The position numbers and the translations under genes were made by a program. Below, one piece after another: positions 1 to 64,000 of a stretch of 64,000 bases of DNA. The stretch comes from Streptomyces glaucescens (GTDB lineage: Bacteria; Actinomycetota; Actinomycetes; Streptomycetales; Streptomycetaceae). Under the pieces are notes generated by a model. It saw only the letters and a program-made list of their open reading frames with translations. It was not told the origin of the DNA and searched no databases. Location of the stretch: contig NZ_CP009438.1 in the NCBI RefSeq assembly GCF_000761215.1, forward strand, positions 372,001-436,000. Reading direction: 5' to 3'. Every line of letters begins with the position of its first letter. Position 1 is the first letter of the stretch.

Positions 1-13
1 GAAGGGGGACCAC

Positions 14-745
14 GTGGCGAAGCTGAACCAGATCATCGCTGTCGAAAAGGGCGTCAAGAGCAAGTCGCTCCAGGACATCACCGCGGCGCACCAGAAGGTG
101 CAGAAGCCGGCGCTGCTGGCCGGTATCTCGCGTACGTACCAGCCGAAGGACGAGGAGGGCGAGCAGCTGCCGCCGGAGTCCACGCGCGTGCAGGTGCAGG
201 CGGAGGACGTGCTGCGGGAGATGTCGGCGTCGCTGACCCGGCTGTTCGATGTGACCGCCACGAAGGACTGGGCGAACTGCACGGCGCGCGCCGACGTCAC
301 GGTCGACGGGCGGACGATCGTCGCCGACGTTCCGGTCAGCTACCTGCTCTTCCTGGAGAAGCAGCTCGCCGACCTGCACGCGTTCGTCAGGAAGCTGCCC
401 ACGCTGGACGCGGCGGAGTCCTGGTCCCACGACCCGTCCACGGACTGGTGGAAGACGGACCCGGTCCGCACGATCCGCACGAAGAAGGTACCGCGCAACC
501 ACGTCAAGGCGGAGGCGACCGACAAGCACCCGGCGCAGGTCGAGGTGTACTACGAGGACGTGCCCATCGGGTACTGGACGACGGTGAAGTTCTCCGGGGC
601 GCTCCCGGCGCGGCGGGTCAACGAACTCGTGGAGCGGGTCGAGAAGCTCCAGCAGGCCGTGAAGTTCGCCCGCGAGGAGGCCAACGGTGCCGAGGTCACC
701 GACCAGCGGATCGGCGACGCGGTGTTCGGCTACCTGCTCGGCTGA
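14..745 (+). CDS. Unrecognised 243-aa protein beside tRNA-like RNA genes
   Basis: I do not recognise the family. The GTG start at 14 follows a GGGGGA ribosome site at 4-9. The protein is soluble and charged, with no signal peptide, membrane segment or obvious catalytic motif. Its last 40 residues (about 203-243) are predicted helical and heptad-like (NELVERVEKLQQAVKFAREE). The central part has many Trp/Tyr/Lys residues (SWSHDPSTDWWK). Third-position GC is high, so it is a real gene. It is followed on the same strand by the two structured RNAs at 847-1138, which suggests an RNA-related role; that is inference from position only. Confidence 0.75.
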   Translation: MAKLNQIIAVEKGVKSKSLQDITAAHQKVQKPALLAGISRTYQPKDEEGEQLPPESTRVQVQAEDVLREMSASLTRLFDVTATKDWANCTARADVTVDGRTIVADVPVSYLLFLEKQLADLHAFVRKLPTLDAAESWSHDPSTDWWKTDPVRTIRTKKVPRNHVKAEATDKHPAQVEVYYEDVPIGYWTTVKFSGALPARRVNELVERVEKLQQAVKFAREEANGAEVTDQRIGDAVFGYLLG

Positions 746-758
746 CGCCGGCGACGGG

Positions 759-795
759 TAGCATCCACGATCGCCCCCGCGTGCGAGCGCGGGGG
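759..795 (+). promoter_or_regulatory. -10-like TAGCAT and 8-bp hairpin upstream of the RNA array
   Basis: TAGCAT at 759-764 resembles a Streptomyces -10 hexamer, but no good -35 lies 17-18 bases upstream. A perfect 8-bp stem with a 6-base loop follows: 774-781 pairs with 788-795 (CCCCCGCG/CGCGGGGG). It could end the upstream gene or form the 5' end of the RNA transcript. There is no T tract, which is normal for Streptomyces. Confidence 0.4.
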
Positions 796-846
796 TGCGC
801 GACAGGCGCGGGCCGGATTGAGGACCGGTCCGCGTGATGAGCGCAA

Positions 847-989
847 GCTGACACTGAAGTTCAGCCTGAAGAAGCGGTGACAGTGGAGGTTCGAGTCCTC
901 CCCCCGGCACAGCACCTCCCACGGGCCGGGGTAGCCCAACATGGCAGAGGCGGCCGCGCTCAGATTCAGACTCTCGCTCCAGTCTCAGC
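847..989 (+). ncRNA. Y-RNA-like RNA with circularly permuted tRNA cloverleaf (copy 1)
   Basis: Read 5' to 3', the tRNA parts occur in rotated order. The T-arm at 885-901 (stem GGAGG/CCTCC, loop TTCGAGT) comes first. The 3' acceptor strand CCCCGGC (902-908) then pairs over 7 bp with the 5' strand GCCGGGG (925-931) across a 16-base loop. TA (932-933) and a D-arm at 934-951 with AA...GG in its loop follow. The anticodon-type stem is 874-878 with 953-957 (one G-U). The RNA continues outward through an imperfect stalk: 863-870/965-972 (7 of 8 paired) and 847-856/980-989 (9 of 10 paired). The acceptor end is therefore closed and the open ends leave through the anticodon arm. No normal anticodon loop exists, so this is not a decoding tRNA. 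Bacterial Y RNAs (YrlA), which bind Ro60/Rsr proteins, are the closest known tRNA mimics. Ends are inferred from pairing. Confidence 0.7.
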
Positions 990-1001
990 ATCGCCGCCGA
1001 T

Positions 1002-1138
1002 CGCCGGATCGACCGAGGCCGGACGAACGCCGTCGGATGCGAGTTCGACTCTCGCCTGCACCTCTCGCACGGTGCGGTAGTTCAAAGGCAGAACACGACG
1101 GCATGATGACTGATCCGTCCTCTTAAACGCCGCCGGCG
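1002..1138 (+). ncRNA. Y-RNA-like RNA with circularly permuted tRNA cloverleaf (copy 2)
   Basis: The rotated order of copy 1 recurs with a different primary sequence. The T-arm is 1039-1055 (GCGAG/CTCGC, loop TTCGACT). The 3' acceptor strand CTGCACC (1056-1062) pairs with GGTGCGG (1071-1077), 7 bp with one G-U, across an 8-base loop. TA is at 1078-1079 and the D-arm at 1080-1094 (GTTC/GAAC, loop AAAGGCA). The anticodon-type stem is 7 bp (1029-1035 with 1096-1102), followed by an internal loop (1026-1028 opposite 1103-1115) and outer helices 1021-1025/1116-1120 and 1002-1007/1133-1138. Different bases keeping the same pairing in two copies is strong internal evidence. The 5' and 3' ends are approximate, and the two copies may be one transcript. 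Confidence 0.68.
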
Positions 1139-1149
1139 TGCGCAATTGG

Positions 1150-1200
1150 GTGGCATCCCCAGGGGCCCGGGAGCTGGATACGACTCCCGGGCTCCGCCAC
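1150..1200 (+). ncRNA. Third hairpin element at the end of the RNA array
   Basis: A 9-bp stem (1165-1173 with 1184-1192) carries a 10-base loop and is enclosed by a 5-bp helix, 1150-1154 (GTGGC) with 1196-1200 (GCCAC). Upstream, 1141-1155 has a D-loop-like AATTGGG. It may be a degraded third unit or the 3' module of copy 2; I could not fit a full cloverleaf. Confidence 0.35.
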
Positions 1201-1212
1201 GTCCGGTCCCGC

Positions 1213-1239
1213 CGCGTCCGGCTCCTCCGGCCGGACGCG
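1213..1239. terminator. Bidirectional terminator between RNA array and minus-strand gene
   Basis: A perfect 9-bp stem (1213-1221 with 1231-1239) with a 9-base loop lies between the plus-strand RNA array and the stop of the convergent gene at 1243. Confidence 0.55.
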
Positions 1240-1242
1240 CCG

Positions 1243-2274
1243 TCAGCACCAGCGGGTGCGCGGGCAGTTCCAGTCCCCGCCGCCGCCCGAGGAGCCGCCC
1301 CCGGAGCCGTCCGAGCCGTCCGGGAAGCCGTTCGGGAAGGTGCTGTCGCGGTCGCGGTCGCCGGGGAACGGGTCGCGGTAGTCGGGGTCGCCGTCGTCGT
1401 CCCGGTCCGGCAGGTCCGCCTGTCCGCCGTGCCCCCGGTCCGGCTCGGGGCAGCCGTTGTCCGGGTCGGTCAGTTCGAGCGTCACCCAGGTGTCGAGGGT
1501 GACGTCCGCGCCCTGCGCGGGGTCGGTCGCACAGACCCGCCAGTCGTCGTACTCGCCCTCGTCGGGGAGCCGGTCGTTGCCGTACGCCGTGTCCGCCCGC
1601 AGGTGGTGGTCCGGTACGACTCCGAGGTCCAGGACCTCCTTCTGCGCCGTCTTCCAGGTCTTCCAGACCAGGTCGGGCATGGTGGGCCACGGAATGGCCC
1701 CGCCGTCCACGGCGGGGCACGGGGCGCCCGTCTTCACCGCGCCGAAGTCGATGGTCTCGGTGCCGGCGTGCGTCCTGCCGGTCTTCTGGAAGCAAACGGT
1801 CCAGTTGAGGCGCATCATGATGCTCTTGTCCTCGTCGGACGCGTCGTGTTCGTCGACGCCGAACCCGGCCGCCTCGGCCTTCTCCCGCGCCTCGTCCAGC
1901 CGCAGCCCGCGGTAGTCCGGCGCCGCCGGCGGGCGCTCCGGGGGGCGCGGCGCGGCCGGTGACGGCGACGGGGAGGCGGCCGTACGGTCCCCTTGCGCGC
2001 CCTTCGCGTCCGCCTGCGCCACGGTGGCCGCCGGCCTGTCCCCGGGCGGGTCGGGCAGGACCGCGCCCAGCAGCGCCATGGCACCGATGGTGGCGGCCAC
2101 CTTCACGCCCTTCTGCGCGGGGTTGTCCTTCCAGACGAGGGTGATCGCGGCGATCACGGCCAGGAAGCCCGCGTACTGGTCGAGCAGGCCGAGCAGGGGC
2201 ACGGCGAGCACCGAGCCGGCCCGGGCCGGGGTGGTGAGCCACCAACGGGTGCCGGGGGCCGGCGGGTGGGGCAT
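1243..2274 (-). CDS. Membrane protein with two PASTA-like repeats and an acidic Ca-binding-like tail
   Basis: 343 aa. Two hydrophobic segments near residues 20-47 and 58-75 anchor the N-terminus. An Ala/Pro/Ser linker is followed by a PASTA-like repeat at about 118-150 (PDYRGLRLDEAREKAEAAGF). A second, looser PASTA-like repeat near 199-260 begins MPDLVWKTW. The C-terminus is rich in Asp and Gly (DRDDDGDPDYRDP) and resembles excalibur-type calcium-binding motifs, then ends in a Gly/Ser stretch. Two Cys residues close the protein. PASTA repeats usually bind peptidoglycan fragments, so an envelope role is likely, but no kinase domain is present. An AGAAGAG ribosome site precedes the ATG. Confidence 0.65.
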   Translation of the reverse strand: MPHPPAPGTRWWLTTPARAGSVLAVPLLGLLDQYAGFLAVIAAITLVWKDNPAQKGVKVAATIGAMALLGAVLPDPPGDRPAATVAQADAKGAQGDRTAASPSPSPAAPRPPERPPAAPDYRGLRLDEAREKAEAAGFGVDEHDASDEDKSIMMRLNWTVCFQKTGRTHAGTETIDFGAVKTGAPCPAVDGGAIPWPTMPDLVWKTWKTAQKEVLDLGVVPDHHLRADTAYGNDRLPDEGEYDDWRVCATDPAQGADVTLDTWVTLELTDPDNGCPEPDRGHGGQADLPDRDDDGDPDYRDPFPGDRDRDSTFPNGFPDGSDGSGGGSSGGGGDWNCPRTRWC

Positions 2275-2411
2275 GGCGGTGTTCTCTTCTGGAGCAGGGG
2301 TACGTCACGGCCCGCACGGCACCGGTTCGGCCGTTTGCCGGGCGACCGCATCGTACACAGGGCCGGGCGGCCGCCCCCGCCCGTGGGCCCGCGGTGGCGC
2401 CGACGGGCCCC

Positions 2412-2651
2412 CTACTTTTTCTTCTTCTTCAGGGCGGAGGGCTTGTGCACCGCCGTGCGGCCCGACTTGTCGCTGCGCACCTCGTACTGGGGGTCGTCCG
2501 GGGAGGCGGCCACGGTGCGTCCGGCCGCCTCGGTCCGCTCGGTGATCTTCTTCTGCACGGTGCCCGTGGTCTCGCTGCCGTGACTGCTCCAGGCGACCTT
2601 GTCGCCCTTCGCCGGTTCCTTGCCGGACGAGGAGTCCTTGTTCTTCGCCAT
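2412..2651 (-). CDS. DUF2945 / Hva1-TUDOR small protein
   Basis: 79 aa, very basic at the end (five Lys in a row). It matches the DUF2945 (hypervirulence-associated TUDOR domain) family: KGDKVAWSSHGSETTGTV is the hallmark start of the small beta-barrel. Function in Streptomyces is unknown; such proteins often sit among stress genes. It stands alone, with its own start at 2651, between the PASTA-like gene and the carotenoid operon. Confidence 0.75.
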   Translation of the reverse strand: MAKNKDSSSGKEPAKGDKVAWSSHGSETTGTVQKKITERTEAAGRTVAASPDDPQYEVRSDKSGRTAVHKPSALKKKKK

Positions 2652-2705
2652 GGTTGCCGCTCCCTCGTGGGTGGTGCGTGCCGCTTTCCACCTTGCGGGC
2701 TGCCG

Positions 2706-2729
2706 CCGCGCCGCGCACCTCCGGCGCGG
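2706..2729 (-). terminator. Possible terminator of the crtE-I-B operon
   Basis: An 8-bp perfect stem (2706-2713 with 2722-2729) and an 8-base loop lie just downstream of the last gene of the minus-strand carotenoid operon. Confidence 0.4.
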
Positions 2730-2750
2730 TGCGGGGCGCGCGGGACGGTG

Positions 2751-3770
2751 TCATCCGGGGAAGCGGCCCGTGGAGCGCAGTCGCCACCTCCGTTCGGCGT
2801 AGGCGAGGTCGTCGCGCCAGAGGCGGGCCGACGCGGTGCGCATGAGCGGGCGCAGCAGCGGCGCGGCGCGGCGTGCGACGGCGAAGCCGGGGCGGTCCGA
2901 GGCCGCCACCACCGCTTCGATCACCGCGGTGCGCGGGCGGCCCCGTTCGTCCGGGCCGAGGGGCGTGGCGTGGGTCTCGACGACCGAGCCCGCGCCCTCC
3001 CCTTCGGTGATGTGCATGACGACCGTGCGGGGTCCGGGCGCGGTGAAGACGGCCCGGACCGGCACGACGATCCGTCCCGCCACCTTGAAGGACACGTCGA
3101 CGGTGAAGCGGTCGGCGTCCGCGTCCCCGGCGCCGTCGGGCGCGGCGACCACGGTGAGTTCGACGAACGAGTACGGGTGGTACCAGGCCCCGTGCCAGGG
3201 GTCCAGCCGGTTCGCCACCACGTCCTCCGGCTCGCAGGTCCCGGTGCCGACGTGGACCGCCGCGAGGGCGCGGGCCCGGTCCGGCCGGCGCGGCACGACG
3301 GGCGCGTCCAGCGGCTCCTCCCCGCCGGCCTCGTCGAGCCGCACCCAGAGCAGGACCCCGTCGTCGTGCACGGGCAGCGGCTCCCAGCCGGCGCGCGGGC
3401 CGCCGTCCAGGGCGAGTCCGTGCCAGCGGCAGACCAGGGTGCCGCAGCGCACCGGGCTCTGGCCGAGGGGCGCGCCGAGGTGGGGGCACACGCCGGGCCC
3501 GGCGTGCGGCCGGCCGTCGGCGCCGCGCCAGACGACGACCTCCTGCCCGGCCACGGTCCGGGCCAGCGGCCGGTCGCCGCGCAGCGCGTGGGACGCTCCG
3601 ACGACGTACCAGTTGCCGGACGGGCGGGCCTGGGCGCGCTTCAGGGCCTGGGCGATCACCGCGGGTCTCGCCTCCCGCCAGGTGGGACGCTGGCGCTCCC
3701 AGGGGACGGGGCGCCGTCGCAGGGCGAGGGGCAGGCGGCCGCGTCGGGCGGGGGGCGGGGCGGGGTTCAC
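2751..3770 (-). CDS. Rieske [2Fe-2S] protein of the carotenoid cluster (crtV position)
   Basis: 339 aa. An N-terminal Rieske domain (about residues 50-130) has both ligand pairs, C95-P-H97 and C114-R-W-H117, which bind a [2Fe-2S] cluster. The C-terminal 200 residues (DUF5914-like) are of unknown function and may be a hydrophobic-substrate domain as in Rieske oxygenases, but I see no clear 2-His-1-carboxylate iron site. The start overlaps the crtB stop by 4 bases (ATGA), so translation is coupled. In S. griseus and S. coelicolor this slot is called crtV and was labelled a methylesterase; the sequence supports a redox protein instead. Its exact step in isorenieratene formation is not evident. 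Confidence 0.8.
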
Positions 3771-4789
3771 GCGGCCTCCTCGGGCACGGCGGGGCGGGCG
3801 GCGGGCGCGGCGGCCTGCCGGGTGTCCGCCGCGTCCGTGGCGGGGCGGCCGGCCCGGCGGTGGCGGAGCCGGGCGGCGGCCACGCGGGCGAGCCCGTCGG
3901 CGGCGACCGCCGCCCGGTGGCGGCGCGGCACCACGGCGCGGCGGTGCAGCACGGCGTGGCCGTCGCGGGCCACGGCGTCGAGGATGCCGCCGTAGAGCAC
4001 GTACGCGGTGCGGATGCAGGGCCGCGAGACCGGGTCGAGCAGGGCGAGCCCCGGCGCCGCCTCACGGTAGACGCCGCGGGTGAGCGCCTCGAACTCCCGC
4101 AGGGCCGCGGTCACGCGGGGGTCCCGGCGTCCGGTGTCCCTGCTCCAGCGCAGCAGTTCCCGGTCGACGCCGTGACCGGCGAGCAGGTCGGCGGGGAGGT
4201 AGACGCGGCCGCGGTCGAGGTCCTCGCCCACGTCCCGCAGGAAGTTGGTCAGCTGGAAGGCGACGCCCAGGGCGGCGGCGTACGGTGCGGCCTGCGCGCG
4301 CGGGACGACCGTGCCGAGGACGGGGAGCATCTGCAGGCCGATGACCGCGGCCGAGCCGTGCGTGTAGCGGCGCAGGTCGGCGTAGGTCGGGTAGTCGGTC
4401 ACCACCAGGTCGGAGCACATCGCGGTCATGAAGTCGTGGAAGTGCGCGTGGTCGATGGCGTAGCGGCGCGCGGTGTCCGCGACGGCTCGCACCACGGGTT
4501 CCGCGCTGTGCTGCTGCCGCAGTCCCCGCCGGAGGTTCTCGCGCAGTTCGGCGAGCGCGGTGCCGCGCTGGGCGGTGCCGGTGCCGGGGGCGGGCCGGTC
4601 CACGATGTCGTCGGCCCAGCGGGCGAAGCCGTAGAGGGCGTGCACCGCGGGCCTGCGCTCGATCGGCAGCAGCCGGGTGGCGAGGAAGTACGTCTTCCCG
4701 TGTCGTGCGTTCAGGGCGCGGCAGTGGCGGTACGCGGCGCGCAGCGCCGGATCGTGGATGCCGGCCGCGTCGAGTTCCCGGTCGGTCAT
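3767..4789 (-). CDS. crtB: Phytoene synthase
   Basis: 340 aa. It condenses two geranylgeranyl diphosphates to phytoene. Both aspartate-rich motifs are present: DDIVD at 60-64 and DVGED at 186-190 ([14 protein letters not shown]), with the conserved [12 protein letters not shown] context. The chosen ATG at 4789 overlaps the crtI stop (4786-4788). The reading frame stays open upstream, but that extension is inside crtI and has no family similarity. The last 60 residues are Ala/Arg-rich. Confidence 0.95.
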
Positions 4790-6381
4790 GCGGAGGTCTC
4801 CTTCACTGCGGGCGGCTCGGCGGCGGGCGGCTCGGCCGAGGGCGGCTTCGCGGTGGGGGCGGCGGCGGACGGCTTCCGGACGGGCGCCTTGCCGGAGGTG
4901 CGTCCGCCGGTGATCCGCGCGGCGGCCAGCTTCCCCGACAGCAGCACGGTGGGCACGCCGACACCGGGGGTGGTGCCGCAGCCCGCGAGTACGGCGTTCT
5001 CGGTGCCGCGCACCAGGTTGCGAGGCCGGAAGGGGCCGGTCTGCGCGAAGGTGTGGGCCGCCGAGAAGGGCGTCCCCGCGGCGTGTCCCTGGGCCTGCCA
5101 GTCGGCGGGAGTGATCAGGCATTCCTCCTGGACGGCGGCCTCGATGCCGTCCAGGCCGCGCCGTTCCAGCTCGCTCAGCAGCGTGTCCCGGTAGCGCGGG
5201 CCCAGATCGCTCCACGCGGCGGCACCGGGCCCGATGTCGGTGTTGGGGCAGGGCGCGAGAATGTAGTGCAGGTGGTGGCCTGGGGGTGCGAGCGAGGGGT
5301 CCGTGGCGGTGGGCCGGGTGATGAGCAGGGAAGGGTCGCTCATCAGCCGGCCGGTGCGGGTGAGTTCGTCGAAGGTGGACTGCCAGGCCGCCCCGAACGA
5401 GAGGGTGTGGTGGGCGAGGTGGTCCCAGGTGCGGTCGGTGCCCGCGTGCAGCACGACCGCGGACGGGGAGTGCCGCAGCGGCAGCGGCCTGCGGGGCCGG
5501 CGGCCGAGCAGCCGGTAGGCGACGGGCAGGTCGGGGGTGAGGACGACCGCGTCGCAGGGGATGCGGTCCTGGTCGGTGACGACCGCCGTGACCCGGGCCC
5601 CGGACCGTTCCAGGCGGGTGACGCGCCGGCCGAACCGCAGTTCGGCGCCCGCCTCGGCGGCGGCGTCCGCCATGGCCCGCGGCAGGGCGTGCATGCCGCC
5701 CCTGGGGAAGTACACGCCGGCGACGGTGTCCATGTAGGCGATGACGGCGTACGCGGCGAGGGCCCGGGCCGGGGGGACACCCGCGTACAGGGCCTGGAAG
5801 GAGAAGACGCGGCGCAGCCGCTCGTCCTTGAGGAAGCGGCCGATCCGCGCGTCGAGGCGGCCGAAGCCGCCGAGTGCGGCCAGCCGGACCAGGTCGGGGG
5901 TGAGCAGGTCCAGCGGGGAGTCGAAGTCCGCGTCGATGAAGCGGCGCATCTGTGCCCGGTAGAGCCTGGTCAGCCAGTCGCGCAGCCGCCGGTACCCCAG
6001 GGCCTCGGCCGGCCCGGCGAAGCGCTCGACCGCCTCGGCCATCGCGTCCGCGTCGGTGTGCACGTCGAGGCTGCTGCCGTCGGCGAAGCGGGCCCGGTAG
6101 GCGGGGTGGAGCGGGATCAGGTCGACGCGCCGGCGCAGGCTGTCGCCTACGGCCGCGAAGGCCTCGTCCGCGAGGTCGGGCATGGTCAGCACGGTGGGAC
6201 CGGTGTCGATCCGGTAGCCGCCGAGGGTGCGCCGGCCGGCCCGCCCGCCGGGCTCGGTGTCACGTTCGACCACGGTGACGCGGCGTCCGGCGCCGAGCAG
6301 GTGCAGGGCGGCCGACAGTCCGGCGAGTCCGGCCCCGACCACGACGACGTGATCCGTCCGTCCGGGCAGGGTGCGCGTCAT
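4786..6381 (-). CDS. crtI: Phytoene desaturase
   Basis: 531 aa. FAD-dependent desaturase converting phytoene to lycopene. The N-terminal dinucleotide fold has the [13 protein letters not shown] signature followed by ERD, and the C-terminal family signature reads [16 protein letters not shown]. The start at 6381 overlaps the crtE stop (ATGA); longer frames reaching 6624 lie within crtE and are rejected. The C-terminus carries an extra Pro/Ala-rich tail of about 35 residues ([11 protein letters not shown]). Confidence 0.95.
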
Positions 6382-8153
6382 CGGGCGGTCTCCCCGGTGC
6401 CGCCGTCCAGAGTCCGGGGCGAGGCGGCGGCCGGGGCGGCCGGGGTGCCGGGCACGCCCGAACCGGTGGCCCGCCCGCCCGCACCGGTGGCCCCGGGCAC
6501 GTCCGCGCCGGTGGCCCGCCCGCCCGATCCGGTGGCCCCGGGCCCGCCCGATCCGGTGGCCCCGGGCACGCCCGAACCGGTGGCCCCGGGCACGCCCGCA
6601 CCGGGGACGGACATCGGCCCGCACGGGGCCGTCCCGGCCCTGGCCTCGGTCTGCCCCAGACCGGCCCCGGAGGTGTCGGGCGCCCCGGTCCCGGCCGGGA
6701 CGGGCCGGGGCGGGGGCGGGGGCACGGCGTCGTGGGGAGGCTCGCCGGCCACCGAGCGCAGCAGGCTCCGCAGCCGGCGTCCGCTCTCCGGCTCCAGGCG
6801 GGCGCGGTCGAAGTGGCGCAGTCCCTGGGCGACGAGCCGGGCGATCCTGCCCTCGACCTCGTCCCGGGCGCCCGTCGCCACCAGGACGTCCCGCACCTCG
6901 TCGAGGCCGTCCGCGGTCAGCTCCACGTCACCGGGCGCCCGTTCCAGCACGGCCAGGGCCCGGTGGTCCGCCCTGGCCTCGGCGCGGGCCCGGGCGAGGG
7001 CGGTCACGTACGTCAGCTTGCCCTCGCGGATGTCCCCGCCGGCGGGTTTGCCGGTGCGCGCGGGATCACCGAAGACGTCGTTCAGGTCGTCCCGCAGCTG
7101 GAACGCCATGCCGACACGGCGGCCGGCCGAGCACAGCGCGCGCAGCGTGGTGTCGTCCGCGCCCGCCAGGGCGGCGCCCAGGGCGAGCGGCCGTTCCACC
7201 GAGTACAGGGCGCTCTTCAGGCAGGCGGCGCGCAGCGCCCGCGGCAGGGACCGCGCGCCCGTGGTCTGGCCCTGGACGTCGAGGTACTGGCCGGCGACCA
7301 TCTCCGTGCGCATGTCGCTCCACAGGCGGCGCACCACGATCGCGGTCCAGGCGGGCAGCGGGGTCTCCGCCACCAGGTCGTCGGCCCAGGCGAGGGCGAG
7401 GTCGCCGGCCAGGATGGCGGCCGACTCCCCCAGCCGGTCGGCGCGGGCGGGCGGCGCCTGGCCGGCGTACTGCGCACGCACGTCGGCGTGCAGCGCGGGC
7501 CGGCCGCGACGCAGCGCCGCCCCGTCCATGACGTCGTCGTGGACGAGGGCACAGGTCTGCAGCAGTTCGAGTGCCGCGCCGATCCGCAGCGCGGCGTCGG
7601 CGGCCGCCGGGTCGGAGGCGCCGCACGCGCGCAGGGACCACCAGACCAGCCGTGCCCGGGTCCGTTTGCCGCCCTCGCGGGTGAAGCGCGCCACGCGTTC
7701 CGCGAGGTCCCGCGCGAACAGCGGGTCGGCCGCGCGGGCCCGGGCGAGGCGATCGGCCAGCACGTGGTCGAGCATCCGCCCGACGGCGGCGGACACGTCC
7801 GCGTCGACCGTGCCGACGTCGGCGCGGACGGCGGGCACGGCGGCCTCGGCGGGCACCTCCGCGGGCGTGCGCGCGTCCGCGTGGACGCCGTGCGCCTCCG
7901 CGCCGACGGCACGCCGGTCCGCGGTGCCCGGGCCGCGTGCGGGGGCGCCGTGGGCACGCGGGTCGGCGGTTCCCGCGGGACCGGGTACGCCCCGGGGGTG
8001 GCGTACGGCGGTTCCGGCGGCCGGCCGGTCGTCCTCGGCACCGGCCGGCGCGCCCTGCGGCCGCGCCCGGACGGGGGAACCCGGCAGGGCGACCAGGCGT
8101 GGCACGGGCGGCGGCGGGGCCGCGTGGTGATCCTTCGCCTGTGTGGGGCGCAT
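6378..8153 (-). CDS. crtE: Geranylgeranyl diphosphate synthase with long low-complexity tails
   Basis: 591 aa from the ATG at 8153. It makes C20 diphosphate for phytoene. Both polyprenyl synthase motifs are present: DDVMD (in LVHDDVMDGA) and DDLND (in QLRDDLNDVFGD). The protein is far longer than usual (about 350): roughly 100 N-terminal residues are Pro/Ala/Gly-rich, and the last 120 are a Gly-Ala-Thr-Ser-Pro repeat tail. Two starts have good ribosome sites: ATG 8153 (GAGAGG, 7-base gap) and ATG 8195 (GGAAGGA, 5-base gap); I prefer 8153. It heads the operon crtE-crtI-crtB-Rieske and is divergent from crtY. Confidence 0.9.
   Translation of the reverse strand: MRPTQAKDHHAAPPPPVPRLVALPGSPVRARPQGAPAGAEDDRPAAGTAVRHPRGVPGPAGTADPRAHGAPARGPGTADRRAVGAEAHGVHADARTPAEVPAEAAVPAVRADVGTVDADVSAAVGRMLDHVLADRLARARAADPLFARDLAERVARFTREGGKRTRARLVWWSLRACGASDPAAADAALRIGAALELLQTCALVHDDVMDGAALRRGRPALHADVRAQYAGQAPPARADRLGESAAILAGDLALAWADDLVAETPLPAWTAIVVRRLWSDMRTEMVAGQYLDVQGQTTGARSLPRALRAACLKSALYSVERPLALGAALAGADDTTLRALCSAGRRVGMAFQLRDDLNDVFGDPARTGKPAGGDIREGKLTYVTALARARAEARADHRALAVLERAPGDVELTADGLDEVRDVLVATGARDEVEGRIARLVAQGLRHFDRARLEPESGRRLRSLLRSVAGEPPHDAVPPPPPRPVPAGTGAPDTSGAGLGQTEARAGTAPCGPMSVPGAGVPGATGSGVPGATGSGGPGATGSGGRATGADVPGATGAGGRATGSGVPGTPAAPAAASPRTLDGGTGETAR
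6451..6606 (-). repeat. Imperfect 24-bp tandem repeat coding the CrtE tail
   Basis: Units of about 24 bp encode variants of GATGSGVP (PGATGSGV, PGATGSGG, GRATGADV). There are about six units inside crtE. They are in-frame multiples of 3, so copy number can vary without breaking the gene. Confidence 0.75.
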
Positions 8154-8337
8154 CCCGGTTCCTCTCGTCGTGCTCGTCGTTCCTCCGTCATCCACGTCCT
8201 TCCGCCCGGGCGGCGGTTACGGATGCGGCACAGGCATGCCCGCTCCGGCCGTGCGGCTCCCCGCCCGTGCCTCCGTTCGGCGGCGCCACGCGCCCGAGGG
8301 GGTGGTGTGTCCGCCGCATTCCTGCATCCGTCCGGGC

Positions 8338-8356
8338 CCGGACGGGGGAAGCAACC
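8338..8356 (-). promoter_or_regulatory. Element shared by crtE and SpoIIE-phosphatase upstream regions
   Basis: CCGGACGGGGGAAGCAACC here and CCGGACGGTGGAAAGCAACC at 15379-15398 differ by one substitution and one base of length. On the transcribed strand both read GGTTGCTT-TCC...CCGTCCGG, about 185 bases upstream of crtE. It may be an ECF-sigma promoter or an operator; this is inferred from two occurrences only. The 273-base crtE/crtY divergent interval holds no gene. Confidence 0.4.
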
Positions 8357-8426
8357 GGCGGATGCGGGAACGCGGAGACGCGCACACGCGCGGACGCGCA
8401 GATCACGGCGAGAGGGAGGAACCGGC

Positions 8427-9614
8427 GTGCTGGAGACGGAGGTCGCCGTCCTGGGGGCGGGAGCCGCGGGGCTGTCCCTCGCCCACCGGCTCGCGGGGCA
8501 CCTGCCGGGCACCCGCACCCCCTCGGTGGTGCTGGTGGACGCGCCTCCCGGACCGCTGCGCCCGCCGCCGCGGACCTGGTGCTTCTGGGAGTCCGGCCGC
8601 GGCCGGTTCGACGCGGCGCTGCGCGCCGAATGGCGGTGGCTGCGGGTGTGTCCGCCCTCGGGCGCCCCCATCGAGGGGGACATCGCCCCGCTGCGCTACA
8701 AGATGATCCGCTCCGACGACTTCGCGCACCTGGTCGGGAGGGACCTGGCCCGCAGTCCGAACGTGCGGCGGCTGGAGGCGGCCGTCGAGACGGTGGAGGA
8801 CGTGCCGTCGGGCGCCCACGTCCGGGTGCGGGCCCCGGACGGCGGCAGCGCGGTCCTGCGTGCCCGCTGGGTGTTCGACTCCCGCCCGCCCGGCAGCCTG
8901 CCGGCCGCGCGGACCACCCTCCTGCAGCACTTCCACGGCTGGTTCGTGCGTACGGCGCGCCCGGTGTTCGACGTCCGCGCCGTGGAACTGATGGACTTCC
9001 GCACGCCGCAGCCCGCCGAGGGCCTGTCCTTCGGCTACGTCCTGCCGCTCGGCTCGCACGAGGCGCTGGTGGAGTACACCGAGTTCTCGTCGCGCCCGCT
9101 CACCGCGGACGGGTACGAGTCGGCCGTGCGGCAGTACGCCGACGAGGTGCTGCGGCTCGGCCAGGCACGGATCGTCGCGACGGAGACCGGGGTCATCCCG
9201 ATGACGGACGCGCCGATGCCGCGGCAGGTCGGCGCGTCCGTCTTCCGCATCGGTGCCGCAGGCGGCGCCACCCGCCCCGCCTCCGGCTACACCTTCGCCG
9301 GTGTGCAGCGCCAGGCCCGGGCCGTCGCGTGGGCCCTGCGCCGGGGGCGCCGGCCGGTGCCGCCCGTTCCGCACTCGGCCCGCTCGCGGGCCATGGACGC
9401 CGTCCTGCTGCGGGCCCTGGACAGCGGCCGCGTCGACGGGCCGGCGCTGTTCTCCCGCCTGTTCGCGCGCGTCCCCATGGGGCGGCTGCTGCGCTTCCTC
9501 GACGGCCGCACCCGGCTGTACGAGGACCTCGCCGTCGGCCTGCGCACCCCCGCCGGGCCGATGCTGCGGTCCGCCGCGGAGCTCGCCTGGCTGCCGCGTC
9601 GCCCCTTCGACTGA
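8427..9614 (+). CDS. crtY: Lycopene cyclase
   Basis: 395 aa, GTG start with AGAGGGAGGA six bases upstream. FAD/NAD-binding N-terminus (VAVLGAGAAGLSLAHRL) and the lycopene cyclase signature PRTWCFWE near residue 52, then GFVLP-type (GYVLPLGSHEALVEYT) and TRPASGYTF motifs. It converts lycopene to beta-carotene, the CrtU substrate. First gene of the plus-strand carotenoid operon. Confidence 0.93.
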   Translation: MLETEVAVLGAGAAGLSLAHRLAGHLPGTRTPSVVLVDAPPGPLRPPPRTWCFWESGRGRFDAALRAEWRWLRVCPPSGAPIEGDIAPLRYKMIRSDDFAHLVGRDLARSPNVRRLEAAVETVEDVPSGAHVRVRAPDGGSAVLRARWVFDSRPPGSLPAARTTLLQHFHGWFVRTARPVFDVRAVELMDFRTPQPAEGLSFGYVLPLGSHEALVEYTEFSSRPLTADGYESAVRQYADEVLRLGQARIVATETGVIPMTDAPMPRQVGASVFRIGAAGGATRPASGYTFAGVQRQARAVAWALRRGRRPVPPVPHSARSRAMDAVLLRALDSGRVDGPALFSRLFARVPMGRLLRFLDGRTRLYEDLAVGLRTPAGPMLRSAAELAWLPRRPFD

Positions 9615-9670
9615 GCCACCCGTCCACCCGTACGCCCGTCGGCACCTCCGCCGATCCGTCCCCGCCCGTC

Positions 9671-9696
9671 CCCTACGGCTGATCCCTACGGCTGAT
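9671..9696. repeat. 13-bp perfect tandem duplication
   Basis: CCCTACGGCTGAT occurs twice head to tail (9671-9683, 9684-9696) between crtY and crtT, a likely slippage product in the 120-base gap. Confidence 0.8.
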
Positions 9697-9734
9697 CCCC
9701 TCCCCCGCCCGCCCCTTCGGCTCCCGGAGACCGC

Positions 9735-10466
9735 ATGACCCTCCTGCGCGACGAGGAACTCGCCGCCGCCTTCGACCACGCCTCCCGCACCTACGACGCG
9801 CTGGTGGCCGCCAATCCCGGCTACCACGCCCACCTGCGCCGCTCGGTGCGCCGGCTCGGCCTGCCCGGGCACGGCGCGGGGCTGCGCCTGCTGGACCTCG
9901 GCTGCGGCACCGGCGCGTCGACCGCCGCCCTGCGCTCGGTCCTGCCGGGCGCGGACATCACGGCCGTGGACGCCTCCGCCGGCATGCTGGAACGGGCCGC
10001 CGCCAAGCCCTGGGCCCGGGGGGTGACCTTCGTGCGGGCGCCCGCGGAACGGCTGGCGCGGGCCGGGGTGCGGGGACCGTTCGACGCCGTGTTCGCCGCC
10101 TACCTGTTCCGCAACGTCGCCGACCCCGACGCCGTACTCGGCACCGCGCGCGCCCTGCTGCGGCCCGGCGGACGGCTGGGGGTGCACGAGTACACCCTCG
10201 GCGGGCGCCGCGTGGACCGGGCGGTGTGGGCACTGGTCTGCCGCGGTCTCGTCCAGCCCGTCGCGAGCGTCCTCGGGGACGGCGCGCTCTACCGCCATCT
10301 GTGGCGCAGTGTGGTGGAGTTCGACACCGCCGGCCGCTTCGCGGACCGCCTGCGCGCGGCGGGCTTCGACTCGGTGCGCGCCCTGCCCCTGCCGGGCTGG
10401 CAGACGGGCATCACCCACACGTTCGTCGCCCGCCGGGCGGACGCGGACCCGGAGGAGGCACGATGA
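9735..10466 (+). CDS. crtT: SAM-dependent methyltransferase of the carotenoid cluster
   Basis: 243 aa. Class I methyltransferase of the UbiE/COQ5 type with the SAM motif LLDLGCGTGAS near residue 50 and VDASAGML after beta2. It sits between crtY and crtU as in S. griseus and S. coelicolor, where the gene is called crtT; its substrate is not certain. The stop overlaps the crtU start. Confidence 0.85.
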   Translation: MTLLRDEELAAAFDHASRTYDALVAANPGYHAHLRRSVRRLGLPGHGAGLRLLDLGCGTGASTAALRSVLPGADITAVDASAGMLERAAAKPWARGVTFVRAPAERLARAGVRGPFDAVFAAYLFRNVADPDAVLGTARALLRPGGRLGVHEYTLGGRRVDRAVWALVCRGLVQPVASVLGDGALYRHLWRSVVEFDTAGRFADRLRAAGFDSVRALPLPGWQTGITHTFVARRADADPEEAR

Positions 10467-12025
10467 ACGGTGTGCCGGCGGCGCGCTCCGGCGGCGCCCG
10501 CAGGGGCCGGGACCGCCGGGCCCGCGTGCTGCCCGCCCGGCCGGGCGCCCGGAGGATCGACGGGGCCCGCCCCACCACCGCCGTGATCGGGGGCGGTATC
10601 GCCGGGCTGGCCGCCGCGACCGCGCTGGCCGAACGCGGGGTGGCCGTCACCCTGTACGAGCGGCGGCCCTATCTGGGCGGGCGGGTCGGCGGATGGCCGA
10701 CCCGGCTGCGGGACGGCAGCACGGTCACCATGAGCCGCGGCTTCCACGCGTTCTTCCGCCAGTACTACAACCTGCGGGGGCTGCTGCGGCGCACGGATCC
10801 GGGGCTGGAACGGCTCACCGCCCTGCCGGACTATCCGCTGCTGCACGCGGGCGGCCTGCGCGACAGCTTCCGGCATGTGCCCCGCACTCCGCCGTGGAGC
10901 GCGCTCGGCTTCGCCGCGCTCAGCCCCTCGTTCCGCCTGCGGGACCTGCGCGCCATGAACCCGGTGGCGGCGCTGCCGCTGCTCGACGTCCGCGTCCCGC
11001 AGGTGTACGAGCGTCTCGACGGCACCAGCGCCCACGACTTCCTGGACGCCGTGCGCTTCCCGCGCGGCGCCCGTCACCTGGCGTTCGAGGTGTTCTCCCG
11101 CAGCTTCTTCGCCGACCCCCGGGAGCTGTCGGCGGCGGAGATGGCCCTGATGTTCCACATCTACTTCCTCGGGTCCGCCGAGGGCCTGCTGTTCGACGTG
11201 CCCCGCTCGCCCTTCCCGGCCGCGCTGTGGGACCCGCTGGCCGCCTACCTGGGACGGCACGGCGCGGAGGTGCGCACCGGCACGGCCGTCGAGAGCGTCA
11301 CCCCCCGGCCCGACGGCGGCTACGACATCGCCGCCGGCCGGGAGGAGCGGCGCCACGACACGGTGGTGCTGGCCCTGGACACCGCGGGCCTGCGCTCCGT
11401 CGTGGCCCGCTCCGAGCGGCTGGGGGACGGCCCGTGGCGCGAGCGGATCGCGCGGCTGCGCACCGCCCCGCCCTTCCTGGTCAGCCGGCTGTGGCTGGAC
11501 CGGCCCGTCGCGCCGGACCGGCCGGGCTTCCTGGGCACCAGCGGGTTCGGCACCCTGGACAACATCAGCGTGCTGGAGCGCTGGGAGGACGAGGCGGCCC
11601 GCTGGGCCGCGCGCACCGGGGGCTCGGTCGTGGAGCTGCACGCGTACGCGGTACCGCCGGAGGCGACCTGGGACATCGAGCAGAAGCTCCTGATCGACCA
11701 GTTGCACCGCGTCTACCCGGAGACGCGCGCGGCCTCGGTGGTCGACGCCCGCCACGTCTGGCACGACGACTGCCCGCTGTTCCCGGTGGGCGGCTTCACC
11801 GGCCGGCCGGCCGTCCGCACTCCGGATCCCGGGCTGGTGGTGGCCGGCGACCTGGTCCGCACCGACCTGCCGGTGGCCCTGATGGAACGCGCGGCGACGA
11901 CCGGGTTCCTGGCCGCCGACGCGCTGCTGGAGCGGTGGGGCGTACGGGGCCGGGCCCTGTGGACGGTGCCGGACCGCGGACGCGGGGCGGTGCTGCGCGG
12001 ACTGGCCGGGTGGGCGGGACGCTGA
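10463..12025 (+). CDS. crtU: Beta-carotene desaturase/methyltransferase forming aromatic rings
   Basis: 520 aa. FAD-dependent flavoprotein with GGGIAGLAAATALAERG near residues 40-56 and the C-terminal VVAGDLVRTDLPVALMERA signature. CrtU aromatises the beta-ionone rings of beta-carotene to give isorenieratene, so the cluster end product is predicted to be isorenieratene. The ATG overlaps the crtT stop and is preceded by GGAGGAGG. A 35-residue Arg-rich N-terminal extension precedes the fold. Confidence 0.92.
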   Translation: MNGVPAARSGGARRGRDRRARVLPARPGARRIDGARPTTAVIGGGIAGLAAATALAERGVAVTLYERRPYLGGRVGGWPTRLRDGSTVTMSRGFHAFFRQYYNLRGLLRRTDPGLERLTALPDYPLLHAGGLRDSFRHVPRTPPWSALGFAALSPSFRLRDLRAMNPVAALPLLDVRVPQVYERLDGTSAHDFLDAVRFPRGARHLAFEVFSRSFFADPRELSAAEMALMFHIYFLGSAEGLLFDVPRSPFPAALWDPLAAYLGRHGAEVRTGTAVESVTPRPDGGYDIAAGREERRHDTVVLALDTAGLRSVVARSERLGDGPWRERIARLRTAPPFLVSRLWLDRPVAPDRPGFLGTSGFGTLDNISVLERWEDEAARWAARTGGSVVELHAYAVPPEATWDIEQKLLIDQLHRVYPETRAASVVDARHVWHDDCPLFPVGGFTGRPAVRTPDPGLVVAGDLVRTDLPVALMERAATTGFLAADALLERWGVRGRALWTVPDRGRGAVLRGLAGWAGR

Positions 12026-12079
12026 GCGCCGGGCCGGACGACGGCACCCGCGGGGCCCCGTCCTGACGCCTCACCGTCG

Positions 12080-12462
12080 TCACGACGTGCCGTCCGGTCT
12101 CGGCTCCGCCGTCGCGTCGGTGGCCGGCGACCGCCCGCGGGCGCGGTGAGGTGGGCGAGGACGCCGGTCTGGCGGAGCACGCGTTCCAGCGCCTCGGGCC
12201 GGTTGTCCGGGTGCAGGGTGGCGCGGACGGCGCTGGTGTGGCGGTGCGGCATCAGCAGTGCCGCCGGTCCGAGCGGGTCGATGCGGGTCAGCCCGGTGAA
12301 GTCGAGCCGTACGTCACGCACCCCGGGGACGAGGTGGCCGCGGACGACGCCGGCCAGGTCGTGCCCGCTGTCGTGGTCCGGCTCGCCGCCCACCTGGACG
12401 ATCAGCGTGGCCGGCGCGCTGCCGACGACGGGGTGCGGCGGGGCGGCGTGGGGCTCGGTCAG
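12080..12462 (-). pseudogene. STAS-domain protein with frameshift and no standard start
   Basis: The frame from 12462 encodes a STAS domain (anti-sigma-antagonist fold): TLIVQVGG, DVRLDFTGLTRIDPLGPAALL, RVLRQTGVLAHLT. Three oddities are visible. The phosphorylatable DSSG serine is replaced (DPLG). No ATG/GTG/TTG lies near the natural start; the frame begins at a CTG overlapping the upstream stop (CTGA). Beyond about 12,125 the codons lose high GC3 while another frame regains it and ends neatly (PRPDGTS then TGA at 12080), implying loss of one base near 12121-12140. As written, the frame runs on into crtU antisense. Either a decaying gene or a sequence error. Confidence 0.55.
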
Positions 12463-13556
12463 GCGTGGGCGGCGAGTTCCTGGGCGGGCGGGTCCGCGGG
12501 GTGGTCGCGCAGTGCGGCGGCGCCCGCGCGGAGCATGGCCAGGGTGCGCGGGGCGTCGCGCGACTGCCCGGCCAGGATGTCGAGTGCCGTGCGGAGGGAG
12601 TCGGCGGGGACCCGCCGTGCGGCGAGGATCTCCGCCGTCCAGGTCAGGAACGAGGTGAAGACTTCGGGGTCGTCGACGTAGAGGGCGGTCGCGAGGAAGT
12701 CCACGATGTGGGCGATGTCCTCGGCGGTGTGTTCCCGCTGCTCGTCGGAGTATCCGCGCAGCGCGGGGAACCGGTGCTCCAGGTCGGTCATCGTCCGCCT
12801 GACCAGGGAGCCGCGCGACCGGACGGCCATCGTGTACTCCTGGTCGGCCAGGTGCGGCAGGTCGTCGACGGTCTGCCGGACCGCGGTGGGCAGCGGCCGG
12901 GGCAGCCCGCCCTCCAGTACGGCGGCCGCGCCGCGGGCGTCCGCCGCCCACCGGTCGGCGCCCAGGGCCCGCGCGAACCGGCCGTCGGGGCCGAAGGCGC
13001 GGCCCCCGGCCAGCACCGGCACGCCGACGGCCTGGCAGGCGGTGATGGCGGCGTGGGCGGCCGGCAGATGGGTGGGGAGCGAGCCGGAGAGCAGCACCGC
13101 GCCGGGGTCGGTGTCGTGCAGGTGGGCGACCAGGTGCGGGGTGGGTGTCTGGGCGCCGAGGTAGTCCACGTGCCAGCCGCGCAGCCGCAGCACCTCGGTG
13201 ACGAGCCGGGCCGGGAAGGCGTGCCATTCGCCGTCGACACAGCTGACGGTCACCCGGCCGCGCGGGGCGGCGCCGCGGGGGCGGCGGGCCGCCGACCGGT
13301 GGACGAGGGCGGCGACCACGCGGTCGTTGACGGCGGTGGCGGCGTGCTCGCGGGCCACGGTGATCCGGTTGGCGGCCCACTCGGCGCCCACCTTGACCTG
13401 CACCGCCGCGACGACGTCGAGCAGCAGGCCCTCCTCGTCCCAGCCGGCGTCGGCAGCGGCGGTCACGACGTCCACGGCGGCGGGCTCGCTGCCCTCCGTC
13501 ACCGCCCGCCAGAGGTGATCGCGCAGCTCGGCAGCCGATGTGCGGGGGTCAGTCAA
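12459..13556 (-). CDS. Cobalamin-binding protein with B12-photoreceptor signature, no HTH
   Basis: 365 aa, TTG start at 13556 preceded by GGAGGA and overlapping the upstream stop by 8 bases. Residues 10-90 form the helical cap of the B12-binding module with the Wx9EH motif (W60...E70 H71) that marks AdoCbl photoreceptors such as CarH. Residues 100-225 are the Rossmann-like B12 domain with E110-W-H112 at the place of the lower-ligand His motif. The C-terminal 130 residues (230-365) are an all-helical domain I cannot name. The DNA-binding domain of CarH/LitR is absent, so output is probably by protein contact with the adjacent SpoIIE phosphatase and STAS partner. A light or cobalamin sensor role is inference. 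Confidence 0.75.
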   Translation of the reverse strand: MTDPRTSAAELRDHLWRAVTEGSEPAAVDVVTAAADAGWDEEGLLLDVVAAVQVKVGAEWAANRITVAREHAATAVNDRVVAALVHRSAARRPRGAAPRGRVTVSCVDGEWHAFPARLVTEVLRLRGWHVDYLGAQTPTPHLVAHLHDTDPGAVLLSGSLPTHLPAAHAAITACQAVGVPVLAGGRAFGPDGRFARALGADRWAADARGAAAVLEGGLPRPLPTAVRQTVDDLPHLADQEYTMAVRSRGSLVRRTMTDLEHRFPALRGYSDEQREHTAEDIAHIVDFLATALYVDDPEVFTSFLTWTAEILAARRVPADSLRTALDILAGQSRDAPRTLAMLRAGAAALRDHPADPPAQELAAHA

Positions 13557-15303
13557 CCGTTCCTCCCGGGGGTTCCGTGGGTGTCGTCGTGCGGCCGTCC
13601 GCCGGACGGCCGGACCGTGGGGCGCTGATGGCCACGGCGGCCATGTCGTCGTGGGCGCCCGCGGCCAGCCACTGCCCGGCCAGCATCTGCACCCGCTCGA
13701 CGATCGCCTCGCCCGGCATGCCCCCGCACTCCGTCAGTGCCTTGCGGAGGCGGTGTTCCCCGAACAGTTCGTCGCCCAGCGGTCCGCCGCGGGCCTCGGT
13801 GATGCCGTCGGTGTAGAGCAGGCAGGTCTCCCCGGGGGCGAGTTCGGTCTCCGCGGTGCGCGCCGTGACGGCCGGCAGGGCGCCCACCAGGGTGCCCTGC
13901 GTGGCCGCCTCCTCCACCGTGCCGTCGGCGCGGACGATCAGCGGCGGCAGGTGACCGGCGCTGGTGAGGCGCAGCCGCACCCGGTCCTCGTGGCGCCGCA
14001 CGGACGCCAGGACCAGGGTGGCGAAGCGGGTGTGGTGCGAGGTCAGCAGGGCGCCGTTGAGCAGGTCCAGCACCTGGCCGTGGTCCCCGGCGAGGGGCAG
14101 CAGCGCCTGGAGCGTGTTGCGGATCTTGCCGGTCAGCACCGCCGCGTCCAGTCCCTTGCCCGCCACGTCGCCGAGCACGACGAGGGTCTCCCCCGCGGGT
14201 CCGGGGGCGGGGTGGACGTCGTAGAAGTCCCCGCCGACGCGTTCGTGGTCCTGCGCGGGGCGGTACCCGCCTGCGTACTCCACGCCGTGCACCTGGCTGA
14301 GCCGGGGCGGCAGCAGGTCCCGCATGAGCGTGGCCGTGATCGCGGCCTGCTCGCTGTAGAGGCGGGCGGCGGACAGCGCGGCCCCCGCGCGGGCGGCGAA
14401 CAGCCGGGCGAAGACCTCCTCGCCCGGGGTGAAGCCCTGGTGGGTGGCGGAGCGCAGCAGGATCAGCGCTCCGGCGGGCACGCCGTGTCCGGGCAGCGGA
14501 GCCACGATCACGGAGCCGATCCCTCCGGTGAAGCCGGGCGGGACCACCCACGCGGGGATGGCGGCCGGATCGATCCAGCGTGCCGGCACCGGCGGGAAGC
14601 CCTGGAGCGCTTCCGCGAGGCCGGGGACCGCGCGCGGGTCCATCTGGTGCGCGCTCTGGACGACGGGGGCGCCGCGCCGGGCGTGGCTGAGCGGGTAGCG
14701 CCTGCCCTGGGGCGGCGCGATCAGCACGGCGGCGTCGGCCAGGTGCTCGGCCGCCAGACCGGCGGCCAGTTCGCTGCAGCGGGCGACGTTCAGCGAGGAC
14801 AGCAGGGTGCCGGACACCTCGGCGAGGACGGCGGTCCGCTCCTCGGCGCCGCGCAGGGCGCTCTCCGCGCGGTGGCGGTCGGTGCCGTCGAACAGCCACC
14901 AGGTCACGTGGCCGTCCGGGGTGGTGGTGGGGTGGGCGGCGTAGATGCGGTCGCCGATGGGGCCGGTGGGCGGGTCGCCCGCCGGGCCGTGCGGGTCGCG
15001 GGCGACGCGCGCGTGGGCGTCGGCCAGCCAGCGCGGCAAGCGGTCACGGGGCGGGCCGCAGGGGTGGGCGCCGTCCGGGGTGGGGGTGCCGTTGCCGTGG
15101 GGGGCGGGGACCGCGGGGAAGCACGGCCGGGCCGCGCGCGGGCCGGGTGGGTGCGCCGGCAGCGCCCGCGCCGCCCGGTTGGCGTCGAGGACGGTGCCGT
15201 CCCGGTCGACGACGAAGACCGGACAGGGTGCGTCAACCCAGGCCGTGCCGACGCTGACGCCGGCATCGCGGGGGTCGAGGGAAGAGCCGTGAGAAGAAAC
15301 CAC
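13549..15303 (-). CDS. PAS-GAF-SpoIIE type PP2C phosphatase
   Basis: About 584 aa from the GTG at 15303; longer in-frame starts exist up to 15378 and beyond, and no start has a clear ribosome site. The N-terminal PAS-like region (VDAPCPVFVVDRDGTVLDANRAAR) is followed by a GAF-like region (residues about 170-340) and a C-terminal SpoIIE/PP2C domain with metal motifs GGDFYDV, GDVAGKGLDAA, YTDGITEA and HDDMAAVAI. Such enzymes dephosphorylate STAS anti-sigma antagonists. It overlaps the cobalamin protein downstream, forming a phosphatase-sensor-STAS unit. Confidence 0.85.
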   Translation of the reverse strand: MVSSHGSSLDPRDAGVSVGTAWVDAPCPVFVVDRDGTVLDANRAARALPAHPPGPRAARPCFPAVPAPHGNGTPTPDGAHPCGPPRDRLPRWLADAHARVARDPHGPAGDPPTGPIGDRIYAAHPTTTPDGHVTWWLFDGTDRHRAESALRGAEERTAVLAEVSGTLLSSLNVARCSELAAGLAAEHLADAAVLIAPPQGRRYPLSHARRGAPVVQSAHQMDPRAVPGLAEALQGFPPVPARWIDPAAIPAWVVPPGFTGGIGSVIVAPLPGHGVPAGALILLRSATHQGFTPGEEVFARLFAARAGAALSAARLYSEQAAITATLMRDLLPPRLSQVHGVEYAGGYRPAQDHERVGGDFYDVHPAPGPAGETLVVLGDVAGKGLDAAVLTGKIRNTLQALLPLAGDHGQVLDLLNGALLTSHHTRFATLVLASVRRHEDRVRLRLTSAGHLPPLIVRADGTVEEAATQGTLVGALPAVTARTAETELAPGETCLLYTDGITEARGGPLGDELFGEHRLRKALTECGGMPGEAIVERVQMLAGQWLAAGAHDDMAAVAISAPRSGRPADGRTTTPTEPPGGTVD

Positions 15304-15378
15304 GAGCGGAGGTACGCATGGCGCGCACCTCACCACCTCTCTGCTGGGCGACGGTTCGCTCAGGCCACCGTCGCCCAT

Positions 15379-15398
15379 CCGGACGGTGGAAAGCAACC
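15379..15398 (-). promoter_or_regulatory. Copy of the crtE-upstream element before the SpoIIE phosphatase gene
   Basis: CCGGACGGTGGAAAGCAACC; the minus strand reads GGTTGCTTTCC then ACCGTCCGG about 75 bases upstream of the chosen phosphatase start. See 8338-8356 for the partner copy. Confidence 0.4.
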
Positions 15399-15522
15399 CC
15401 GGTCGGGGCGGGGTGACGAGTCCGCGCACGGACGACACCGCCTCATGCCCCGGACACGGCGGTTCACACCTGGGGCCCGGCGCGCCGAACCGGCTTCCCG
15501 GCGCCCGCGCCCGCAAGCGCGG

Positions 15523-15555
15523 CGCCGGCCGCGTCCGAGGGGGACGCGGCCGGCG
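15523..15555. terminator. Strong 14-bp hairpin terminator
   Basis: 15523-15536 pairs perfectly with 15542-15555 (5-base loop GAGGG). It lies downstream of the small minus-strand gene ending at 15652 and upstream of the phosphatase module, so it separates two minus-strand units. Confidence 0.65.
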
Positions 15556-15651
15556 AAGAGGGAGTACGGGCCGCCGCTCCGGAGCGGCGGGCCGGGAGCG
15601 GAGGTCCGCACCCGGGGGCCCGCGCCCGTCACGGCCCGGTCCGGCCGGCCG

Positions 15652-15795
15652 TCACTCCTCGCCCTCCCGCCCCGTGTCGTCCCCCTGGCTCCCCGTGTCC
15701 TCGCCCTCCGCCTGGGACGGGGTCGTCCGCGGCACGTCGCGGCGGCCGGTGTCCTCCGGCTCGCCCTCCGCCTGGGACGGGGTGTGCTCACTCAT
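15652..15795 (-). CDS. Small acidic disordered protein, 47 aa
   Basis: The frame has a good ribosome site (GGAGG, 7 bases before ATG) and high GC3. The protein (MSEHTPSQAEGEPEDTG...) is almost entirely Glu/Asp/Gly/Ser/Thr and contains an internal duplication of TPSQAEGE. No domain is recognised. It resembles the 54-aa protein at 23262-23426 in size and composition. Probably a stress-related intrinsically disordered protein, by composition only. Confidence 0.65.
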   Translation of the reverse strand: MSEHTPSQAEGEPEDTGRRDVPRTTPSQAEGEDTGSQGDDTGREGEE

Positions 15796-15831
15796 TCCGG
15801 AACCTCCATGTCGTCGATCGGGTCTGTGCTC

Positions 15832-16239
15832 TCAGGCTGTCGTGGGGCGCCCCGGGCGTGCCGTGCGCAGCCAGGCCGCGATCCAGCCCGTCTGCATCGC
15901 GGCGTCGAGCAGATACGTGGGACGGATCCGTCCCTTCGGCACGTAGACGAGGTCGACGGCCAGCAGGGTCAGGGCGGTGCCCAGACCGATGCGGCGCGCC
16001 TGGGCCGGGCCCCGGGGGGCCGGCGCCGCCGCGAGCTGCGCGACGCCCGCGGACACCAGCAGTCCCCCGGTCGTCATCTGCAGCCACTCGTCGGTCTTGG
16101 GTCCGAAGACCCACTCGAAGCTGCGCAGGTGCACCAGTGGCCACAGCCCGCCCGCGATGTTGAAGGCGCCGTGCGCGAACGCCAGGCCGACGCCGGGTTG
16201 CAGGACTTTCCTTCCGCGCACAGCGCCTCCCTCGCACAT
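15832..16239 (-). CDS. Small integral membrane protein, 135 aa
   Basis: From ATG 16239. Four hydrophobic segments are likely (about 14-32, 50-70, 80-100, 105-125), with motifs FAHGAFNIAGGLWPLVH and FEWVFGPKTDEWLQMTTGG. It belongs to a widespread actinobacterial type of unknown function. Divergent from the carboxylate-amine ligase at 16473; the shared 233-base interval must hold both promoters, but I see no convincing hexamers. Confidence 0.65.
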   Translation of the reverse strand: MCEGGAVRGRKVLQPGVGLAFAHGAFNIAGGLWPLVHLRSFEWVFGPKTDEWLQMTTGGLLVSAGVAQLAAAPAPRGPAQARRIGLGTALTLLAVDLVYVPKGRIRPTYLLDAAMQTGWIAAWLRTARPGRPTTA

Positions 16240-16472
16240 ACTGAATCCAGGGGCAGGTCCCCTCACGGCTCGGCGAGTGCCCCCGACTGCGCGTTCCCAT
16301 CCGTGTTCGGGCACGTTGATCGCCTCACGTTTGGAACGGCGCAGGCACGGCACTTGTCCGGCGCCCCTCGGGACGGCGGGGCGACTTACGGGCACCGTGA
16401 GGAGCGGCCCCGGTACGCAGGAGCGCACCGCCGCGTTGCCGGAGCGGTGCCCGGCGAGCAGGGAAGGTGCAC

Positions 16473-17567
16473 ATGACAACCGTCGGTGTGGAAGAGGAGT
16501 ACCTGCTCGTCGACGTGGCCACGGGAAGGCTCAGCCCGTACGGCGAGAAGGTGCGGGCCGCGGCCGGTCTGGAGCGGTTCGTCGCGGCCGACGAGGTCCA
16601 GCTCGAGCTGCTGCAGGCCCAGGTGGAGGTGGCCACGCCGGTCTGCGGCACGCTGGAGGAGGTCGGCGGGCACCTGCTGCGGCTGCGGCACGCCGTGGCC
16701 CTCGCGGCGGAGACGCACGGCTGCCGCATCATGGCCAGCGGCACCGCCCCCATGGCGCAGGACGCGGCCGTACCGGTCACGGACAAGGCCCGGTACCGGG
16801 CGATGCTGCGGCAGGCGCCCCAGCTGGTGGCGGAGCAGATGGTCAACGGCATGCACGTGCACGTCGCGGTGCCCAGCCGTCGTTCCGGCGTCGAGGTGCT
16901 GAACCGGCTGCGGCCGTGGCTGCCCACGCTGACCGCCATGGGGGCGAACTCCCCGCTGTGGGACGGGCACGACACGGGTTTCGCGAGCTGGCGCACCATC
17001 GTCTTCGACCGGTGGCCCGTCAGCGGCGTCCCGCCGCACTTCGCCGACGACACCGACTACGACCTGCGGATGCGGCGGCTGCTGTCCACCGGCGTGATCG
17101 CCGACAGCGGCCAGCTGTACTGGCAGGCCCGGCTGTGCGAGCGCTACCCCACCGTCGAGGTGCGCTGTGTGGACGTCCAGCCGCGCACCGACGACGCCGT
17201 GATGTTCGCCGGGCTCGTGCGCGGCCTGGTGGAGACGGCCATGCGGGACGCGGGCGCCGGGCGTCCGGCGCCGGAGACGGACCCCGAGCTGCTGAAGGCC
17301 GCCATGTGGCAGGCCGCCCGGCACGGCCTGAGCGGGGACCTGCTCGATCCCGCCGGCCGGCGCTGCCGCGCCGGTGACGTGGTGTACCAGCTCCTCGAAC
17401 GCATCGCGCCCGCGCTCGAGGAGGCCGGTGACACCCGGGAGGTCACCGCGCTCGTCCACCGTCTGATGCAGCACGGCACGGGCGCGGACCGGCAGCGCCA
17501 GACGCTGGCCGACGGCGGCCCCGGTGCCGTGGTCGACATGCTCACCGAGGCCACCGTGATGCCGTGA
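16473..17567 (+). CDS. YbdK-family carboxylate-amine ligase (copy 1)
   Basis: 364 aa. Glutamate-cysteine ligase type 2 superfamily, recognised by [10 protein letters not shown] at the N-terminus, HVHVAVPS (HxH metal/substrate motif), [17 protein letters not shown] and TVEVRCVD. Family members make gamma-glutamyl bonds weakly with Cys, but the physiological substrate is usually unknown. The ATG at 16473 has GGGAAGG five bases upstream and is preferred over GTG 16467. A second, divergent homologue lies at 31972-33126. Confidence 0.85.
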
Positions 17568-17587
17568 CGGGCCGCGGCCCCGGCGGG

Positions 17588-17833
17588 TCAGGCGCCGAGT
17601 TTGCCGGCCAGGTCGGTGAGGATCCGGGCCAGGTCGCGCACCTCGCCGTCGGTCGGCGCCGGGCCGAGACGGTCCACCAGGTCCCGCCTGGTGATCACGA
17701 GCAGGGCTCCCGCCGGCCCCTCCTCGTCCGGCGCGGCGTGGTCGACCACGTGTGCCCTGCCTTCCAGCAGGACGAGCGCGGCGTCCTCGCTGCGGGCATC
17801 ATGAAGTCGCCTGACATGGGTCTCGTCGATCAT
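17588..17833 (-). CDS. Hypothetical protein, 81 aa
   Basis: From ATG 17833 (MIDETHVRRLHDARSED). Mixed alpha/beta, acidic, no membrane segment. The region LLEGRAHVVDHAAPDEEGPAGALLVITRRDL could be a small beta-sheet domain. Not recognised. Convergent with the ligase gene at its left, divergent from the 89-aa gene. Confidence 0.5.
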   Translation of the reverse strand: MIDETHVRRLHDARSEDAALVLLEGRAHVVDHAAPDEEGPAGALLVITRRDLVDRLGPAPTDGEVRDLARILTDLAGKLGA

Positions 17834-17936
17834 CCGCCGGCCTCCGGTCGTTCGGGGGTTTCCCAGGTGCCTCGGCGGGTGCCCGCCCACGACCAGGTGA
17901 ACCGTTCACCGCAACCAGCCGACGGGGAGTGAACCC

Positions 17937-18206
17937 GTGCCGCAGCCGGACGACGAACTGCTCGCCTTCGACACCAGTGGCCTGGAGGACTGGGACGAGG
18001 GGCGTGCGCGCGCCGCCCTGGACGGCGGTCAGGGCGCCCTGTACCGCAACCATCTGCGGATCGCCCTCCGGCTGGACGCGTGGGCGGAGGCCGAGGGCCG
18101 GCGCACCGACGTGGACGCGCGGTACCGCGCCGGGTACACCCAGGCCCTGCGGGACATGGCCGCGTTCCTCAGGCAGACCTACTACCTCCCCGCGGACACG
18201 GAGTGA
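17937..18206 (+). CDS. Hypothetical protein, 89 aa
   Basis: GTG start with GGGGAG upstream. Acidic, helical (RNHLRIALRLDAWAEAEGRRTDVDARYRAGYTQALRDMAAFLRQTYY), no membrane segment. Not recognised; the repeated heptad-like leucines suggest a helical bundle or an interaction protein. Confidence 0.6.
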   Translation: MPQPDDELLAFDTSGLEDWDEGRARAALDGGQGALYRNHLRIALRLDAWAEAEGRRTDVDARYRAGYTQALRDMAAFLRQTYYLPADTE

Positions 18207-18239
18207 GACACGGCCTGCGCTGCCGCCCCGGTCGTCCGG

Positions 18240-20603
18240 TCAGCCGAGGAGGTGCCGCTGGAGCCAGTCCGCGGCGGCCCGGCGGAACAGCCGCCGGTTG
18301 TCGGCGCGCAGGAAGTCGTGGCCCTCGTTGCGCAGTGTGAGCAGCTCGGCGGCCTGTCCGCGTTCACGTGCCGCCCGCACGAACTGTTCGGACTCCTGCG
18401 GAGGGACGTTGGTGTCGTGTTCGCCGTGGACGGCGAGCACCGGGACGCGCAGCGCGTCGATCCGCGTCATGGGCGACAGCGCGCGCAGCAGCTCGGCGTC
18501 ACGCTCGGGATGCCCGTACTTGTGCGCCGCCGACTGCGCGATCCACGGTTCGGTGCCCTCGAAGAACGTCGCGAAGTCGGACATGCCGCACACCGCGACC
18601 CCCGTGCGGAACAGTTCGGGGTGCCAGACGAGGGAGGCGAACGTGAGGTAGCCCCCGTACGAGCGGCCCATCACGGCGAGCCGCGCCGGATCGGCCGGAC
18701 CGGCCAGGATCGCGTGTGCGGCGCAGTCGGCGACGTCGTCCAGCGCGGCGAACCGGCCGCTGCCCAGATCGGCGTCCACGAACGAGCGTCCATGGCCCGA
18801 GGAGCCGCGCACGTCGGGTGCGAAGATGTCGAGGCCACGACCGAGGATCTCGTGGTACAGCGGGTTGAAGACGGGGCGTTCCTGCTCCTCCGGGCCCCCG
18901 TGCAGATGGATCACGCAGGGGGCCGGTTCGCCGGGGCCGCGGCCCGGCGCGCGGTAGTACCAGCCGTTCAGCGGCAGCCCGTCCCGCGCGGTCAACCGCA
19001 TCTGCACCGGTCGCACGGGCGGGCGGCCCGGCGGCACCGCGTCCTCGTCCCGGGAGGACCAGGGTGTGCGCACCGGTTCGACGCCTTCGGGCAGCCACCA
19101 CAGGCCGGGCCGGCGCTGTGAGCCGGACAGGGCCAGCATCAGCCCCGCCGGGCCGGCCGGCACGACACGGGTGACCACCTCGTGCGGCAGGGGCACGGAC
19201 CGGGACGGGCCGGTGTGGCCCGCGGCGGCCGTGGCCGGTGCGGGCGGCGGCGCGGTGACGACCTCCAGATCGCTCGCGCCCCGGACGTTCCAGGCCAGCA
19301 CGGCCGTGCGGCCGTCGTGCCCGAAGGACAGCAGTTCCAGGTCGCTGCCCGCCCGTTCCGCCACGACCGACCAGCCGTGCGGACGGCCCTCGTCGTCCAG
19401 CCGGGCGGCGAGCAGGGCCGCGAACTCGCGGTCCGCGTCGCTGCGCAGCCACACGGTGTCCGCCCGGGGAGAGAACCGGCCGATCCACGGATCACCGTCG
19501 GCGACCGGCCACACGCAGGTCGTGGCGAGGTCGGCGGTGCGGACCAGCACCGCCTCGCGCCGTCCGCGCGGGCCGCGCCGCAGCAGGGCGAGGCCGCCGT
19601 CGGGGCTGAGGTCGCACACGCGCAGCGTCGCCGCGTCCTTCTCGGCGGCCAGCAGGACGGGGGCGGCCGCGCCGTCGGGGTCGATCAGGTAGGCCGACAG
19701 CCCGTCGCCGAATCCGGCGCTCGGCGTGAGCCGGCCGAGCCGTGCGGCCGGGGACTGCGGGGCCGCTCCCCCGTGCAGACCGGTGAGGAGCGCGGTGACC
19801 CGCGGGCGGGGCGCCGCGGTGCCGCCCTGCGGCGCCGTCCTGGGCCGTGTCGCGGTGAGGGGGCTGGGCCCGAGGAGCACGGCCTCGCCCTCGTGTCCGG
19901 ACCAGCCGGCCGGCAGCCGGCCGCCGGACCCGCCGCTCTCGCCGGTCTCGGCCGGGATCTCGGGGACGGGGGCCGGCTGCAGGCCCGTCGGGACGGCCAC
20001 GGTCACCGCGACGGCCGACCCGTCGTGCGCCCAGCAGCCCAGGTAGGCCGTGGTGCCGGGCTCGGCTCCGGCGAGGATGCGGCGGCCGGTCCCGTCGGGG
20101 CGTACGCACAGCACGCGTGAGTGCTCGCCGCCGCCGGGGGCCGTGGTGTACGCGATCCAGCGGCCGTCCGGTGACCAGGAGACCTCGCGCACCGGGTCCG
20201 GTCCGGCGTCCAGCAGCCGCACCTCGCCGCCGTCCACGGGTCCCGTCCAGAGCTGGGGCACTCCCCCGCGGTCGCAGATGAAGGCTACGCGGGTGCCGGC
20301 CGGGTCGGCCGACGGGTACCAGCAGCCGTGCGCGGTGAGCCGTGTCGTGGCGTCCCGCGGGCCGGAGGCGTCGGTGAGCGGAACGAGGGCGGGGGCGGCC
20401 TGGGCGAGGCCCCTGCCGCCGTCCGTGTCCGGCACCGTCGCGGCGGGCCGGCGCGGCGCCAGGAACGCCGCGCGCTCGCGCCGTCCGGGGTCCGCCGCGC
20501 CGGTGCCCGCCACGCCGTCCGTGCCGCTTGCGGTGTCCGTGCCGGTCACCCCGTCCGTGCCGGTCACGTCCTGCGTGCCGTCCGCGACGCGTGCGTCGGT
20601 CAT
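18240..20603 (-). CDS. S9-family (prolyl oligopeptidase type) peptidase
   Basis: 787 aa. An N-terminal beta-propeller region of TolB/WD-like blades (about 80-510, e.g. SWSPDGRWIAY) is followed by an alpha/beta-hydrolase domain with nucleophile GRSYGGY, acid GEHDTNVP and histidine EGHDF, plus the oxyanion motif HLHGGPEEQE. No signal peptide, so cytosolic. The first 60 residues are a Thr/Gly/Ala low-complexity leader (DGVTGTDTASGTDGVAGTG). ATG 20603 overlaps the stop of the amidotransferase gene, so the two are translationally coupled and may act on the same small peptide. Confidence 0.88.
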   Translation of the reverse strand: MTDARVADGTQDVTGTDGVTGTDTASGTDGVAGTGAADPGRRERAAFLAPRRPAATVPDTDGGRGLAQAAPALVPLTDASGPRDATTRLTAHGCWYPSADPAGTRVAFICDRGGVPQLWTGPVDGGEVRLLDAGPDPVREVSWSPDGRWIAYTTAPGGGEHSRVLCVRPDGTGRRILAGAEPGTTAYLGCWAHDGSAVAVTVAVPTGLQPAPVPEIPAETGESGGSGGRLPAGWSGHEGEAVLLGPSPLTATRPRTAPQGGTAAPRPRVTALLTGLHGGAAPQSPAARLGRLTPSAGFGDGLSAYLIDPDGAAAPVLLAAEKDAATLRVCDLSPDGGLALLRRGPRGRREAVLVRTADLATTCVWPVADGDPWIGRFSPRADTVWLRSDADREFAALLAARLDDEGRPHGWSVVAERAGSDLELLSFGHDGRTAVLAWNVRGASDLEVVTAPPPAPATAAAGHTGPSRSVPLPHEVVTRVVPAGPAGLMLALSGSQRRPGLWWLPEGVEPVRTPWSSRDEDAVPPGRPPVRPVQMRLTARDGLPLNGWYYRAPGRGPGEPAPCVIHLHGGPEEQERPVFNPLYHEILGRGLDIFAPDVRGSSGHGRSFVDADLGSGRFAALDDVADCAAHAILAGPADPARLAVMGRSYGGYLTFASLVWHPELFRTGVAVCGMSDFATFFEGTEPWIAQSAAHKYGHPERDAELLRALSPMTRIDALRVPVLAVHGEHDTNVPPQESEQFVRAARERGQAAELLTLRNEGHDFLRADNRRLFRRAAADWLQRHLLG

Positions 20604-22381
20604 ATTCCGTGCGTCTGAAGCCATATCTCCAACAGGGCCACCTGCCACAGGGCGTTCGCCCCGCGCCGGGTGCGGTGCTCGTCGGGGGCCGCCAGGAGTT
20701 CGGCGAGGTACGAGTCCTGGTAGAGCCCGCGCCGCTTCGCCTCCGGGGCCTGGAGTGCCTCCCGGACCCGTTCCAGGACAGGTCCGGCCATGTGGGTGAT
20801 GGCCGGGACCGGGAAGTACCCCTTCGGCCGGTCGACCACCTCGTGGGGCAGCAGTTTGCGGCCCGCGTCCTTCAGGACGCCCTTGCCGCCGTCGGCCAGT
20901 TTCAGCTCCGGCGGGCAGGCGGCCGCGAGCTCCACCAGTTCATGGTCCAGGAAGGGCACCCGGGCTTCCAGTCCCCAGTCCATGGTCATGTTGTCGACCC
21001 GCTTGACGGGATCGTCCACGAGCATGACGTGCGTGTCGAGCCGCAGTGCGGCGTCGAGCGCGGTCTCGGCCCCCGGCGCCGCCATGTGCTCCCGCACGAA
21101 ACGGGTGGCGACGTCGTCCGGCGGGAGCATCTCCGGCCGCAGCACCCGGGAGAGGTCGGCGTGGGAGCGGTCGAAGTACGTCTCGGCGTACCTGTCGGCC
21201 GCCCCCTCGCGGGAGGGCTCGGCCAGCGCCGGGTACCAGTGGTAGCCGGCGAAGACCTCGTCGGCCCCCTGCCCGCTCTGGACGACCTTCACCTCCTTGG
21301 CCACCTGCTCGGACAGCAGGTGGAAGGCGACGACGTCATGACTGATCATCGGCTCGCTCATCGCCGCGATCGCTCCGTCGAGCGCCGTCGGCAGGCGGTC
21401 GGAGGGCACCATCAGCCGGTGGTGGTCGGTGGCGAACTCCTTGGCGATGAGGTCGGAGTACTCGAACTCGTCGCCCTCGGCGCCGCCCTCCGACTCGAAG
21501 CCCACGCTGAACGTGGCGAGATCCCGCTGTCCCTCGTCGGCCAGCAGCGCGACGATGAGGCTGGAGTCCAGGCCCCCGGAGAGCAGCACGCCCACGGGCA
21601 CGTCGGAGACCATCCGGCGGCGTACGGCGGTGCGCAGCGCGTCGAGCACCGCGTCCCGCCACTCGGTCGGGCTCATGTCGGCGTACTCGGGGCGGCGGGT
21701 GTACGACGGCTGCCAGTAGCGGTGGTCCTGGTGGCTGCCGTCCGGCTCCACCACGCGTACGGTGGCCGGCGGCAGCTTGCGCACGCCGTTGAGCACGGTC
21801 CGGGGTGCCGCCACGGTCGCGTGCCAGCTGAGGTACTGGTGGACGGCGACCGGGTCGAGGGACGTGTCGACCTCCCCGCCCGCGAGCAGCGCCGGGAGCG
21901 AGGAGGCGAACCGCAGGCGTCCGGGGCCCTCGGCCAGGTAGAGCGGCTTGATGCCGAGCCGGTCGCGCCCCAGGACCAGCCGGCCGGTCCGGTGCTCGAA
22001 GATCGCGAACGCGAACATGCCGTAGAAGTGGTCGACGCAGGCGGTCCCCCACTGCCGGTACGCGTGCAGGACGACCTCGGTGTCGGAGGTCGACCGGAAG
22101 CGGTGGCCGAGGCGCCGCAGCTCCTCGCTCAGTTCACGGTAGTTGTAGATGCATCCGTTGAAGACACCGGTGACCTCGTCGTCGGCGTCCGTCATCGGCT
22201 GGGCCCCGAGGTCGGACAGGTCGATGATCTTCAGCCGGCGGTGGGCCAGGGCCACGGGGCCGCGCGACCAGATGCCCTCGCCGTCCGGGCCGCGGGCGGC
22301 GAGCCGGTCGCTCATGCGCTGCACGGCCGCGAGATCGGGCCGCTCACCGTCGAAGCGTATTTCTCCGCTGAGGCCGCACAT
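20600..22381 (-). CDS. Glutamine-dependent amidotransferase, N-acetylglutaminylglutamine amide type
   Basis: 593 aa. Class II glutamine amidotransferase with catalytic Cys2 (MCGLSGE) and a C-terminal asparagine-synthetase domain with the PP-loop LLSGGLDSS. The overall pattern (GEIRFDG, GPDGEGIWSRG, ALAHRRLKIIDLS) is that of N-acetylglutaminylglutamine amidotransferases that finish synthesis of the osmolyte NAGGN; plain AsnB is the alternative. The NAGGN synthetase partner is not in the window. A GTG precedes the ATG, but Cys2 must follow the start, so 22381 is chosen; GGGAGGT lies 8 bases upstream. Confidence 0.82.
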   Translation of the reverse strand: MCGLSGEIRFDGERPDLAAVQRMSDRLAARGPDGEGIWSRGPVALAHRRLKIIDLSDLGAQPMTDADDEVTGVFNGCIYNYRELSEELRRLGHRFRSTSDTEVVLHAYRQWGTACVDHFYGMFAFAIFEHRTGRLVLGRDRLGIKPLYLAEGPGRLRFASSLPALLAGGEVDTSLDPVAVHQYLSWHATVAAPRTVLNGVRKLPPATVRVVEPDGSHQDHRYWQPSYTRRPEYADMSPTEWRDAVLDALRTAVRRRMVSDVPVGVLLSGGLDSSLIVALLADEGQRDLATFSVGFESEGGAEGDEFEYSDLIAKEFATDHHRLMVPSDRLPTALDGAIAAMSEPMISHDVVAFHLLSEQVAKEVKVVQSGQGADEVFAGYHWYPALAEPSREGAADRYAETYFDRSHADLSRVLRPEMLPPDDVATRFVREHMAAPGAETALDAALRLDTHVMLVDDPVKRVDNMTMDWGLEARVPFLDHELVELAAACPPELKLADGGKGVLKDAGRKLLPHEVVDRPKGYFPVPAITHMAGPVLERVREALQAPEAKRRGLYQDSYLAELLAAPDEHRTRRGANALWQVALLEIWLQTHGI

Positions 22382-22575
22382 CACGCACCACCTCCCCGGC
22401 GCGTGTCGGCGGTCCGCGCCCCTGGCGGGGGCGTGGAACTGCCGGTCGGAACCTGGGTCGGGCTGGTCGACATGTGCTGTTTCTCCTCACGGGAACTCAC
22501 GGCTACGGACCGTGCCCTCCGAGTTCCCTGATGACCATCGAATAAGCATCCGTCGCTCTGGTGACACCCCCCGCG

Positions 22576-23265
22576 TCACAGGTGAGCGGCGGTTCGCCGC
22601 AGAAGCCTCCGGCCGAGGACGACGCCGCCGACGGCGATCAGCGCCACGACGAGCCGGCCCGCGCGGGGTGACGACGGGCCGCGCGCCGGTGCGAGGTCGC
22701 GCAGCCGGTCGAAGCCGCTGAGCGGCACACCGAGCACCGCGTTCCCGGGCGGACGGCGCGGCACGGCGGGGTGCGGGTGGGTCGGGGCGGTTCGGCGTAC
22801 GGCCTCCCAGGCGGCACCGAGGCGCCGCAGCTGCCGGTCCCCCAGCGCGTCACGCAGCCGCGGCAGGAGCACGTCCTCCTCGTCGCGGATGTCCTCGCGG
22901 ATGAGGACGAAGGCCTCCTCGATCCACGCGTCGCGCCGGGGATCGTCCGGGTCCGCCTTCTCGACCCGGGCCAGCAGGTCGTTGATGGCCTGGTGCTCCT
23001 CCTCGACCTGGGCGGTCAGCTCCTCCCCGGCCGGCGACACCCGGCGCAGCACCGGCCACAGCACGGTCTCCTCGGCGAAGGCGTGGCTGAAGACCAACTG
23101 GACGATGTCCTGCCACAGGCGCTCGCGACGCGGGTCGGCCGCGCCGGCCGCGAGCCAGTCGTCCATCAGCCGGTCGAGGGTGGCGTGGTCCCGGCGCTGC
23201 CGCAGCAGAATGCTGCCTTTCCCTCCCAGGTCGGCAGCACTCCGCTCGGCGATGGACTGGGTCAC
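22576..23265 (-). CDS. Hemerythrin HHE-domain protein with C-terminal membrane anchor
   Basis: 229 aa. The four-helix HHE domain (20-145) carries expected iron ligands: H27 in RRDHATLD, SHAFAEETVLWP, EEEHQAIND and DIRDEEDVLLPRL. A Pro-rich linker and a hydrophobic end (LVVALIAVGGVVLGRRLL, about 205-222) suggest a tail anchor. Probably an O2/NO or oxidative-stress sensor or scavenger. Its start overlaps the stop of the 54-aa gene. Confidence 0.82.
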   Translation of the reverse strand: MTQSIAERSAADLGGKGSILLRQRRDHATLDRLMDDWLAAGAADPRRERLWQDIVQLVFSHAFAEETVLWPVLRRVSPAGEELTAQVEEEHQAINDLLARVEKADPDDPRRDAWIEEAFVLIREDIRDEEDVLLPRLRDALGDRQLRRLGAAWEAVRRTAPTHPHPAVPRRPPGNAVLGVPLSGFDRLRDLAPARGPSSPRAGRLVVALIAVGGVVLGRRLLRRTAAHL

Positions 23266-23426
23266 GGCGCCTCCTCCGGCGGCAGCGCCTCGCCCTCGGC
23301 GTCCTCGGGACGGGCCGTCGTCTCCTCGTCCCCGGTGCGGCTGGTGTCCTCCTCGGGGGGCACGTCGCGTTCGCCGGTGACCTGCTCCAGCGGGTGGCTC
23401 ATGTCCTGGTCGTTCGGCTCGGACAT
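23262..23426 (-). CDS. Small acidic disordered protein, 54 aa
   Basis: From ATG 23426 (MSEPNDQDMSHPLEQVTGERDVPPEED). Rich in Glu/Asp/Thr/Pro with no hydrophobic core, so likely disordered. ATGA overlap with the hemerythrin gene implies co-expression. Similar in style to the 47-aa protein at 15652-15795. Confidence 0.65.
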   Translation of the reverse strand: MSEPNDQDMSHPLEQVTGERDVPPEEDTSRTGDEETTARPEDAEGEALPPEEAP

Positions 23427-23557
23427 CGTCGGCTCCTCACCTCGGTCGCTTGCAGCTCGCCGAGTACCCAGCCGGAGCCGGGCCATGAGCCGGCGCCCCG
23501 GGCGTCCCGGCCGGGCCGCGGGCGTGCGGCGTCCCGGCACCGTGCGGGACGGCCCGG

Positions 23558-24088
23558 TCAGGCGGCGGGCGCGGTCCAGGGGTTCGGCGTCAGGGCCGCC
23601 AGCCGTTTGATGTCACGCCGTACGACGTGGAGCGGGATCACTCCGAAGATCCCGAAGGACATGTCGATCAGCGTCCACCCGAAGGGAATGCCGCGCAGGG
23701 GGCCGCAGACCAGCGCCAGCGGGATGACGCCGGCGCAGGCGATCATGCCGAACTCGACGACCCAGATGTTGCGCACGGGGTCGCGGTAGGGGCCGAGGAA
23801 GGCGACCGCGATGACGAGGTGGGCGAAGGCCAGCCAGTCGGTGCCGTAGAGCACGAACGGGTAGCGGGCGTCCACGGTGTCGAGCCCGTCACGGACGTGC
23901 TCGATCCACCCCGTCAGCCCCGGCAGGTACTCGGACGCGGACAGCGCCCGCAGTGCCGCCTCGGTCCAGCGCAGCTCGTGCACCAGGGGGAACGCCGTGA
24001 CTCCGCTCAGCACCAGGCAGACGACGAAGAGGACCAGCCAGGCACGTATGCGCCTCAACAGGGCGGCTCTGCCGCTCGTATCACTCAT
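23558..24088 (-). CDS. Four-helix membrane protein, 176 aa
   Basis: From ATG 24088. Predicted transmembrane segments near 14-33, 75-95, 105-130 and 135-155. Motifs VRNIWVVEFGMIACAGVIP and FGWTLIDMSFGIFGVIPL are typical of a conserved bacterial membrane family of unknown function. Upstream lies the palindrome at 24110-24123. Confidence 0.7.
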   Translation of the reverse strand: MSDTSGRAALLRRIRAWLVLFVVCLVLSGVTAFPLVHELRWTEAALRALSASEYLPGLTGWIEHVRDGLDTVDARYPFVLYGTDWLAFAHLVIAVAFLGPYRDPVRNIWVVEFGMIACAGVIPLALVCGPLRGIPFGWTLIDMSFGIFGVIPLHVVRRDIKRLAALTPNPWTAPAA

Positions 24089-24109
24089 GCCGGCAGCGTA
24101 CGCCTGGAA

Positions 24110-24123
24110 TTGAACATGTTCAA
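24110..24123. promoter_or_regulatory. 14-bp perfect palindrome, candidate operator
   Basis: TTGAACATGTTCAA lies 22 bases upstream of the ATG at 24088 and overlaps the stop codon of the preceding gene. It is A/T-rich against a 70+% GC background. It could bind a dimeric HTH regulator; the LexA box needs a 4-base spacer (GAAC-N4-GTTC) and does not fit. Confidence 0.45.
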
Positions 24124-24797
24124 AAGTGGGGTGGCGTGGAGCCGGCCCCCGACGGGCCCGCCGCCGGGCCGTCGCAGTGGTCCCGCGGCCGTCCGCGGCG
24201 GCCACGCGGCCGGTCCTGGTGGCGCAGGCAGGACGTGACGACCACGAACGGCCAGACGGACTGAAGGAACGTCACCAGCCGCTCGGCCACCCCGATGGCC
24301 CCGCCGTGCTGACGCGCCTCCACCAGGAACCAGACCGCGCCGGCGCCCATCAGCGCGGTCGCGAGGAGCGCGGGCCCGGGCCGCAGCCCCCAGGGGACCG
24401 CGGTCCCCCGGCGGCCGGCGGCCAGGAGGGGCCACAGCGCCAGCAGGGCGAAGCCGGCCGCCGCGAGGGAGCCGTGGCGCAGGGACCCGCCACTGCCGGG
24501 CACCGGGACCACCGCGACCGCCAGCGCCGCCACCCCGCCGCCGCCCAGCGCCAGCCGGCCGGCGCGGGCCGCCGGACGCAGCGCCCAGGCGGTGAGCAGA
24601 TGGCAGACGCCCAGTGCGGCCAGCGCCCCGGTCATCACCCAGAACCCCGCCGCCCCGTAGGCGGCAAGGACGCTGATCGTCTGCGTCACCGGGTCGTAGG
24701 CGGGCCCCTCGGGCAGCGCCGCGACCGTCCATCCGGCGACCAGCACGAGCGGCGCACACCCTGACGGCACCAACGCCCATGTGGGAACAGGTCGCAT
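24120..24797 (-). CDS. DUF998 membrane protein
   Basis: 225 aa, about six transmembrane segments. The DUF998 signature is visible early (YDPVTQTISVLAAYGAAGFWVMTGAL). The family has no established activity. The C-terminal 35 residues are Arg/Pro-rich and cytosolic. 31 bases separate its stop from the next start, so it may be transcribed with the 176-aa gene. Confidence 0.75.
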   Translation of the reverse strand: MRPVPTWALVPSGCAPLVLVAGWTVAALPEGPAYDPVTQTISVLAAYGAAGFWVMTGALAALGVCHLLTAWALRPAARAGRLALGGGGVAALAVAVVPVPGSGGSLRHGSLAAAGFALLALWPLLAAGRRGTAVPWGLRPGPALLATALMGAGAVWFLVEARQHGGAIGVAERLVTFLQSVWPFVVVTSCLRHQDRPRGRRGRPRDHCDGPAAGPSGAGSTPPHF

Positions 24798-24897
24798 CGG
24801 AACACCATAGATGCACCTGTTTCACCTGAATCCCGACCTCGGGTGACGCGGGCGCGTCGGGGAACTCCCCGGCCCCGGCGGCCGACGCGTGCGCCGG

Positions 24898-27645
24898 TCA
24901 CAGCGCCCGTGCCGCGTACGCCCGGACGTCCGCGTCCGGGTCGCCGGTCGCGGCGGCCAGGGCCGTGCGGGCTTCCTCGGCGGCGCGGTGCCGGGTCAGC
25001 GCCAGGACCGCGGCCTTGCGGACGTCGGCGTTGGGATCGGCGACGGCCTTGGCGAGTGCCCGCACGGCCGGACCGGGTTCGGCGAGGGACAGGGCCGTGG
25101 CGGCGCCCGCCCGTACCTGCCAGGCCGGGTCGGCGAGGGCCCTCTCGGCGCGGCCGGCCAGGGGCGCCGGGCAGCCGACGGTGCCCAGCGCGGCGTAGGC
25201 CGCCGCACGTACCAGTGCGTCGGGATCGTCGACGAGGCCGGTGAGGGCCGCGTGCACCACGTCCGGCGCGGCGTCCACGGTGGCCAGGGCCTTGGCGAGG
25301 GTGACGCGCACCTCGCGGGAGGGGTCGGCGCCGGCCGCGCGGGCCAGTTCGGATACGGCGTCCACCGACACCAGCGCCCGCACGGCGGCGACCCGCACGG
25401 CGGTGTCCGGGTCCGACAGCGGAGCCGTGAACAGTGCGGTGTCCCCCAGGCGCAGGGCCCGCAGCACGTCCAGGGCGGCCGCGCGGACGACCGGATCGGC
25501 CTCGTCCAGGGCGGCGGCGAGGGCGTCGCGCAGTGCCGGTTCCCGGGGCAGGGTCTCCACCAGTTCCCGCAGGGAGGCCGCGGCGGCGGCGCGCACCCCG
25601 GGGTCGGGGTCGGTGAGCGCCGTCGCCAGTGCCGTCCCGGTGCCCGGCGGCACGGTCTCCGTCAGCACGGTGACGGCCGTGCGGCGCACGGCGGGGTCGG
25701 GGTCGGACAAGTAGCTCCCGAGCACGGCCGGTTCGGGTTCCGCCTCGGCGAGGGCGAGGAGTTCGAGCAGACGCGGTGAGGCCGCGGCCTCCCTCTGCGG
25801 CGCCGCGGGCGCCGCGGCGGCGCGGGCTCGGCCCGGATCCCGGCCCGGCGTCACCGGCGCGACCTCCCTGGCCCCCGCCGTCGCCACCTGCTCCGGGTGG
25901 ACCTCGCCCAGGTGCCGGGAGGGACCGCCGGCCGGGCTGTAGCCGTCGACCGGAACGAGGTACGGGGCGACGGGACGGGTGGTGAACTCCATGGCGCCGG
26001 AGGCGGACTTGCGCAGGTCGAGGTGGTGGAACCAGGACGTGTCGTCGCGCCGCGGGTGGTCGAGCCGGTCGTGGTAGAGGCCCCAGCGGGACTCGGTGCG
26101 GGCGAGGGAGGCCCGGGCCGCCATCTCCGCGCAGTCCCGGATGAAGGAGACCTCCACGCAGCGCATCAGCTCGTGCGGGGTGCGCGCGCCCAGCGCGGCG
26201 ATGTCGGTGCGCGTCCGCTCGAACGCCTCGAGCGCCAGTGACAGCCGGGCGCCGGACTTCGGCGGGGCCACGTAGTCGTTGACGAAGCGGCGCAGCTTGT
26301 ACTCGACCTGCGGCTGCGGCAGACCGTCGGGCCGGCGCAGCGGCCGGTAGATCAGCTCGTGCGCCTCGCGGAGCTGGTCGGCGGGCAGCTCACCGTCGTA
26401 GGCCCGGTGGCGGGCGGCGTCCGCGCCCGCGAGGTCGCCGAAGACGAACGCGCCGATCATGTAGTTGTGCGGGACGCAGGCGAGGTCGCCGGCCGCGTAC
26501 AGCCGGGGCACGGTGGTGCGGGCGTGGTCGTCCACGCGTACGCCGGAGGCGGAGTGGCCGCCGCACAGGCCGATCTCGGAGATGTGCATCTCCACGTCGT
26601 GGGTGCGGTAGTCGTGGCCGCGGCCCGCGTGGAAGGTGCCGCGGGTGGGCCGCTCGGTGGTGTGCAGGATGGATTCCAGGGCCGCGACCGACTCCTCGGG
26701 CAGGTGGCTCAGCTTCAGGTACACCGGTCCCCGGTCGCCTGCCACCTCCGTCGCGAACTCGGCCATCATCTGGCCGGACCAGTAGTCGGAGTCGACGAAG
26801 CGTTCCCCGTGCCGGTTGACCTGGTAGCCGCCGAACGGGTTGGCGACGTAGGCGCAGGCCGGGCCGTTGTAGTCCTTGATCAGCGGGTTGATCTGGAAGC
26901 ATTCGATGCCGGTCAGCTCGGCGCCCGCGTGGTAGGCCATCGCGTAGCCGTCGCCGGCGTTGGTCGGGTTCTCGTAGGTGCCGTACAGATAGCCGGAGGC
27001 GGGCAGGCCGAGGCGGCCGCAGGCGCCGGTGGCGAGGATCACGGCACCGGCGCGGACGGTGACGAACGCGCCCGTACGGGTGTGGAATCCGGCCGCGCCC
27101 ACCGCCCGCCCCCGTGCGGTGAGCACCCGCACCGGCATCACCCGGTTCTCGATGCGGATCCGCTCCCGCATCTCGCGCCGCCGCAACTGCCGGTAGAGCA
27201 CCTTCTTGACGTCCTTGCCCTCCGGCATGGGCAGGACGTAGGAGCCGGAGCGGTGCACCTGGCGGACCGCGTACTCGCCGTGCTCGTCCTTCTCGAACTT
27301 CACGCCGTACGACTCCAGCCGCCGCACCATGGCGAAGCCGCGGGTCGCGGTCTGCCGGACGGTGGACTGGTCGACGATGCCGTCGTTGGCGCGGGTGATC
27401 TCGGCGACGTAGTCGTCGGGGTCGGCGCGGCCCGGGATGACCGCGTTGTTGACGCCGTCCATGCCCATGGCGAGCGCCCCGGAGTGCCGGACGTGCGCCT
27501 TCTCCAGGAGCAGCACGCGCGCGCCGTGCTCGGCGGCGGTCAGTGCCGCCATCGTGCCGGCCGTGCCGCCGCCGATGACGAGCACGTCGCAGGTGAGTTC
27601 TTCGGCGTCGGTGAGGGCGGGGATCGCCAGCAGAGGGTCCACCAC
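24898..27645 (-). CDS. Fumarate-reductase/AprA-like flavoprotein fused to HEAT repeats
   Basis: 915 aa. Residues 1-600 are a succinate dehydrogenase/fumarate reductase-type flavoprotein: the FAD motif VIGGGTAGTMAAL, GDGYAMAYHAGAEL and the family end GLYAAGDLA-like (RLYAAGDLACVPHN). The substrate region (LLEKAHVRHSGALAMGMDGVNN) resembles adenylylsulfate reductase alpha subunits more than SdhA. An Ala/Pro linker (600-640) joins it to about nine HEAT-like repeats (LSDPDTAVRVAAVRAL type) to the end. With the ferredoxin at 30708 and the importer between, it forms a transport-plus-redox operon. Substrate unknown; sulfonate, sulfite or another oxyanion is inference. GTG start, AAAGG ribosome site. 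Confidence 0.82.
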   Translation of the reverse strand: MVDPLLAIPALTDAEELTCDVLVIGGGTAGTMAALTAAEHGARVLLLEKAHVRHSGALAMGMDGVNNAVIPGRADPDDYVAEITRANDGIVDQSTVRQTATRGFAMVRRLESYGVKFEKDEHGEYAVRQVHRSGSYVLPMPEGKDVKKVLYRQLRRREMRERIRIENRVMPVRVLTARGRAVGAAGFHTRTGAFVTVRAGAVILATGACGRLGLPASGYLYGTYENPTNAGDGYAMAYHAGAELTGIECFQINPLIKDYNGPACAYVANPFGGYQVNRHGERFVDSDYWSGQMMAEFATEVAGDRGPVYLKLSHLPEESVAALESILHTTERPTRGTFHAGRGHDYRTHDVEMHISEIGLCGGHSASGVRVDDHARTTVPRLYAAGDLACVPHNYMIGAFVFGDLAGADAARHRAYDGELPADQLREAHELIYRPLRRPDGLPQPQVEYKLRRFVNDYVAPPKSGARLSLALEAFERTRTDIAALGARTPHELMRCVEVSFIRDCAEMAARASLARTESRWGLYHDRLDHPRRDDTSWFHHLDLRKSASGAMEFTTRPVAPYLVPVDGYSPAGGPSRHLGEVHPEQVATAGAREVAPVTPGRDPGRARAAAAPAAPQREAAASPRLLELLALAEAEPEPAVLGSYLSDPDPAVRRTAVTVLTETVPPGTGTALATALTDPDPGVRAAAAASLRELVETLPREPALRDALAAALDEADPVVRAAALDVLRALRLGDTALFTAPLSDPDTAVRVAAVRALVSVDAVSELARAAGADPSREVRVTLAKALATVDAAPDVVHAALTGLVDDPDALVRAAAYAALGTVGCPAPLAGRAERALADPAWQVRAGAATALSLAEPGPAVRALAKAVADPNADVRKAAVLALTRHRAAEEARTALAAATGDPDADVRAYAARAL

Positions 27646-27653
27646 AGGGCCTT

Positions 27654-28421
27654 TCAGGAAGCGAGGGACGAGAGGACTTCGCGCCGCAGCGCCGCGCGTG
27701 CCGGGTCGTCGTGGGCGGTACGGTCGCGGGGGCGCGGCACGTCGCGTACGTCGGTCAGCCGTCCGCCGCCGAGCAGGGCCACGCGGTCGCCGAGGAACAG
27801 CGCCTCGTCCACGTCGTGGGTGACGAAGACCACGGTCGCGCCGGTGCCGCGCAGCACGTCCACGAGCAGGTCCTGCATCCCGGCGCGGGTCTGGGCGTCG
27901 AGCGCGCCGAACGGTTCGTCCATGAGGACGGCGCGGGGCGCCGCGGCCAGGGCGCGGGCGAGCTGGGCGCGCTGCCGCTGGCCGCCCGAGACGCGGTGGG
28001 GCAACTGCCGGGCCTGGGCGCCGAGTCCGACCCGGGCGAGCCAGGCGTCGGCCCGGGTGCGGCGCTCGGCGCGCGGCACCGACTGGATGGCGAGCGGGAG
28101 TTCGACGTTGCCGCGCAGGGTGCGCCAGGGCAGCAGCGCGTCCTCCTGGAAGACGAGCGCGCGGTCGGCGGAGGGACCGGTGAGGGGCCGCGCGTCCTGG
28201 GTGACCTCGCCGGCGAGCGGGGCCAGCAGTCCGGCCAGGGTGCGCAGCAGCGTCGACTTGCCGCAGCCCGAGGCGCCGACGACGGCCAGGATCTCACCGG
28301 CGGCGACGTCGAGGTCCACCTGGTGCAGTGCGGGTGAGCCGGGGCGGCCGAGGGTGGCGTCGCGCAGGGCGAGCGCCGCTCCGGTGCGCGCCGCCGGACG
28401 GATGTCAGACGAGCTGGTCAC
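27654..28421 (-). CDS. ABC importer ATPase (nitrate/sulfonate/taurine type)
   Basis: 255 aa from GTG 28421. Walker A GASGCGKST, Q-loop FQEDALLPW, signature VSGGQRQR, Walker B AVLMDEP and H-loop VTHDVDEA are all intact. The LLPW Q-loop is typical of SsuB/TauB ATPases. The start lies inside the permease gene (17-base overlap) and the stop is 8 bases before the flavoprotein gene. Confidence 0.9.
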   Translation of the reverse strand: MTSSSDIRPAARTGAALALRDATLGRPGSPALHQVDLDVAAGEILAVVGASGCGKSTLLRTLAGLLAPLAGEVTQDARPLTGPSADRALVFQEDALLPWRTLRGNVELPLAIQSVPRAERRTRADAWLARVGLGAQARQLPHRVSGGQRQRAQLARALAAAPRAVLMDEPFGALDAQTRAGMQDLLVDVLRGTGATVVFVTHDVDEALFLGDRVALLGGGRLTDVRDVPRPRDRTAHDDPARAALRREVLSSLAS

Positions 28422-29352
28422 GGGATGCGTCCTTTCCGGAGCCGGAGCCGGCGGCGGTTCCCGCGCCGGAGTCCGGGCCGGGTCCCGGACCGGTCCCGGA
28501 GGCGGGCGGTGCCGGTGCCCGCGGTGCGGAGGCGGGCGGTGCGGGGGCGGTGACCGCACGCGCCGCCCGGGGGGTGCGCGCGGCGGCACCGTAGGAGGTG
28601 CGCGGCAGCCAGCGGGTCAGCCGGCGGCCCAGCAGCTCCACGGCGGTGGAGGTGAGCCAGCCGAGGACCCCGATGGTGACCATGCCGACGAAGACGCCCG
28701 GGTAGTCGACGACCGTGTAGTCCTGCCAGGTGCGGTAACCGACCCCGTACTGACCGGAGATCATCTCCGCGGAGATCACACAGATCCACGAGACGCCGAT
28801 GCCGACCGACAGGCCGCCGAACACCCCCGGCAGGGCGCCCGGCAGGACGACCGAGCCGAGGATCCGCCACCGGCCGCCGCCCATGGTGCGCACCGCCTCC
28901 TCCCACACCGGGGTCAGGGCGCGCACGGCGTGCCGCGTGGAGACGAGCACCGGGAAGAACGCGGCGGTGAAGGTGATGAAGACGATGCCCTGTTCGTTGG
29001 AGGGGAACAGCAGGATCGCCACGGGGACCAGCGCGATCGCCGGGATCGGGCGGACGATCTCCAGCAGCGGGCCGAGCAGGTCCTCGGCGAGCCGGGAGCG
29101 GGCCACGAGCACGCCCCCCGCCACACCCAGCACGGCGGCCAGCAGGAAGCCGCCGAGGATGCGGGTCAGGCTGTCGGTGAGGTCCGTCCAGTAGTCGGGG
29201 CCGGAGAGCCGGCCGGCGAGGGTCCGGGCCACGTCGGTGACCGTGGGGAACTGCGAGAAGCGCAGCCACACGTCGACGTCCAGGCCGGTCAGCAGCTGCC
29301 ACAGGCCCAGTGCGGCCGTCACCGAGGCGGCGCGCAGCGCGTACCGGCTCAC
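28405..29352 (-). CDS. ABC importer permease (SsuC/TauC type)
   Basis: 315 aa from GTG 29352, overlapping the lipoprotein stop (GTGA). About six transmembrane segments and the EAA-like cytoplasmic loop (EEAVRTMGGGRWRILGSVVLPGALP). The C-terminal 50 residues are a Gly/Ala/Pro/Ser low-complexity tail (PASGTGPGPGPDSGAGT), unusual for the family. Confidence 0.88.
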   Translation of the reverse strand: MSRYALRAASVTAALGLWQLLTGLDVDVWLRFSQFPTVTDVARTLAGRLSGPDYWTDLTDSLTRILGGFLLAAVLGVAGGVLVARSRLAEDLLGPLLEIVRPIPAIALVPVAILLFPSNEQGIVFITFTAAFFPVLVSTRHAVRALTPVWEEAVRTMGGGRWRILGSVVLPGALPGVFGGLSVGIGVSWICVISAEMISGQYGVGYRTWQDYTVVDYPGVFVGMVTIGVLGWLTSTAVELLGRRLTRWLPRTSYGAAARTPRAARAVTAPAPPASAPRAPAPPASGTGPGPGPDSGAGTAAGSGSGKDASRDQLV

Positions 29353-30692
29353 GCGGCACGCTCCAGGGCCTCGGCGTAGGTGACGGTGCGGGCCCCGGGG
29401 TGGGCGATGGTGTAGGCGCGCGCGGTGTCGGCGGCGACGAAGGGCAGCAGCTCCTCGCCGTCGGCCACCCACACCGCCCGGTCGGCGAACCAGAGGGTCT
29501 TGGTGGTGGCGTCGGGGACGTAGGCGGCGCGGACCGTGTCCGGGTGCCGGGCGACGTGTTCCAGCAGGCCGGCGGGCGTCGCGAAGGTCCGTGTGGCGGT
29601 CTCGCCCTCGGCCCACACCTCGCTCCTCGGGGCCGGGGGCGCGGCGGTGAGGCGCCGGGCGTAGCCGGTGCCGAGTGCCTTGCGCAGGGGGCGGTCGTCG
29701 ACGAAGGCGTCCACGTCCACGTCGCCGGTCAGCTTGGCGGACTTCAGGACCGCCACGTCCTCCTTCAGCGCGGCGACCAGTTCCGGCCGCACGGCCGGGT
29801 CGAAGGTGGCGATGCCGTGGGCGCCGTTGTACAGGTAGACCACCTCGGCGGGCAGCCCCGTGGCCTTCGCGACCTTCTCGGCGGCGGCCACCGGATGGTC
29901 GCCGAGATAGTCGGTGGCCTGCGTCTGGGCCTTCAGGAACGCCTCCAGCACGGCGGGACGCCGTTCCGCGAAGTCGTCACGGACGGTGACGCCGTGGAAG
30001 GTGGGCAGGTTCAGCCGGGCGCCGTCGTACAGGGCCTTCGCCTTGCCCTGGTGGACGAGCAGACCCGGCCAGGCCACGAACTGCGACAGCGCGTCCGCGC
30101 TTCCCGCGGCGAGGGCGGAGGCGCCCACCGCGGGCTGCTGGTTGAGCTTCTCGATGTCCTCGTCGGGGTCGAGTCCGGCGCGTTGCAGCGCGCGGACCAG
30201 GGTGCCGTCGGCGGCCGAGCCGACGCTCGTCGAGACCTTCCTGTCCTTGAGGTCCGTCAGGGACCGCAGGGGTGAGTCCGGTGCGGTGACCACGGTGTTG
30301 AGTCCGCCGCGCAGGTTGTAGCCGGTGACGGAGACCAGCCGGGTGGGGCGGTCGAGCTGCCGGCCGCGGGCGGCGTTGAGGAGCAGCGGGAAGTCGCCCA
30401 TCGAACCGATGTCGATCTTCCCCGCGGTCATCTGCGCGGTGATCGGCGCCCCTGTGGCGTAGTCCTGCCAGACGACCTTGTAGGTGACACCGTCGCCGAG
30501 CGCGTCCAGCTGCTTCTCGAAGTAGCCGAGGGAGCGCAGCAGGGTGCCGGCGGTGACGGTGTTGATGGTCTTGGACTGGTAGCCGACGGTGACGGTGACC
30601 GTGGAGCCGTCACCGGCCCCGGCGTCGCCGCCGCAGGCGCTGAGGGGGACGAGGAGGGCCAGGGCGGAGACGGCGACTGCGGTGCGTTTCAT
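29349..30692 (-). CDS. ABC importer substrate-binding lipoprotein with extra C-terminal domain
   Basis: 447 aa. Signal peptide with lipobox LSAC (lipidated Cys20). The NMT1/SsuA-like binding domain spans about 30-340 (GYQSKTINTVTAGTLLRSLGYFEKQL, MTAGKIDIGSMGDFP). About 100 further residues (345-447, e.g. LWFADRAVWVADGEELLPFVAADTARAY) are not part of that fold and look like the C-terminal half of NosL-type accessory proteins; this match is by eye and uncertain. The family is usually 320-350 aa, so the extension is notable. Confidence 0.82.
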   Translation of the reverse strand: MKRTAVAVSALALLVPLSACGGDAGAGDGSTVTVTVGYQSKTINTVTAGTLLRSLGYFEKQLDALGDGVTYKVVWQDYATGAPITAQMTAGKIDIGSMGDFPLLLNAARGRQLDRPTRLVSVTGYNLRGGLNTVVTAPDSPLRSLTDLKDRKVSTSVGSAADGTLVRALQRAGLDPDEDIEKLNQQPAVGASALAAGSADALSQFVAWPGLLVHQGKAKALYDGARLNLPTFHGVTVRDDFAERRPAVLEAFLKAQTQATDYLGDHPVAAAEKVAKATGLPAEVVYLYNGAHGIATFDPAVRPELVAALKEDVAVLKSAKLTGDVDVDAFVDDRPLRKALGTGYARRLTAAPPAPRSEVWAEGETATRTFATPAGLLEHVARHPDTVRAAYVPDATTKTLWFADRAVWVADGEELLPFVAADTARAYTIAHPGARTVTYAEALERAA

Positions 30693-30707
30693 GCTGGTTC
30701 GGGCCTT

Positions 30708-30935
30708 TCACCGGAGCAGGTAGGGCATGTTGACCGTGACGGCTCCGGTGGGACAGCGGGCCGCGCACGGGCCGCAGTACCAGCACTCGTCGACGTGCAT
30801 GTACGCCTTGCCGTTGCGCTCGTCGATGGCGAGGGAGTCCAGCGGGCACATGTCGACACAGAGCGTGCAGCCGTCGATGCACTTCGACTCGTCGATGGTC
30901 ACGGGCACGTCGGCCCGCTGGGGCACCAAGGGCAT
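30708..30935 (-). CDS. 2x[4Fe-4S] ferredoxin
   Basis: 75 aa. Two cluster motifs: CIDGCTLCVDMCP (CxxxCxxCxxxCP) and CWYCGPCAARCP (CxxCxxCxxxCP). The first has one extra residue. A short aromatic C-terminus (VNMPYLL) follows. In this operon it is the likely electron partner of the AprA-like flavoprotein, comparable to AprB in adenylylsulfate reductase. Confidence 0.88.
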   Translation of the reverse strand: MPLVPQRADVPVTIDESKCIDGCTLCVDMCPLDSLAIDERNGKAYMHVDECWYCGPCAARCPTGAVTVNMPYLLR

Positions 30936-30986
30936 GGCTGTCTCCAGGGAGGGGGAAGGGGTGTGGCTGGGGACGGGAGGACGGGG

Positions 30987-31772
30987 TCACAGGTCGCGGC
31001 GCAGCAGCCCGCTCATGGTGATGCGGTCGCCGCGGAAGCGGATGAACTCCAGGTCGACGGGGCGGCCGTCGGCCAGGTGGGTGAGGCGTTCCAGCATCAG
31101 TACGGCCGCACCGCGCGGCGCCTGGAGCACGGCGGCGGAGTGGGCGTCCGCGTTGACCGCCTCCAGGGTGATCTCGGCGTGCCCCAGGGGCTGGCCGGTG
31201 AGGTCCTCCAGGAGGCGGAAGACATCCGTGTTCTCCAGGTCGCAGCCGAGCAGAGCGGAGCCGACGTCCAGCGGGAGGTAGGTGAGGTCGAGGGACAGGG
31301 GCAGGCCGTTCAGCCGGCGCAGCCGTTCGATGTACAGGACGTCGCTGCCGGGCGGGACGTGCAGCCGTTCGGCGACCGGGGCGGGGGCGGGTGCCGGTCC
31401 CACCGTGCGCACCTCGTTGGTGACGCGTCCGTGTTCGCGCAGGGTCTCGGCGAGCCCCATGAGGCGGTCCAGACCGTGCGGGTACTTCTCCGCGACGACC
31501 ACGGTGCCCACCCCGGGCAGGCGCTCCACCAGTCCTTCCGCGCGCAGCAGGTCGAGGGCCTGGCGGACGGTGTTGCGGGACGCCCGGTAGTCGGTGGCGA
31601 GCGCCGACTCGTGCGGGAGGGCGCCGGCCGGGAAGCCGCCGGTGAGGAGCTGGCGGCGCAGGACGTCGGCGAGCTGGCGGGCCTGGTCCGCGCGCAGCCG
31701 GCGCCGCGTACGGTGAGCGGCGACGGTGGGCGCGCCCTGGCCGCCGTGGTCACGGATGCGGTCGGTGGGCAT
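30987..31772 (-). CDS. GntR-family (HutC/UTRA) transcriptional regulator
   Basis: 261 aa. N-terminal winged helix (about 30-95; LPHESALATDYRASRNTVRQALDLLRAEGLVERLPGVGTVV split around a clear GntR helix-turn-helix) and a C-terminal UTRA ligand domain (115-258). First gene of the unit ending with the flavoprotein, 51 bases before the ferredoxin, so it probably autoregulates and controls the operon. The 200-base upstream interval has 7-bp arms TGTGGTG...CACCACA that could be its site. Confidence 0.87.
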   Translation of the reverse strand: MPTDRIRDHGGQGAPTVAAHRTRRRLRADQARQLADVLRRQLLTGGFPAGALPHESALATDYRASRNTVRQALDLLRAEGLVERLPGVGTVVVAEKYPHGLDRLMGLAETLREHGRVTNEVRTVGPAPAPAPVAERLHVPPGSDVLYIERLRRLNGLPLSLDLTYLPLDVGSALLGCDLENTDVFRLLEDLTGQPLGHAEITLEAVNADAHSAAVLQAPRGAAVLMLERLTHLADGRPVDLEFIRFRGDRITMSGLLRRDL

Positions 31773-31971
31773 GGCTGGACCCTAGCGGCGGGTTCGCGCG
31801 TGTGGTGTTGCCGCAGTGTTGCGCCACTTGACGCCACCACAGCAACCGCGTCGGCCTGCGGTTTCACCGGCCGGGACGGGAAGATCCGCCAGTAGGGCCG
31901 CCGGTTGCGGCGGGGCGGGCGGCGGCGGGCGTCCCGGTCGGTCGTCCGGCGCGTCGAGCGGGCCGTGCGGG

Positions 31972-33126
31972 TCACCCCGCGGCGGGCGGGCCGGGGACGG
32001 CGTCCGTGTCGGTGGCGGTCCGGATGAGGTGGTCGACGACGTCGGGAAGGTGGTGCCGCCGGCGGTAGGCGGCCCGTTGCCGCTGGGCGCCGTTGCCCTG
32101 CGCGCGCAGGCGTGCCGCCGCGGTGTCCAGGAGTGCTGCCTCCTCGGCGCTCAGAGCGGCCGGCACCGCCTTCCAGAGGCGTGCGACGTGGGCGCGTGCG
32201 GAGTGCAGCCGCCCGGTGTGCGGGTCGACCGTGTCGCCGCCGAGGCCGTCACGGGCGGCGCGCCAGCAGGCGGCCCGCAGCATCTCCGGCCGGGGGCGGG
32301 GGGCGGGCCGCGCCCGGCGGACGGCGGCGAGCGCGGTGGTGGCCAGCGCTTTGACGCAGCCGGCGAGCAGCACGGTGTCGTCGACGGTGGGCGCGGCGTC
32401 GGCGATCCGGACCTCCAGGGTGGGCACGTGGTGGGAGGGGCGGATGTCCCAGTAGAGACCTCCGCGGTCGATGAGGGCCCCGGCGCGGGTGAGGCCGTCG
32501 ACCAGGTCCCGGAAGTGCGCGTGGGACTCGAAGTAGGGGGGCGGTCCGGCCACGGGCCACCGGCTCCAGTTGACGGTGCGCCAGCTCGCGTATCCGGTGT
32601 CCTGGGCGTTCCAGTAGGGCGAGTTGGCGGTCAGGGCGATCAGCGCGGGCAGCCAGGGGCGGAGGTGGTTGCTCAGGAGCACGGCCGTGGTCTCGTCGGG
32701 GACGCCGACGTGGACGTGGCAGGCGCAGGCGCTCTGCTCGTCGTCCAGGGCCCGGAACGTGGCGACGCTGCGCGCGTAGCGCGGGCCCGGGGTGATGGGC
32801 GTGGGCACGTGCTGGCCGAGCACGGGGGTGCCGCTGGAGATGATGCGCAGTCCGAGCCCGGCCGCGGCGTGCGCGACGGCGGCGCGCGTCTCCCGGAGCT
32901 GGCCGGCCAGGTCGGTGAGGCTGGTGTGGGGGTCGGTGCGCACCTCGATCTGGTAGCGGGTGATCTCGGTGGTGACCCGGTCGCCGAGTGCCGCGGCCGC
33001 GGAGGCGACGACCTTGTCCGCTTCCGTGCTCACCTGCCGGGAGACCGGGTCCACCAGCAGGTACTCTTCCTCGACTCCGATGGTGACGGGCCCCGTTCCG
33101 CCTTCTCCGGTCCTCAGCATGGGCAT
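31972..33126 (-). CDS. YbdK-family carboxylate-amine ligase (copy 2)
   Basis: About 384 aa from ATG 33126; GTG 33171 and ATG 33120 are alternatives and none has a strong ribosome site. Same family marks as copy 1: [45 protein letters not shown]. Copy 2 keeps the CxCHVHVG form found in most YbdK proteins, while copy 1 has HVHVAVP. It is transcribed alone. Activity is predicted as glutamate-amine ligation with unknown acceptor. Confidence 0.83.
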   Translation of the reverse strand: MPMLRTGEGGTGPVTIGVEEEYLLVDPVSRQVSTEADKVVASAAAALGDRVTTEITRYQIEVRTDPHTSLTDLAGQLRETRAAVAHAAAGLGLRIISSGTPVLGQHVPTPITPGPRYARSVATFRALDDEQSACACHVHVGVPDETTAVLLSNHLRPWLPALIALTANSPYWNAQDTGYASWRTVNWSRWPVAGPPPYFESHAHFRDLVDGLTRAGALIDRGGLYWDIRPSHHVPTLEVRIADAAPTVDDTVLLAGCVKALATTALAAVRRARPAPRPRPEMLRAACWRAARDGLGGDTVDPHTGRLHSARAHVARLWKAVPAALSAEEAALLDTAAARLRAQGNGAQRQRAAYRRRHHLPDVVDHLIRTATDTDAVPGPPAAG

Positions 33127-33246
33127 CAGCCTGACACCCGTGGTGAGGAGCCGGAAGTACGTATTGCGCACGCGTCGCCCGGGCCGCGTCTCCTGCCGGG
33201 CACACCTGGGGTTGTCACGAGGCGGACAGGGGTTCGACGACGGGCC

Positions 33247-33615
33247 CTAGGCGCGCTTCGCGGTGGAACGCCTGGTCCTGGCGGCCGTCGCGGTCTTCCG
33301 GGTCCGCGCGGGCCTGGCGGCCGGTTCGGCAGCCGCGGACTTCGGCTCCTTCTGGGCACCGGCTCCGGAGGCCGCGGCGCCCGGAGCCCGTCCGGCCGGC
33401 CACGTCAGCTCGACCTCCAGCTGGACCTCGCCGCCGCCGACCTCGAGTTCCACCTCGCTGCTCAGTTCGTCGATGATCCGCAGGCTCAGCACTCCGGAGC
33501 CCAGCTCCAGCTCGGCCTCGCCGCCCTCCCTGAGCGCCTGGGCGAGGGCCGCGAGCTGGTCGGCGGCTTCGGTGCGGGACAGCGAGCGCGTGTGCTCGAA
33601 TCTCACGTCCTTCAC
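33247..33615 (-). CDS. Amphi-Trp domain protein
   Basis: 122 aa from GTG 33615 (VKDVRFEHTRSLSRTEAADQL). An N-terminal amphipathic beta/alpha domain with alternating acidic and hydrophobic residues (ELELGSGVLSL, VELEVGGGEVQLEVELTWP) and the conserved Trp fits the amphi-Trp family, function unknown. The C-terminal 45 residues are Ala/Lys/Arg-rich like a histone tail (RTRKTATAARTRRSTAKRA), suggesting nucleic acid binding. Confidence 0.75.
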   Translation of the reverse strand: MKDVRFEHTRSLSRTEAADQLAALAQALREGGEAELELGSGVLSLRIIDELSSEVELEVGGGEVQLEVELTWPAGRAPGAAASGAGAQKEPKSAAAEPAARPARTRKTATAARTRRSTAKRA

Positions 33616-33892
33616 GGCTGCCTCCGTACCGCGGCGGGGAGCAGAACAAGCCCCCACCATTCTCACGCTGCCCCGGGGACGCGGCATCTCGCTCGGCGCC
33701 GGCGGCCCGGGGCGGCGCCCGGACGTCGGGCCCGTTGCGGCGCCCGGAGGTGCCGCCCGGCGCGACGCGCGGACGGACGGCCCGGTGCGGTGCCCGGACG
33801 GACGGCCCGATGTGGCGCGCGGCCAGATGGCCGGGTGCGGTGCCCGGACGGTTGGCCGGTGCGGCGCCCGGACGGGTGGCCGGGAGCCCGGG

Positions 33893-34297
33893 TCAGACGG
33901 GCGGCCGGGTCTTGATCTGCAGGGCGGCCCGGCGGCGGTGGACGGTCACGTACGACAGCCCCTCCGGGCCGGCGGTCAGGCTCCGGGGAGCGCCCCTCGG
34001 AAGCCACACCAGGATGCCCGCGGTGAGCGGCCGCGGCGGCTCGGTGCCGAGTGTGCCGCTGCCCGCGACCACGAGGACGAGGACGTCGAGCTCCGGCTCC
34101 ACGTGGGGCGTGATACGGCCGTCGGGCGGGATGTGGATGAGGTTGGCGTCGAGTTGCCGCCCCGGCTCGGCCAGCCGCCACAGCGCGCCGCCCGCGGCGG
34201 CGGGGTCCGCCGAGAGCGCGGCCACGTCGCACAGCACGCGCGCCTCCTCGGTGCCGTCCCGTTCGCGGTCGCCCGCCCCGGCGCCTGCGTCACCCAT
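33893..34297 (-). CDS. Cupin-domain protein
   Basis: 134 aa from ATG 34297. Single cupin barrel: LDANLIHIPPDGRITPHVEPELDVL contains the His/Glu of cupin motif 1 in reduced form, then GSGTLG and GILVWLPRGAPR. Metal ligands are incomplete, so it may be a binding rather than catalytic cupin. Between the amphi-Trp and universal-stress genes, all minus strand but well spaced. Confidence 0.72.
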   Translation of the reverse strand: MGDAGAGAGDRERDGTEEARVLCDVAALSADPAAAGGALWRLAEPGRQLDANLIHIPPDGRITPHVEPELDVLVLVVAGSGTLGTEPPRPLTAGILVWLPRGAPRSLTAGPEGLSYVTVHRRRAALQIKTRPPV

Positions 34298-34393
34298 GCC
34301 CCACCACCGTCCGAAACCTGTCACCGCGCACCGCCGGGGCGTCCCGCTCCGGCCGGCCATGACCACTTCACCAGGAGAGGAATCCTACGGCGG

Positions 34394-35020
34394 TCACGGC
34401 GGCGGCCCGTCACGCCGGCCGGTCCTCCCGGGCGTGACCGCGGCCGGCGCGGCGGCGCGCACGGTGTCGAGCTCACGCTGGAGAAGCCCGGTGTCCAGCG
34501 GCAGGCCCCAGGCGTTCCGGCGGCGCGCCGCCGCCAGCGCCGGCTGGAGCGGGGAGGGCGGCACGGCGAGGACGGGGCAGCGGGCCCGGGCGAGGCAGTA
34601 GCGGCTGACGGACGGCCACAGCGCGCGCCGCAGCCGGCCCCGCCCTCCGGCGCCGACCACGAGGACGTCGTCGTCCCGGTCCGCGATCCGCACCAGCGCC
34701 GGGCCCGGCGCCCCGCGGGCGAGCAGCGTCCGCCCGGGCAGTCCGGGGTCCGGGCTGCCGAACACGTCGGACAGGGCCGTGCGCAGCCGCTCCCGGGCCA
34801 GCCGCTCCCAGTCCTCCGCCAGGACGGCGGCGGCCGTCGTCCGGCGGGCGGACAGTTCCCCGCCGGGGGGTTCCCAGACCAGCACCGGCCACAGCTCCGC
34901 CCGGCGCCGCCGGGCCTCCGCGGCCGCCCGGGCCAGGGCCGTGCGGCTTCCCAGCGAGCCGCTCACTCCCACCACCACCCGGGGTCCCGCTGGCGGACGG
35001 GGCTCGAACCGGGCGCTCAC
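34394..35020 (-). CDS. Universal stress protein (UspA family)
   Basis: 208 aa from GTG 35020. One Usp domain (28-160): VVVGVSGSLGSRTALARAAAEA at the N-terminus and the nucleotide loop VVGAGGRGRLRRALWPSVSRYCLARARCPVLAV, matching Gx2Gx9G(S/T) with spacing kept. ATP binding is likely. The last 45 residues are unlike Usp and unrecognised. Confidence 0.83.
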   Translation of the reverse strand: MSARFEPRPPAGPRVVVGVSGSLGSRTALARAAAEARRRRAELWPVLVWEPPGGELSARRTTAAAVLAEDWERLARERLRTALSDVFGSPDPGLPGRTLLARGAPGPALVRIADRDDDVLVVGAGGRGRLRRALWPSVSRYCLARARCPVLAVPPSPLQPALAAARRRNAWGLPLDTGLLQRELDTVRAAAPAAVTPGRTGRRDGPPP

Positions 35021-35141
35021 CGCTGCGTGTACGCGACCGGCCGGTCCCGGTCGGCGATCCCTCTCCACACCGCCTCCGCTCGTGTGTGCTCCGAAAGCCT
35101 GCGGATACCCCGGCCGCCGGTCCTGGCACCTGCCGGACGCC

Positions 35142-36521
35142 TCAGTGTTCCGCGGGGGCGATCCCGTCGCCGGTCGCGTTCCCGGCGGGCTCGTCGCGGC
35201 GCCTGTCCCGCCGTGCCGCCGCCACCGCGCCGAGCAGCGCGCCGGTCGCGAGGACGGCCAGACCGCGCAGCCACACCCGGCCCTCGATCTGGGTGGCGAG
35301 CAGCACGCAGGAGGCGGCGCCCAGCACCGGCAGCACGGTCGGCGCCCGGAAGTGCGGTGCCGTGCCGTGGTCGCGGCGCAGCACCAGCACCGCGATGTTG
35401 ACCATGAAGAACACCACGAGGAGCAGCAGGACCAGCGTGGACGCCAGGACGGCGACGCTGCCGGTCAGCGCGAGGATCATGGCCGGCACGGTGGTCGCGG
35501 CGATGGCGGCCCAGGGCGTACGGCGCCCGGGCAGCACCTTGGCCAGGGACGCGGGGAGCAGGCCGTCGCGGGCCATGCCGTAGGCGAGCCGGGAGGACAT
35601 GATCCCGGTGAGCAGCGCGCCGTTGGCGACGGCGACGAGCGCGATGGCGCTGAACAGGAGCAGGGGCACTCCGCCCGCCTCCTCGACGACCTCGAGGAGC
35701 GGGCCGCTGGAGGCGGCGAGCCGGTCCGTCGGCACGGCCGCCGAGGCGGCGATCCCCACCAGCACGTAGACGGCCCCGGCGGTGGCCAGGGCGCCGAAGA
35801 GCGCGCGGGGGTAGGAACGGCGCGGGTCCCGGGTCTCCTCGGCGACGTTCACGGACGTCTCGAATCCGACGAACGAGTAGTACGCGAGCACGGAGCCGCT
35901 GAGGACGGCGGCGGCCGCCCCCTTGTCCGCGGTGCCGAGCTGGGTGAGCCGCCCCGGGTCGCCGTCGCCCCGTATGAGCAGCCAGGCGCCGAGGGCGACG
36001 ACGATCAGCAGTCCGCCGACCTCGACGACGGTGGCGACGACGTTCGCGCGCATCGACTCCCGGATGCCCCGTGCGTTGAGGAGTGCCAGCAGGGCGAGGA
36101 ACGCGACGGCGACCAGGCCGACGGGCAGGGTCACGAACGCCGACAGGTAGTCGCCGCCGAAGCCGCGGGCCAGGGCGGCGACCGAGACGATGCCCGCGGC
36201 GAGCATGCAGAAGCCCGCGAGGAAACCGGCGAACGGGCCGAACGCCCGCGTGGCGTAGTGGGCGGCTCCGCCGGCCCGCCGGTACTTCGTGGCCAGCTCG
36301 GCGTAGGAGGCCGCGGTCAGCAGGGCCAGCAGCAGGGCGACGGCCAGCGGCACCCACACGGCTCCGCCGGCGTCGGCGGCGACCTGGCCGACCAGGACGT
36401 ACACCCCGGCGCCCAGGACGTCCCCGAGGATGAAGAAGTACAGCAGGGGGGTGGTCAGGGCCTTCTTGAGCGCCGGGCCGCCCTGGGCGGCCGCCGGCTT
36501 CTGCTCTCTCACGGTCGACAT
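35142..36521 (-). CDS. APC-family amino acid/polyamine permease
   Basis: 459 aa from ATG 36521 (GGGGGAG upstream). About twelve transmembrane segments; the start of TM1 reads LLYFFILGDVLGAGVYVLVG with the conserved helix break, and TM6 contains YYSFVGFETSVNVAEET. Likely cation/amino acid transporter of the CAT-like branch. Substrate not predictable. Confidence 0.87.
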   Translation of the reverse strand: MSTVREQKPAAAQGGPALKKALTTPLLYFFILGDVLGAGVYVLVGQVAADAGGAVWVPLAVALLLALLTAASYAELATKYRRAGGAAHYATRAFGPFAGFLAGFCMLAAGIVSVAALARGFGGDYLSAFVTLPVGLVAVAFLALLALLNARGIRESMRANVVATVVEVGGLLIVVALGAWLLIRGDGDPGRLTQLGTADKGAAAAVLSGSVLAYYSFVGFETSVNVAEETRDPRRSYPRALFGALATAGAVYVLVGIAASAAVPTDRLAASSGPLLEVVEEAGGVPLLLFSAIALVAVANGALLTGIMSSRLAYGMARDGLLPASLAKVLPGRRTPWAAIAATTVPAMILALTGSVAVLASTLVLLLLVVFFMVNIAVLVLRRDHGTAPHFRAPTVLPVLGAASCVLLATQIEGRVWLRGLAVLATGALLGAVAAARRDRRRDEPAGNATGDGIAPAEH

Positions 36522-36578
36522 GTCGACTCGTCTCCCCCGTGACGCGGGAGTCACGCCTGAACCCCGGCGGGCAGCTGG

Positions 36579-36746
36579 CTACCGGTCCTCCGCGGGGGCG
36601 TCCGTGTCCTCCTGCGCCGCCTCCCCGTCCGCCGGTTCCCCGCCCCGGCGCTCCGCATCCCGCAGCGGCGGCTTTCTCCCGGGCCGCGCCTGCTGCTTCT
36701 CCAGGTTCTCCCGCACGTCCTCCGGCTTGTCACCGATCTGCTCCAC
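36579..36746 (-). CDS. Small charged protein, 55 aa
   Basis: GTG 36746 with CGGAGG six bases upstream. The sequence begins VEQIGDKPEDVRENLEKQQARPGRKPP and continues with Glu/Asp/Ala residues; it is hydrophilic and probably disordered. Not recognised. A third small acidic protein of the stress-gene type in this window. Confidence 0.55.
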   Translation of the reverse strand: MEQIGDKPEDVRENLEKQQARPGRKPPLRDAERRGGEPADGEAAQEDTDAPAEDR

Positions 36747-36819
36747 GGCGTGCCTCCGGTCACTCGGGCCGCGGCCCGCGCGCACGGGGCGGGCCGTCCT
36801 TCAGGCACAGACTGACACG

Positions 36820-36859
36820 GGGCCCGGCCGACGGCTCGTCGAGCGCGTCGGCCGGGCCC
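36820..36859 (-). terminator. 14-bp hairpin terminator
   Basis: 36820-36833 pairs perfectly with 36846-36859 (GGGCCCGGCCGACG arm, 12-base loop). It follows the 72-aa gene and the MerR gene upstream of it. Confidence 0.65.
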
Positions 36860-36871
36860 GCGGCGGCACCG

Positions 36872-37090
36872 TCACGGGAGCGGGCCGTCCGGGGCGCCGG
36901 GCGTGCCGGACAGGCCGTCGCGCACCAGGGTCAGCAGCTCCTGATCGGTGAGACCGAGCTGACGCGCGTCGGCGACGAGACGGTGCACGGACTCGTTCAG
37001 GCGCGCCCGGTACAGATGCGCAGGGAGGCCGGCGAGGCGGGCGCGAGGAGGAGCGGGCGACCGGGGTTCTCTTCGGTGGCCGCCGGCCAC
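36872..37090 (-). CDS. Hypothetical protein, 72 aa
   Basis: GTG 37090, no clear ribosome site. The C-terminal part (NESVHRLVADARQLGLTDQELLTLVRDGL) resembles the helical end of small YtrA-type GntR regulators, but no DNA-binding domain is present. It may be a free-standing helper or a gene remnant. 37 bases downstream of the MerR gene. Confidence 0.45.
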   Translation of the reverse strand: MAGGHRREPRSPAPPRARLAGLPAHLYRARLNESVHRLVADARQLGLTDQELLTLVRDGLSGTPGAPDGPLP

Positions 37091-37127
37091 CCGCGGGACG
37101 TCCTCGCGTACGCCGCGCCGGCTGCCC

Positions 37128-37883
37128 TCATCCGCGCTCGCGGAGGTACGCCTCCAGTTCCGCGGCCCCGGAGAGCATCGCCCGGCCGCGGGCGGACAGC
37201 CGGCCGTGCCAGTCGCGCAGTGCGGCCTCCAGCGGCTCGAGGCCGCCGGCCGCGCGTACCTGGGCGATCAGCGGGGCGATCTGCTCCAGCAGGTGGCCGC
37301 CCCGCCTGAGCTGGTGGGCCAGCCGGGCATCGCGTACGTCGGCCTCGTCGTAGACGCGGTATCCGGTGCGGGGGTCGCGGCGCGGGCGCACGAGCCCGGC
37401 GCGCTCCCACTTGCGCAGGGTCGCGGGCCGGACGCCCAGCCCGCGTGCCAGCGGGCCGATGAACGTGCCGTCGGGTCCGGCCCCGGACAGGGCGACCGGC
37501 TCGGACGCCGCCTCCCGCCCGGCCGCCGCGGTGGACTCCAGATCGCCGAGGGCCCTCTCCACGGCCTGGAGGGTCCGCCGGTCGTCGAGGAGCTGGGCGT
37601 GACTCTCGTCGATGAGGCGGAACGCCTCGTCCACCGCGTCCTGGTGCACGGCGCGCATGATCGCCGTGGCGGTCCGGTGGCCGTGGCCGGGCAGCAGGGC
37701 GAGGAACGCGCGCAGCGCCGCCGCGTGCAGGGGCGTGTAGGCGCGGTAGCCGTGCGGTGTGCGCGCGGCGGCCGGAAGGATGCCCGCCTCCTCGTAGTTC
37801 CTGACCGCCTGCGTGGACAGACCGTGCGCACGTGCCAGGTCGACCGGCCTCAGCCGCTCCCCGTTTTGAAGGTTTCGCGCCAT
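37128..37883 (-). CDS. TioE-like MerR-family regulator with two HTH domains
   Basis: 251 aa from ATG 37883. First winged helix at about 10-75 (RPVDLARAHGLSTQAVRNYEEAGILP...GYRAYT) and second at about 135-200 (GPLARGLGVRPATLRKWERAGLVRPRRDPRTGYRVYDEADVRDARLAHQLRRGG), separated by a helical region. Tandem MerR-type HTH domains are a feature of the TioE family. Divergent from the esterase gene with only 59 bases between starts, so it most likely controls that promoter. Confidence 0.82.
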   Translation of the reverse strand: MARNLQNGERLRPVDLARAHGLSTQAVRNYEEAGILPAAARTPHGYRAYTPLHAAALRAFLALLPGHGHRTATAIMRAVHQDAVDEAFRLIDESHAQLLDDRRTLQAVERALGDLESTAAAGREAASEPVALSGAGPDGTFIGPLARGLGVRPATLRKWERAGLVRPRRDPRTGYRVYDEADVRDARLAHQLRRGGHLLEQIAPLIAQVRAAGGLEPLEAALRDWHGRLSARGRAMLSGAAELEAYLRERG

Positions 37884-37911
37884 GGACCCGACGGTACCGG
37901 CCCGAAGTCTC

Positions 37912-37937
37912 AACCGAAGGTTCAACGATAGCGTTGA
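37912..37937. promoter_or_regulatory. MerR-type operator in the divergent promoter
   Basis: Two adjacent inverted repeats lie between the MerR and esterase starts: AACC-GAA-GGTT (37912-37922) and CAACG-ATAG-CGTTG (37924-37937). Their position over the expected esterase promoter fits MerR-type control. Confidence 0.45.
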
Positions 37938-37942
37938 GGAGC

Positions 37943-39154
37943 ATGACGACTGACATCAAGGACACCGCCCGGGCCGTCGACGCCGCCTCCCTCATGGGGC
38001 TGCTGTCCACCCGGCCTCGGCTGCTCGCCCTGGGCGAGCCGACGCACGGTGAGGACACCCTGCTCGAGCTGCGCAACGAGCTGTTCCGGCAGCTGGTCGA
38101 GCGGGAGGGCTACCGGACGATCGCGATCGAGAGCGACTGCCTGATGGGCCTGGTCCTGGACGACTACGTCACCACGGGCACGGGCACCCTCGACGAGGCG
38201 GTGCAGCACGGGATCAGCCACGGGTGGGACGCCTACCCGGCCAACCGCGAACTGGTGCGCTGGATGCGCGCGTACAACGACGGCCGCCCCCCGGCCGAAC
38301 GGGTCCGCTTCGCCGGTTTCGACGGCCCGCTGGAGATCACCGCCGCCGCGAGCCCGCGGCAGGCCCTCCTCGCGCTGCACGGCTACCTGTCGGCCCGGGT
38401 GGACGCGGACCTGCTGCCCTGCACCGCGGAAACGCTCGGCCGGCTGCTCGGGCCGGACGCCCGGTGGACCGATCCCGCCGCGATGAGGGACCCGGCCCGG
38501 TCGGTGGGGCGGTCCGCCGAGGCACGGGAGCTGCGGCTGCTCGCGGACGATCTGGTCGCGCTGCTCGACCAGGAGCGGCCGCACCTGGTGTCGGTCTCCG
38601 CACCGGACGACTGGGACCGCGCGCGCCTGTACGGCCGTACCGCGACCGGTCTGCTCCGCTACCACCACTGGATGGCCGACGCCTCACCGGCCCGCATCAC
38701 CCGGCTGGTCAGCGTGCGCGACGAGATGATGGCCCGCAACCTCCTCGCCCTCGCGGCCCGCGGCCCGGTGCTCGTCCACGCCCACAACTCCCACCTGCAG
38801 CGGGCGAGGAGCACGATACGGATGGACGGGAAGCCCGTGCAGTGGTGGGGCGCCGGTGCGCTGGTGAGCGCCGAACTCGGCGACGAGTACGCCTTCGTGG
38901 CCACCGCGCTCGGCACGATCCGGCACCGGGGCGTGGACACGCCGCCGCCGGACACCCTCGAAGGCCTCCTGTACGCCCTCCCGGAGGACCGCTGCGTCAT
39001 CGACGCCCCTCGGCTGGCCGCCCGCTTCGGGGACGCCCGGCCCGCGCCCCGCGTCTCCCCCTGGTTCGGCTACGCCCCGCTCGACCCGGCCCGGCTTGCG
39101 GACGTCGACGGCATGGTGTTCGTCAGGGACCTGCCGCCGGGCGGGGCCGTGTGA
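37943..39154 (+). CDS. Erythromycin esterase family protein
   Basis: 403 aa from ATG 37943 (GAGGAG). Contains the family signature GEPTHGEDTLLELRNELF with the catalytic-type His, GYRTIAIESDC, GFDGPL and VHAHNSHLQR. True macrolide esterase activity is shown for few members; many are succinoglycan/polyketide-associated hydrolases. Pairing with a TioE-like MerR regulator is typical for Streptomyces. A role in drug tolerance is possible but not shown by sequence. Confidence 0.83.
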   Translation: MTTDIKDTARAVDAASLMGLLSTRPRLLALGEPTHGEDTLLELRNELFRQLVEREGYRTIAIESDCLMGLVLDDYVTTGTGTLDEAVQHGISHGWDAYPANRELVRWMRAYNDGRPPAERVRFAGFDGPLEITAAASPRQALLALHGYLSARVDADLLPCTAETLGRLLGPDARWTDPAAMRDPARSVGRSAEARELRLLADDLVALLDQERPHLVSVSAPDDWDRARLYGRTATGLLRYHHWMADASPARITRLVSVRDEMMARNLLALAARGPVLVHAHNSHLQRARSTIRMDGKPVQWWGAGALVSAELGDEYAFVATALGTIRHRGVDTPPPDTLEGLLYALPEDRCVIDAPRLAARFGDARPAPRVSPWFGYAPLDPARLADVDGMVFVRDLPPGGAV

Positions 39155-39170
39155 CGGCGGCCGTGTCCCG

Positions 39171-39212
39171 CCCGGGAGCGGTACACGGGTCTCCCCGCGT
39201 CCCGCTCCCGGG
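39171..39212. terminator. Terminator hairpin after the esterase gene
   Basis: 39171-39180 (CCCGGGAGCG) pairs with 39203-39212 over 10 bp. A second hairpin follows at 39228-39245 (7-bp stem GCCCGCC/GGCGGGC, 4-base loop), next to the convergent glycosidase stop. Confidence 0.55.
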
Positions 39213-39247
39213 GACGGGCCGCCGCCGGCCCGCCTGCCGGCGGGCTG

Positions 39248-41383
39248 TCAGCCGGCAGAGCAGACGGCGCCGTTGAGGCGGAAGGACGCCGGATCGGGGT
39301 TGGGCCCGTCATTGGCGCCGACGAACCCGAAGGAGGCCGTCGACGCGCCGCCCGGGGCCAGCGGGCCGGCGCCCTCGGGCGCGGTCACCCGTACGTGCCG
39401 GCCGGTCTGGTGGAAGGTGGCGCTCCAGCCCGAGGACACCGACTGGCGGTCGGTCGGCCAGTCCCAGTCCACGGTCCAGCCGGTGATCGGGGCGTCCGAG
39501 AGGTTGCGCACGGTGACCGTGGCCACGAAGCCGTTCCCCCAGCTCGTGTCCCGGTGATACGACACCGCGCAGGCGGCGTCCGTCGGGGTGCCGGTGGTGA
39601 AGGTCAGCGGGTCGGACGGGGCGGAGAGCCGTCCCGAGGCGTCCGCCGCCAGCACGTTGACCGTGTGGGTGCTGCCCGGGGGCAGGTTCCGCAGGGTCAC
39701 GGACGTGCCGGTGGTCTCGCCGACCAGGCGGGTGTGGGCGCCGTCGCGCTCCTGGACCAGGTAGCGGACGGCACCCGGTGCGCCGTCCCACGACAGGCGT
39801 GCGGTGGTGTCGGTCACCGCCTCGGCCCTCGGGGTGCCCGGGGCCGCGGCGGCCGAGGCCCCGGGTCCGGTGCCGGGCCGCGGGGTGAGGGTGACGGTGA
39901 GCATCCCGTAGGGCGGCACGACGACCTGGGAGGCGGCCTCCGGTCCGGCGGTCACCTCGGTGATGTCGCTGTCGCCGCGGGCGTAGCGGCTCACCTCGGG
40001 CGCGGCGGCGGAGGGGACGAAGCCCGCGTAGTCGAGGTCCACGGTGCGTGCCGCGTCCGGGTTCTTGTTGATGAGCAGGACGCTCAGCCGGCCGTCGCGA
40101 CGGTGGTGCACGGCGTGCGCCGACACGTCCTGGGCGGAGGACGCGGTGGCGACCATGGTGTCGCCGGCGGTGCCCAGTTCGCCGGTCATCTTCATGCCGT
40201 AGTAGGGGTGGAACGGCGTGTTGGGCGCCGGTTCGCAGACGTCACCGGTGCAGGCGCCGCTGGAGAGCATCCCCATGTCGCCGTAGTCGGTCTCGCCGTC
40301 GACGGTGGTGATCCGGCCGGCGCCGTTGTGGGTGTTCCACCAGTCGACGGTGAACACCCCGTTCTCCAGCGCCGTCATGAAGGCGTCGGCGGCGAACAGG
40401 CCGTTGGGGCGGGCGGTGAGCCGGGCGCCGCCCGTGTTGGTGTTGATCTCGGTGAGGGCGATGCCGATGCGCGCCGAGTCGGCCCCCGCGTACCGGTCGA
40501 TCTGGTTGCGCACCTCCCGCAGTTCGCCGGGCAGCCGGGTCAGCCGGGTCATGGCGTCCTGGGCGGAGGTGTCGGACCCGCCCGCGTACCAGTGCACGCT
40601 CACGAAGTCGATGACGTCGGTGACCTGGGAGAGCACGGTGTGGTTCCAGTCACCGGGGTCGCCCCCGGCGACGACGCCGTCCGGCCAGTGGCCCGGGGTG
40701 GTGAGCACCGCGCCGATCTTGATCGTCGGATCGACAGCCTTCATGGCCGCGGCGTAGGCACGGACCTGACGGGCGTACTCGCGCGGGCTCTTGTCCTCGT
40801 GCTCGTCGTGCTCCCAGCCGCTGCCGTAGTGGCCGTTGCCGTAGATCTCGTTGCCTATCTCCCAGTACTCGGCGTCGTAGTCCTTGGTGACGTTGGCGTA
40901 GCGGACCCAGCCGGCCGCCTCCTCGGGCGTGCCGGAACCGTAGTTGGCGATCAGGATCGGCTGCGCGCCGGTGGCGCGGACGGTGCCCATGAAGGCGTCG
41001 AAGCCGGTGCCCGGGGCGACGTAGCCGCCGGGTGCCGTGTGCGTCTCCCAGTGGTAGATGTCCGCGTAGGAGCCGCCGGGGTAGCGCATCGCCCCGACGT
41101 CGGCCGCCTTCATCAGCGTGGCGACCTCGGGATCGTTCATGTGCGAGTCCCAGATCGCGGCGTTGACGCCACGGGCGACGTCGGTCAGGCGGCCCAGCGC
41201 CGCCTGGGTGTTGACCCGGACGACGGTGTCCGCGGCGGCCGCCGCGGGTGACGCGGCCGCGGCGGGGCCGGCGGCGCCCGACGGGGACAGCAGGGCGAGC
41301 GCGGCGGACAGCACGGCGGCGGTGCGCGCGAGGAGGCGGAGACCGGCGCCGGCCGGCCGGCCGGGTCTGTGCAGGGGTGGCAT
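39248..41383 (-). CDS. Secreted alpha-L-arabinofuranosidase-like enzyme with FnIII and CBM2
   Basis: 711 aa, ATG with AGGGAGGA five bases upstream. Signal peptide (about 1-50, Ala-rich, ends ASPAAAAA). The TIM-barrel GH51-like domain has the acid/base region EYWEIGNEIYG and the nucleophile region IALTEINTN. A fibronectin type III module (about 510-595) and a CBM2 (600-711; SYHRDTSWGNGFVATVTVRN, GWTVDWDWP, RLNGAVC with the flanking Cys pair) follow. It should cleave arabinose-containing hemicellulose while bound to cellulose. A CebR-type box lies at 41544-41557, about 160 bases upstream. Confidence 0.83.
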   Translation of the reverse strand: MPPLHRPGRPAGAGLRLLARTAAVLSAALALLSPSGAAGPAAAASPAAAAADTVVRVNTQAALGRLTDVARGVNAAIWDSHMNDPEVATLMKAADVGAMRYPGGSYADIYHWETHTAPGGYVAPGTGFDAFMGTVRATGAQPILIANYGSGTPEEAAGWVRYANVTKDYDAEYWEIGNEIYGNGHYGSGWEHDEHEDKSPREYARQVRAYAAAMKAVDPTIKIGAVLTTPGHWPDGVVAGGDPGDWNHTVLSQVTDVIDFVSVHWYAGGSDTSAQDAMTRLTRLPGELREVRNQIDRYAGADSARIGIALTEINTNTGGARLTARPNGLFAADAFMTALENGVFTVDWWNTHNGAGRITTVDGETDYGDMGMLSSGACTGDVCEPAPNTPFHPYYGMKMTGELGTAGDTMVATASSAQDVSAHAVHHRRDGRLSVLLINKNPDAARTVDLDYAGFVPSAAAPEVSRYARGDSDITEVTAGPEAASQVVVPPYGMLTVTLTPRPGTGPGASAAAAPGTPRAEAVTDTTARLSWDGAPGAVRYLVQERDGAHTRLVGETTGTSVTLRNLPPGSTHTVNVLAADASGRLSAPSDPLTFTTGTPTDAACAVSYHRDTSWGNGFVATVTVRNLSDAPITGWTVDWDWPTDRQSVSSGWSATFHQTGRHVRVTAPEGAGPLAPGGASTASFGFVGANDGPNPDPASFRLNGAVCSAG

Positions 41384-41443
41384 GGGGGTCCTCCCTGGGA
41401 GTTCCGGCGCAGCGGCGGGCCGCGGTCACCGGACCGTACGGGG

Positions 41444-41491
41444 ATGCGGCGTGCGGGGCGGGGCGTGCGTGCATGCGGCGTGCGGGGCGGG
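41444..41491. repeat. 19-bp direct repeat
   Basis: ATGCGGCGTGCGGGGCGGG occurs at 41444-41462 and 41473-41491, a 29-base period, in the leader between the CebR box and the glycosidase start. The 413-base interval 41384-41796 holds no gene that I can support. Confidence 0.7.
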
Positions 41492-41543
41492 CGTGGACGC
41501 GTTGCGGTCGTGCACGGGCGGGCCGTCGACCGGATCCCGCCGG

Positions 41544-41557
41544 TGGGAGCGCTCCCA
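41544..41557. promoter_or_regulatory. CebR-type operator, perfect palindrome
   Basis: TGGGAGCGCTCCCA is identical to the CebR/cellobiose-regulator consensus of Streptomyces. Located upstream of the CBM2 arabinofuranosidase-like gene, implying induction by cello-oligosaccharides. Confidence 0.85.
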
Positions 41558-41796
41558 TGATGGGGACGGGGTGACGTCCTGTCAACGCGTCCGGGCATCC
41601 CCCCGGGATCTTCGGCCGCCGCGGCGCCGCCCCCCCCTGCGGCGCCCACCCCTCTTGTCCAGTACGGACACCGGGGGTTGTCCTGGTTCAGCAACCTCGG
41701 GACGGGGCAGGCCGTCTCGCCCGCAGAAAGTGAGCGGGGTGCCTCGGTGGTTCCCGGCGCCGGTGGACGACTCGGCACCGGGCTCAGCGGTCGCGG

Positions 41797-42009
41797 CTAC
41801 TGATCGACGCCGCCGAGACTTCGATAGAGGGCGGCCAGAGCGGCGCACACCCCCACGGTGCCCCCGAATGTGCTTCCGGCGCGCTGGAGAACCTCGGGCC
41901 AGTCGGCGCCTGTGGACCGCGCGCCCCATGCGGCGACCAGGGCGACCAGGGCGGACGACACCACCACCAGACCGGTCACCAACAAGCAGACCACCCTTTT
42001 GTTGCCCAT
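41797..42009 (-). CDS. Small membrane protein, 70 aa
   Basis: ATG 42009 with AGGGG five bases upstream (a GTG at 42015 is possible). One strong transmembrane segment (VVCLLVTGLVVVSSALVALVAAW) and a second weaker one near 45-62. Not recognised. Codon use is less GC-biased than its neighbours, and the DNA upstream is clearly lower in GC. Confidence 0.6.
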   Translation of the reverse strand: MGNKRVVCLLVTGLVVVSSALVALVAAWGARSTGADWPEVLQRAGSTFGGTVGVCAALAALYRSLGGVDQ

Positions 42010-42104
42010 CTTCACCCCTCTACCGCTCGGCTGATCGCTCCTTTGGGGGCCCTTTCATCCGACGAAGACATGACTGGGATTCAGACAGAATATCCAATGG
42101 CAAG

Positions 42105-42200
42105 TCAAAAGCTGCGATAAACCACATATAGTTCGTAACCCTTTTCGGCGGCCCAGCGGTCTGCTTCGGACAGGGCCGACACCTTGTCAGGTGGTGCGCC
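42105..42200 (-). pseudogene. Lower-GC gene remnant
   Basis: A minus-strand frame ending TGA at 42105 reads ...SALSEADRWAAEKGYELYVVYRSF, a protein-like C-terminus with A/T-ending codons (TAT, GTT, CTA, TTT) unusual for this genome. No plausible start or N-terminal part can be traced upstream in the frame. Together with the A/T-rich 42040-42130 stretch this suggests a decayed piece of foreign DNA. Confidence 0.35.
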
Positions 42201-42263
42201 GGAACGCGTCCTTGCCGGCGTGCGCCGCTCGAACACGCGCCGCATACCACCGGCGAGACGGGT

Positions 42264-42309
42264 GACCGCCCACCCGCGACACGGGCGACCGCCCACCCGC
42301 GACACGGGC
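42264..42309. repeat. 23-bp perfect tandem repeat
   Basis: The unit GACCGCCCACCCGCGACACG plus GGC occurs twice in tandem (42264-42286, 42287-42309). It sits in the 635-base interval 42010-42644, which holds no intact gene. Confidence 0.8.
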
Positions 42310-42644
42310 AGCATCAGCCGCGCGTCATGAAGGCGAAGACGATCGACGGGACGGCCGGAAGTTGCGGCAGGGGCCTGGTGTGACGGCGGGGAAAGCGGAT
42401 ACCGTCGCGGGCAGCGCATCGCAGGACGGACTCGTGGGCCCGGCCCGTACGCCCCGGTCCCGTCCGCACCGGCCGGGTCGACCCGCCGGCCCGACTCGGC
42501 CGGTCCGCTCCGGCCCGAGCCCGCCCCGCCCTCCTCCGCCCGCGACCGCTCACGGCCGGCGAGGCCGGCGGAGTCGTGGCCCGCTCGCGCTGTGATCCAA
42601 GGAAGCGCAACCGCCCCGCAAGCGTCCTCGCTCCTGGAGCCGAC

Positions 42645-44201
42645 ATGTTACGACGTCACTGGACCCGCCCCCTCGCCCTCGTCTTCCTGCTGGGGCTGCT
42701 CGCCCCGCTGCCGCCCTCCGCCGCGGCGGCTGCTCCGGCCACCGTTCCGGAGACCACCGCGTCGCCGCCCGCGGCGCCGGACACGGCGACGACGGTGCCC
42801 CTGCCGTCGCTCAGCGCGACCACCACGCAGGTCGCCCACGGGCTGCGGCGCCCCACCGCGCTCGCCGCCCCCGACGACGGCACCGGCCGCCTGTTCATCA
42901 CGGAGAAGCCCGGCACCGTCCGCGTGTACCACCCGGACACCGGTCTCGCCGGAACCCCTCTGATCGACATCACCTCGGCCGTCGACGAGTCGGGCAACGA
43001 GCGCGGCCTGCTCGGCATCGCCCTGCCGCCCGACTTCGCCGAGAGCCAGGACGTCTACCTTGCGTACACCGCCCTGCCCGACGGCGCGGTCACCCTGGCC
43101 CGCTACCGGCTCGACGAGTCCCGGCTGGAGGTCCTGCTCGCACAGGAGCACGCCGAGTACAGCAACCACAACGGGGGTCAGCTCGCCTTCGGCCCCGACG
43201 GCCACCTGTACTGGAGCATCGGCGACGGCGGCGGCTCCGCCGACCCGCTGCGCGCCGGTCAGCGACTGGACACCCTGCTCGGCAAGATCCTCCGCATCGA
43301 CGTCGGCCGCACCTGCGGCGCGCTCGCGTACTGCGTCCCCGCCGACAACCCCTTCGCCGGCACCGCGGGCGCCCGCCCCGAGATCTGGCTGTACGGGCTG
43401 CGCAACCCGTGGCGGTTCTCCTTCGACCGCGCCGACGGCTCGATGTGGATCGGAGACGTCGGCCAGGGCCGCTGGGAGGAGGTCGACCATCTCGCGCCGG
43501 GGCGGGGCGGGGCGAACCTGGGCTGGTCCTGCTACGAGGGCCTGGAGCGGTTCGAGGGCGGCACCTGCCCGCCGGGTGAGGAGTACACGAAGCCCGTCTT
43601 CACCTACTCCCCCTACACCGGCGGCTGCTCCGTCATCGGGGGGCACGTCTACCGGGGCTCTCGGTACGCCGGCCTGGTGGGCGGCACGTACATCGCGACC
43701 GACTACTGCTCGTCCACGGTGTGGGCGCTCCGGCCCGACGGCAGGGGCGGCTACGAGCAGGCCGAGATCGGACAGATGCCCACCCAGGTCACATCGATCG
43801 GGACGACGGCCGAAGGCGAGTTCTACGTGGTGAACGACCTGCCCGGCGGACTGCACAAGGTCTCGTTCGAACGGCAGGAGCCCACCTGCCGCGTCGATCG
43901 CGCCGTACGCTCCTGGGGCACCGGGACGACGGTCGAGCTCACGGTCACCAACACCGGAACCACCGCCGTGAACGGCTGGACCCTCGAATTCCCGCTCGCC
44001 CTCGGCCAGACCGTCGTCTCCGACTGGAACACGGACCTCACCCAGCTGAGCAACACCGTCACGGCGGTCAACGCGCCGTACAACGCCACGATCGCGCCCG
44101 GCGCGAGCATCACCCTCGGGTATGTCGCCGGCCACACCGGTGACGCCTCGGCGCCGCCCCGGTTCATGCTGAACGGCGACGCCTGCGCCATCGGCCGCTG
44201 A
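42645..44201 (+). CDS. Secreted PQQ-type sugar dehydrogenase with CBM2
   Basis: 518 aa from ATG 42645 (GGAG upstream). Signal peptide (LALVFLLGLLAPLPPSAAAAAPA). The six-bladed soluble glucose/sorbosone dehydrogenase domain (75-400) has RGLLGIALPPDF, NHNGGQLAFGPDGHLYWSIGDGG, GLRNPWRFSFDR and DVGQGRWEEVD, all PQQ/Ca-site regions. A C-terminal CBM2 (about 415-518; TVELTVTNTGTTAVNGWTLEFPL, FMLNGDAC) targets cellulose. Probably oxidises sugar ends at the plant cell wall, supplying electrons to partner oxidases; the partner is not here. Confidence 0.85.
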   Translation: MLRRHWTRPLALVFLLGLLAPLPPSAAAAAPATVPETTASPPAAPDTATTVPLPSLSATTTQVAHGLRRPTALAAPDDGTGRLFITEKPGTVRVYHPDTGLAGTPLIDITSAVDESGNERGLLGIALPPDFAESQDVYLAYTALPDGAVTLARYRLDESRLEVLLAQEHAEYSNHNGGQLAFGPDGHLYWSIGDGGGSADPLRAGQRLDTLLGKILRIDVGRTCGALAYCVPADNPFAGTAGARPEIWLYGLRNPWRFSFDRADGSMWIGDVGQGRWEEVDHLAPGRGGANLGWSCYEGLERFEGGTCPPGEEYTKPVFTYSPYTGGCSVIGGHVYRGSRYAGLVGGTYIATDYCSSTVWALRPDGRGGYEQAEIGQMPTQVTSIGTTAEGEFYVVNDLPGGLHKVSFERQEPTCRVDRAVRSWGTGTTVELTVTNTGTTAVNGWTLEFPLALGQTVVSDWNTDLTQLSNTVTAVNAPYNATIAPGASITLGYVAGHTGDASAPPRFMLNGDACAIGR

Positions 44202-44240
44202 GCCCCCGCCGTACCGGAACGGGGAGCGCCCCGAGGGAAA

Positions 44241-44254
44241 TGGGAGCGCTCCCC
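44241..44254. promoter_or_regulatory. Second CebR-type box (13 of 14)
   Basis: TGGGAGCGCTCCCC differs at the last base from the perfect site. It lies 40 bases after the dehydrogenase stop and about 190 before the sirtuin gene, so its target is unclear: a read-through block, control of the sirtuin, or a relic. Confidence 0.6.
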
Positions 44255-44447
44255 CACCCGTGCCGCGGGTGCGGGAGCTTCGCGGCCGGCTCCCGCCCCC
44301 CTGGTGCGGTCCGCCCCTCGCAGCACGGTGCGGACCGGCTCCACGGTGCCGCGGTTCGCGGTGGTCTCCGCGGCGCCGCGGCTCGGGCGGGTCTCCCCGC
44401 GGCGCCGCGGCTCGTCGGCGCGAGTGCCGCTTCCGTACCCTGGCGGC

Positions 44448-45350
44448 ATGCGCATGCGCCCCACTCTGAGCTGGACGCCCACCGAGGACCTGCCGCCGGG
44501 CACCACGGATCCGGGGCCCGTCGCCGACGCGCTGGGCGGCGGCGGTGTGCTGGTGCTCAGCGGGGCGGGCATCTCCACGGAATCGGGTATCCCCGACTAC
44601 CGGGGCGAGGGCGGGAGCCTGAGCCGGCACACGCCGATGACCTACCAGGAGTTCACCGCCGACGCCCGGGCCCGGCAGCGCTATTGGGCGCGCAGCCACC
44701 TCGGCTGGCGCACCTTCGGGCGCGCCCGCCCCAACGCCGGGCACCGCGCCGTGGCCGCGTTCGGGCGGCACGGCCTGCTGTCGGGGGTCGTCACCCAGAA
44801 CGTCGACGGCCTGCACCAGGCCGCCGGCAGCGAGGGTGTCGTGGAGCTGCACGGAAGCCTGGCCCGGGTCGTCTGCCTGTCCTGCGGCGCCGTGAGCCCC
44901 CGCCGCGAGCTGGCCGGGCGGCTGGAGGAGGCCAATCCCGGCTTCGCGCCGGTGGCCGCGGGGATCAATCCGGACGGTGACGCCGACCTCACGGACGAGC
45001 AGGTCGGGGACTTCCGTGTGGTGCCCTGCGCGGTCTGCGGCGGCGTCCTCAAGCCGGACGTGGTGTTCTTCGGCGAGGCCGTGCCGCCGCGGCGGGTCGA
45101 GCACTGCCGCGAGCTGGTCCGGAGGGCGCGCTCGCTGCTGGTCCTCGGTTCCTCGCTCACGGTGATGTCCGGGCTCCGGTTCGTCCGCCAGGCGGCTCAG
45201 GCCGGGACGCCGGTGCTGATCGTCAACCGGGACCCGACACGCGGCGACCGGCACGCGCTCACCCGGGTGGAACTCTCCCTGGGACCGGCTCTCACGGCGG
45301 TGGCCGGCCGGCTGGGCATCGCCGTCGACGACCGGCCAGCGGCCGGGTGA
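44448..45350 (+). CDS. Sir2-family NAD-dependent deacylase
   Basis: 300 aa from ATG 44448. NAD-binding GAGISTESGIPDYRG, TQNVDGLH, catalytic His in ELHGSLARVVC and a zinc site CLSCG...CAVCGG are all present; a 20-residue insertion (ANPGFAPVAAGINPDGDADL) separates the Cys pairs. A TACCCT -10-like sequence 7 bases before the ATG suggests a leaderless transcript. Targets unknown; acyl-CoA synthetases are common sirtuin targets. Confidence 0.88.
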   Translation: MRMRPTLSWTPTEDLPPGTTDPGPVADALGGGGVLVLSGAGISTESGIPDYRGEGGSLSRHTPMTYQEFTADARARQRYWARSHLGWRTFGRARPNAGHRAVAAFGRHGLLSGVVTQNVDGLHQAAGSEGVVELHGSLARVVCLSCGAVSPRRELAGRLEEANPGFAPVAAGINPDGDADLTDEQVGDFRVVPCAVCGGVLKPDVVFFGEAVPPRRVEHCRELVRRARSLLVLGSSLTVMSGLRFVRQAAQAGTPVLIVNRDPTRGDRHALTRVELSLGPALTAVAGRLGIAVDDRPAAG

Positions 45351-45371
45351 GGGCGTTCGTCCCTCACCCGG
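45343..45371 (+). terminator. 11-bp hairpin terminator overlapping the sirtuin stop
   Basis: CCGGGTGAGGG (45343-45353) pairs perfectly with 45361-45371 across a 7-base loop; the stop TGA lies within the left arm. Confidence 0.75.
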
Positions 45372-45487
45372 CCGCCATACGGTTCCCGAGTGCGCGTCCT
45401 TGTTCGACCGGCCCTCGCACCTGACCCACGCGGCCGGACACCGAGACGGTCGCTTCCCGGTCGCGGTCGCGTGGTCGCCGGCTGCCG

Positions 45488-46177
45488 CTAGCTGTTGATG
45501 CGGTCCCTCGTCTGGGCGTAGACCGTCGCGTCGGTGAGCAGGGCGGAGTGGCCGAGGCAGGCGGTGCGGGTGTTGACCGCGCCGGACAGGGAGACGGAGC
45601 TGTCCGGGTTGATCACCGCGTCGCACGGCGACCACCAGGTGGCGTAGCGGGAGGAACCCGGCGTCTCGTCACCGGAGTTGAGGGCGGTCAGGAAGCCGGA
45701 GCCGGTCCGCATCTCGGTGCAGGAGGTGTCGAAGCAGCTGTTGGCGCTGTCGGTCCCGTGGTTCGGGCCGCCCAGGGACACCCAGGCGTCGACCTTGGAC
45801 GTCCCGCCGAGGTTCTTCAGGTAGTGGCGCGAGGACAGTCCGCCCATGGAGTGGCTGACGATGTCGACCTGGTCGGCGCCGGTCGCCGCGAGCAGGCGGT
45901 CGATCTCGGCGGACAACTGCCCTGCGGTGGTGGCGTTGGACTGGCGCCAGTCGTAGCTCCAGCGGGACAGGTGGGAGGCCGGCCAGCCGTCGGCCGTGAA
46001 GCGGTCGGCCATGGTGTTCCAGTTGCTGCCGTCGCCGCTGTAGCCGTGGACGAAGACGACGGGGTGGCTGGTGGCGTGGAACGCGGCGGCGCCGGATGCC
46101 TGGGCGGGGCTCGGCGTGTGCAGGGCGAGCAGGGCGCCGGAGGTCACGGCGGCCGCGGACACGAGGGTTCTGTTCAC
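45488..46177 (-). CDS. Secreted triacylglycerol lipase (LipA/EstA type)
   Basis: 229 aa from GTG 46177, with GTGAGG six bases upstream. Signal peptide to about residue 28 (ALLALHTPSPAQA). Alpha/beta hydrolase: oxyanion VVFVHGYSGDGSNW, nucleophile elbow VSHSMGG, and C-terminal GHSALLTD with the catalytic His. Two Cys pairs (CFDTSC, CDAV...TACLG) suggest disulfides. Four longer in-frame starts lie upstream but extend into non-homologous sequence. Confidence 0.87.
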   Translation of the reverse strand: MNRTLVSAAAVTSGALLALHTPSPAQASGAAAFHATSHPVVFVHGYSGDGSNWNTMADRFTADGWPASHLSRWSYDWRQSNATTAGQLSAEIDRLLAATGADQVDIVSHSMGGLSSRHYLKNLGGTSKVDAWVSLGGPNHGTDSANSCFDTSCTEMRTGSGFLTALNSGDETPGSSRYATWWSPCDAVINPDSSVSLSGAVNTRTACLGHSALLTDATVYAQTRDRINS

Positions 46178-46480
46178 GAAAGGCCTCACGGAGTGCGGTT
46201 CGGGCGGCGCTCGACGGCGCTGGTGACGTGACTGCGCGGGGCGTCTCCCGGGTTGCGGGGGCCGTTGTGCGGGCGTGCGGGAGGCCGGCCGTGCAGCCGG
46301 GCCACCGCGGCCGAGGAGAGGGGGCGTTGAGGGTGACGTGAGCCTACTGGCCGGTATCCACCGGTGGTCAAGGGGTGTGCACGGCCCGGCCGCCGGTCGC
46401 GGAACGGCCGGTGGGCGCGGCGCGTTCGCAGGAACGGTCACCGGCGGGTGACCGACCCCGGCCTGAGGGAGTGCCCCGCC
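46178..46480. other. 303-base divergent intergenic region
   Basis: Holds the promoters of the lipase and the RidA-like gene. I see no gene and no convincing promoter hexamers or long repeat. Confidence 0.5.
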
Positions 46481-46895
46481 GTGACCGACGACCAGCGCAT
46501 TATCACCAACCCCGCCACCCTGCACGACCCCTCCCCCTTCGGTTACAGTCACGCCGTCTCGGCCCCGGGCGAACTCGTCTTCATCGCCGGCCAGTACGCC
46601 TCCGACGCGGCCACCGGAGCGCCCGTGCCCGGCGACTTCGCCGCACAGGTCGAGCTGTCGCCGGCCCGTCTGGGCCGTGCCCTCGCGGGCGCCGGGCTCG
46701 GCTTCGAGCACGTGGCCCGGTTCGGTTCGTACATCGTCGACCACGGGCCCGGGCAAGCTGGAGGTCCTCGGGAAGGCGCTCCGCGAGGTGTTCGGTGAGC
46801 GGCTTCCGGCGCAGACGCTGAGCGGGGTGTCCGCTCTCGCGCTGCCCGGCATGCTGTTCGAGATCGACGCGGTGGCCGTGCGCCCCGCGACGTGA
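46481..46895 (+). pseudogene. RidA-family protein interrupted by a frameshift
   Basis: GTG 46481 (TGAGGGAG upstream). The first part (MTDDQRIITNPATLHDPSPFGYSHAVSA..., FIAGQYASD, FGSYIVDHGPG) and a second frame (GKLEVLGKALREVFGERLPAQTLSGVSALALPGMLFEIDAVAV) together give a complete RidA/YjgF-YER057c protein of about 137 aa. They join at GGGCCCGGG near 46745-46753, where one extra G in the run would explain the shift. As written the first frame stops at 46798. RidA enzymes hydrolyse reactive enamines/imines; this copy is either dead or the base run is misread. Confidence 0.78.
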
Positions 46896-46996
46896 CGGCT
46901 CGCGGTGCGCGCGGCCGGCCGGTCACGGCGTCCGCCGGGCCGGTGGTGCCGGCGGCGCGGCGGGCACCGGCTCCCCCGGAGGCATACGCGCTCCCG

Positions 46997-47035
46997 GGAG
47001 CGAGCCTCGGGGCCGGCCACTCCCGGGCTCGCTCC
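46997..47035. terminator. Bidirectional terminator between RidA and dnaK
   Basis: GGAGCGAGCC (46997-47006) pairs with GGCTCGCTCC (47026-47035), 10 bp, between two convergent genes. Confidence 0.6.
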
Positions 47036-47082
47036 GCTCGGGGCGGCGCCGGGATCGGTGCCGCCCCCGCCGGCGGGCGTCC

Positions 47083-48945
47083 TCAGACGGCCTGCGACCT
47101 GTCGTCGTCGACGATCTCGGCGTCCACCACGTCGTCGTCGCTGCCGCCGGACGGGCCGCCCGCGGACGCACCGGTGCCACCCGCCGGCTGCTCGGCGCGG
47201 GACTTCTCGTACAGGGCCGTGCCGATCCTCTGCGCGGCCTGCGCGGCATGGTCGATCGCCTGCCGGATCGCCGCGGTGTCGTCTCCCTTCAGCTTCTCCT
47301 TCAGGTCGGCCAGCGCCGTGTCCGTCTCGCTCCGGGCGGCGGCCGGGATCCGGTCCGCGTGGTCCGTGAGCAGCTTCTCCGTCGAGTAGACGAGCTGCTC
47401 GCCCTGGTTGCGGGTCTCCGCCGCCTCACGCCGCCGGCGGTCCTCCTCGGCATGCTGTTCGGCCTCGCGGACCATGCGGTCGATGTCGTCCTTGGGCAGC
47501 GCGGATCCGCCGGTCACCGTCATCTCCTGTTCCTTGCCGGTGCCCAGGTCCTTGGCGGAGACGTGCATGATGCCGTTGGCGTCGATGTCGAACGCCACCT
47601 CGATCTGCGGCACCCCGCGCGGCGCCGGGGCGATGCCGGTCAGCTCGAACATGCCGAGCTTCTTGTTGTACGCCGCGATCTCCCGCTCGCCCTGGTAGAC
47701 CTGCACGGTCACCGAGGGCTGGTTGTCCTCGGCGGTGGTGAAGACCTCCGAACGCCGGGTGGGGATCGTGGTGTTGCGCTCGATCAGCTTGGTCATGACG
47801 CCGCCCTTGGTCTCGATGCCGAGGGACAGCGGGGTGACGTCCAGCAGCAGGACGTCCTTGACCTCGCCCTTCATCACGCCGGCCTGGAGCGAGGCGCCGA
47901 TGGCGACGACCTCGTCGGGGTTCACGCCCTTGTGCGGCTCCTTGCCCGTCAGCTCCTTCACCAGGTCGGTGACGGCGGGCATCCGGGTCGAGCCGCCGAC
48001 GAGGACGACGTGGTCGATGTCGGAGACCTTGATCCCGGCGTCCTCGATCGCGCTGTGGAACGGGCCCTTGCAGCGCTCCAGCAGATCGGCGGTGAGCTGC
48101 TGGAACCGGGCGCGGGTCAGCTTCTCGTCCAGGTGCAGCGGCCCTTCGGCGGAGGCGGTGACGTAGGGCAGGTTGATGGTGGTCTCGGTCGCGCTGGACA
48201 GCTCGATCTTCGCCTTCTCGGCCGCCTCGCGCAGCCGTTGCACGGCCATCTTGTCCTTGGCCAGGTCGACGCCGTGGTTGTTCTTGAACTTCGTGACCAG
48301 GTGGTCCACGATCCGCTGGTCCCAGTCGTCACCGCCCAGCCGGGTGTCACCGTTGGTGGCCTTCACCTCGATGACGCCCTCGCCCATCTCCAGGAGCGAC
48401 ACGTCGAAGGTGCCGCCGCCCAGGTCGAAGACGAGGACCGTCTGGTCGTTCTCCTTGTCGAGCCCGTACGCGAGCGCCGCCGCCGTCGGCTCGTTGATGA
48501 TCCGCAGGACGTTCAGGCCCGCGATCTCACCGGCCTCCTTGGTGGCCTGCCGCTGTGTGTCGTCGAAGTACGCCGGCACGGTGATCACCGCGTCCGTGAC
48601 GTCCTCTCCCAGGTACGTCTCCGCGTCGCGCTTCAGTTTCTGCAGCACGCGCGCGGAGATCTCCTGCGCGGTGTACCGCCTGCCGTCGATGTCACCGTGG
48701 TCCGGGAACCGCCAGGCGTGGTCGCCCATGTGCCGTTTGACCGAACGGGCGGTGCGCTCGACGTTGGTCACCGCCTGGCGCTTGGCCACCTCGCCGACGA
48801 GTACCTCGCCGTTCTTGGCGAAGGCCACGACCGACGGCGTGGTGCGGGCGCCCTCCGTGCTGGTGATGACGGTGGGCTCGCCGCCCTCCAGGACCGAGAC
48901 CACCGAGTTCGTCGTACCGAGGTCGATTCCGACCGGCCGTGCCAT
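47083..48945 (-). CDS. dnaK: Hsp70 chaperone DnaK (secondary copy)
   Basis: 620 aa, full-length. ATPase domain 1-380 with [46 protein letters not shown]; substrate domain with [14 protein letters not shown]; lid and a Gly/Asp-rich end ...[14 protein letters not shown]. grpE and hspR, which follow the main Streptomyces dnaK, are absent, and a J-like gene comes first, so this is likely a second DnaK. It is 21 bases downstream of that J-like gene. An HspR-type HAIR site precedes the pair. Confidence 0.93.
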
Positions 48946-48966
48946 CTGTGCTCTCCCTCCTCGTCG

Positions 48967-49326
48967 TCACCGCCCCGGTTCCCACCGGACGGGGCCCGCG
49001 CGCAGCGGCGGCTCGGGACGGGCGGGCCCGAGGACCACGAGATGCCTCCGCGCGGGCCGCGCGGAGGGGGTGACGGGCCCGCGCTCGTCCGTCCCGCCGC
49101 GGACGGACCGGTACGTGCGGTCGTGGGCGGCGCGCCGGCGCGGATCGCGGAGGATCTCGTACGCCGCCCGCACCTCGCCGAACCGTTCGGCGGTGGCCGC
49201 GTCCACGCGGACGTCCGGGCGCAGTTCCCGGACCCGGGCGCGGAAGGCGGAGGTGATCGCCTCCGCTGTCGCCGTGGGGTCCAGCCCCAGCACCGCGTAG
49301 GGGTCCGCTCGCCTCGGGGTGCGCAT
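48967..49326 (-). CDS. J-domain-like protein lacking the HPD histidine
   Basis: 119 aa from ATG 49326 (GAGGAGGT seven bases upstream). The N-terminal J domain (8-75) has DPYAVLGLDPTATAEAITSAFR and FGEVRAAYEILRDPRRRAAHD, but the loop reads R36-P37-D38 instead of HPD. That His is needed to stimulate DnaK ATPase in classical J proteins, so activity may be altered or lost. The C-terminal 45 residues are Pro/Arg-rich. First gene of a two-gene unit with dnaK. Confidence 0.8.
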   Translation of the reverse strand: MRTPRRADPYAVLGLDPTATAEAITSAFRARVRELRPDVRVDAATAERFGEVRAAYEILRDPRRRAAHDRTYRSVRGGTDERGPVTPSARPARRHLVVLGPARPEPPLRAGPVRWEPGR

Positions 49327-49396
49327 CCCGGCCACCTCCTCGACCGCCGCGGGCTGTGGTGCCCGGAACCGGCTTGCCTATGGTTCCGAGATAAAA

Positions 49397-49417
49397 CTTG
49401 AGCCGAGCCCTGTCAAG
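49397..49417 (-). promoter_or_regulatory. HAIR-type HspR operator upstream of J-like/dnaK
   Basis: CTTGAGC-N7-TGTCAAG, matching the HspR inverted repeat CTTGAGT-N7-ACTCAAG at 11 of 14 arm positions, 70 bases before the J-like start. An overlapping 11-bp hairpin (49399-49409 with 49417-49427) is also present. Confidence 0.72.
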
Positions 49418-49443
49418 GCTCGGCTCAGGTCCGCGTGTGGCCG

Positions 49444-49623
49444 CTATGCCGTCTCGCAGCGGTCCCCGGCGCTCAGAACCGTCCGCAGCCGTTCGAAGCG
49501 ATCGAGGTCCTCCCAGGTGTCATGGTCGGGCGGGCCGGGGTTGCGGCGTGCGGTGCTCCAGGCCCAGGCACTGGCGGTGAGGCCGGCGGCGAACGGGACG
49601 AGCAGCCACAGCAGGGCGCCCAC
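49444..49623 (-). CDS. Small membrane protein downstream of hsp20, 59 aa
   Basis: GTG 49623 with AAGGAGG seven bases upstream, stop TAG. The sequence starts MGALLWLLVPFAAGLTASAWAW, one transmembrane helix, then a charged cytosolic part (PPDHDTWEDLDRFERLRTVL). High GC3 supports coding. 38 bases after the Hsp20 stop, so co-transcribed and probably heat-induced. Family not recognised. Confidence 0.7.
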   Translation of the reverse strand: MGALLWLLVPFAAGLTASAWAWSTARRNPGPPDHDTWEDLDRFERLRTVLSAGDRCETA

Positions 49624-49661
49624 GGGTCAACCTCCTTCGGCGTGACGGAACGGGTGCCGGC

Positions 49662-50084
49662 TCAGGACGTCAGCTGCTTCGGGCCGCCGCCCGAGATGGC
49701 GATCTTGCGGGGCTTGGCGTGCGCGGCCAGCGGGATGCGCAGGGTGAGGACACCGTTGTCGTACGCCGCCTCGGCCGCCTCGGTGTCCAGCGCGTCGGAC
49801 ATCGTCAGGTGACGGGTGAACCGGCCGGTGGGGCGCTCGGCGAGCAGCGCCCGGGCCTGGGCCGGGATCGAGGAGGGGCGCTCGGCACTCAAGGTCAGCG
49901 TGTCGCGCTCCACGGTCAGCTCGATGCTGGAGCGGTCCATGCCGGGCAGGTCGAACTCGACGTAGATCGCCTCGTCGTCGCGCCAGGCGTCCGCCGGGAT
50001 GACGGTGCCGGCCGGGGCGGCGGCGCGTGCGAGCTGACGCGTGAGCCGGTCGAGGTCTCCCGAAGCGCCGGTGCGCGCAAGCAT
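49662..50084 (-). CDS. Hsp20/alpha-crystallin small heat-shock protein 1
   Basis: 140 aa from ATG 50084 (GAAGGGAGA). Alpha-crystallin core (35-125): YVEFDLPGMDRSSIELTVERDTLTLSAER and the family motif NGVLTLRIP. ATP-independent holdase. The sister gene at 50417 is divergent and shares the C-terminal [10 protein letters not shown]. Confidence 0.9.
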   Translation of the reverse strand: MLARTGASGDLDRLTRQLARAAAPAGTVIPADAWRDDEAIYVEFDLPGMDRSSIELTVERDTLTLSAERPSSIPAQARALLAERPTGRFTRHLTMSDALDTEAAEAAYDNGVLTLRIPLAAHAKPRKIAISGGGPKQLTS

Positions 50085-50167
50085 TCCCACTTCTCCCTTC
50101 ACTGGAACGAAGACTGCTACCGGGTATAGCCGATCGACAGAACCTTGACAACTTTCCACTGGGTGAA

Positions 50168-50188
50168 GTTGACAGCGGGCGACTCAAC
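50168..50188 (-). promoter_or_regulatory. HAIR-type HspR operator for hsp20-1
   Basis: On the plus strand GTTGACA-N7-ACTCAAC; on the transcribed strand GTTGAGT-N7-TGTCAAC. It sits 84 bases upstream of the Hsp20-1 start with the 7-7-7 HAIR geometry. Confidence 0.65.
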
Positions 50189-50329
50189 CCAGGCCCCTTT
50201 ACCCCCTGACTGGGGCCAGACCGCCGCGCGAACCCGCCGATCCCGGGCACCGATCGCCACCCGGCCTGGATGCGCCCCTGTCGACGTCCGGTCAGTCGAG
50301 CGGCGGGATCGGCGGACGCGGGAAAAAAA

Positions 50330-50350
50330 CTTGAGCCTAGAGATGTCAAC
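50330..50350 (+). promoter_or_regulatory. HAIR-type HspR operator for hsp20-2
   Basis: CTTGAGC-N7-TGTCAAC, same geometry and nearly the same arms as 49397-49417, 66 bases upstream of the Hsp20-2 start. Confidence 0.7.
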
Positions 50351-50416
50351 ATTCCGGCGATGTGCTATATCAGAAGTGGAGCGTCGAGCGGAGACGACAC
50401 CAAGGAGGGATGAGGA

Positions 50417-50839
50417 ATGCTGATGCGTACGGATCCCTTCCGCGAGCTGGACCGGCTCGTCGATCGGGTCTGGGGCACGGCCGCGCACCCGGCCGGCATG
50501 CCGATGGACGCCTGGCGCGAGGGTGACACGTTCTTCGTGGAGCTGGATCTGCCGGGCGTGGACCCGGAGTCCGTCGACCTGGATGTCGAGCGCAATGTCC
50601 TGACCGTGCGGGCCGAACGCAGGCCGACGTACGGCGACGACACCGACACGGTGATCACCGAGCGGCCCGCGGGGACGTTCAGCCGCCAGCTGTTCCTCGG
50701 CGACACCCTCGACACCGAGCGGATCGACGCCTCCTACGAGGCAGGCGTGCTGAAGCTGCGGATCCCGGTCGCCGAGCAGGCGAAGCCGCGCAAGATCGCC
50801 ATCAGCGGCGGCAGCGACCGCAGGGAGATCAGCGGCTGA
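50417..50839 (+). CDS. Hsp20/alpha-crystallin small heat-shock protein 2
   Basis: 140 aa. AAGGAGG nine bases before ATG. Core motifs [31 protein letters not shown] and [22 protein letters not shown]. Same length as its divergent neighbour, so probably an old duplication. Expected to be strongly heat-inducible. Confidence 0.92.
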
Positions 50840-50881
50840 CCGCACGGTCGGACCGCTCCCCCTTCGCAGTCCGATCCCGGC

Positions 50882-50910
50882 AGGGCCCAGGCGGCGGCAG
50901 CCTGGGCCCT
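50882..50910. terminator. 11-bp hairpin terminator
   Basis: AGGGCCCAGGC (50882-50892) pairs perfectly with 50900-50910, 7-base loop, between convergent Hsp20-2 and glyoxalase genes. Confidence 0.75.
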
Positions 50911-50918
50911 CGCCCTGT

Positions 50919-51311
50919 TCACCGGGGCTTGGTGGCGATCTGGATCAGGTTTCCGCAGGTGTCGTCGAAGACCGCGGTGGTGACGGGACCCATCTCCAGT
51001 GGCTCCTGGGTGAAGCGGACACCGAGGGCCCGCAGCCGCTCGTACTCCGCCCGCACGTCGTCCACGGCGAACTGCGCGAGCGGGATGCCCTCCTCCACGA
51101 GCGCGTCGCGGTAGACCCCGACGGCGGGATGGCCGGCCGGTTCGAGGAGGAGTTCGGTCCCCTCGGGCTCCTCGGGCGACACGACGGTCAGCCAGCGGTC
51201 CTTCTCGCCCATGGGGACGTCGTACTTCTTCACGAAGCCGAGCACCTCGGTGTAGAACCGCTCCGCTCTCGCCTGGTCGTCGACGAAGACGCTGGTCAGA
51301 TGGATCTTCAT
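50919..51311 (-). CDS. VOC/glyoxalase-family protein
   Basis: 130 aa from ATG 51311, overlapping the ArsR stop. Vicinal oxygen chelate fold: TSVFVDDQARAERFYTEVLGF, LLLEPAGHPAV, PVTTAVFDDTCGNLIQI with the conserved Glu/His positions partly kept. Likely small-molecule binding or isomerising; exact reaction unknown. Coupled to an ArsR regulator, a very common Streptomyces pair. Confidence 0.83.
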   Translation of the reverse strand: MKIHLTSVFVDDQARAERFYTEVLGFVKKYDVPMGEKDRWLTVVSPEEPEGTELLLEPAGHPAVGVYRDALVEEGIPLAQFAVDDVRAEYERLRALGVRFTQEPLEMGPVTTAVFDDTCGNLIQIATKPR

Positions 51312-51610
51312 GGTGTGCGCTCTTCCGGTTCGGGGGTGTCGTGGGTGGGCCATCGCTCGGTGATCTGCCGCAGCGGGGCGGTGTTCAGGTCGTGGAACTT
51401 GTAGCGGCCCTCGCGCCTGGTCTCCACGAGCCCGGCGGCCTCCAGCACGGCGAGGTGCTGCGAGACCGCCTGGCGCGAGATGCCGAGCCGGTGCTTCATG
51501 CTCAGCCGCGCGCAGATCTCGAACAGTGTCTGTCCGGACTGCTCCGTGAGCTCGTCGAGGATGGTGCGTCTGGTGGGGTCCGCCAAGGCTTTGAAGAGGT
51601 CGTCGGGCAC
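51308..51610 (-). CDS. ArsR-family transcriptional repressor
   Basis: 100 aa from GTG 51610. Winged helix: LFKALADPTRRTILDELTEQ, GISRQAVSQHLAVLEAAGLV, RREGRYKFHDLNTAPL. No Cys metal site, so it is of the non-metal ArsR type that often controls an adjacent glyoxalase/SRPBCC gene. It starts the two-gene unit with the VOC protein; the operator lies just upstream. Confidence 0.87.
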   Translation of the reverse strand: MPDDLFKALADPTRRTILDELTEQSGQTLFEICARLSMKHRLGISRQAVSQHLAVLEAAGLVETRREGRYKFHDLNTAPLRQITERWPTHDTPEPEERTP

Positions 51611-51624
51611 ACCCCCACCATAGG

Positions 51625-51649
51625 CAAGTGCACACTTGCATATCAAGTG
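51625..51649. promoter_or_regulatory. Three-half-site operator upstream of arsR
   Basis: CAAGTG-CA-CACTTG-CATAT-CAAGTG: two overlapping inverted repeats sharing the middle half-site, 15 bases before the ArsR start. Fits autorepression. Confidence 0.6.
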
Positions 51650-51690
51650 GGGGGCGCACCCCCGCCCCGCGAGGCAGGGGCAAGGGGTGG

Positions 51691-53377
51691 TCAGCGCGCC
51701 GGTCGCGGCCACAGGGGGAGCGAGTCCCCGGCACCGGGACCGGCGTCGCGGTGGACCGGGCGGGTCATGGCGGGCTTCCAGGACTCGTGAGGGGGCTCAG
51801 CCAGGAGCCCCACCGGTCGTGGCCGCCTCGGCGCAGACGGCGGAGACGGGCAGCAGCGGCAGGCGCCCCGCCGCCGGCTCCGGTTCCGTTCCAGGAGGAG
51901 TTCCACCCGCGCCCGCACGTCCTCGCGCGGGCTGTCGAGCAGGTTCCGCAGGAGGCGGGGCGTTCCGCGGAGCGCGCCGAGGGCGCTGCCGCGCACGCCG
52001 GGGTCCGGGTCGTCGGCGAACGGCACGAGCGCGTCGTCGGGCAGGGCGCCGAGCATGCGCAGCGCGGACAGGGCGCGGGCGCGGACCCCGGCATGCGGGT
52101 GCCGCAGGAGGGGGCGCAGCAGGGCCGCGTCCTCGGCATGCCCCTGCTCGGCGAGGCCGAGGACCGCCGCCGGGACGACGGTGGCCGGGTCGGCGCACAG
52201 TGCGCGGTGGTGCGCGCGGATGTCGTACCCCTCCGCCCGCAGCTCCCGGCAGGCCGTCGCGCGCACTCGCGCGGAGAAGTGCCGTCAGGTACCGGGGCAG
52301 TTCGCCGCCGCGCCCGGCGCGCCGCAGTCGGCTCACGGCGGCGGAGCGCACGAAGGTGTCCCGGGCGGCGAGCAGGCGGTCGAGGACCACGTCCCCGTCC
52401 GGGTGGGCGAGGACGGCCGCGCAGGCGTGGCGCCGGATCTTCCGGTATCGGTGGGCGGCGGCGAGAGCGGCGAGGTCGCCGACGGGGAGGAAGCCGGCCT
52501 CGACGGCGGTCGTGAAGGTGGTGAGGCGGAGGCCGTAGGCGCGGTCGTCGTCGAGGTGGGCGAGGAAGCGGGCCCTGGCACCGTCCAGGACCGTCTGCTG
52601 TCCGGAGGCGAGCGCGAGCCGTATCGCGGTGCGCACGCCCACCGCGCGCACGCCCTCGTCGCGGTCCTGCTCGGCCACCGCCCACACCCGTTCCATGGCC
52701 GGCAGCCCGTACTCGGCGGCCGCCGCCAGGCCGGCGAGCCGGGACTCCCGGTCGTTGTCCGCCAGGAGGCGGGCGAGCACCTCCTCGGGGAGTCCCCCCA
52801 GGCGCCCCAGGACGGCCTCCCAGGCCCAGGCCCCGTACCGCCACCGCTTGCCCAGCAGGACGGCCAGGGACGCCAGCCGGCGCGGCAATGCCTCGTCGGC
52901 GCCGGCGAGCACACGGCCGAGGACGGCGCGCGCGAGGGTCCGCACGCGGTCGTCGGTGTCCGCGCTCCGGATCAGGACCAGCGGCAGGACGGAGGCGGGC
53001 AGGTCCGCCGACTCGTCGAGGGCCAGCGCCGCCGCACGGACGCGGGGATCCCCGTGACAGAGGCACAGGGCGATCTCGGACTCGGTGGGCGGCAGGCTCC
53101 AGGACGGTGCCCCGGTGCCGCCGGGACCCTCCTGCCAGTACGGGGCCCGGCGCCAGTCCGCGATCTCCCGGGTGTCCACCGACCGGAAACCGACACGTCT
53201 CCAGCAGCGCGTCCCGGCACCGAACACCGTGTCGTGGGTGGCCCAGTGGACGCCGCGGTCGAGCCGGACCCAGTCCTCGGCCCCGCCTGCTCCGGCCGCG
53301 GACTCCACGCCCTTGCCGTGGAGCAGCCGCTCGGAGGGGTCGTAGAGCTTGGTGGGGCCGAGGCCGTACGTGGTCAT
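51691..53377 (-). pseudogene. HEAT-repeat protein split by a frameshift
   Basis: Starts ATG 53377 (MTTYGLGPTKLYDPSERLLHG). About 360 residues of helical HEAT-like repeats (GDPRVRAAALALDESADLPASV, RHACAAVLAHPDGDVVLDRLL) run in one frame to about 52,285. There a second frame continues the repeats (RVRATACRELRAEGYDIRAHH, HPHAGVRARALSALRMLG, DDPDPGVRGSALGALRG). Removing the T at 52285 joins them smoothly (...RYLRHFSARVRATA...). Near 51,890 high-GC3 coding may return to the first frame, which stops at 51797; the alternative stop is 51691. So either an insertion/deletion pair or one shift plus a divergent tail. Scaffold function, partner unknown. Confidence 0.65.
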
Positions 53378-53564
53378 GCGCGACTGTAGCCCGGTCACCC
53401 GCCCCGCCCACCAGCGGATTTCCGGCAGGCGGACGGGCTTCGGCCCCGCAGGCGACGCGTGTCCGTGGCCGAGGGGCCGGCAGGCCGGGCACGGGGTGCC
53501 GGTACGCCCGGAACGCCGAACGCCTGGAACGCCCGCCGCCCCGCACCCGCCGCCGGTCCGCCGT

Positions 53565-54038
53565 CTAGCCCTCGGACCGGGTGCCCCCCGCCTCCCGCAC
53601 CTTCTCCACGACCGTGTCCTCCGGCCCCACCGGCCGTCCGTCCGCCGCCTGGACCCGTACCGGCGGCAGCGGGCGGCCGGTACGGCGGTCCAGCAGGCGC
53701 GAGTGCTGTTCACCGGGGGCGAAGCACTGCTCCTCACCCCACTGGCGCAGGGCGACGATCACCGGGAACAAGGCGCGGCCCTTGTCCGTGAGGAGGTACT
53801 CGCGGCGGTTGCCGCCGTCCGGCGCGGGCACCCCGCGCAGCACCCCGGCGTCCTCCAGTGCGCGCAGCCGCGCCGCCAGGATGTTCTTGGCGATGCCGAG
53901 GCTGCGGTGGAACTCGCCGAAGCGGCGGCTGCCGTCGAAGGCGTCCCGCACGATCAGCAGCGACCACCAGTCACCGATGGCGTTCACCGACCGGGCAACG
54001 GGACAGGGGTCGGCGTCGAAACGGGTGCGGGCGACCAT
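53565..54038 (-). CDS. HxlR-family transcriptional regulator
   Basis: 157 aa from ATG 54038. DUF24/HxlR winged helix: DPCPVARSVNAIGDWWSLLIVRDAF, RRFGEFHRSLGIAKNILAARLRALEDAGVL, REYLLTDKGRALFPVIVALRQWGEE. The Cys near the N-terminus (DPCPVARS) is often the redox or electrophile sensor. Divergent from the MFS exporter, which it probably represses. Confidence 0.88.
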   Translation of the reverse strand: MVARTRFDADPCPVARSVNAIGDWWSLLIVRDAFDGSRRFGEFHRSLGIAKNILAARLRALEDAGVLRGVPAPDGGNRREYLLTDKGRALFPVIVALRQWGEEQCFAPGEQHSRLLDRRTGRPLPPVRVQAADGRPVGPEDTVVEKVREAGGTRSEG

Positions 54039-54080
54039 CGCCGGCTCCTCTCCTCCGGTCCGGCCAGCCACACGCGGCTG

Positions 54081-54132
54081 GTTGCAACATGCTACCGCAT
54101 ATGGCTACGGTCACGAGGTGGCAAGATGCAAC
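54081..54132. promoter_or_regulatory. Inverted repeat between HxlR and MFS genes
   Basis: GTTGCA..TGC (54081-54092) and GCA..TGCAAC (54121-54132) form arms of an interrupted inverted repeat spanning the divergent promoters; the spacer contains CATATG. Candidate HxlR operator. Confidence 0.5.
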
Positions 54133-54154
54133 CGAACGAAGGGCGGGCCGGGTC

Positions 54155-55495
54155 ATGGCGATCGAGTGCTCCGATGCGGCGAGCGGGTGCGGCGGGACGG
54201 GTGGCCGCGGGACACCGGCCGCGGCGCCGGTGCCCGCGCCGCCACCGGGCTCCTCCCCCGCACCGGCCGCTCCCCCGCCCGCCCGGCTCGTTCCCCTGCT
54301 CGCCGTCGCCTCGGGCAGCTCCGTCGCCACGGTCTACTTCGCCCAGCCCCTGCTGGTGACCCTGGGCGAGCGGTTCGCGCTCGGCCCGGGACTGCTCGGC
54401 GCGATCGTCGCCGTCACCCAACTCGGTTACGCCGCCGGCCTGCTGCTGCTCGTTCCGCTCGGTGACCTGCTCGACCGCCGGCGGCTGGTCACCGGACAGC
54501 TCGGGCTGCTGGCACTCGCCCTGGTGGCCGCCGGGCTGGCGCCGGGGACGGCGGCGCTGTTCGGCGCGCTCACCGTGATCGGGCTGCTCGCCGTCGTCGC
54601 CCAGACGATGGTCGCGGCGGCGGCCGCCCTGTCCCCGCCGGCCCGGCGCGGTCGCGCCGTCGGCACGGTCACCGGGGGCATCGTCACCGGGATCCTGCTG
54701 GCCCGCGCCGCCGCCGGCGTGCTCGCCGACCTCGCCGGCTGGCGGGCGGTCTACCTGGCCGCGGCGGTCGTCACCGCGGTGCTCGCCCTGCTGCTGCGCC
54801 GTGTCCTGCCTCCGGGCGCGCCGCCCGCGGCGGTGCGGGGGACGTCGTACGGGCGGCTGGTGGTGTCGACCGTCACCCTGTTCGCCCGCCATCCGCGGCT
54901 GCGGGTCCGGGGGGTGCTCGCCCTGCTGGTGTTCGCGGCGTTCAGCACGCTGTGGAGCGGCGTGGCGCAGCCCCTGAGCGCTCCCCCGTGGTCGCTGTCG
55001 CACTCGGCGATCGGCGCGTTCGGCATCGCCGGGGCGGCCGGAGCCGTCGCCGCGGGAGTGGCCGGGCGCTGGAACGACCGAGGGCTCGCCCGGCGCACGA
55101 CCGGAGTCGGCCTCGCCCTGCTCGTGCTGTCCTGGCTGCCGATCGCCCTGACCCGGCAGTCGCTGTGGGCGCTGGCGATCGGCGCCGTCCTGCTGGACTT
55201 CGCCGTGCAGGCCGTGCACGTCACCAACCAGACCCTGGTGCACGCGGTCCGCCCCGAAGCGGGCAGCAGGATCATCGGCGGCTACATGGTCTTCTACTCG
55301 GCGGGCAGCGCCCTGGGCGCCCTCGGCTCCTCCCTCGCCCACGCGTGGGCGGGCTGGCCCGCCGTGACCGCCCTCGGCACGTGCTTCAGCCTCGCGGCAC
55401 TCAGCCTGTGGGCGACGACCTGCCGCACCGGGCCGGGGACCGTCCCGTCGGGCGGGACGGCCGGGCGGCCGGGGAACACGGCACCCGGGGCGTGA
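54155..55495 (+). CDS. MFS transporter (drug/metabolite exporter type)
   Basis: 446 aa from ATG 54155. Twelve transmembrane helices after a 45-residue Gly/Ala/Pro leader; motif A-like GDLLDRRRLV after TM2 and TVTGGIVTGILLARAAAGVLADLAGWRAVYL around TM4-5. An earlier in-frame ATG at 54098 lies within the operator and is less likely. Confidence 0.85.
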   Translation: MAIECSDAASGCGGTGGRGTPAAAPVPAPPPGSSPAPAAPPPARLVPLLAVASGSSVATVYFAQPLLVTLGERFALGPGLLGAIVAVTQLGYAAGLLLLVPLGDLLDRRRLVTGQLGLLALALVAAGLAPGTAALFGALTVIGLLAVVAQTMVAAAAALSPPARRGRAVGTVTGGIVTGILLARAAAGVLADLAGWRAVYLAAAVVTAVLALLLRRVLPPGAPPAAVRGTSYGRLVVSTVTLFARHPRLRVRGVLALLVFAAFSTLWSGVAQPLSAPPWSLSHSAIGAFGIAGAAGAVAAGVAGRWNDRGLARRTTGVGLALLVLSWLPIALTRQSLWALAIGAVLLDFAVQAVHVTNQTLVHAVRPEAGSRIIGGYMVFYSAGSALGALGSSLAHAWAGWPAVTALGTCFSLAALSLWATTCRTGPGTVPSGGTAGRPGNTAPGA

Positions 55496-55520
55496 TCTCC
55501 TCGGGGCCGCCGACGCGAGG

Positions 55521-55961
55521 TCAGTCCTCTTCCACGGCCACGGTGACGGGGGTGCCGCTCTCCACCGTGCGGCTGACCGTGCAGAGACGATCGTGGGAGG
55601 TCCTGACCGCGCGGGGGAGGATCGCACGGGCCCGCTCCGCGCCCTCGCCGTCCGGGAAGACCACGTGGAACGTGACCGTGAGGCCGGTCATGCGGTTGCC
55701 CAGCTCGTCGCTGATCTTGTCGCCCGTCACGGAGACCGAGAACTCGGCGGGCTCGGCGTGGCGGCTGGTGGCGACGTCGACGTCGGCGGCGCTGCAGCCC
55801 CCCAGCGCGGCGAGCAGCAGTTCCACCGGGGTGAACTCGCTGTGCGCGGCGCCGTCGGAGGCGGTGCCGAAGTGGATCGTGCCGCCACGGGCGTTGGTGG
55901 CGACGAAGTGGCCGGGGCCCGTCCGTTCGACGACGACGGAACGCTTGGAGTCTTCGCTCAT
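55521..55961 (-). CDS. OsmC-family peroxide reductase
   Basis: 146 aa. OsmC/Ohr fold with both redox cysteines, C56 (ALGGCSAADV) and C127 (DRLCTVSRT), and the SEFTPVELLLAAL motif. It reduces organic or lipid hydroperoxides. Convergent with the MFS gene. Confidence 0.88.
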   Translation of the reverse strand: MSEDSKRSVVVERTGPGHFVATNARGGTIHFGTASDGAAHSEFTPVELLLAALGGCSAADVDVATSRHAEPAEFSVSVTGDKISDELGNRMTGLTVTFHVVFPDGEGAERARAILPRAVRTSHDRLCTVSRTVESGTPVTVAVEED

Positions 55962-56022
55962 GCGCCGAGCCTAGGGGGTTGTCGTCGAACGGGCCGTGGA
56001 GGGCGGTGGTGTGCCACGCGGC

Positions 56023-56655
56023 TCAGCCGGCCCGGGACACCGGGGCGGTGGTGTCCCAGACGAACCCGTCCGGGTCGCTGAACGGGGCGGTGGCGCCGCA
56101 GAGCACGATGCGGTGCGAACCGCTGCCCTCGGCCGGGACGCCGGCGACCTTGGCCAGGGCTCGACGCTTGTACAGGGACAGCTTGACGGTGCCCGGTCCG
56201 GCGGCGAACTCGACGTACTTGCCGCCGAAGCTCTTGCCCACGGTGAGGCCCTGCCCGACGTAGAACCGCTTGCTCGCCTTCACGTCCTCGACGCCCAGCA
56301 GCAGCACGATCTCGTCGATGTCCCGGGTGGCCGGCCCGGTGTCCTTCTTCGCCGACGTCGCGATCTGCCACACCGTGCCGTCCGGAGCCTGCACCACGGC
56401 GCCGTAGCCCCACAGCGACTTCGAGGCGGGCCGGAGGACGGTGGCACCCGCGTCGAGCGCGGCGCCGACGAGCGCGTCCACGGTGCCCGGCTGGGACACC
56501 ACGAGGGACAGCGTGAAACCGCGGAAGCCGGTCGTCGGGGCCTCGGACGCGCGCAGGCGCACCCGTGCGGGGTCCAGCCCGAAGGCGGCGGAGTGGAAAC
56601 GGGCGGCGGCCGCGGTGTCGGCCACCTCCAGGGTGACGAAGTCGAGGGAGTTCAT
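56023..56655 (-). CDS. Two-domain VOC (glyoxalase-like) protein
   Basis: 210 aa. Two tandem VOC domains: residues 5-105 (TLEVADTAAAARFHSAAFGL...GTVWQIA) and 115-205 (IVLLLGVEDVKASKRFYVGQGL...DPDGFVWD). Metal ligands are poorly kept, so it may be a binding or resistance protein. Not recognised further. Confidence 0.8.
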   Translation of the reverse strand: MNSLDFVTLEVADTAAAARFHSAAFGLDPARVRLRASEAPTTGFRGFTLSLVVSQPGTVDALVGAALDAGATVLRPASKSLWGYGAVVQAPDGTVWQIATSAKKDTGPATRDIDEIVLLLGVEDVKASKRFYVGQGLTVGKSFGGKYVEFAAGPGTVKLSLYKRRALAKVAGVPAEGSGSHRIVLCGATAPFSDPDGFVWDTTAPVSRAG

Positions 56656-56745
56656 GTCTTCGACCGTAGGCGGGGCCGGCCCGCCGGCGCTTCTCGAAAA
56701 CTGACCGTTGCGGCCACCGCGTCCCCGCCGCCCCGGGCGGATCGC

Positions 56746-57396
56746 TCACCTGCCGGGGCACTCCTTCCACGCCATGTGGTACACGGTGCTGATGTCGCCG
56801 TCGGTCGAGTCCATCGTCATGAAGCTGACCCTGCCCGGCGAGGTGGTGCCCGCGTTGACGCGGATCTCCGTGTTGATGTTGAAGTTGCGCTGCACGCCGC
56901 ACGGCGCCCACACCAGCTGCGCCCAGTCGGTGACGTCGGTGACCTGCCAGTTGTCGTTGTAGGCACCCGCCAGCGGGTGGGTCTTGAACGCCGTCTGCGA
57001 CGAGCCCTGGAAGTAGTACGAGGCCCGCTGGACTGCCGTGGCGCCGGGCTGGAGCGAGGCGAAGCCCCGGTAGTCCGCGCTCGCGACGGCGTACGTGAAG
57101 CCCTGCGGTACGTGGACGATCAGGTTGAGCTGACAGTTCTTGCGGAACGCCGTCGGGTCGGAGTTGCCGCCGGCCTGGGCGAGGTAGTCGCTGTAGGTCA
57201 CGGTGAACGCGGTGTTGTCCTCGGAGACGGCGACCGCGGCGGTGCCCGCGGGGCAGCCGGAGCCGTTCACGGTGGCGACGTTGATGACGATCTTGTCCGG
57301 CGGCGGATCGACGAACCCGGTGGAGGAGTCGTGCGCGGGCAGCGCGGCGGTGACGAGCGCGGCGACCGTGCCGCTCAGGAGCAGCCCACTTGCCAT
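56746..57396 (-). CDS. Secreted DUF4360 protein
   Basis: 216 aa from ATG 57396. Signal peptide (LLLSGTVAALVTAALPAHDS). The DUF4360 region has KIVINVATVNGSGCPAGTAAVAVSEDNTAFTVTYSDY and FRKNCQLNLIVHVPQGF; three or four Cys residues suggest disulfides. Secreted, function unknown. Confidence 0.82.
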   Translation of the reverse strand: MASGLLLSGTVAALVTAALPAHDSSTGFVDPPPDKIVINVATVNGSGCPAGTAAVAVSEDNTAFTVTYSDYLAQAGGNSDPTAFRKNCQLNLIVHVPQGFTYAVASADYRGFASLQPGATAVQRASYYFQGSSQTAFKTHPLAGAYNDNWQVTDVTDWAQLVWAPCGVQRNFNINTEIRVNAGTTSPGRVSFMTMDSTDGDISTVYHMAWKECPGR

Positions 57397-57648
57397 GGTC
57401 TCTCCCCTTCGTTCGGAGCGGTGGGGGGTGGACGAGCCCGGCCTTTCGGCGGGCAACTCCGTGAACAATCAGCGGAGTTGGTGTGAAGAGCCGGGGCGAT
57501 GGCATCGTAGGGAGCCGCCGCGGGCCCGCCCAGGGAGGACTCCGGCCATTCACCCCGGCCCGTTCACAGCCCCGCGGCCGGGCAGGGCGGGCTCGCCGCC
57601 GTGGGCGAGTCCGCCACGGGGCATGCGAGACGAGCGGGAGGGCCAGGC

Positions 57649-58656
57649 ATGGCAGAGGTGAGAGACATCGATGTGCGCGCCCAGCAGCACTGCGAGACGA
57701 CCACGCTGGGAGTGCTGCTGCGGCACCAGGGACTCGATCTGTCCGAGCCGATGCTCTTCGGCCTGGGTGCCGGTCTGTCCTTCGTCTACTGGGACAGCAG
57801 GAACATGGGTTTCCCCTTCCTCGGCGGCCGCGTCAAACCCTTCGAACTCACCCGGAACCTGACCAGGACCCTCGGGCTGGAACTCACGGTCCAGGAGACC
57901 ACGTCCCCGCGCAGGGGCTGGGAGAACGTGGCCGCCCTCATCGACGCCGGCCGCCCCGTGGGCCTCCAGCTCGACAGCTACCACCTCGACTACTTCACCT
58001 CGAAGGTGCGCTTCGGCGGCCATGTCGTCGCCATGTACGGCTACGACGACCACGACGTCCACCTGGTCGACACCGCTCAGCAGGGCGGAGCGGTGTCCAC
58101 GAGCCGGGCCTCCCTCGCCAAGGCGCGAGCCGCGCGCGGTCCGATGACCGCCAGGCACCGGTCCTTCACCGTCACCGTTCCGCACGACCCGCCCTCCCTG
58201 CACGGCCGGGTCGTCTCCGCCATCACCGTCTGCGCCGACGCCTTCCTCCACCCGCCCATCGCCAACCTGGGCCACCGGGGCATCGAGAAGGCCGGCGAAC
58301 GGGTGCGCGGCTGGCTCCGGCGGACCGACGACCCGCGGCGGGACCTGCCGCAGGCCGCCCTCCTGATGGAGAAGGCCGGAACGGGCGGTGCGCTGTTCCG
58401 CAACCTCTACCGCGACTTCCTCGCCGAGTGCACCCAGCTCGTCGACAGCGGCCACCTGCGCACCGGTCACCGCCTGTACGCGGAGGCGGCCACCTTGTGG
58501 ACACAGGTCGCCGCGCTCATCGCCGAGGCCGGGGAGTCGGGCGACGCCCGGTGCCTCGCGCAGGCCGGCGGCATCCTCCACGACCTGTCCCGCCTGGAAC
58601 GCGAGGCCATGGAGGCGCTGAGCCTGCTCGGGAGCCGGTCGGGCACGCGGTGCTGA
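57649..58656 (+). CDS. BtrH-N-terminal-domain (papain-like) protein
   Basis: 335 aa from ATG 57649 (GGGAGGG upstream). The N-terminal half (10-160) matches the BtrH N-terminal domain, a cysteine-protease-like fold with C15 in QQHCETTTL and the His region GGHVVAMYGYDDHDVHLVDT. The C-terminal half is a helical DUF4872-like domain. BtrH in butirosin synthesis is an acyl-transferring enzyme; no biosynthetic cluster surrounds this gene, so its role is open. Confidence 0.78.
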   Translation: MAEVRDIDVRAQQHCETTTLGVLLRHQGLDLSEPMLFGLGAGLSFVYWDSRNMGFPFLGGRVKPFELTRNLTRTLGLELTVQETTSPRRGWENVAALIDAGRPVGLQLDSYHLDYFTSKVRFGGHVVAMYGYDDHDVHLVDTAQQGGAVSTSRASLAKARAARGPMTARHRSFTVTVPHDPPSLHGRVVSAITVCADAFLHPPIANLGHRGIEKAGERVRGWLRRTDDPRRDLPQAALLMEKAGTGGALFRNLYRDFLAECTQLVDSGHLRTGHRLYAEAATLWTQVAALIAEAGESGDARCLAQAGGILHDLSRLEREAMEALSLLGSRSGTRC

Positions 58657-58789
58657 CCGCCCGTCGGCGGCATGCCTGCGGGAGGTGACCGACGGGCCGC
58701 CCCCGAGGCGCCACCGCGAGGAGCGGCTCGTGTGCCGCATCCACGGGCCGGGGGGCGGCGTGGACGCGGCTCGACGGAGGTCGCGGGCC

Positions 58790-60082
58790 TCAGGTCCGGC
58801 TCGGCCGGTAGGGCTCTTCCAGATAGACGAGCGCGTCGCCGACGGGGCGTTCGGTGCCGCCGCTGGGCTTGTTCACCAGGGTGCCCTGCAGGGACATGGT
58901 GGTGGAGCCGCCGCCGTCGAGGTTGACCGCGTCCCGCAGGCCCAGGGCGTGGGCCACGGCGGCGGTCTCCTTCATGGTGGTGCCGACGCTGGTCGTCATC
59001 CGGCCGTCGATGGTGGCGAGGACGATCCGGCCGCCGCGCGTGGTGCCGGCGATGGTGCGCGGGTTGCGGTCGAAGAAGCTGCCGGTGCCGTCGGGTACCA
59101 CGATCTCGCCGTCCTGGGTGAGGCGGTAGCGCCCGTTCACCCCGTACAGCCCGTCGCGGGCGGGGATGCGCCGGCCGCGTTCGTCGAGGAGGTGGGAGGT
59201 GGTCCGCAGACAGCCGTCGCCCGCGACGCGCAGCAGGTCGGCGCTCTCCCGGCCGGTCGCCTGGAGGGACGTCTCCCCTACGGCCAGCGCGGTGCCGCGG
59301 GTCGTCGCGGTGCGGACGACGCAGCCCCTGCGGTCGAGGACGACCTCGGCACCGGCGCCGCTGGGCGTGGCCGGGGCGAAGTCGTGGGTGAAGCGGACGA
59401 CGTCACCGGGTGAGGCGCACGTCGCGCCGGGGGCCGGCACGGCGCAGTCGGCGGGCACCACCGGCGGGTGGTTCAGGAACTCCAGGGGCAGTTCGGCTCC
59501 GGTCTCGCGGTTCTTCACCTTGCCGAACCACTTGAGCCTGCCCATGAGGGTGCGGTGGGTGCGGGCGTCCAGGACGAAGTCCGCCTCGGTGGGGTCGGTG
59601 GTGGGCTCGCTGAGCAGGCGCCCGTCGTACAGGCCGAGGCCGACCGGGTCGCCGGGGTACTGCCGGTTGGCGGTGAAGGTGAAGAACGAGGCGTTGACGC
59701 CGGCCAGCGCGCCCGTGGAGCGGACGAGGTCGGTGGTCCGCTCGGTGGCGGCGAGGTCGGGGCCGTAGGTGACGGCGAGGTGCCCGTCCGCCCGGCGCGG
59801 GTCGATCGTGAGCACGTTGACCACCCAGGGGCCGCGGGTCGTCGTGTTGATCTCGCCGGGGAGGGCGGGCTCGGTGCCGCGGACGATGCGGGTGAGGGTC
59901 ACGCCGTTCGCCAGCGTCCGGGTGCTGCGCGTCTCGGCCAGGTCGGCGTCGCCCAACGGCAGCCCGGGACCGGCCGGTTCGGCGGCACCGGAGTGAGAGG
60001 TGGAGGTCAGCAGGAGCGTCAGGGCGGCAGCGGCGACCGTCACGACCCGAGCGGCAGCGGATCTCTTCGCGTTACGTGTCAT
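58790..60082 (-). CDS. Secreted phosphodiester glycosidase family protein (NAGPA-like)
   Basis: 430 aa. Signal peptide (VVTVAAAALTLLLTSTSHSGAA). The C-terminal NAGPA/DUF2233 domain carries the family motifs GVNASFFTF, GTTRGGRIVLATIDGR and the hallmark DAVNLDGGGSTTM. Known members cleave N-acetylglucosamine-1-phosphodiesters, here presumably from cell-wall or environmental glycans. Confidence 0.87.
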   Translation of the reverse strand: MTRNAKRSAAARVVTVAAAALTLLLTSTSHSGAAEPAGPGLPLGDADLAETRSTRTLANGVTLTRIVRGTEPALPGEINTTTRGPWVVNVLTIDPRRADGHLAVTYGPDLAATERTTDLVRSTGALAGVNASFFTFTANRQYPGDPVGLGLYDGRLLSEPTTDPTEADFVLDARTHRTLMGRLKWFGKVKNRETGAELPLEFLNHPPVVPADCAVPAPGATCASPGDVVRFTHDFAPATPSGAGAEVVLDRRGCVVRTATTRGTALAVGETSLQATGRESADLLRVAGDGCLRTTSHLLDERGRRIPARDGLYGVNGRYRLTQDGEIVVPDGTGSFFDRNPRTIAGTTRGGRIVLATIDGRMTTSVGTTMKETAAVAHALGLRDAVNLDGGGSTTMSLQGTLVNKPSGGTERPVGDALVYLEEPYRPSRT

Positions 60083-60267
60083 GTACGGAGCATGACGGTC
60101 AGTGAGGAACGTGCCCAGCCCCTGCGCTGACGCAACGGCCGCGTACGGGTGAACCTTTGGGAGCGCACCGCCTCGACTCGGCCTGCCGGCCCACCCGTTC
60201 GGCAGCCGTCACCGGGCCCGCCCGGGGACGGTGGCCCGCCTGCCGTCCGCCGGGCGCGCCGGCCCGC

Positions 60268-60606
60268 TCAGGGCCGGGTGGCGGAGTCGACGTCGGGGTG
60301 GAAGGTGAGGATCTGGTCCAGGCCGACGATGTGCAGGACGCGCAGGGTGTGGTCGGGTACGGCGGCGAGCGCGAAGTCGGCCCGGGCGGCGAGGGCGTGG
60401 TTGCGGGCGGCGATCAGGGCGCTGATGCCGCTGGAGTCACAGAACGTCATGCCGCTCAGGTCCAGCACGATGCGCCGGCCCGGCTCCAGGGCGACCCCGG
60501 TGACCCGGTCCAGCAGTTCGCCGGCGTTGGTGTAGTCGACTTCACCGGCGATCTCCAGGACGGGCCCGGTGACGGCGTCTCGAAGGGTGATCTGCAGCGG
60601 GCTCAT
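60268..60606 (-). CDS. STAS-domain anti-sigma-factor antagonist
   Basis: 112 aa. Complete STAS fold: VLEIAGEVDYTNAGELLDRV, RIVLDLSGMTFCDSSGISALIAARNHAL with the phosphorylatable Ser in DSSG. The start overlaps the stop of the upstream phosphatase, which should be its partner in a sigma-factor switch. Confidence 0.9.
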   Translation of the reverse strand: MSPLQITLRDAVTGPVLEIAGEVDYTNAGELLDRVTGVALEPGRRIVLDLSGMTFCDSSGISALIAARNHALAARADFALAAVPDHTLRVLHIVGLDQILTFHPDVDSATRP

Positions 60607-61877
60607 GTGGTGTGTCTCGTCTCCGTGCCGGGTGCGGGGACGCCGAGGGCGAGCAGGGCGGTGTCGTCGTCGAGGCCGTCACCGAAACCGCGCAGCAGGC
60701 CGGTGAGGGCGCCGATCACGTCGGGCGGGCGGGCGCCCGCGTGGCCGGTCACGAAGGAGAGCAGGGCCTCGTCCCCGTACAGGCGGGCGCGTCCCTCGCC
60801 GGTGCGGGCTTCGGTGAGGCCGTCGGTGTAGAGCAGGAGGGTGTCGCCGGCCGCGAGGACTGTCGTGGCGGTGGCGAACGGCGCGGCGGGCACGATGCCG
60901 ACGAGGAGACCGCCCGGGGTGGGCAGGAAGGCGGCCGTGCCGTCGGCCCGCAGGACGAGCGCGGGCGGGTGGCCGCCCGAGGCGAGGCGGACGGCGGTCC
61001 GCCCCGTCGTGGCGTCGGGTTCGAGGACGCCGAACACGACCGTGCAGAAGCGCGGGTCGCCCTCGCCCGCGTAGCGCTCGTGGAGCACCTTGTTCAGCGT
61101 GGTGAGGGCGGAGACGGGGTCGGAGTCGTGCAGGGCGGCGGCGCGCAGGGTGTAGCGGGTCAGTGAGGTGACCGCGGCGGCCTGCGGGCCCTTGCCGCAC
61201 ACGTCGCCGAGGAAGAACCCGAAGCGCTTGCCGTCGATGGGGAAGACGTCGTAGAAGTCGCCGCCGAGCCGGTCGGGCGAGGCGGTGTGGTAGTAGGCCG
61301 CCGTCTCCATTCCCGGCACCGGCGGCAGGGCGTCGGGCAGCAGGGCCTGCTGGAGCACTGCGAGCGCTTCCTGGAGCCGGGCGCGGTCGGCCTCGGCCTG
61401 CCGGCGCGCCTCCTCGGCCGCCCTCCGGCCGCGCAGCAGTTCCTGCTCGTAGGCGCGGCGGTCGCGGGCGTCGAAGACGGTGGTGCGGATCAGCAGCGGC
61501 TCGCCGGTGCTGCCGTGCTTGACCACGGAGGAGACGAGTACGGGTATCCGGCCGCCGTCGGCCGGTGCGAGCTCCAGGGCTATGGCGCCGATCTCCCCCC
61601 GCATCCGCAGCAGGGGCGCGAAGTGCGTCTCGTGGTAGAGCCTGCCGCCCACGGTCAGCAGGTCGGTGAACCGCATCCGGCCCACGACCTCGTCCCGCTC
61701 CCGGCCGAGCCAGCCCAGCAGCGTGGCGTTGATCTTGGCGACGGTGCCGTCCATCAGGGTGGACAGGTAGCCGCACGGCGCGCTCTCGTACAGCTCCTCC
61801 GCGCTGTCCTCCAGCAGCGCGGCGAAGGCCGCACGGTCCGCGTCGCGCGGCTCGGGCTGCTGGTCCCGCGCGCACAT
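60603..61877 (-). CDS. PAS-SpoIIE PP2C phosphatase
   Basis: 424 aa from ATG 61877. PAS domain (about 25-150; SAPCGYLSTLMDGTVAKINATLLGWLGR, VGRMRFTDLL), coiled-coil linker (RRAAEEARRQAEADRARLQEAL) and PP2C domain with GGDFYDV, GDVCGKGPQAA, YTDGLTEART and DDDTALLAL. Expected to dephosphorylate the STAS protein downstream. Longer frames to 62396 overlap other genes and are rejected. Confidence 0.88.
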   Translation of the reverse strand: MCARDQQPEPRDADRAAFAALLEDSAEELYESAPCGYLSTLMDGTVAKINATLLGWLGRERDEVVGRMRFTDLLTVGGRLYHETHFAPLLRMRGEIGAIALELAPADGGRIPVLVSSVVKHGSTGEPLLIRTTVFDARDRRAYEQELLRGRRAAEEARRQAEADRARLQEALAVLQQALLPDALPPVPGMETAAYYHTASPDRLGGDFYDVFPIDGKRFGFFLGDVCGKGPQAAAVTSLTRYTLRAAALHDSDPVSALTTLNKVLHERYAGEGDPRFCTVVFGVLEPDATTGRTAVRLASGGHPPALVLRADGTAAFLPTPGGLLVGIVPAAPFATATTVLAAGDTLLLYTDGLTEARTGEGRARLYGDEALLSFVTGHAGARPPDVIGALTGLLRGFGDGLDDDTALLALGVPAPGTETRHTT

Positions 61878-62179
61878 CACGGCAGGTCCGCCAGGAACCC
61901 GGTGATCGCCTCGCCGGTGGCCCCGGGCGCGGACGGGTGCGGACGGTGCCGGGTCGGGTCGGGCGTGCCGGGCACCGAGCCGGGGATCGGCCGGTGCGCG
62001 GCCGGATCGGAGCGGCCGGATCCCATGTGGCCGAAGCGCACCGTCCGGTGCTGCTCGACCAGCGCGGGCGGCGCCGGCCGCCCCCTGTCCCGGTGACGGC
62101 CGAACCCGTGCGCCGGCGCCACCGGCCGCCCCCGCGGATTGCCGGTCGGGGTCACGTCGTCGCGCCGGGCCACTTCCAT
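61877..62179 (-). CDS. Hypothetical protein, 100 aa, upstream of the phosphatase
   Basis: ATG 62179 with GGGGAG upstream; its TGA overlaps the phosphatase ATG (ATGA). Rich in Pro, Arg, His and Gly, ending GEAITGFLADLP. High GC3 and tight coupling support coding, but it has no recognisable fold. Confidence 0.5.
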   Translation of the reverse strand: MEVARRDDVTPTGNPRGRPVAPAHGFGRHRDRGRPAPPALVEQHRTVRFGHMGSGRSDPAAHRPIPGSVPGTPDPTRHRPHPSAPGATGEAITGFLADLP

Positions 62180-62319
62180 GCCAACAGTCTCCCCAGATCA
62201 AGGCCGTCGCTCCAGCGAGGGTCCGTATGACCGCATGCCCCGCCCGCCGCTCCGCAAAAGGGGAATCGCTGTGACGAAGCGTACGGCGGGCGGGAGTCCG
62301 CTGCGGGCGGGGCGCGGGC

Positions 62320-64000
62320 TCAGATACGGCGCACGGTGTGCAGCGTCGTCGCGTAGGTGCCGGTGCCGTCCAGCAGCGAGGGCCCTCCGAGGTCACCCAT
62401 CGTCGGGCCGTTCACCGTCTTGCGGCTGGACAGGAACCGCCGCTTGCCCGCCGTGTCACGGCCCAGGTAGATGCCGACGTGATCGACGGTGACCGTCGGG
62501 TTGTCGTCCCCCGAGTCGGCGTTGAACAGCACCAGGTCGCCGGGCTGGAGCTGGGTCGCGGCGGGCGGCCCGCTGCCGTCCGTCCGGTCCACCAGCACGC
62601 CCGGCGCGTGCTGGGCGATGTCCCGTGACTTGCGCGGGAGCCGCAGCCCGGAGGTGTCCGCGCCGGCGGCGAGCGGCACGCCCATGTGGTAGCCGTACAC
62701 CATCCGGGTGTAGCCCGAGCAGTCCAGGTTGCCGGCCTGCTTGCTGGACGGCCCCGTGTAGGTGCCGTCGGGGAACGTCCAGCCGGTGTTCATGTACTCG
62801 TGGAAGTCGGCGCCCTCGTACCGGTACCCCTGGGGGTCCAGGTGGCCGTAACCGGCCTCGCCGAGGACCTGCCTGCCCTGGGCGGGGCCCGTGCCCGCGG
62901 TGACGGCGCCGGCCCCGCCGAGGAACATGGCGGCGTAGGCCAGGACGTCGGGTGCCGGGGAGCCCGCCCAGGCGCGGACGGTCCGCTCCAGGGCGTCCGT
63001 CCAGGTGCCGTCGAAGGGTTCGGGCAGCAGGCGCACCCAGTCGCCGTGGGTGACGGCCGGCGGCGCGGCCCAGGTGGCGGCGGACACCTCGAAGCGGCTG
63101 ACGGACAGCTTCACGGGCAGGTTGCTGCAGCCGTCGTTGGCGAGCGCGCGCAGGCCGACCCGTCCGGCGCCGAAGGCCGGGTCGCTGGTGTCGGCGGTCC
63201 ACGCGGAGGGCTCGGCCGAGGCGGTGCGCCAGGCCTTGACGCGGATCCGGGTGCCCTCGCGGCGCACCCGGACGGTGAAGTCGGTGCCGGCCGCGACCGA
63301 GGTGGCGACGGTCACCGCGGGCGCGAGCGAGGTGACGGTGTCGGCGACCTCCTTCTCGACGCGCAGCTCGACGGCGCCCGTGGTCAGGAACGACAGCCGG
63401 GCGCGGTAGTTGTCGTGGGGGTTCTGGTAGCCGAAGGACAGCGCGAACGAGCAGGCCTGCCCGGCCGGCACCTTGTCGAACCGGCCGACGCAGCGCACGT
63501 CCACGTCGGTGATGTCCGCGTCGCGCAGGGTGGCGTGCCGGCTGGCGTAGTCGGTGGTGAGGCTGATGACGCCGGCGCCGGGCGTGACGGAGTAGTCCCC
63601 GGGCTCCGGGCCGAGCGTGGACCAGCTGCCGCCCCCGGGGGACGAGCCCCAGTACTGGCGCTGCTCCTCCGGGAGGGTCAGGTCCGGCAGGGTGCGCGCG
63701 AAGTCGTCGACGAAGGGGCGCTTGTTCTCGGCGAAGGTGCGCCGCGGGCCGGGCAGCAGCACGGTCCGGGCCCCGTGGGTGAGCAGGGCCACGCGCCGGC
63801 CACCGGAGGTTATCTCGGTGCGCGCCGGGGTCCCGGGCAGCACCGTCGCGGTGAGCGGACCGCCCAGGGTCAGCGCCGAGAAGTACGCGGGGTCGAGCGG
63901 TGCCAGGGTCACCGCGGACCCGGCCGTGCCGAGGGTGGGCGGGCCGGTGAGCGGGTCCACCGCGGCGACCGACGTGGCGGCCCGGGCGCCGGACGCGGCC
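62320..64000 (-). CDS. Secreted NlpC/P60-type peptidase with beta-sandwich domain (5' end off window)
   Basis: At least 560 aa; the frame is open beyond the window's right edge, where it reads as an Ala-rich segment (AASGARAATSVAAVDPL), probably just after a signal peptide. The central region (about 90-290 from 63960) is a LamG-like beta sandwich (DYSVTPGAGVISLTTDYASRHATL, FGYQNPHDNYRARLSF). The C-terminal domain has NLDCSGYTRMVYGYHMG with a catalytic-type Cys and VDHVGIYLG with His, the NlpC/P60 pattern. Likely acts on peptidoglycan or a related amide in the cell wall or medium. Confidence 0.78.
   Translation of the reverse strand, partial: AASGARAATSVAAVDPLTGPPTLGTAGSAVTLAPLDPAYFSALTLGGPLTATVLPGTPARTEITSGGRRVALLTHGARTVLLPGPRRTFAENKRPFVDDFARTLPDLTLPEEQRQYWGSSPGGGSWSTLGPEPGDYSVTPGAGVISLTTDYASRHATLRDADITDVDVRCVGRFDKVPAGQACSFALSFGYQNPHDNYRARLSFLTTGAVELRVEKEVADTVTSLAPAVTVATSVAAGTDFTVRVRREGTRIRVKAWRTASAEPSAWTADTSDPAFGAGRVGLRALANDGCSNLPVKLSVSRFEVSAATWAAPPAVTHGDWVRLLPEPFDGTWTDALERTVRAWAGSPAPDVLAYAAMFLGGAGAVTAGTGPAQGRQVLGEAGYGHLDPQGYRYEGADFHEYMNTGWTFPDGTYTGPSSKQAGNLDCSGYTRMVYGYHMGVPLAAGADTSGLRLPRKSRDIAQHAPGVLVDRTDGSGPPAATQLQPGDLVLFNADSGDDNPTVTVDHVGIYLGRDTAGKRRFLSSRKTVNGPTMGDLGGPSLLDGTGTYATTLHTVRRI

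Follow-up and report, generated by a model that had tools for sequence, protein, structure and literature searches.

Photocobilins were first described in 2024. The closest described system to the one considered here is SasPcob, the standalone photocobilin of Saccharothrix syringae (PDB 8J2W, 8J2X), for which a link to SpoIIE and STAS proteins has already been predicted (PMC10979010). A second member, AbDPcob, is a photocobilin-diguanylate cyclase (sensor part, PDB 8J2Y) and shows that enzyme activity can be under photocobilin control (PMC10979010); the parts of the photocobilin literature consulted name no natural cellular target for a standalone member. We analysed a 64-kb stretch of DNA of Streptomyces glaucescens (hereafter the window) holding a gene that resembles SasPcob in domain order, length, the Trp, Glu-His and His ligands, the bilin Asp and Trp, and the predicted SpoIIE/STAS link. 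It differs from SasPcob in that it adjoins a carotenoid cluster, that its STAS partner is damaged and that its genome has no PF01126 gene. The same two sensor domains are found in AbDPcob, but there the enzyme is fused and a His replaces the bilin Asp, whereas the S. glaucescens enzyme is a separate phosphatase. With CarH and LitR the protein shares the B12-binding module and the residues of the AdoCbl pocket (the B12 parts are about 30% identical), but it lacks their MerR domain and has an added globin domain.

Three genes lie on the minus strand of the window in the order SpoIIE-type phosphatase, photocobilin, STAS frame. The PPM/SpoIIE phosphatase gene (13549..15336, minus) has a GTG start at 15303 or at 15333/15336, and its stop overlaps by 8 bp (TTGACTGA) the TTG start of the photocobilin gene (12459..13556, minus; 365 aa). 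The photocobilin stop in turn overlaps by 4 bp a damaged STAS frame (11713..12462, minus), which begins at a CTG at 12462 and is STAS-like over 12086-12462. Next door, and named by eye from their translations, are crtB, crtI and crtE (minus) with crtY and crtT (plus) at 3767..10466, and the isorenieratene synthase-like crtU (10460..12025, plus), which ends at 12025 so that the carotenoid cluster and the photocobilin operon stand tail-to-tail. The gene trio, its overlaps and the neighbouring cluster are thus where a first-pass annotation of this DNA had placed them. An Rfam scan of window positions 1-20000 gave no match.

By sequence and by predicted structure, the product of the middle gene is a standalone photocobilin and not a bare CarH-like domain. 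SasPcob is matched over residues 11-352 (phmmer, E 1.8e-79), far more strongly than the CarH entries (E 3e-10 to 3e-9). The AlphaFold model (pLDDT 87.7) has 8J2X and 8J2W as its best structural hits, with TM scores of 0.84 by query and 0.91-0.93 by target, as against 0.44-0.49 for the CarH chains among the matches listed. Residues ~8-216 form a four-helix plus Rossmann B12-binding module and residues ~239-350, at the C-terminus, a globin-like domain, bilin-binding by homology, which had been overlooked; the B12 photoreceptor-like protein proposed earlier is right in kind but incomplete as to the family. Pfam finds B12-binding_2 and B12-binding domains and no DNA-binding domain, MerR type included, as had been said.

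The Wx9EH and ExH motifs of that annotation are also borne out by the translation, in which W60, E70-H71 and E110-W111-H112 are all present. Nine residues separate W60 from E70, as they do W61 from E71 in SasPcob; the motif is given as W-(10)x-EH in PMC10979010, the source also for the roles of the chromophore residues. W60, E70, H112, H141, D280 and W306 are conserved in 81/81 rows (80 relatives and SasPcob) and H71 in 80/81, a conservation which argues that the motifs are not due to chance and which, as the relatives are the best 80 of 373, describes close relatives. D280, W306 and H141 correspond to Asp270, Trp296 and His137 of the SasPcob bilin site; residue 280 is Asp as in SasPcob, where AbPcob has His. 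Photoresponsive cobalamin domains are marked by four signature motifs, GxxW, EH, GxxH and GxxxP (PMC11796333), and all of these can be made out in the sequence. The protein thus has sequence and structural features of the family: a B12 module followed by a globin domain, the Trp...Glu-His and E/DxH motifs, and three bilin residues.

The phosphatase matches PF07228 (Pfam, E 4.6e-41), with PAS and GAF matches below threshold at its N-terminus. Its motifs GGDFYD, GDVAGKG, YTDGITE and AHDD are intact, and the motif residues 360, 380, 500, 553 and 554 are Asp in 77, 77, 78, 79 and 79 of 79 rows, the remainder being gaps, with no substitution. Among solved structures a single relative reaches E 1e-10 or better, and it is of the Rv1364c type (PDB 3ke6), a SigF partner-switching phosphatase with the same PPM domain. 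Rv1364c carries kinase and STAS domains within a single chain, whereas the S. glaucescens system consists of separate genes and its partner is a photocobilin. A SpoIIE gene stands immediately upstream of the photocobilin gene in 78/80 relatives; among more distant ones (L010-L030) a SpoIIE neighbour is detectable in only 3/21 loci, within flanks of about 1.5 kb. It is probable from this gene arrangement that the photocobilin controls the phosphatase.

Around the relatives we also found an HATPase_c_2 gene (anti-sigma-type ATPase), of any of three types, in the flanks of 42/80, and a SigB-type sigma gene in those of 8/80, counts that include matches down to about 42 bits to queries drawn from the same loci, with one example of each type confirmed by family. 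Flanking genes in the relatives were chosen by a script based on G+C at the third position, so their ends are approximate. Two loci (L062 and L146) have the full row of sigma, ATPase, SpoIIE, photocobilin and serine-bearing STAS. SpoIIE, ATPase and sigma genes at these frequencies make partner switching a well-founded interpretation in the close relatives, where gene content supports it well as the output of the photocobilins. At the S. glaucescens locus it is not supported: the relatives' three ATPase types and SigB-type sigma have no tblastn match within the 64-kb window, which does not hold the linked anti-sigma ATPase and sigma of a cis-encoded module. The first-pass proposal of an output through sigma partner switching thus finds support in the relatives and is weakened at this locus, with its damaged STAS and no match to the relatives' kinase or sigma genes in the window. 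A pairing of one ATPase of the carotenoid-linked clade (KIN1) with a single SigB-type gene is a possibility that the genomes do not bear out uniformly. In the S. glaucescens genome a 72% relative of KIN1 adjoins an 82% SigB relative; five clade genomes place their best sigma matches (78-79%) elsewhere, beside an acpS-like gene (named by eye).

Across 295 Streptomyces-genus genomes, crtU is present in 79/103 with a photocobilin and in 68/192 without (Fisher odds ratio 6.0, p 9e-12, a statistic that ignores kinship). The two genes lie within 15 kb of each other in 11 of the 79 co-occurring genomes, S. glaucescens among them. On the tree, carotenoid linkage has changed at least three times, and it recurs in different arrangements. 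In Mycobacterium smegmatis, SigF, itself under partner switching, directs isorenieratene genes (PMC4694148; PMC7693655). From this adjacency and joint occurrence, carotenoid synthesis may be among the outputs of the photocobilin operon, but no direct promoter link was found. The most serious alternative, a real possibility although we think it probably wrong, is that a stress-signalling module lies beside the carotenoid genes by chance, and that a LitR-like protein and an ECF sigma alone govern carotenoids. A gene for a LitR-like protein with a MerR DNA-binding domain (L113) does lie at ~659-663 kb, about 275 kb from the photocobilin, together with genes recognised by eye as those of an ECF-type sigma and a photolyase. 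The LitR route is thus not missing from S. glaucescens. A close relative (G411), whose DNA is about 90% identical across most of the crt genes and right-hand genes that flank the site, retains the carotenoid genes and has no operon there; only 20/80 relatives have crtU or crtT downstream within 3 kb, the linked gene being crtT only in L052, L057 and L063. No SigB-type promoter pattern occurs between crtE and crtY in the window, and the same pattern occurs once each in this region of 2/13 relatives (L075, L088; L042 was left out, its crtE match giving no region). A stricter pattern has 0 matches in the whole window, but as 0.16 would be expected by chance this absence says little. Against a chance association stand the repeated, variously arranged linkage and the strong co-occurrence with crtU, kinship ignored.

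The STAS gene of the first-pass annotation survives as a frame overlapping the photocobilin stop; its start codon, serine and nearby stop are gone. A CTG stands where 53/53 serine-bearing relatives have ATG, and the next in-frame start is 23 codons downstream. The phosphoacceptor motif Asp-Ser-x-Gly-Leu reads Asp-Pro-Leu-Gly-Pro (DPLGP), with Pro in place of Ser and at two motif positions in all, and the frame stays open for 249 codons, antisense into crtU, whereas the 53 relatives reach a stop after 114-169. Compared with an RsbV/SpoIIAA-type anti-anti-sigma factor, it thus has neither the phosphoacceptor Ser nor an intact start and stop. A STAS-like frame follows the photocobilin in 65/80 relatives and keeps the Ser in 53, labels assigned by pattern match except for six rows set by reading (L092, L094, L106 and L109, Ser; L078, decayed; L080, other) and for L035, missed by the pattern and judged by eye to be without Ser. 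In the carotenoid-linked clade of 19 members the Ser is kept in 0/19 and the gene is absent in 9/19, while photocobilin (median dN/dS 0.25) and phosphatase remain intact. STAS dN/dS is raised in the clade, with a median of 0.55 against 0.40, by a simple pairwise count on two selected sets of 11 and 20 pairs that overlap in part (L031-L035 aligned over 20 codons only); as it is below 1 in 8/10 computable clade pairs, decay is not complete everywhere. One might thus propose that a product is made from the STAS frame and functions without phosphorylation, as an always-active, non-phosphorylatable anti-anti-sigma factor: the frame scores 38.2 bits against the STAS_2 profile (cut-off 29.2), and in eight further members of the clade an ATG or GTG is retained at the overlap, the Ser being replaced by Ala, Arg or Pro. 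We consider this unlikely given the CTG start, the two prolines, the lost stop and the absence of the gene from nearly half of the clade.

The chromophores raise another question. PF01126 heme oxygenase, the family searched, has no match in the S. glaucescens genome, so the supply of biliverdin there is doubtful; SasPcob lacking biliverdin failed to dimerise (PMC11796333). The family is present in 267/295 Streptomyces-genus genomes, and its absence, from 7/103 with a photocobilin and 21/192 without (p 0.30), is unconnected to photocobilin presence. A gene for CbiZ (adenosylcobinamide amidohydrolase; family assigned from one example) lies between ATPase and spoIIE in 15/18 clade relatives, and is absent from the window. 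Both observations would fit a sensor of B12 rather than of light, reporting the level of AdoCbl to the phosphatase, a reading that the four readable photoresponsive motifs and the kept bilin residues make quite unlikely. Very unlikely indeed is an intact three-gene switch, in which light-state photocobilin would activate SpoIIE, the linked STAS would be dephosphorylated and a sigma freed for the carotenoid genes: gene order, overlaps and the serine-bearing arrangement of 53/80 relatives speak for it, but the S. glaucescens STAS has no ATG, GTG or TTG at the right place, no Ser and no nearby stop, and in its clade the Ser is lost throughout and STAS evolves faster.

The explanation that we favour, and consider likely as a whole, is that photocobilin and overlapping phosphatase form a light switch with its STAS partners elsewhere. 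In the dark the photocobilin would bind AdoCbl, with His112 as lower ligand and with Trp60 and Glu70-His71 surrounding its adenosyl moiety; a bilin, if available, would be held by Asp280 and Trp306. Light would cleave the Co-C bond and alter photocobilin assembly, as in its homologue SasPcob. Because the two proteins are co-encoded and translationally overlapped, the light state most likely sets phosphatase activity through direct contact; regulation in trans by photocobilin domains has been reported for a diguanylate cyclase. In relatives with an intact STAS, gene content suggests that the phosphatase would dephosphorylate the STAS, which would then capture the anti-sigma ATPase and thereby release a SigB-type sigma. 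In the S. glaucescens lineage, where the linked STAS is decaying, the phosphatase would have to act on STAS proteins encoded elsewhere, and a light-controlled phosphatase with such partners is the most likely arrangement. This suggests that light may reach a stress or carotenoid response through a rewired switch. More tentatively, one might speculate that in one Streptomyces lineage the photocobilin-phosphatase pair shed its own STAS and was rewired in trans to other STAS/anti-sigma pairs, giving isorenieratene a second B12 light input beside LitR, with AdoCbl alone or a bilin from another source serving strains without heme oxygenase; we regard this scenario as possible, if somewhat doubtful.

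For the photocobilin family the overlapping SpoIIE phosphatase would be a concrete target and the partner switching of SigB-type sigma factors a likely pathway, with carotenoids as a visible readout in Streptomyces that can be cultivated. The loci form a natural series, from full sigma-ATPase-phosphatase-photocobilin-STAS rows to phosphatase-photocobilin pairs without STAS, with which one may ask whether phosphatase action is in cis or in trans.

The three genes lie on the minus strand (12086-15336). Transcription reads first the SpoIIE-type phosphatase gene (from 13549 to a GTG start at either 15303 or 15333/15336), then a TTG-started middle gene (12459-13556) and last a STAS frame that begins at 12462; the start of the middle gene overlaps the phosphatase stop by 8 bp (TTGACTGA). 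Their respective Pfam matches are SpoIIE (4.6e-41, with PAS and GAF matches below threshold), B12-binding_2 and B12-binding (1.1e-10 and 1.2e-14) and STAS_2 (1.7e-9). To the left is the carotenoid cluster, whose crtU ends at 12025 and stands tail-to-tail with the operon (crt names were assigned by eye from translations); the source genome measures 7.6 Mb, with the window at C1:372001-436000.

Judging from its sequence and a structural model, the 365-aa middle protein is a photocobilin, combining a CarH-like B12-binding module with a globin-like bilin-binding domain. Its best solved-structure match is SasPcob (8J2W, E 1.8e-79, residues 11-352), the standalone photocobilin of Saccharothrix syringae (PMC10979010), followed by AbPcob (8J2Y, E 1.6e-36); CarH entries match the B12 part only (3e-10 to 3e-9). 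The AlphaFold model (pLDDT 87.7) superposes over the whole chain on 8J2X/8J2W at 45-46% identity (TM normalised to the query 0.84, to the target 0.91-0.93), and over about half of the chain on CarH (query-normalised TM 0.44-0.49). The W60, E70-H71 and E110-W-H112 motifs read in the first-pass annotation were found at the residues named. The functional residues of SasPcob given in PMC10979010 (Trp61, Glu71-His72, His108, His137, Asp270, Trp296), correspond to W60, E70-H71, H112, H141, D280 and W306 in the window; AbPcob differs in having His at the bilin-binding Asp position, where the window protein has Asp. GxxW, EH, GxxH and GxxxP, the four motifs that mark cobalamin domains responsive to light (PMC11796333), are all readable in the sequence.

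A genome scan yielded 373 confirmed relatives, of which the best 80 were used; these come mostly from Streptomyces, and also from Streptacidiphilus, Kitasatospora, Actinacidiphila, Amycolatopsis and mycobacteria. With SasPcob added, W60, E70, H112, H141, D280 and W306 are invariant in 81/81 rows of the alignment, and H71 is kept in 80. Among these best 80 of 373, 78 have a SpoIIE gene immediately upstream (it was not found in L055 and L071), 65 have a STAS-like frame immediately downstream, and in 53 the STAS carries a D-S-x-G-L type phosphoacceptor motif; in all 53 serine-bearing STAS genes the first codon is an ATG that overlaps the stop codon of the photocobilin gene. The SpoIIE link is rarer in distant relatives (about 35-40% identity or less, some matching only the B12 part), with a match near 3 of the 21 loci L010-L030 in flanks of about 1.5 kb. 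Nine mycobacterial loci (L091, L093, L096-L100, L102, L103) carry the same operon with the STAS serine intact. Streptomyces poonensis has it twice in tandem (L089:931-7415), next to a Rieske gene resembling that of the carotenoid cluster.

The proposal that the output could run through partner switching of a sigma factor fared differently in the relatives and in the window. Within flanks of at most 6 kb, 42 of the best 80 of 373 relatives have an HATPase_c_2 anti-sigma-type ATPase gene and 8 a SigB-type sigma gene, one example of each type being Pfam-confirmed; as a rough yardstick, the 40 ATPase matches in the window's 7.6-Mb genome would by chance place one in about 6% of 12-kb stretches. 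Loci L062 and L146 show the complete single-strand order sigma, ATPase, SpoIIE, photocobilin and serine-bearing STAS; L146 is from the same genus, with a photocobilin 74% identical and a sigma gene cut by the contig end. These gene rows and neighbours support partner switching as the predicted output in such relatives. L146 also encodes, after its module, a very large hybrid sensor protein (991-5400), in which kinase, receiver and phosphatase parts and an ATPase-like part were recognised by eye.

In the window, the STAS is damaged: (i) CTG replaces the ATG, the next in-frame start being 23 codons on, (ii) DPLGP stands instead of DSxGL, and (iii) the frame runs 249 codons without a stop, where the STAS genes of the 53 relatives with the serine measure 114-169 codons. 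In the tree the window falls into a clade of 19 rows (support 97/92), of which 17 show linkage to crtU or crtT and none keeps the serine (Pro/Ala/Arg in 10, gene absent in 9). In the 62 rows outside the clade, the serine is present in 53 and lost in 1, the gene is missing from 6 and decayed in 1, and the last row has a different STAS that matches weakly. Carotenoid linkage alone is not the cause, since L088, L095 and L108, crt-linked and outside the clade, keep the serine. The median STAS/photocobilin dN ratio is 3.28 in the clade (11 pairs) versus 1.55 elsewhere (20 pairs), with a median photocobilin dN/dS of 0.25 in the clade; median STAS dN/dS is 0.55 there versus 0.40 elsewhere, so that the protein may remain in use in part of the clade. 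For the window, the simplest reading is that the photocobilin-phosphatase pair is kept for a job that would not need the linked STAS. In Streptomyces marokkonensis (L035), the degenerate STAS downstream is broken by a stretch of about 16 leucines.

Upstream of spoIIE, 16 of 18 clade relatives carry KIN1, one of three ATPase types near the relatives' loci, and 15 carry the corrinoid-salvage gene CbiZ (adenosylcobinamide amidohydrolase), placed between the ATPase and spoIIE (at L031:3458-4138 and at 14 further loci of the clade); this placement may link corrinoid salvage with the photoreceptor. KIN1 has no match within the 64-kb window, and neither gene was found at the locus of the window's sister L042. 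At E 1e-30 or better, KIN1 has one match in 5 of 6 clade genomes searched, at coordinates identifying the copy at the photocobilin locus, and none in the sixth, that of L042. In the window's genome, a 72% relative of KIN1 lies 6.4 Mb along the contig, next to a SigB-type gene, and the single CbiZ is at 7.06 Mb. In genome G596, without a photocobilin at the E 1e-60 threshold, a KIN1-like gene adjoins crtU (by eye). The close relative G411, whose flanks are about 90% identical to those of the window over most of their length, lacks the operon. Its match to the window breaks off at 12238, within the STAS frame, where identity is 76%, and resumes from 15424, at adjoining places; the absence looks like a deletion, though it may instead reflect an insertion in the window's line. 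An FAD-type oxidoreductase gene (by eye) occupies the site in G411 (L144:6552-7805).

Across 295 genus genomes (kinship uncorrected), photocobilin (E 1e-60 or better) is present in 103, CrtU (E 1e-100 or better) in 147 and both in 79 (Fisher odds ratio 6.0, p 9e-12). The two lie at most 15 kb apart in 11 of these 79, the window's included; split contigs can hide others. The tree, with 82 rows, calls for at least 3 changes of crt linkage, and the arrangements differ. A precedent exists in Mycobacterium smegmatis, where SigF, under partner switching, directs isorenieratene genes (PMC4694148 and PMC7693655). In the window, a search at crtE/crtY showed no promoter of the SigB type.

The window's genome also encodes a LitR-like MerR-B12 protein beside ECF-type sigma and photolyase genes (about 659-663 kb), so the LitR-like route may act alone. 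In this LitR-like protein (L113:1066-2271 and L132), ten residues rather than nine separate W from EH by eye. As to the bilin, SasPcob could not dimerise without biliverdin (PMC11796333). PF01126 heme oxygenase, present in 267 of the 295 genus genomes, has no match in the window's genome, and is missing more often with CrtU (21/147) than without (7/148; p 0.005, kinship uncorrected).

A STRING network had already predicted potential interaction of SasPcob with STAS, SpoIIE and PP2C-like phosphatases (PMC10979010), and in the open-licence literature we found no other paper bringing together most of the themes cobalamin, light, SpoIIE, carotenoids and partner switching. As far as that literature goes, the conserved operon, complete sigma modules included, the photocobilin-carotenoid association and the STAS decay in the carotenoid-linked lineage are new.
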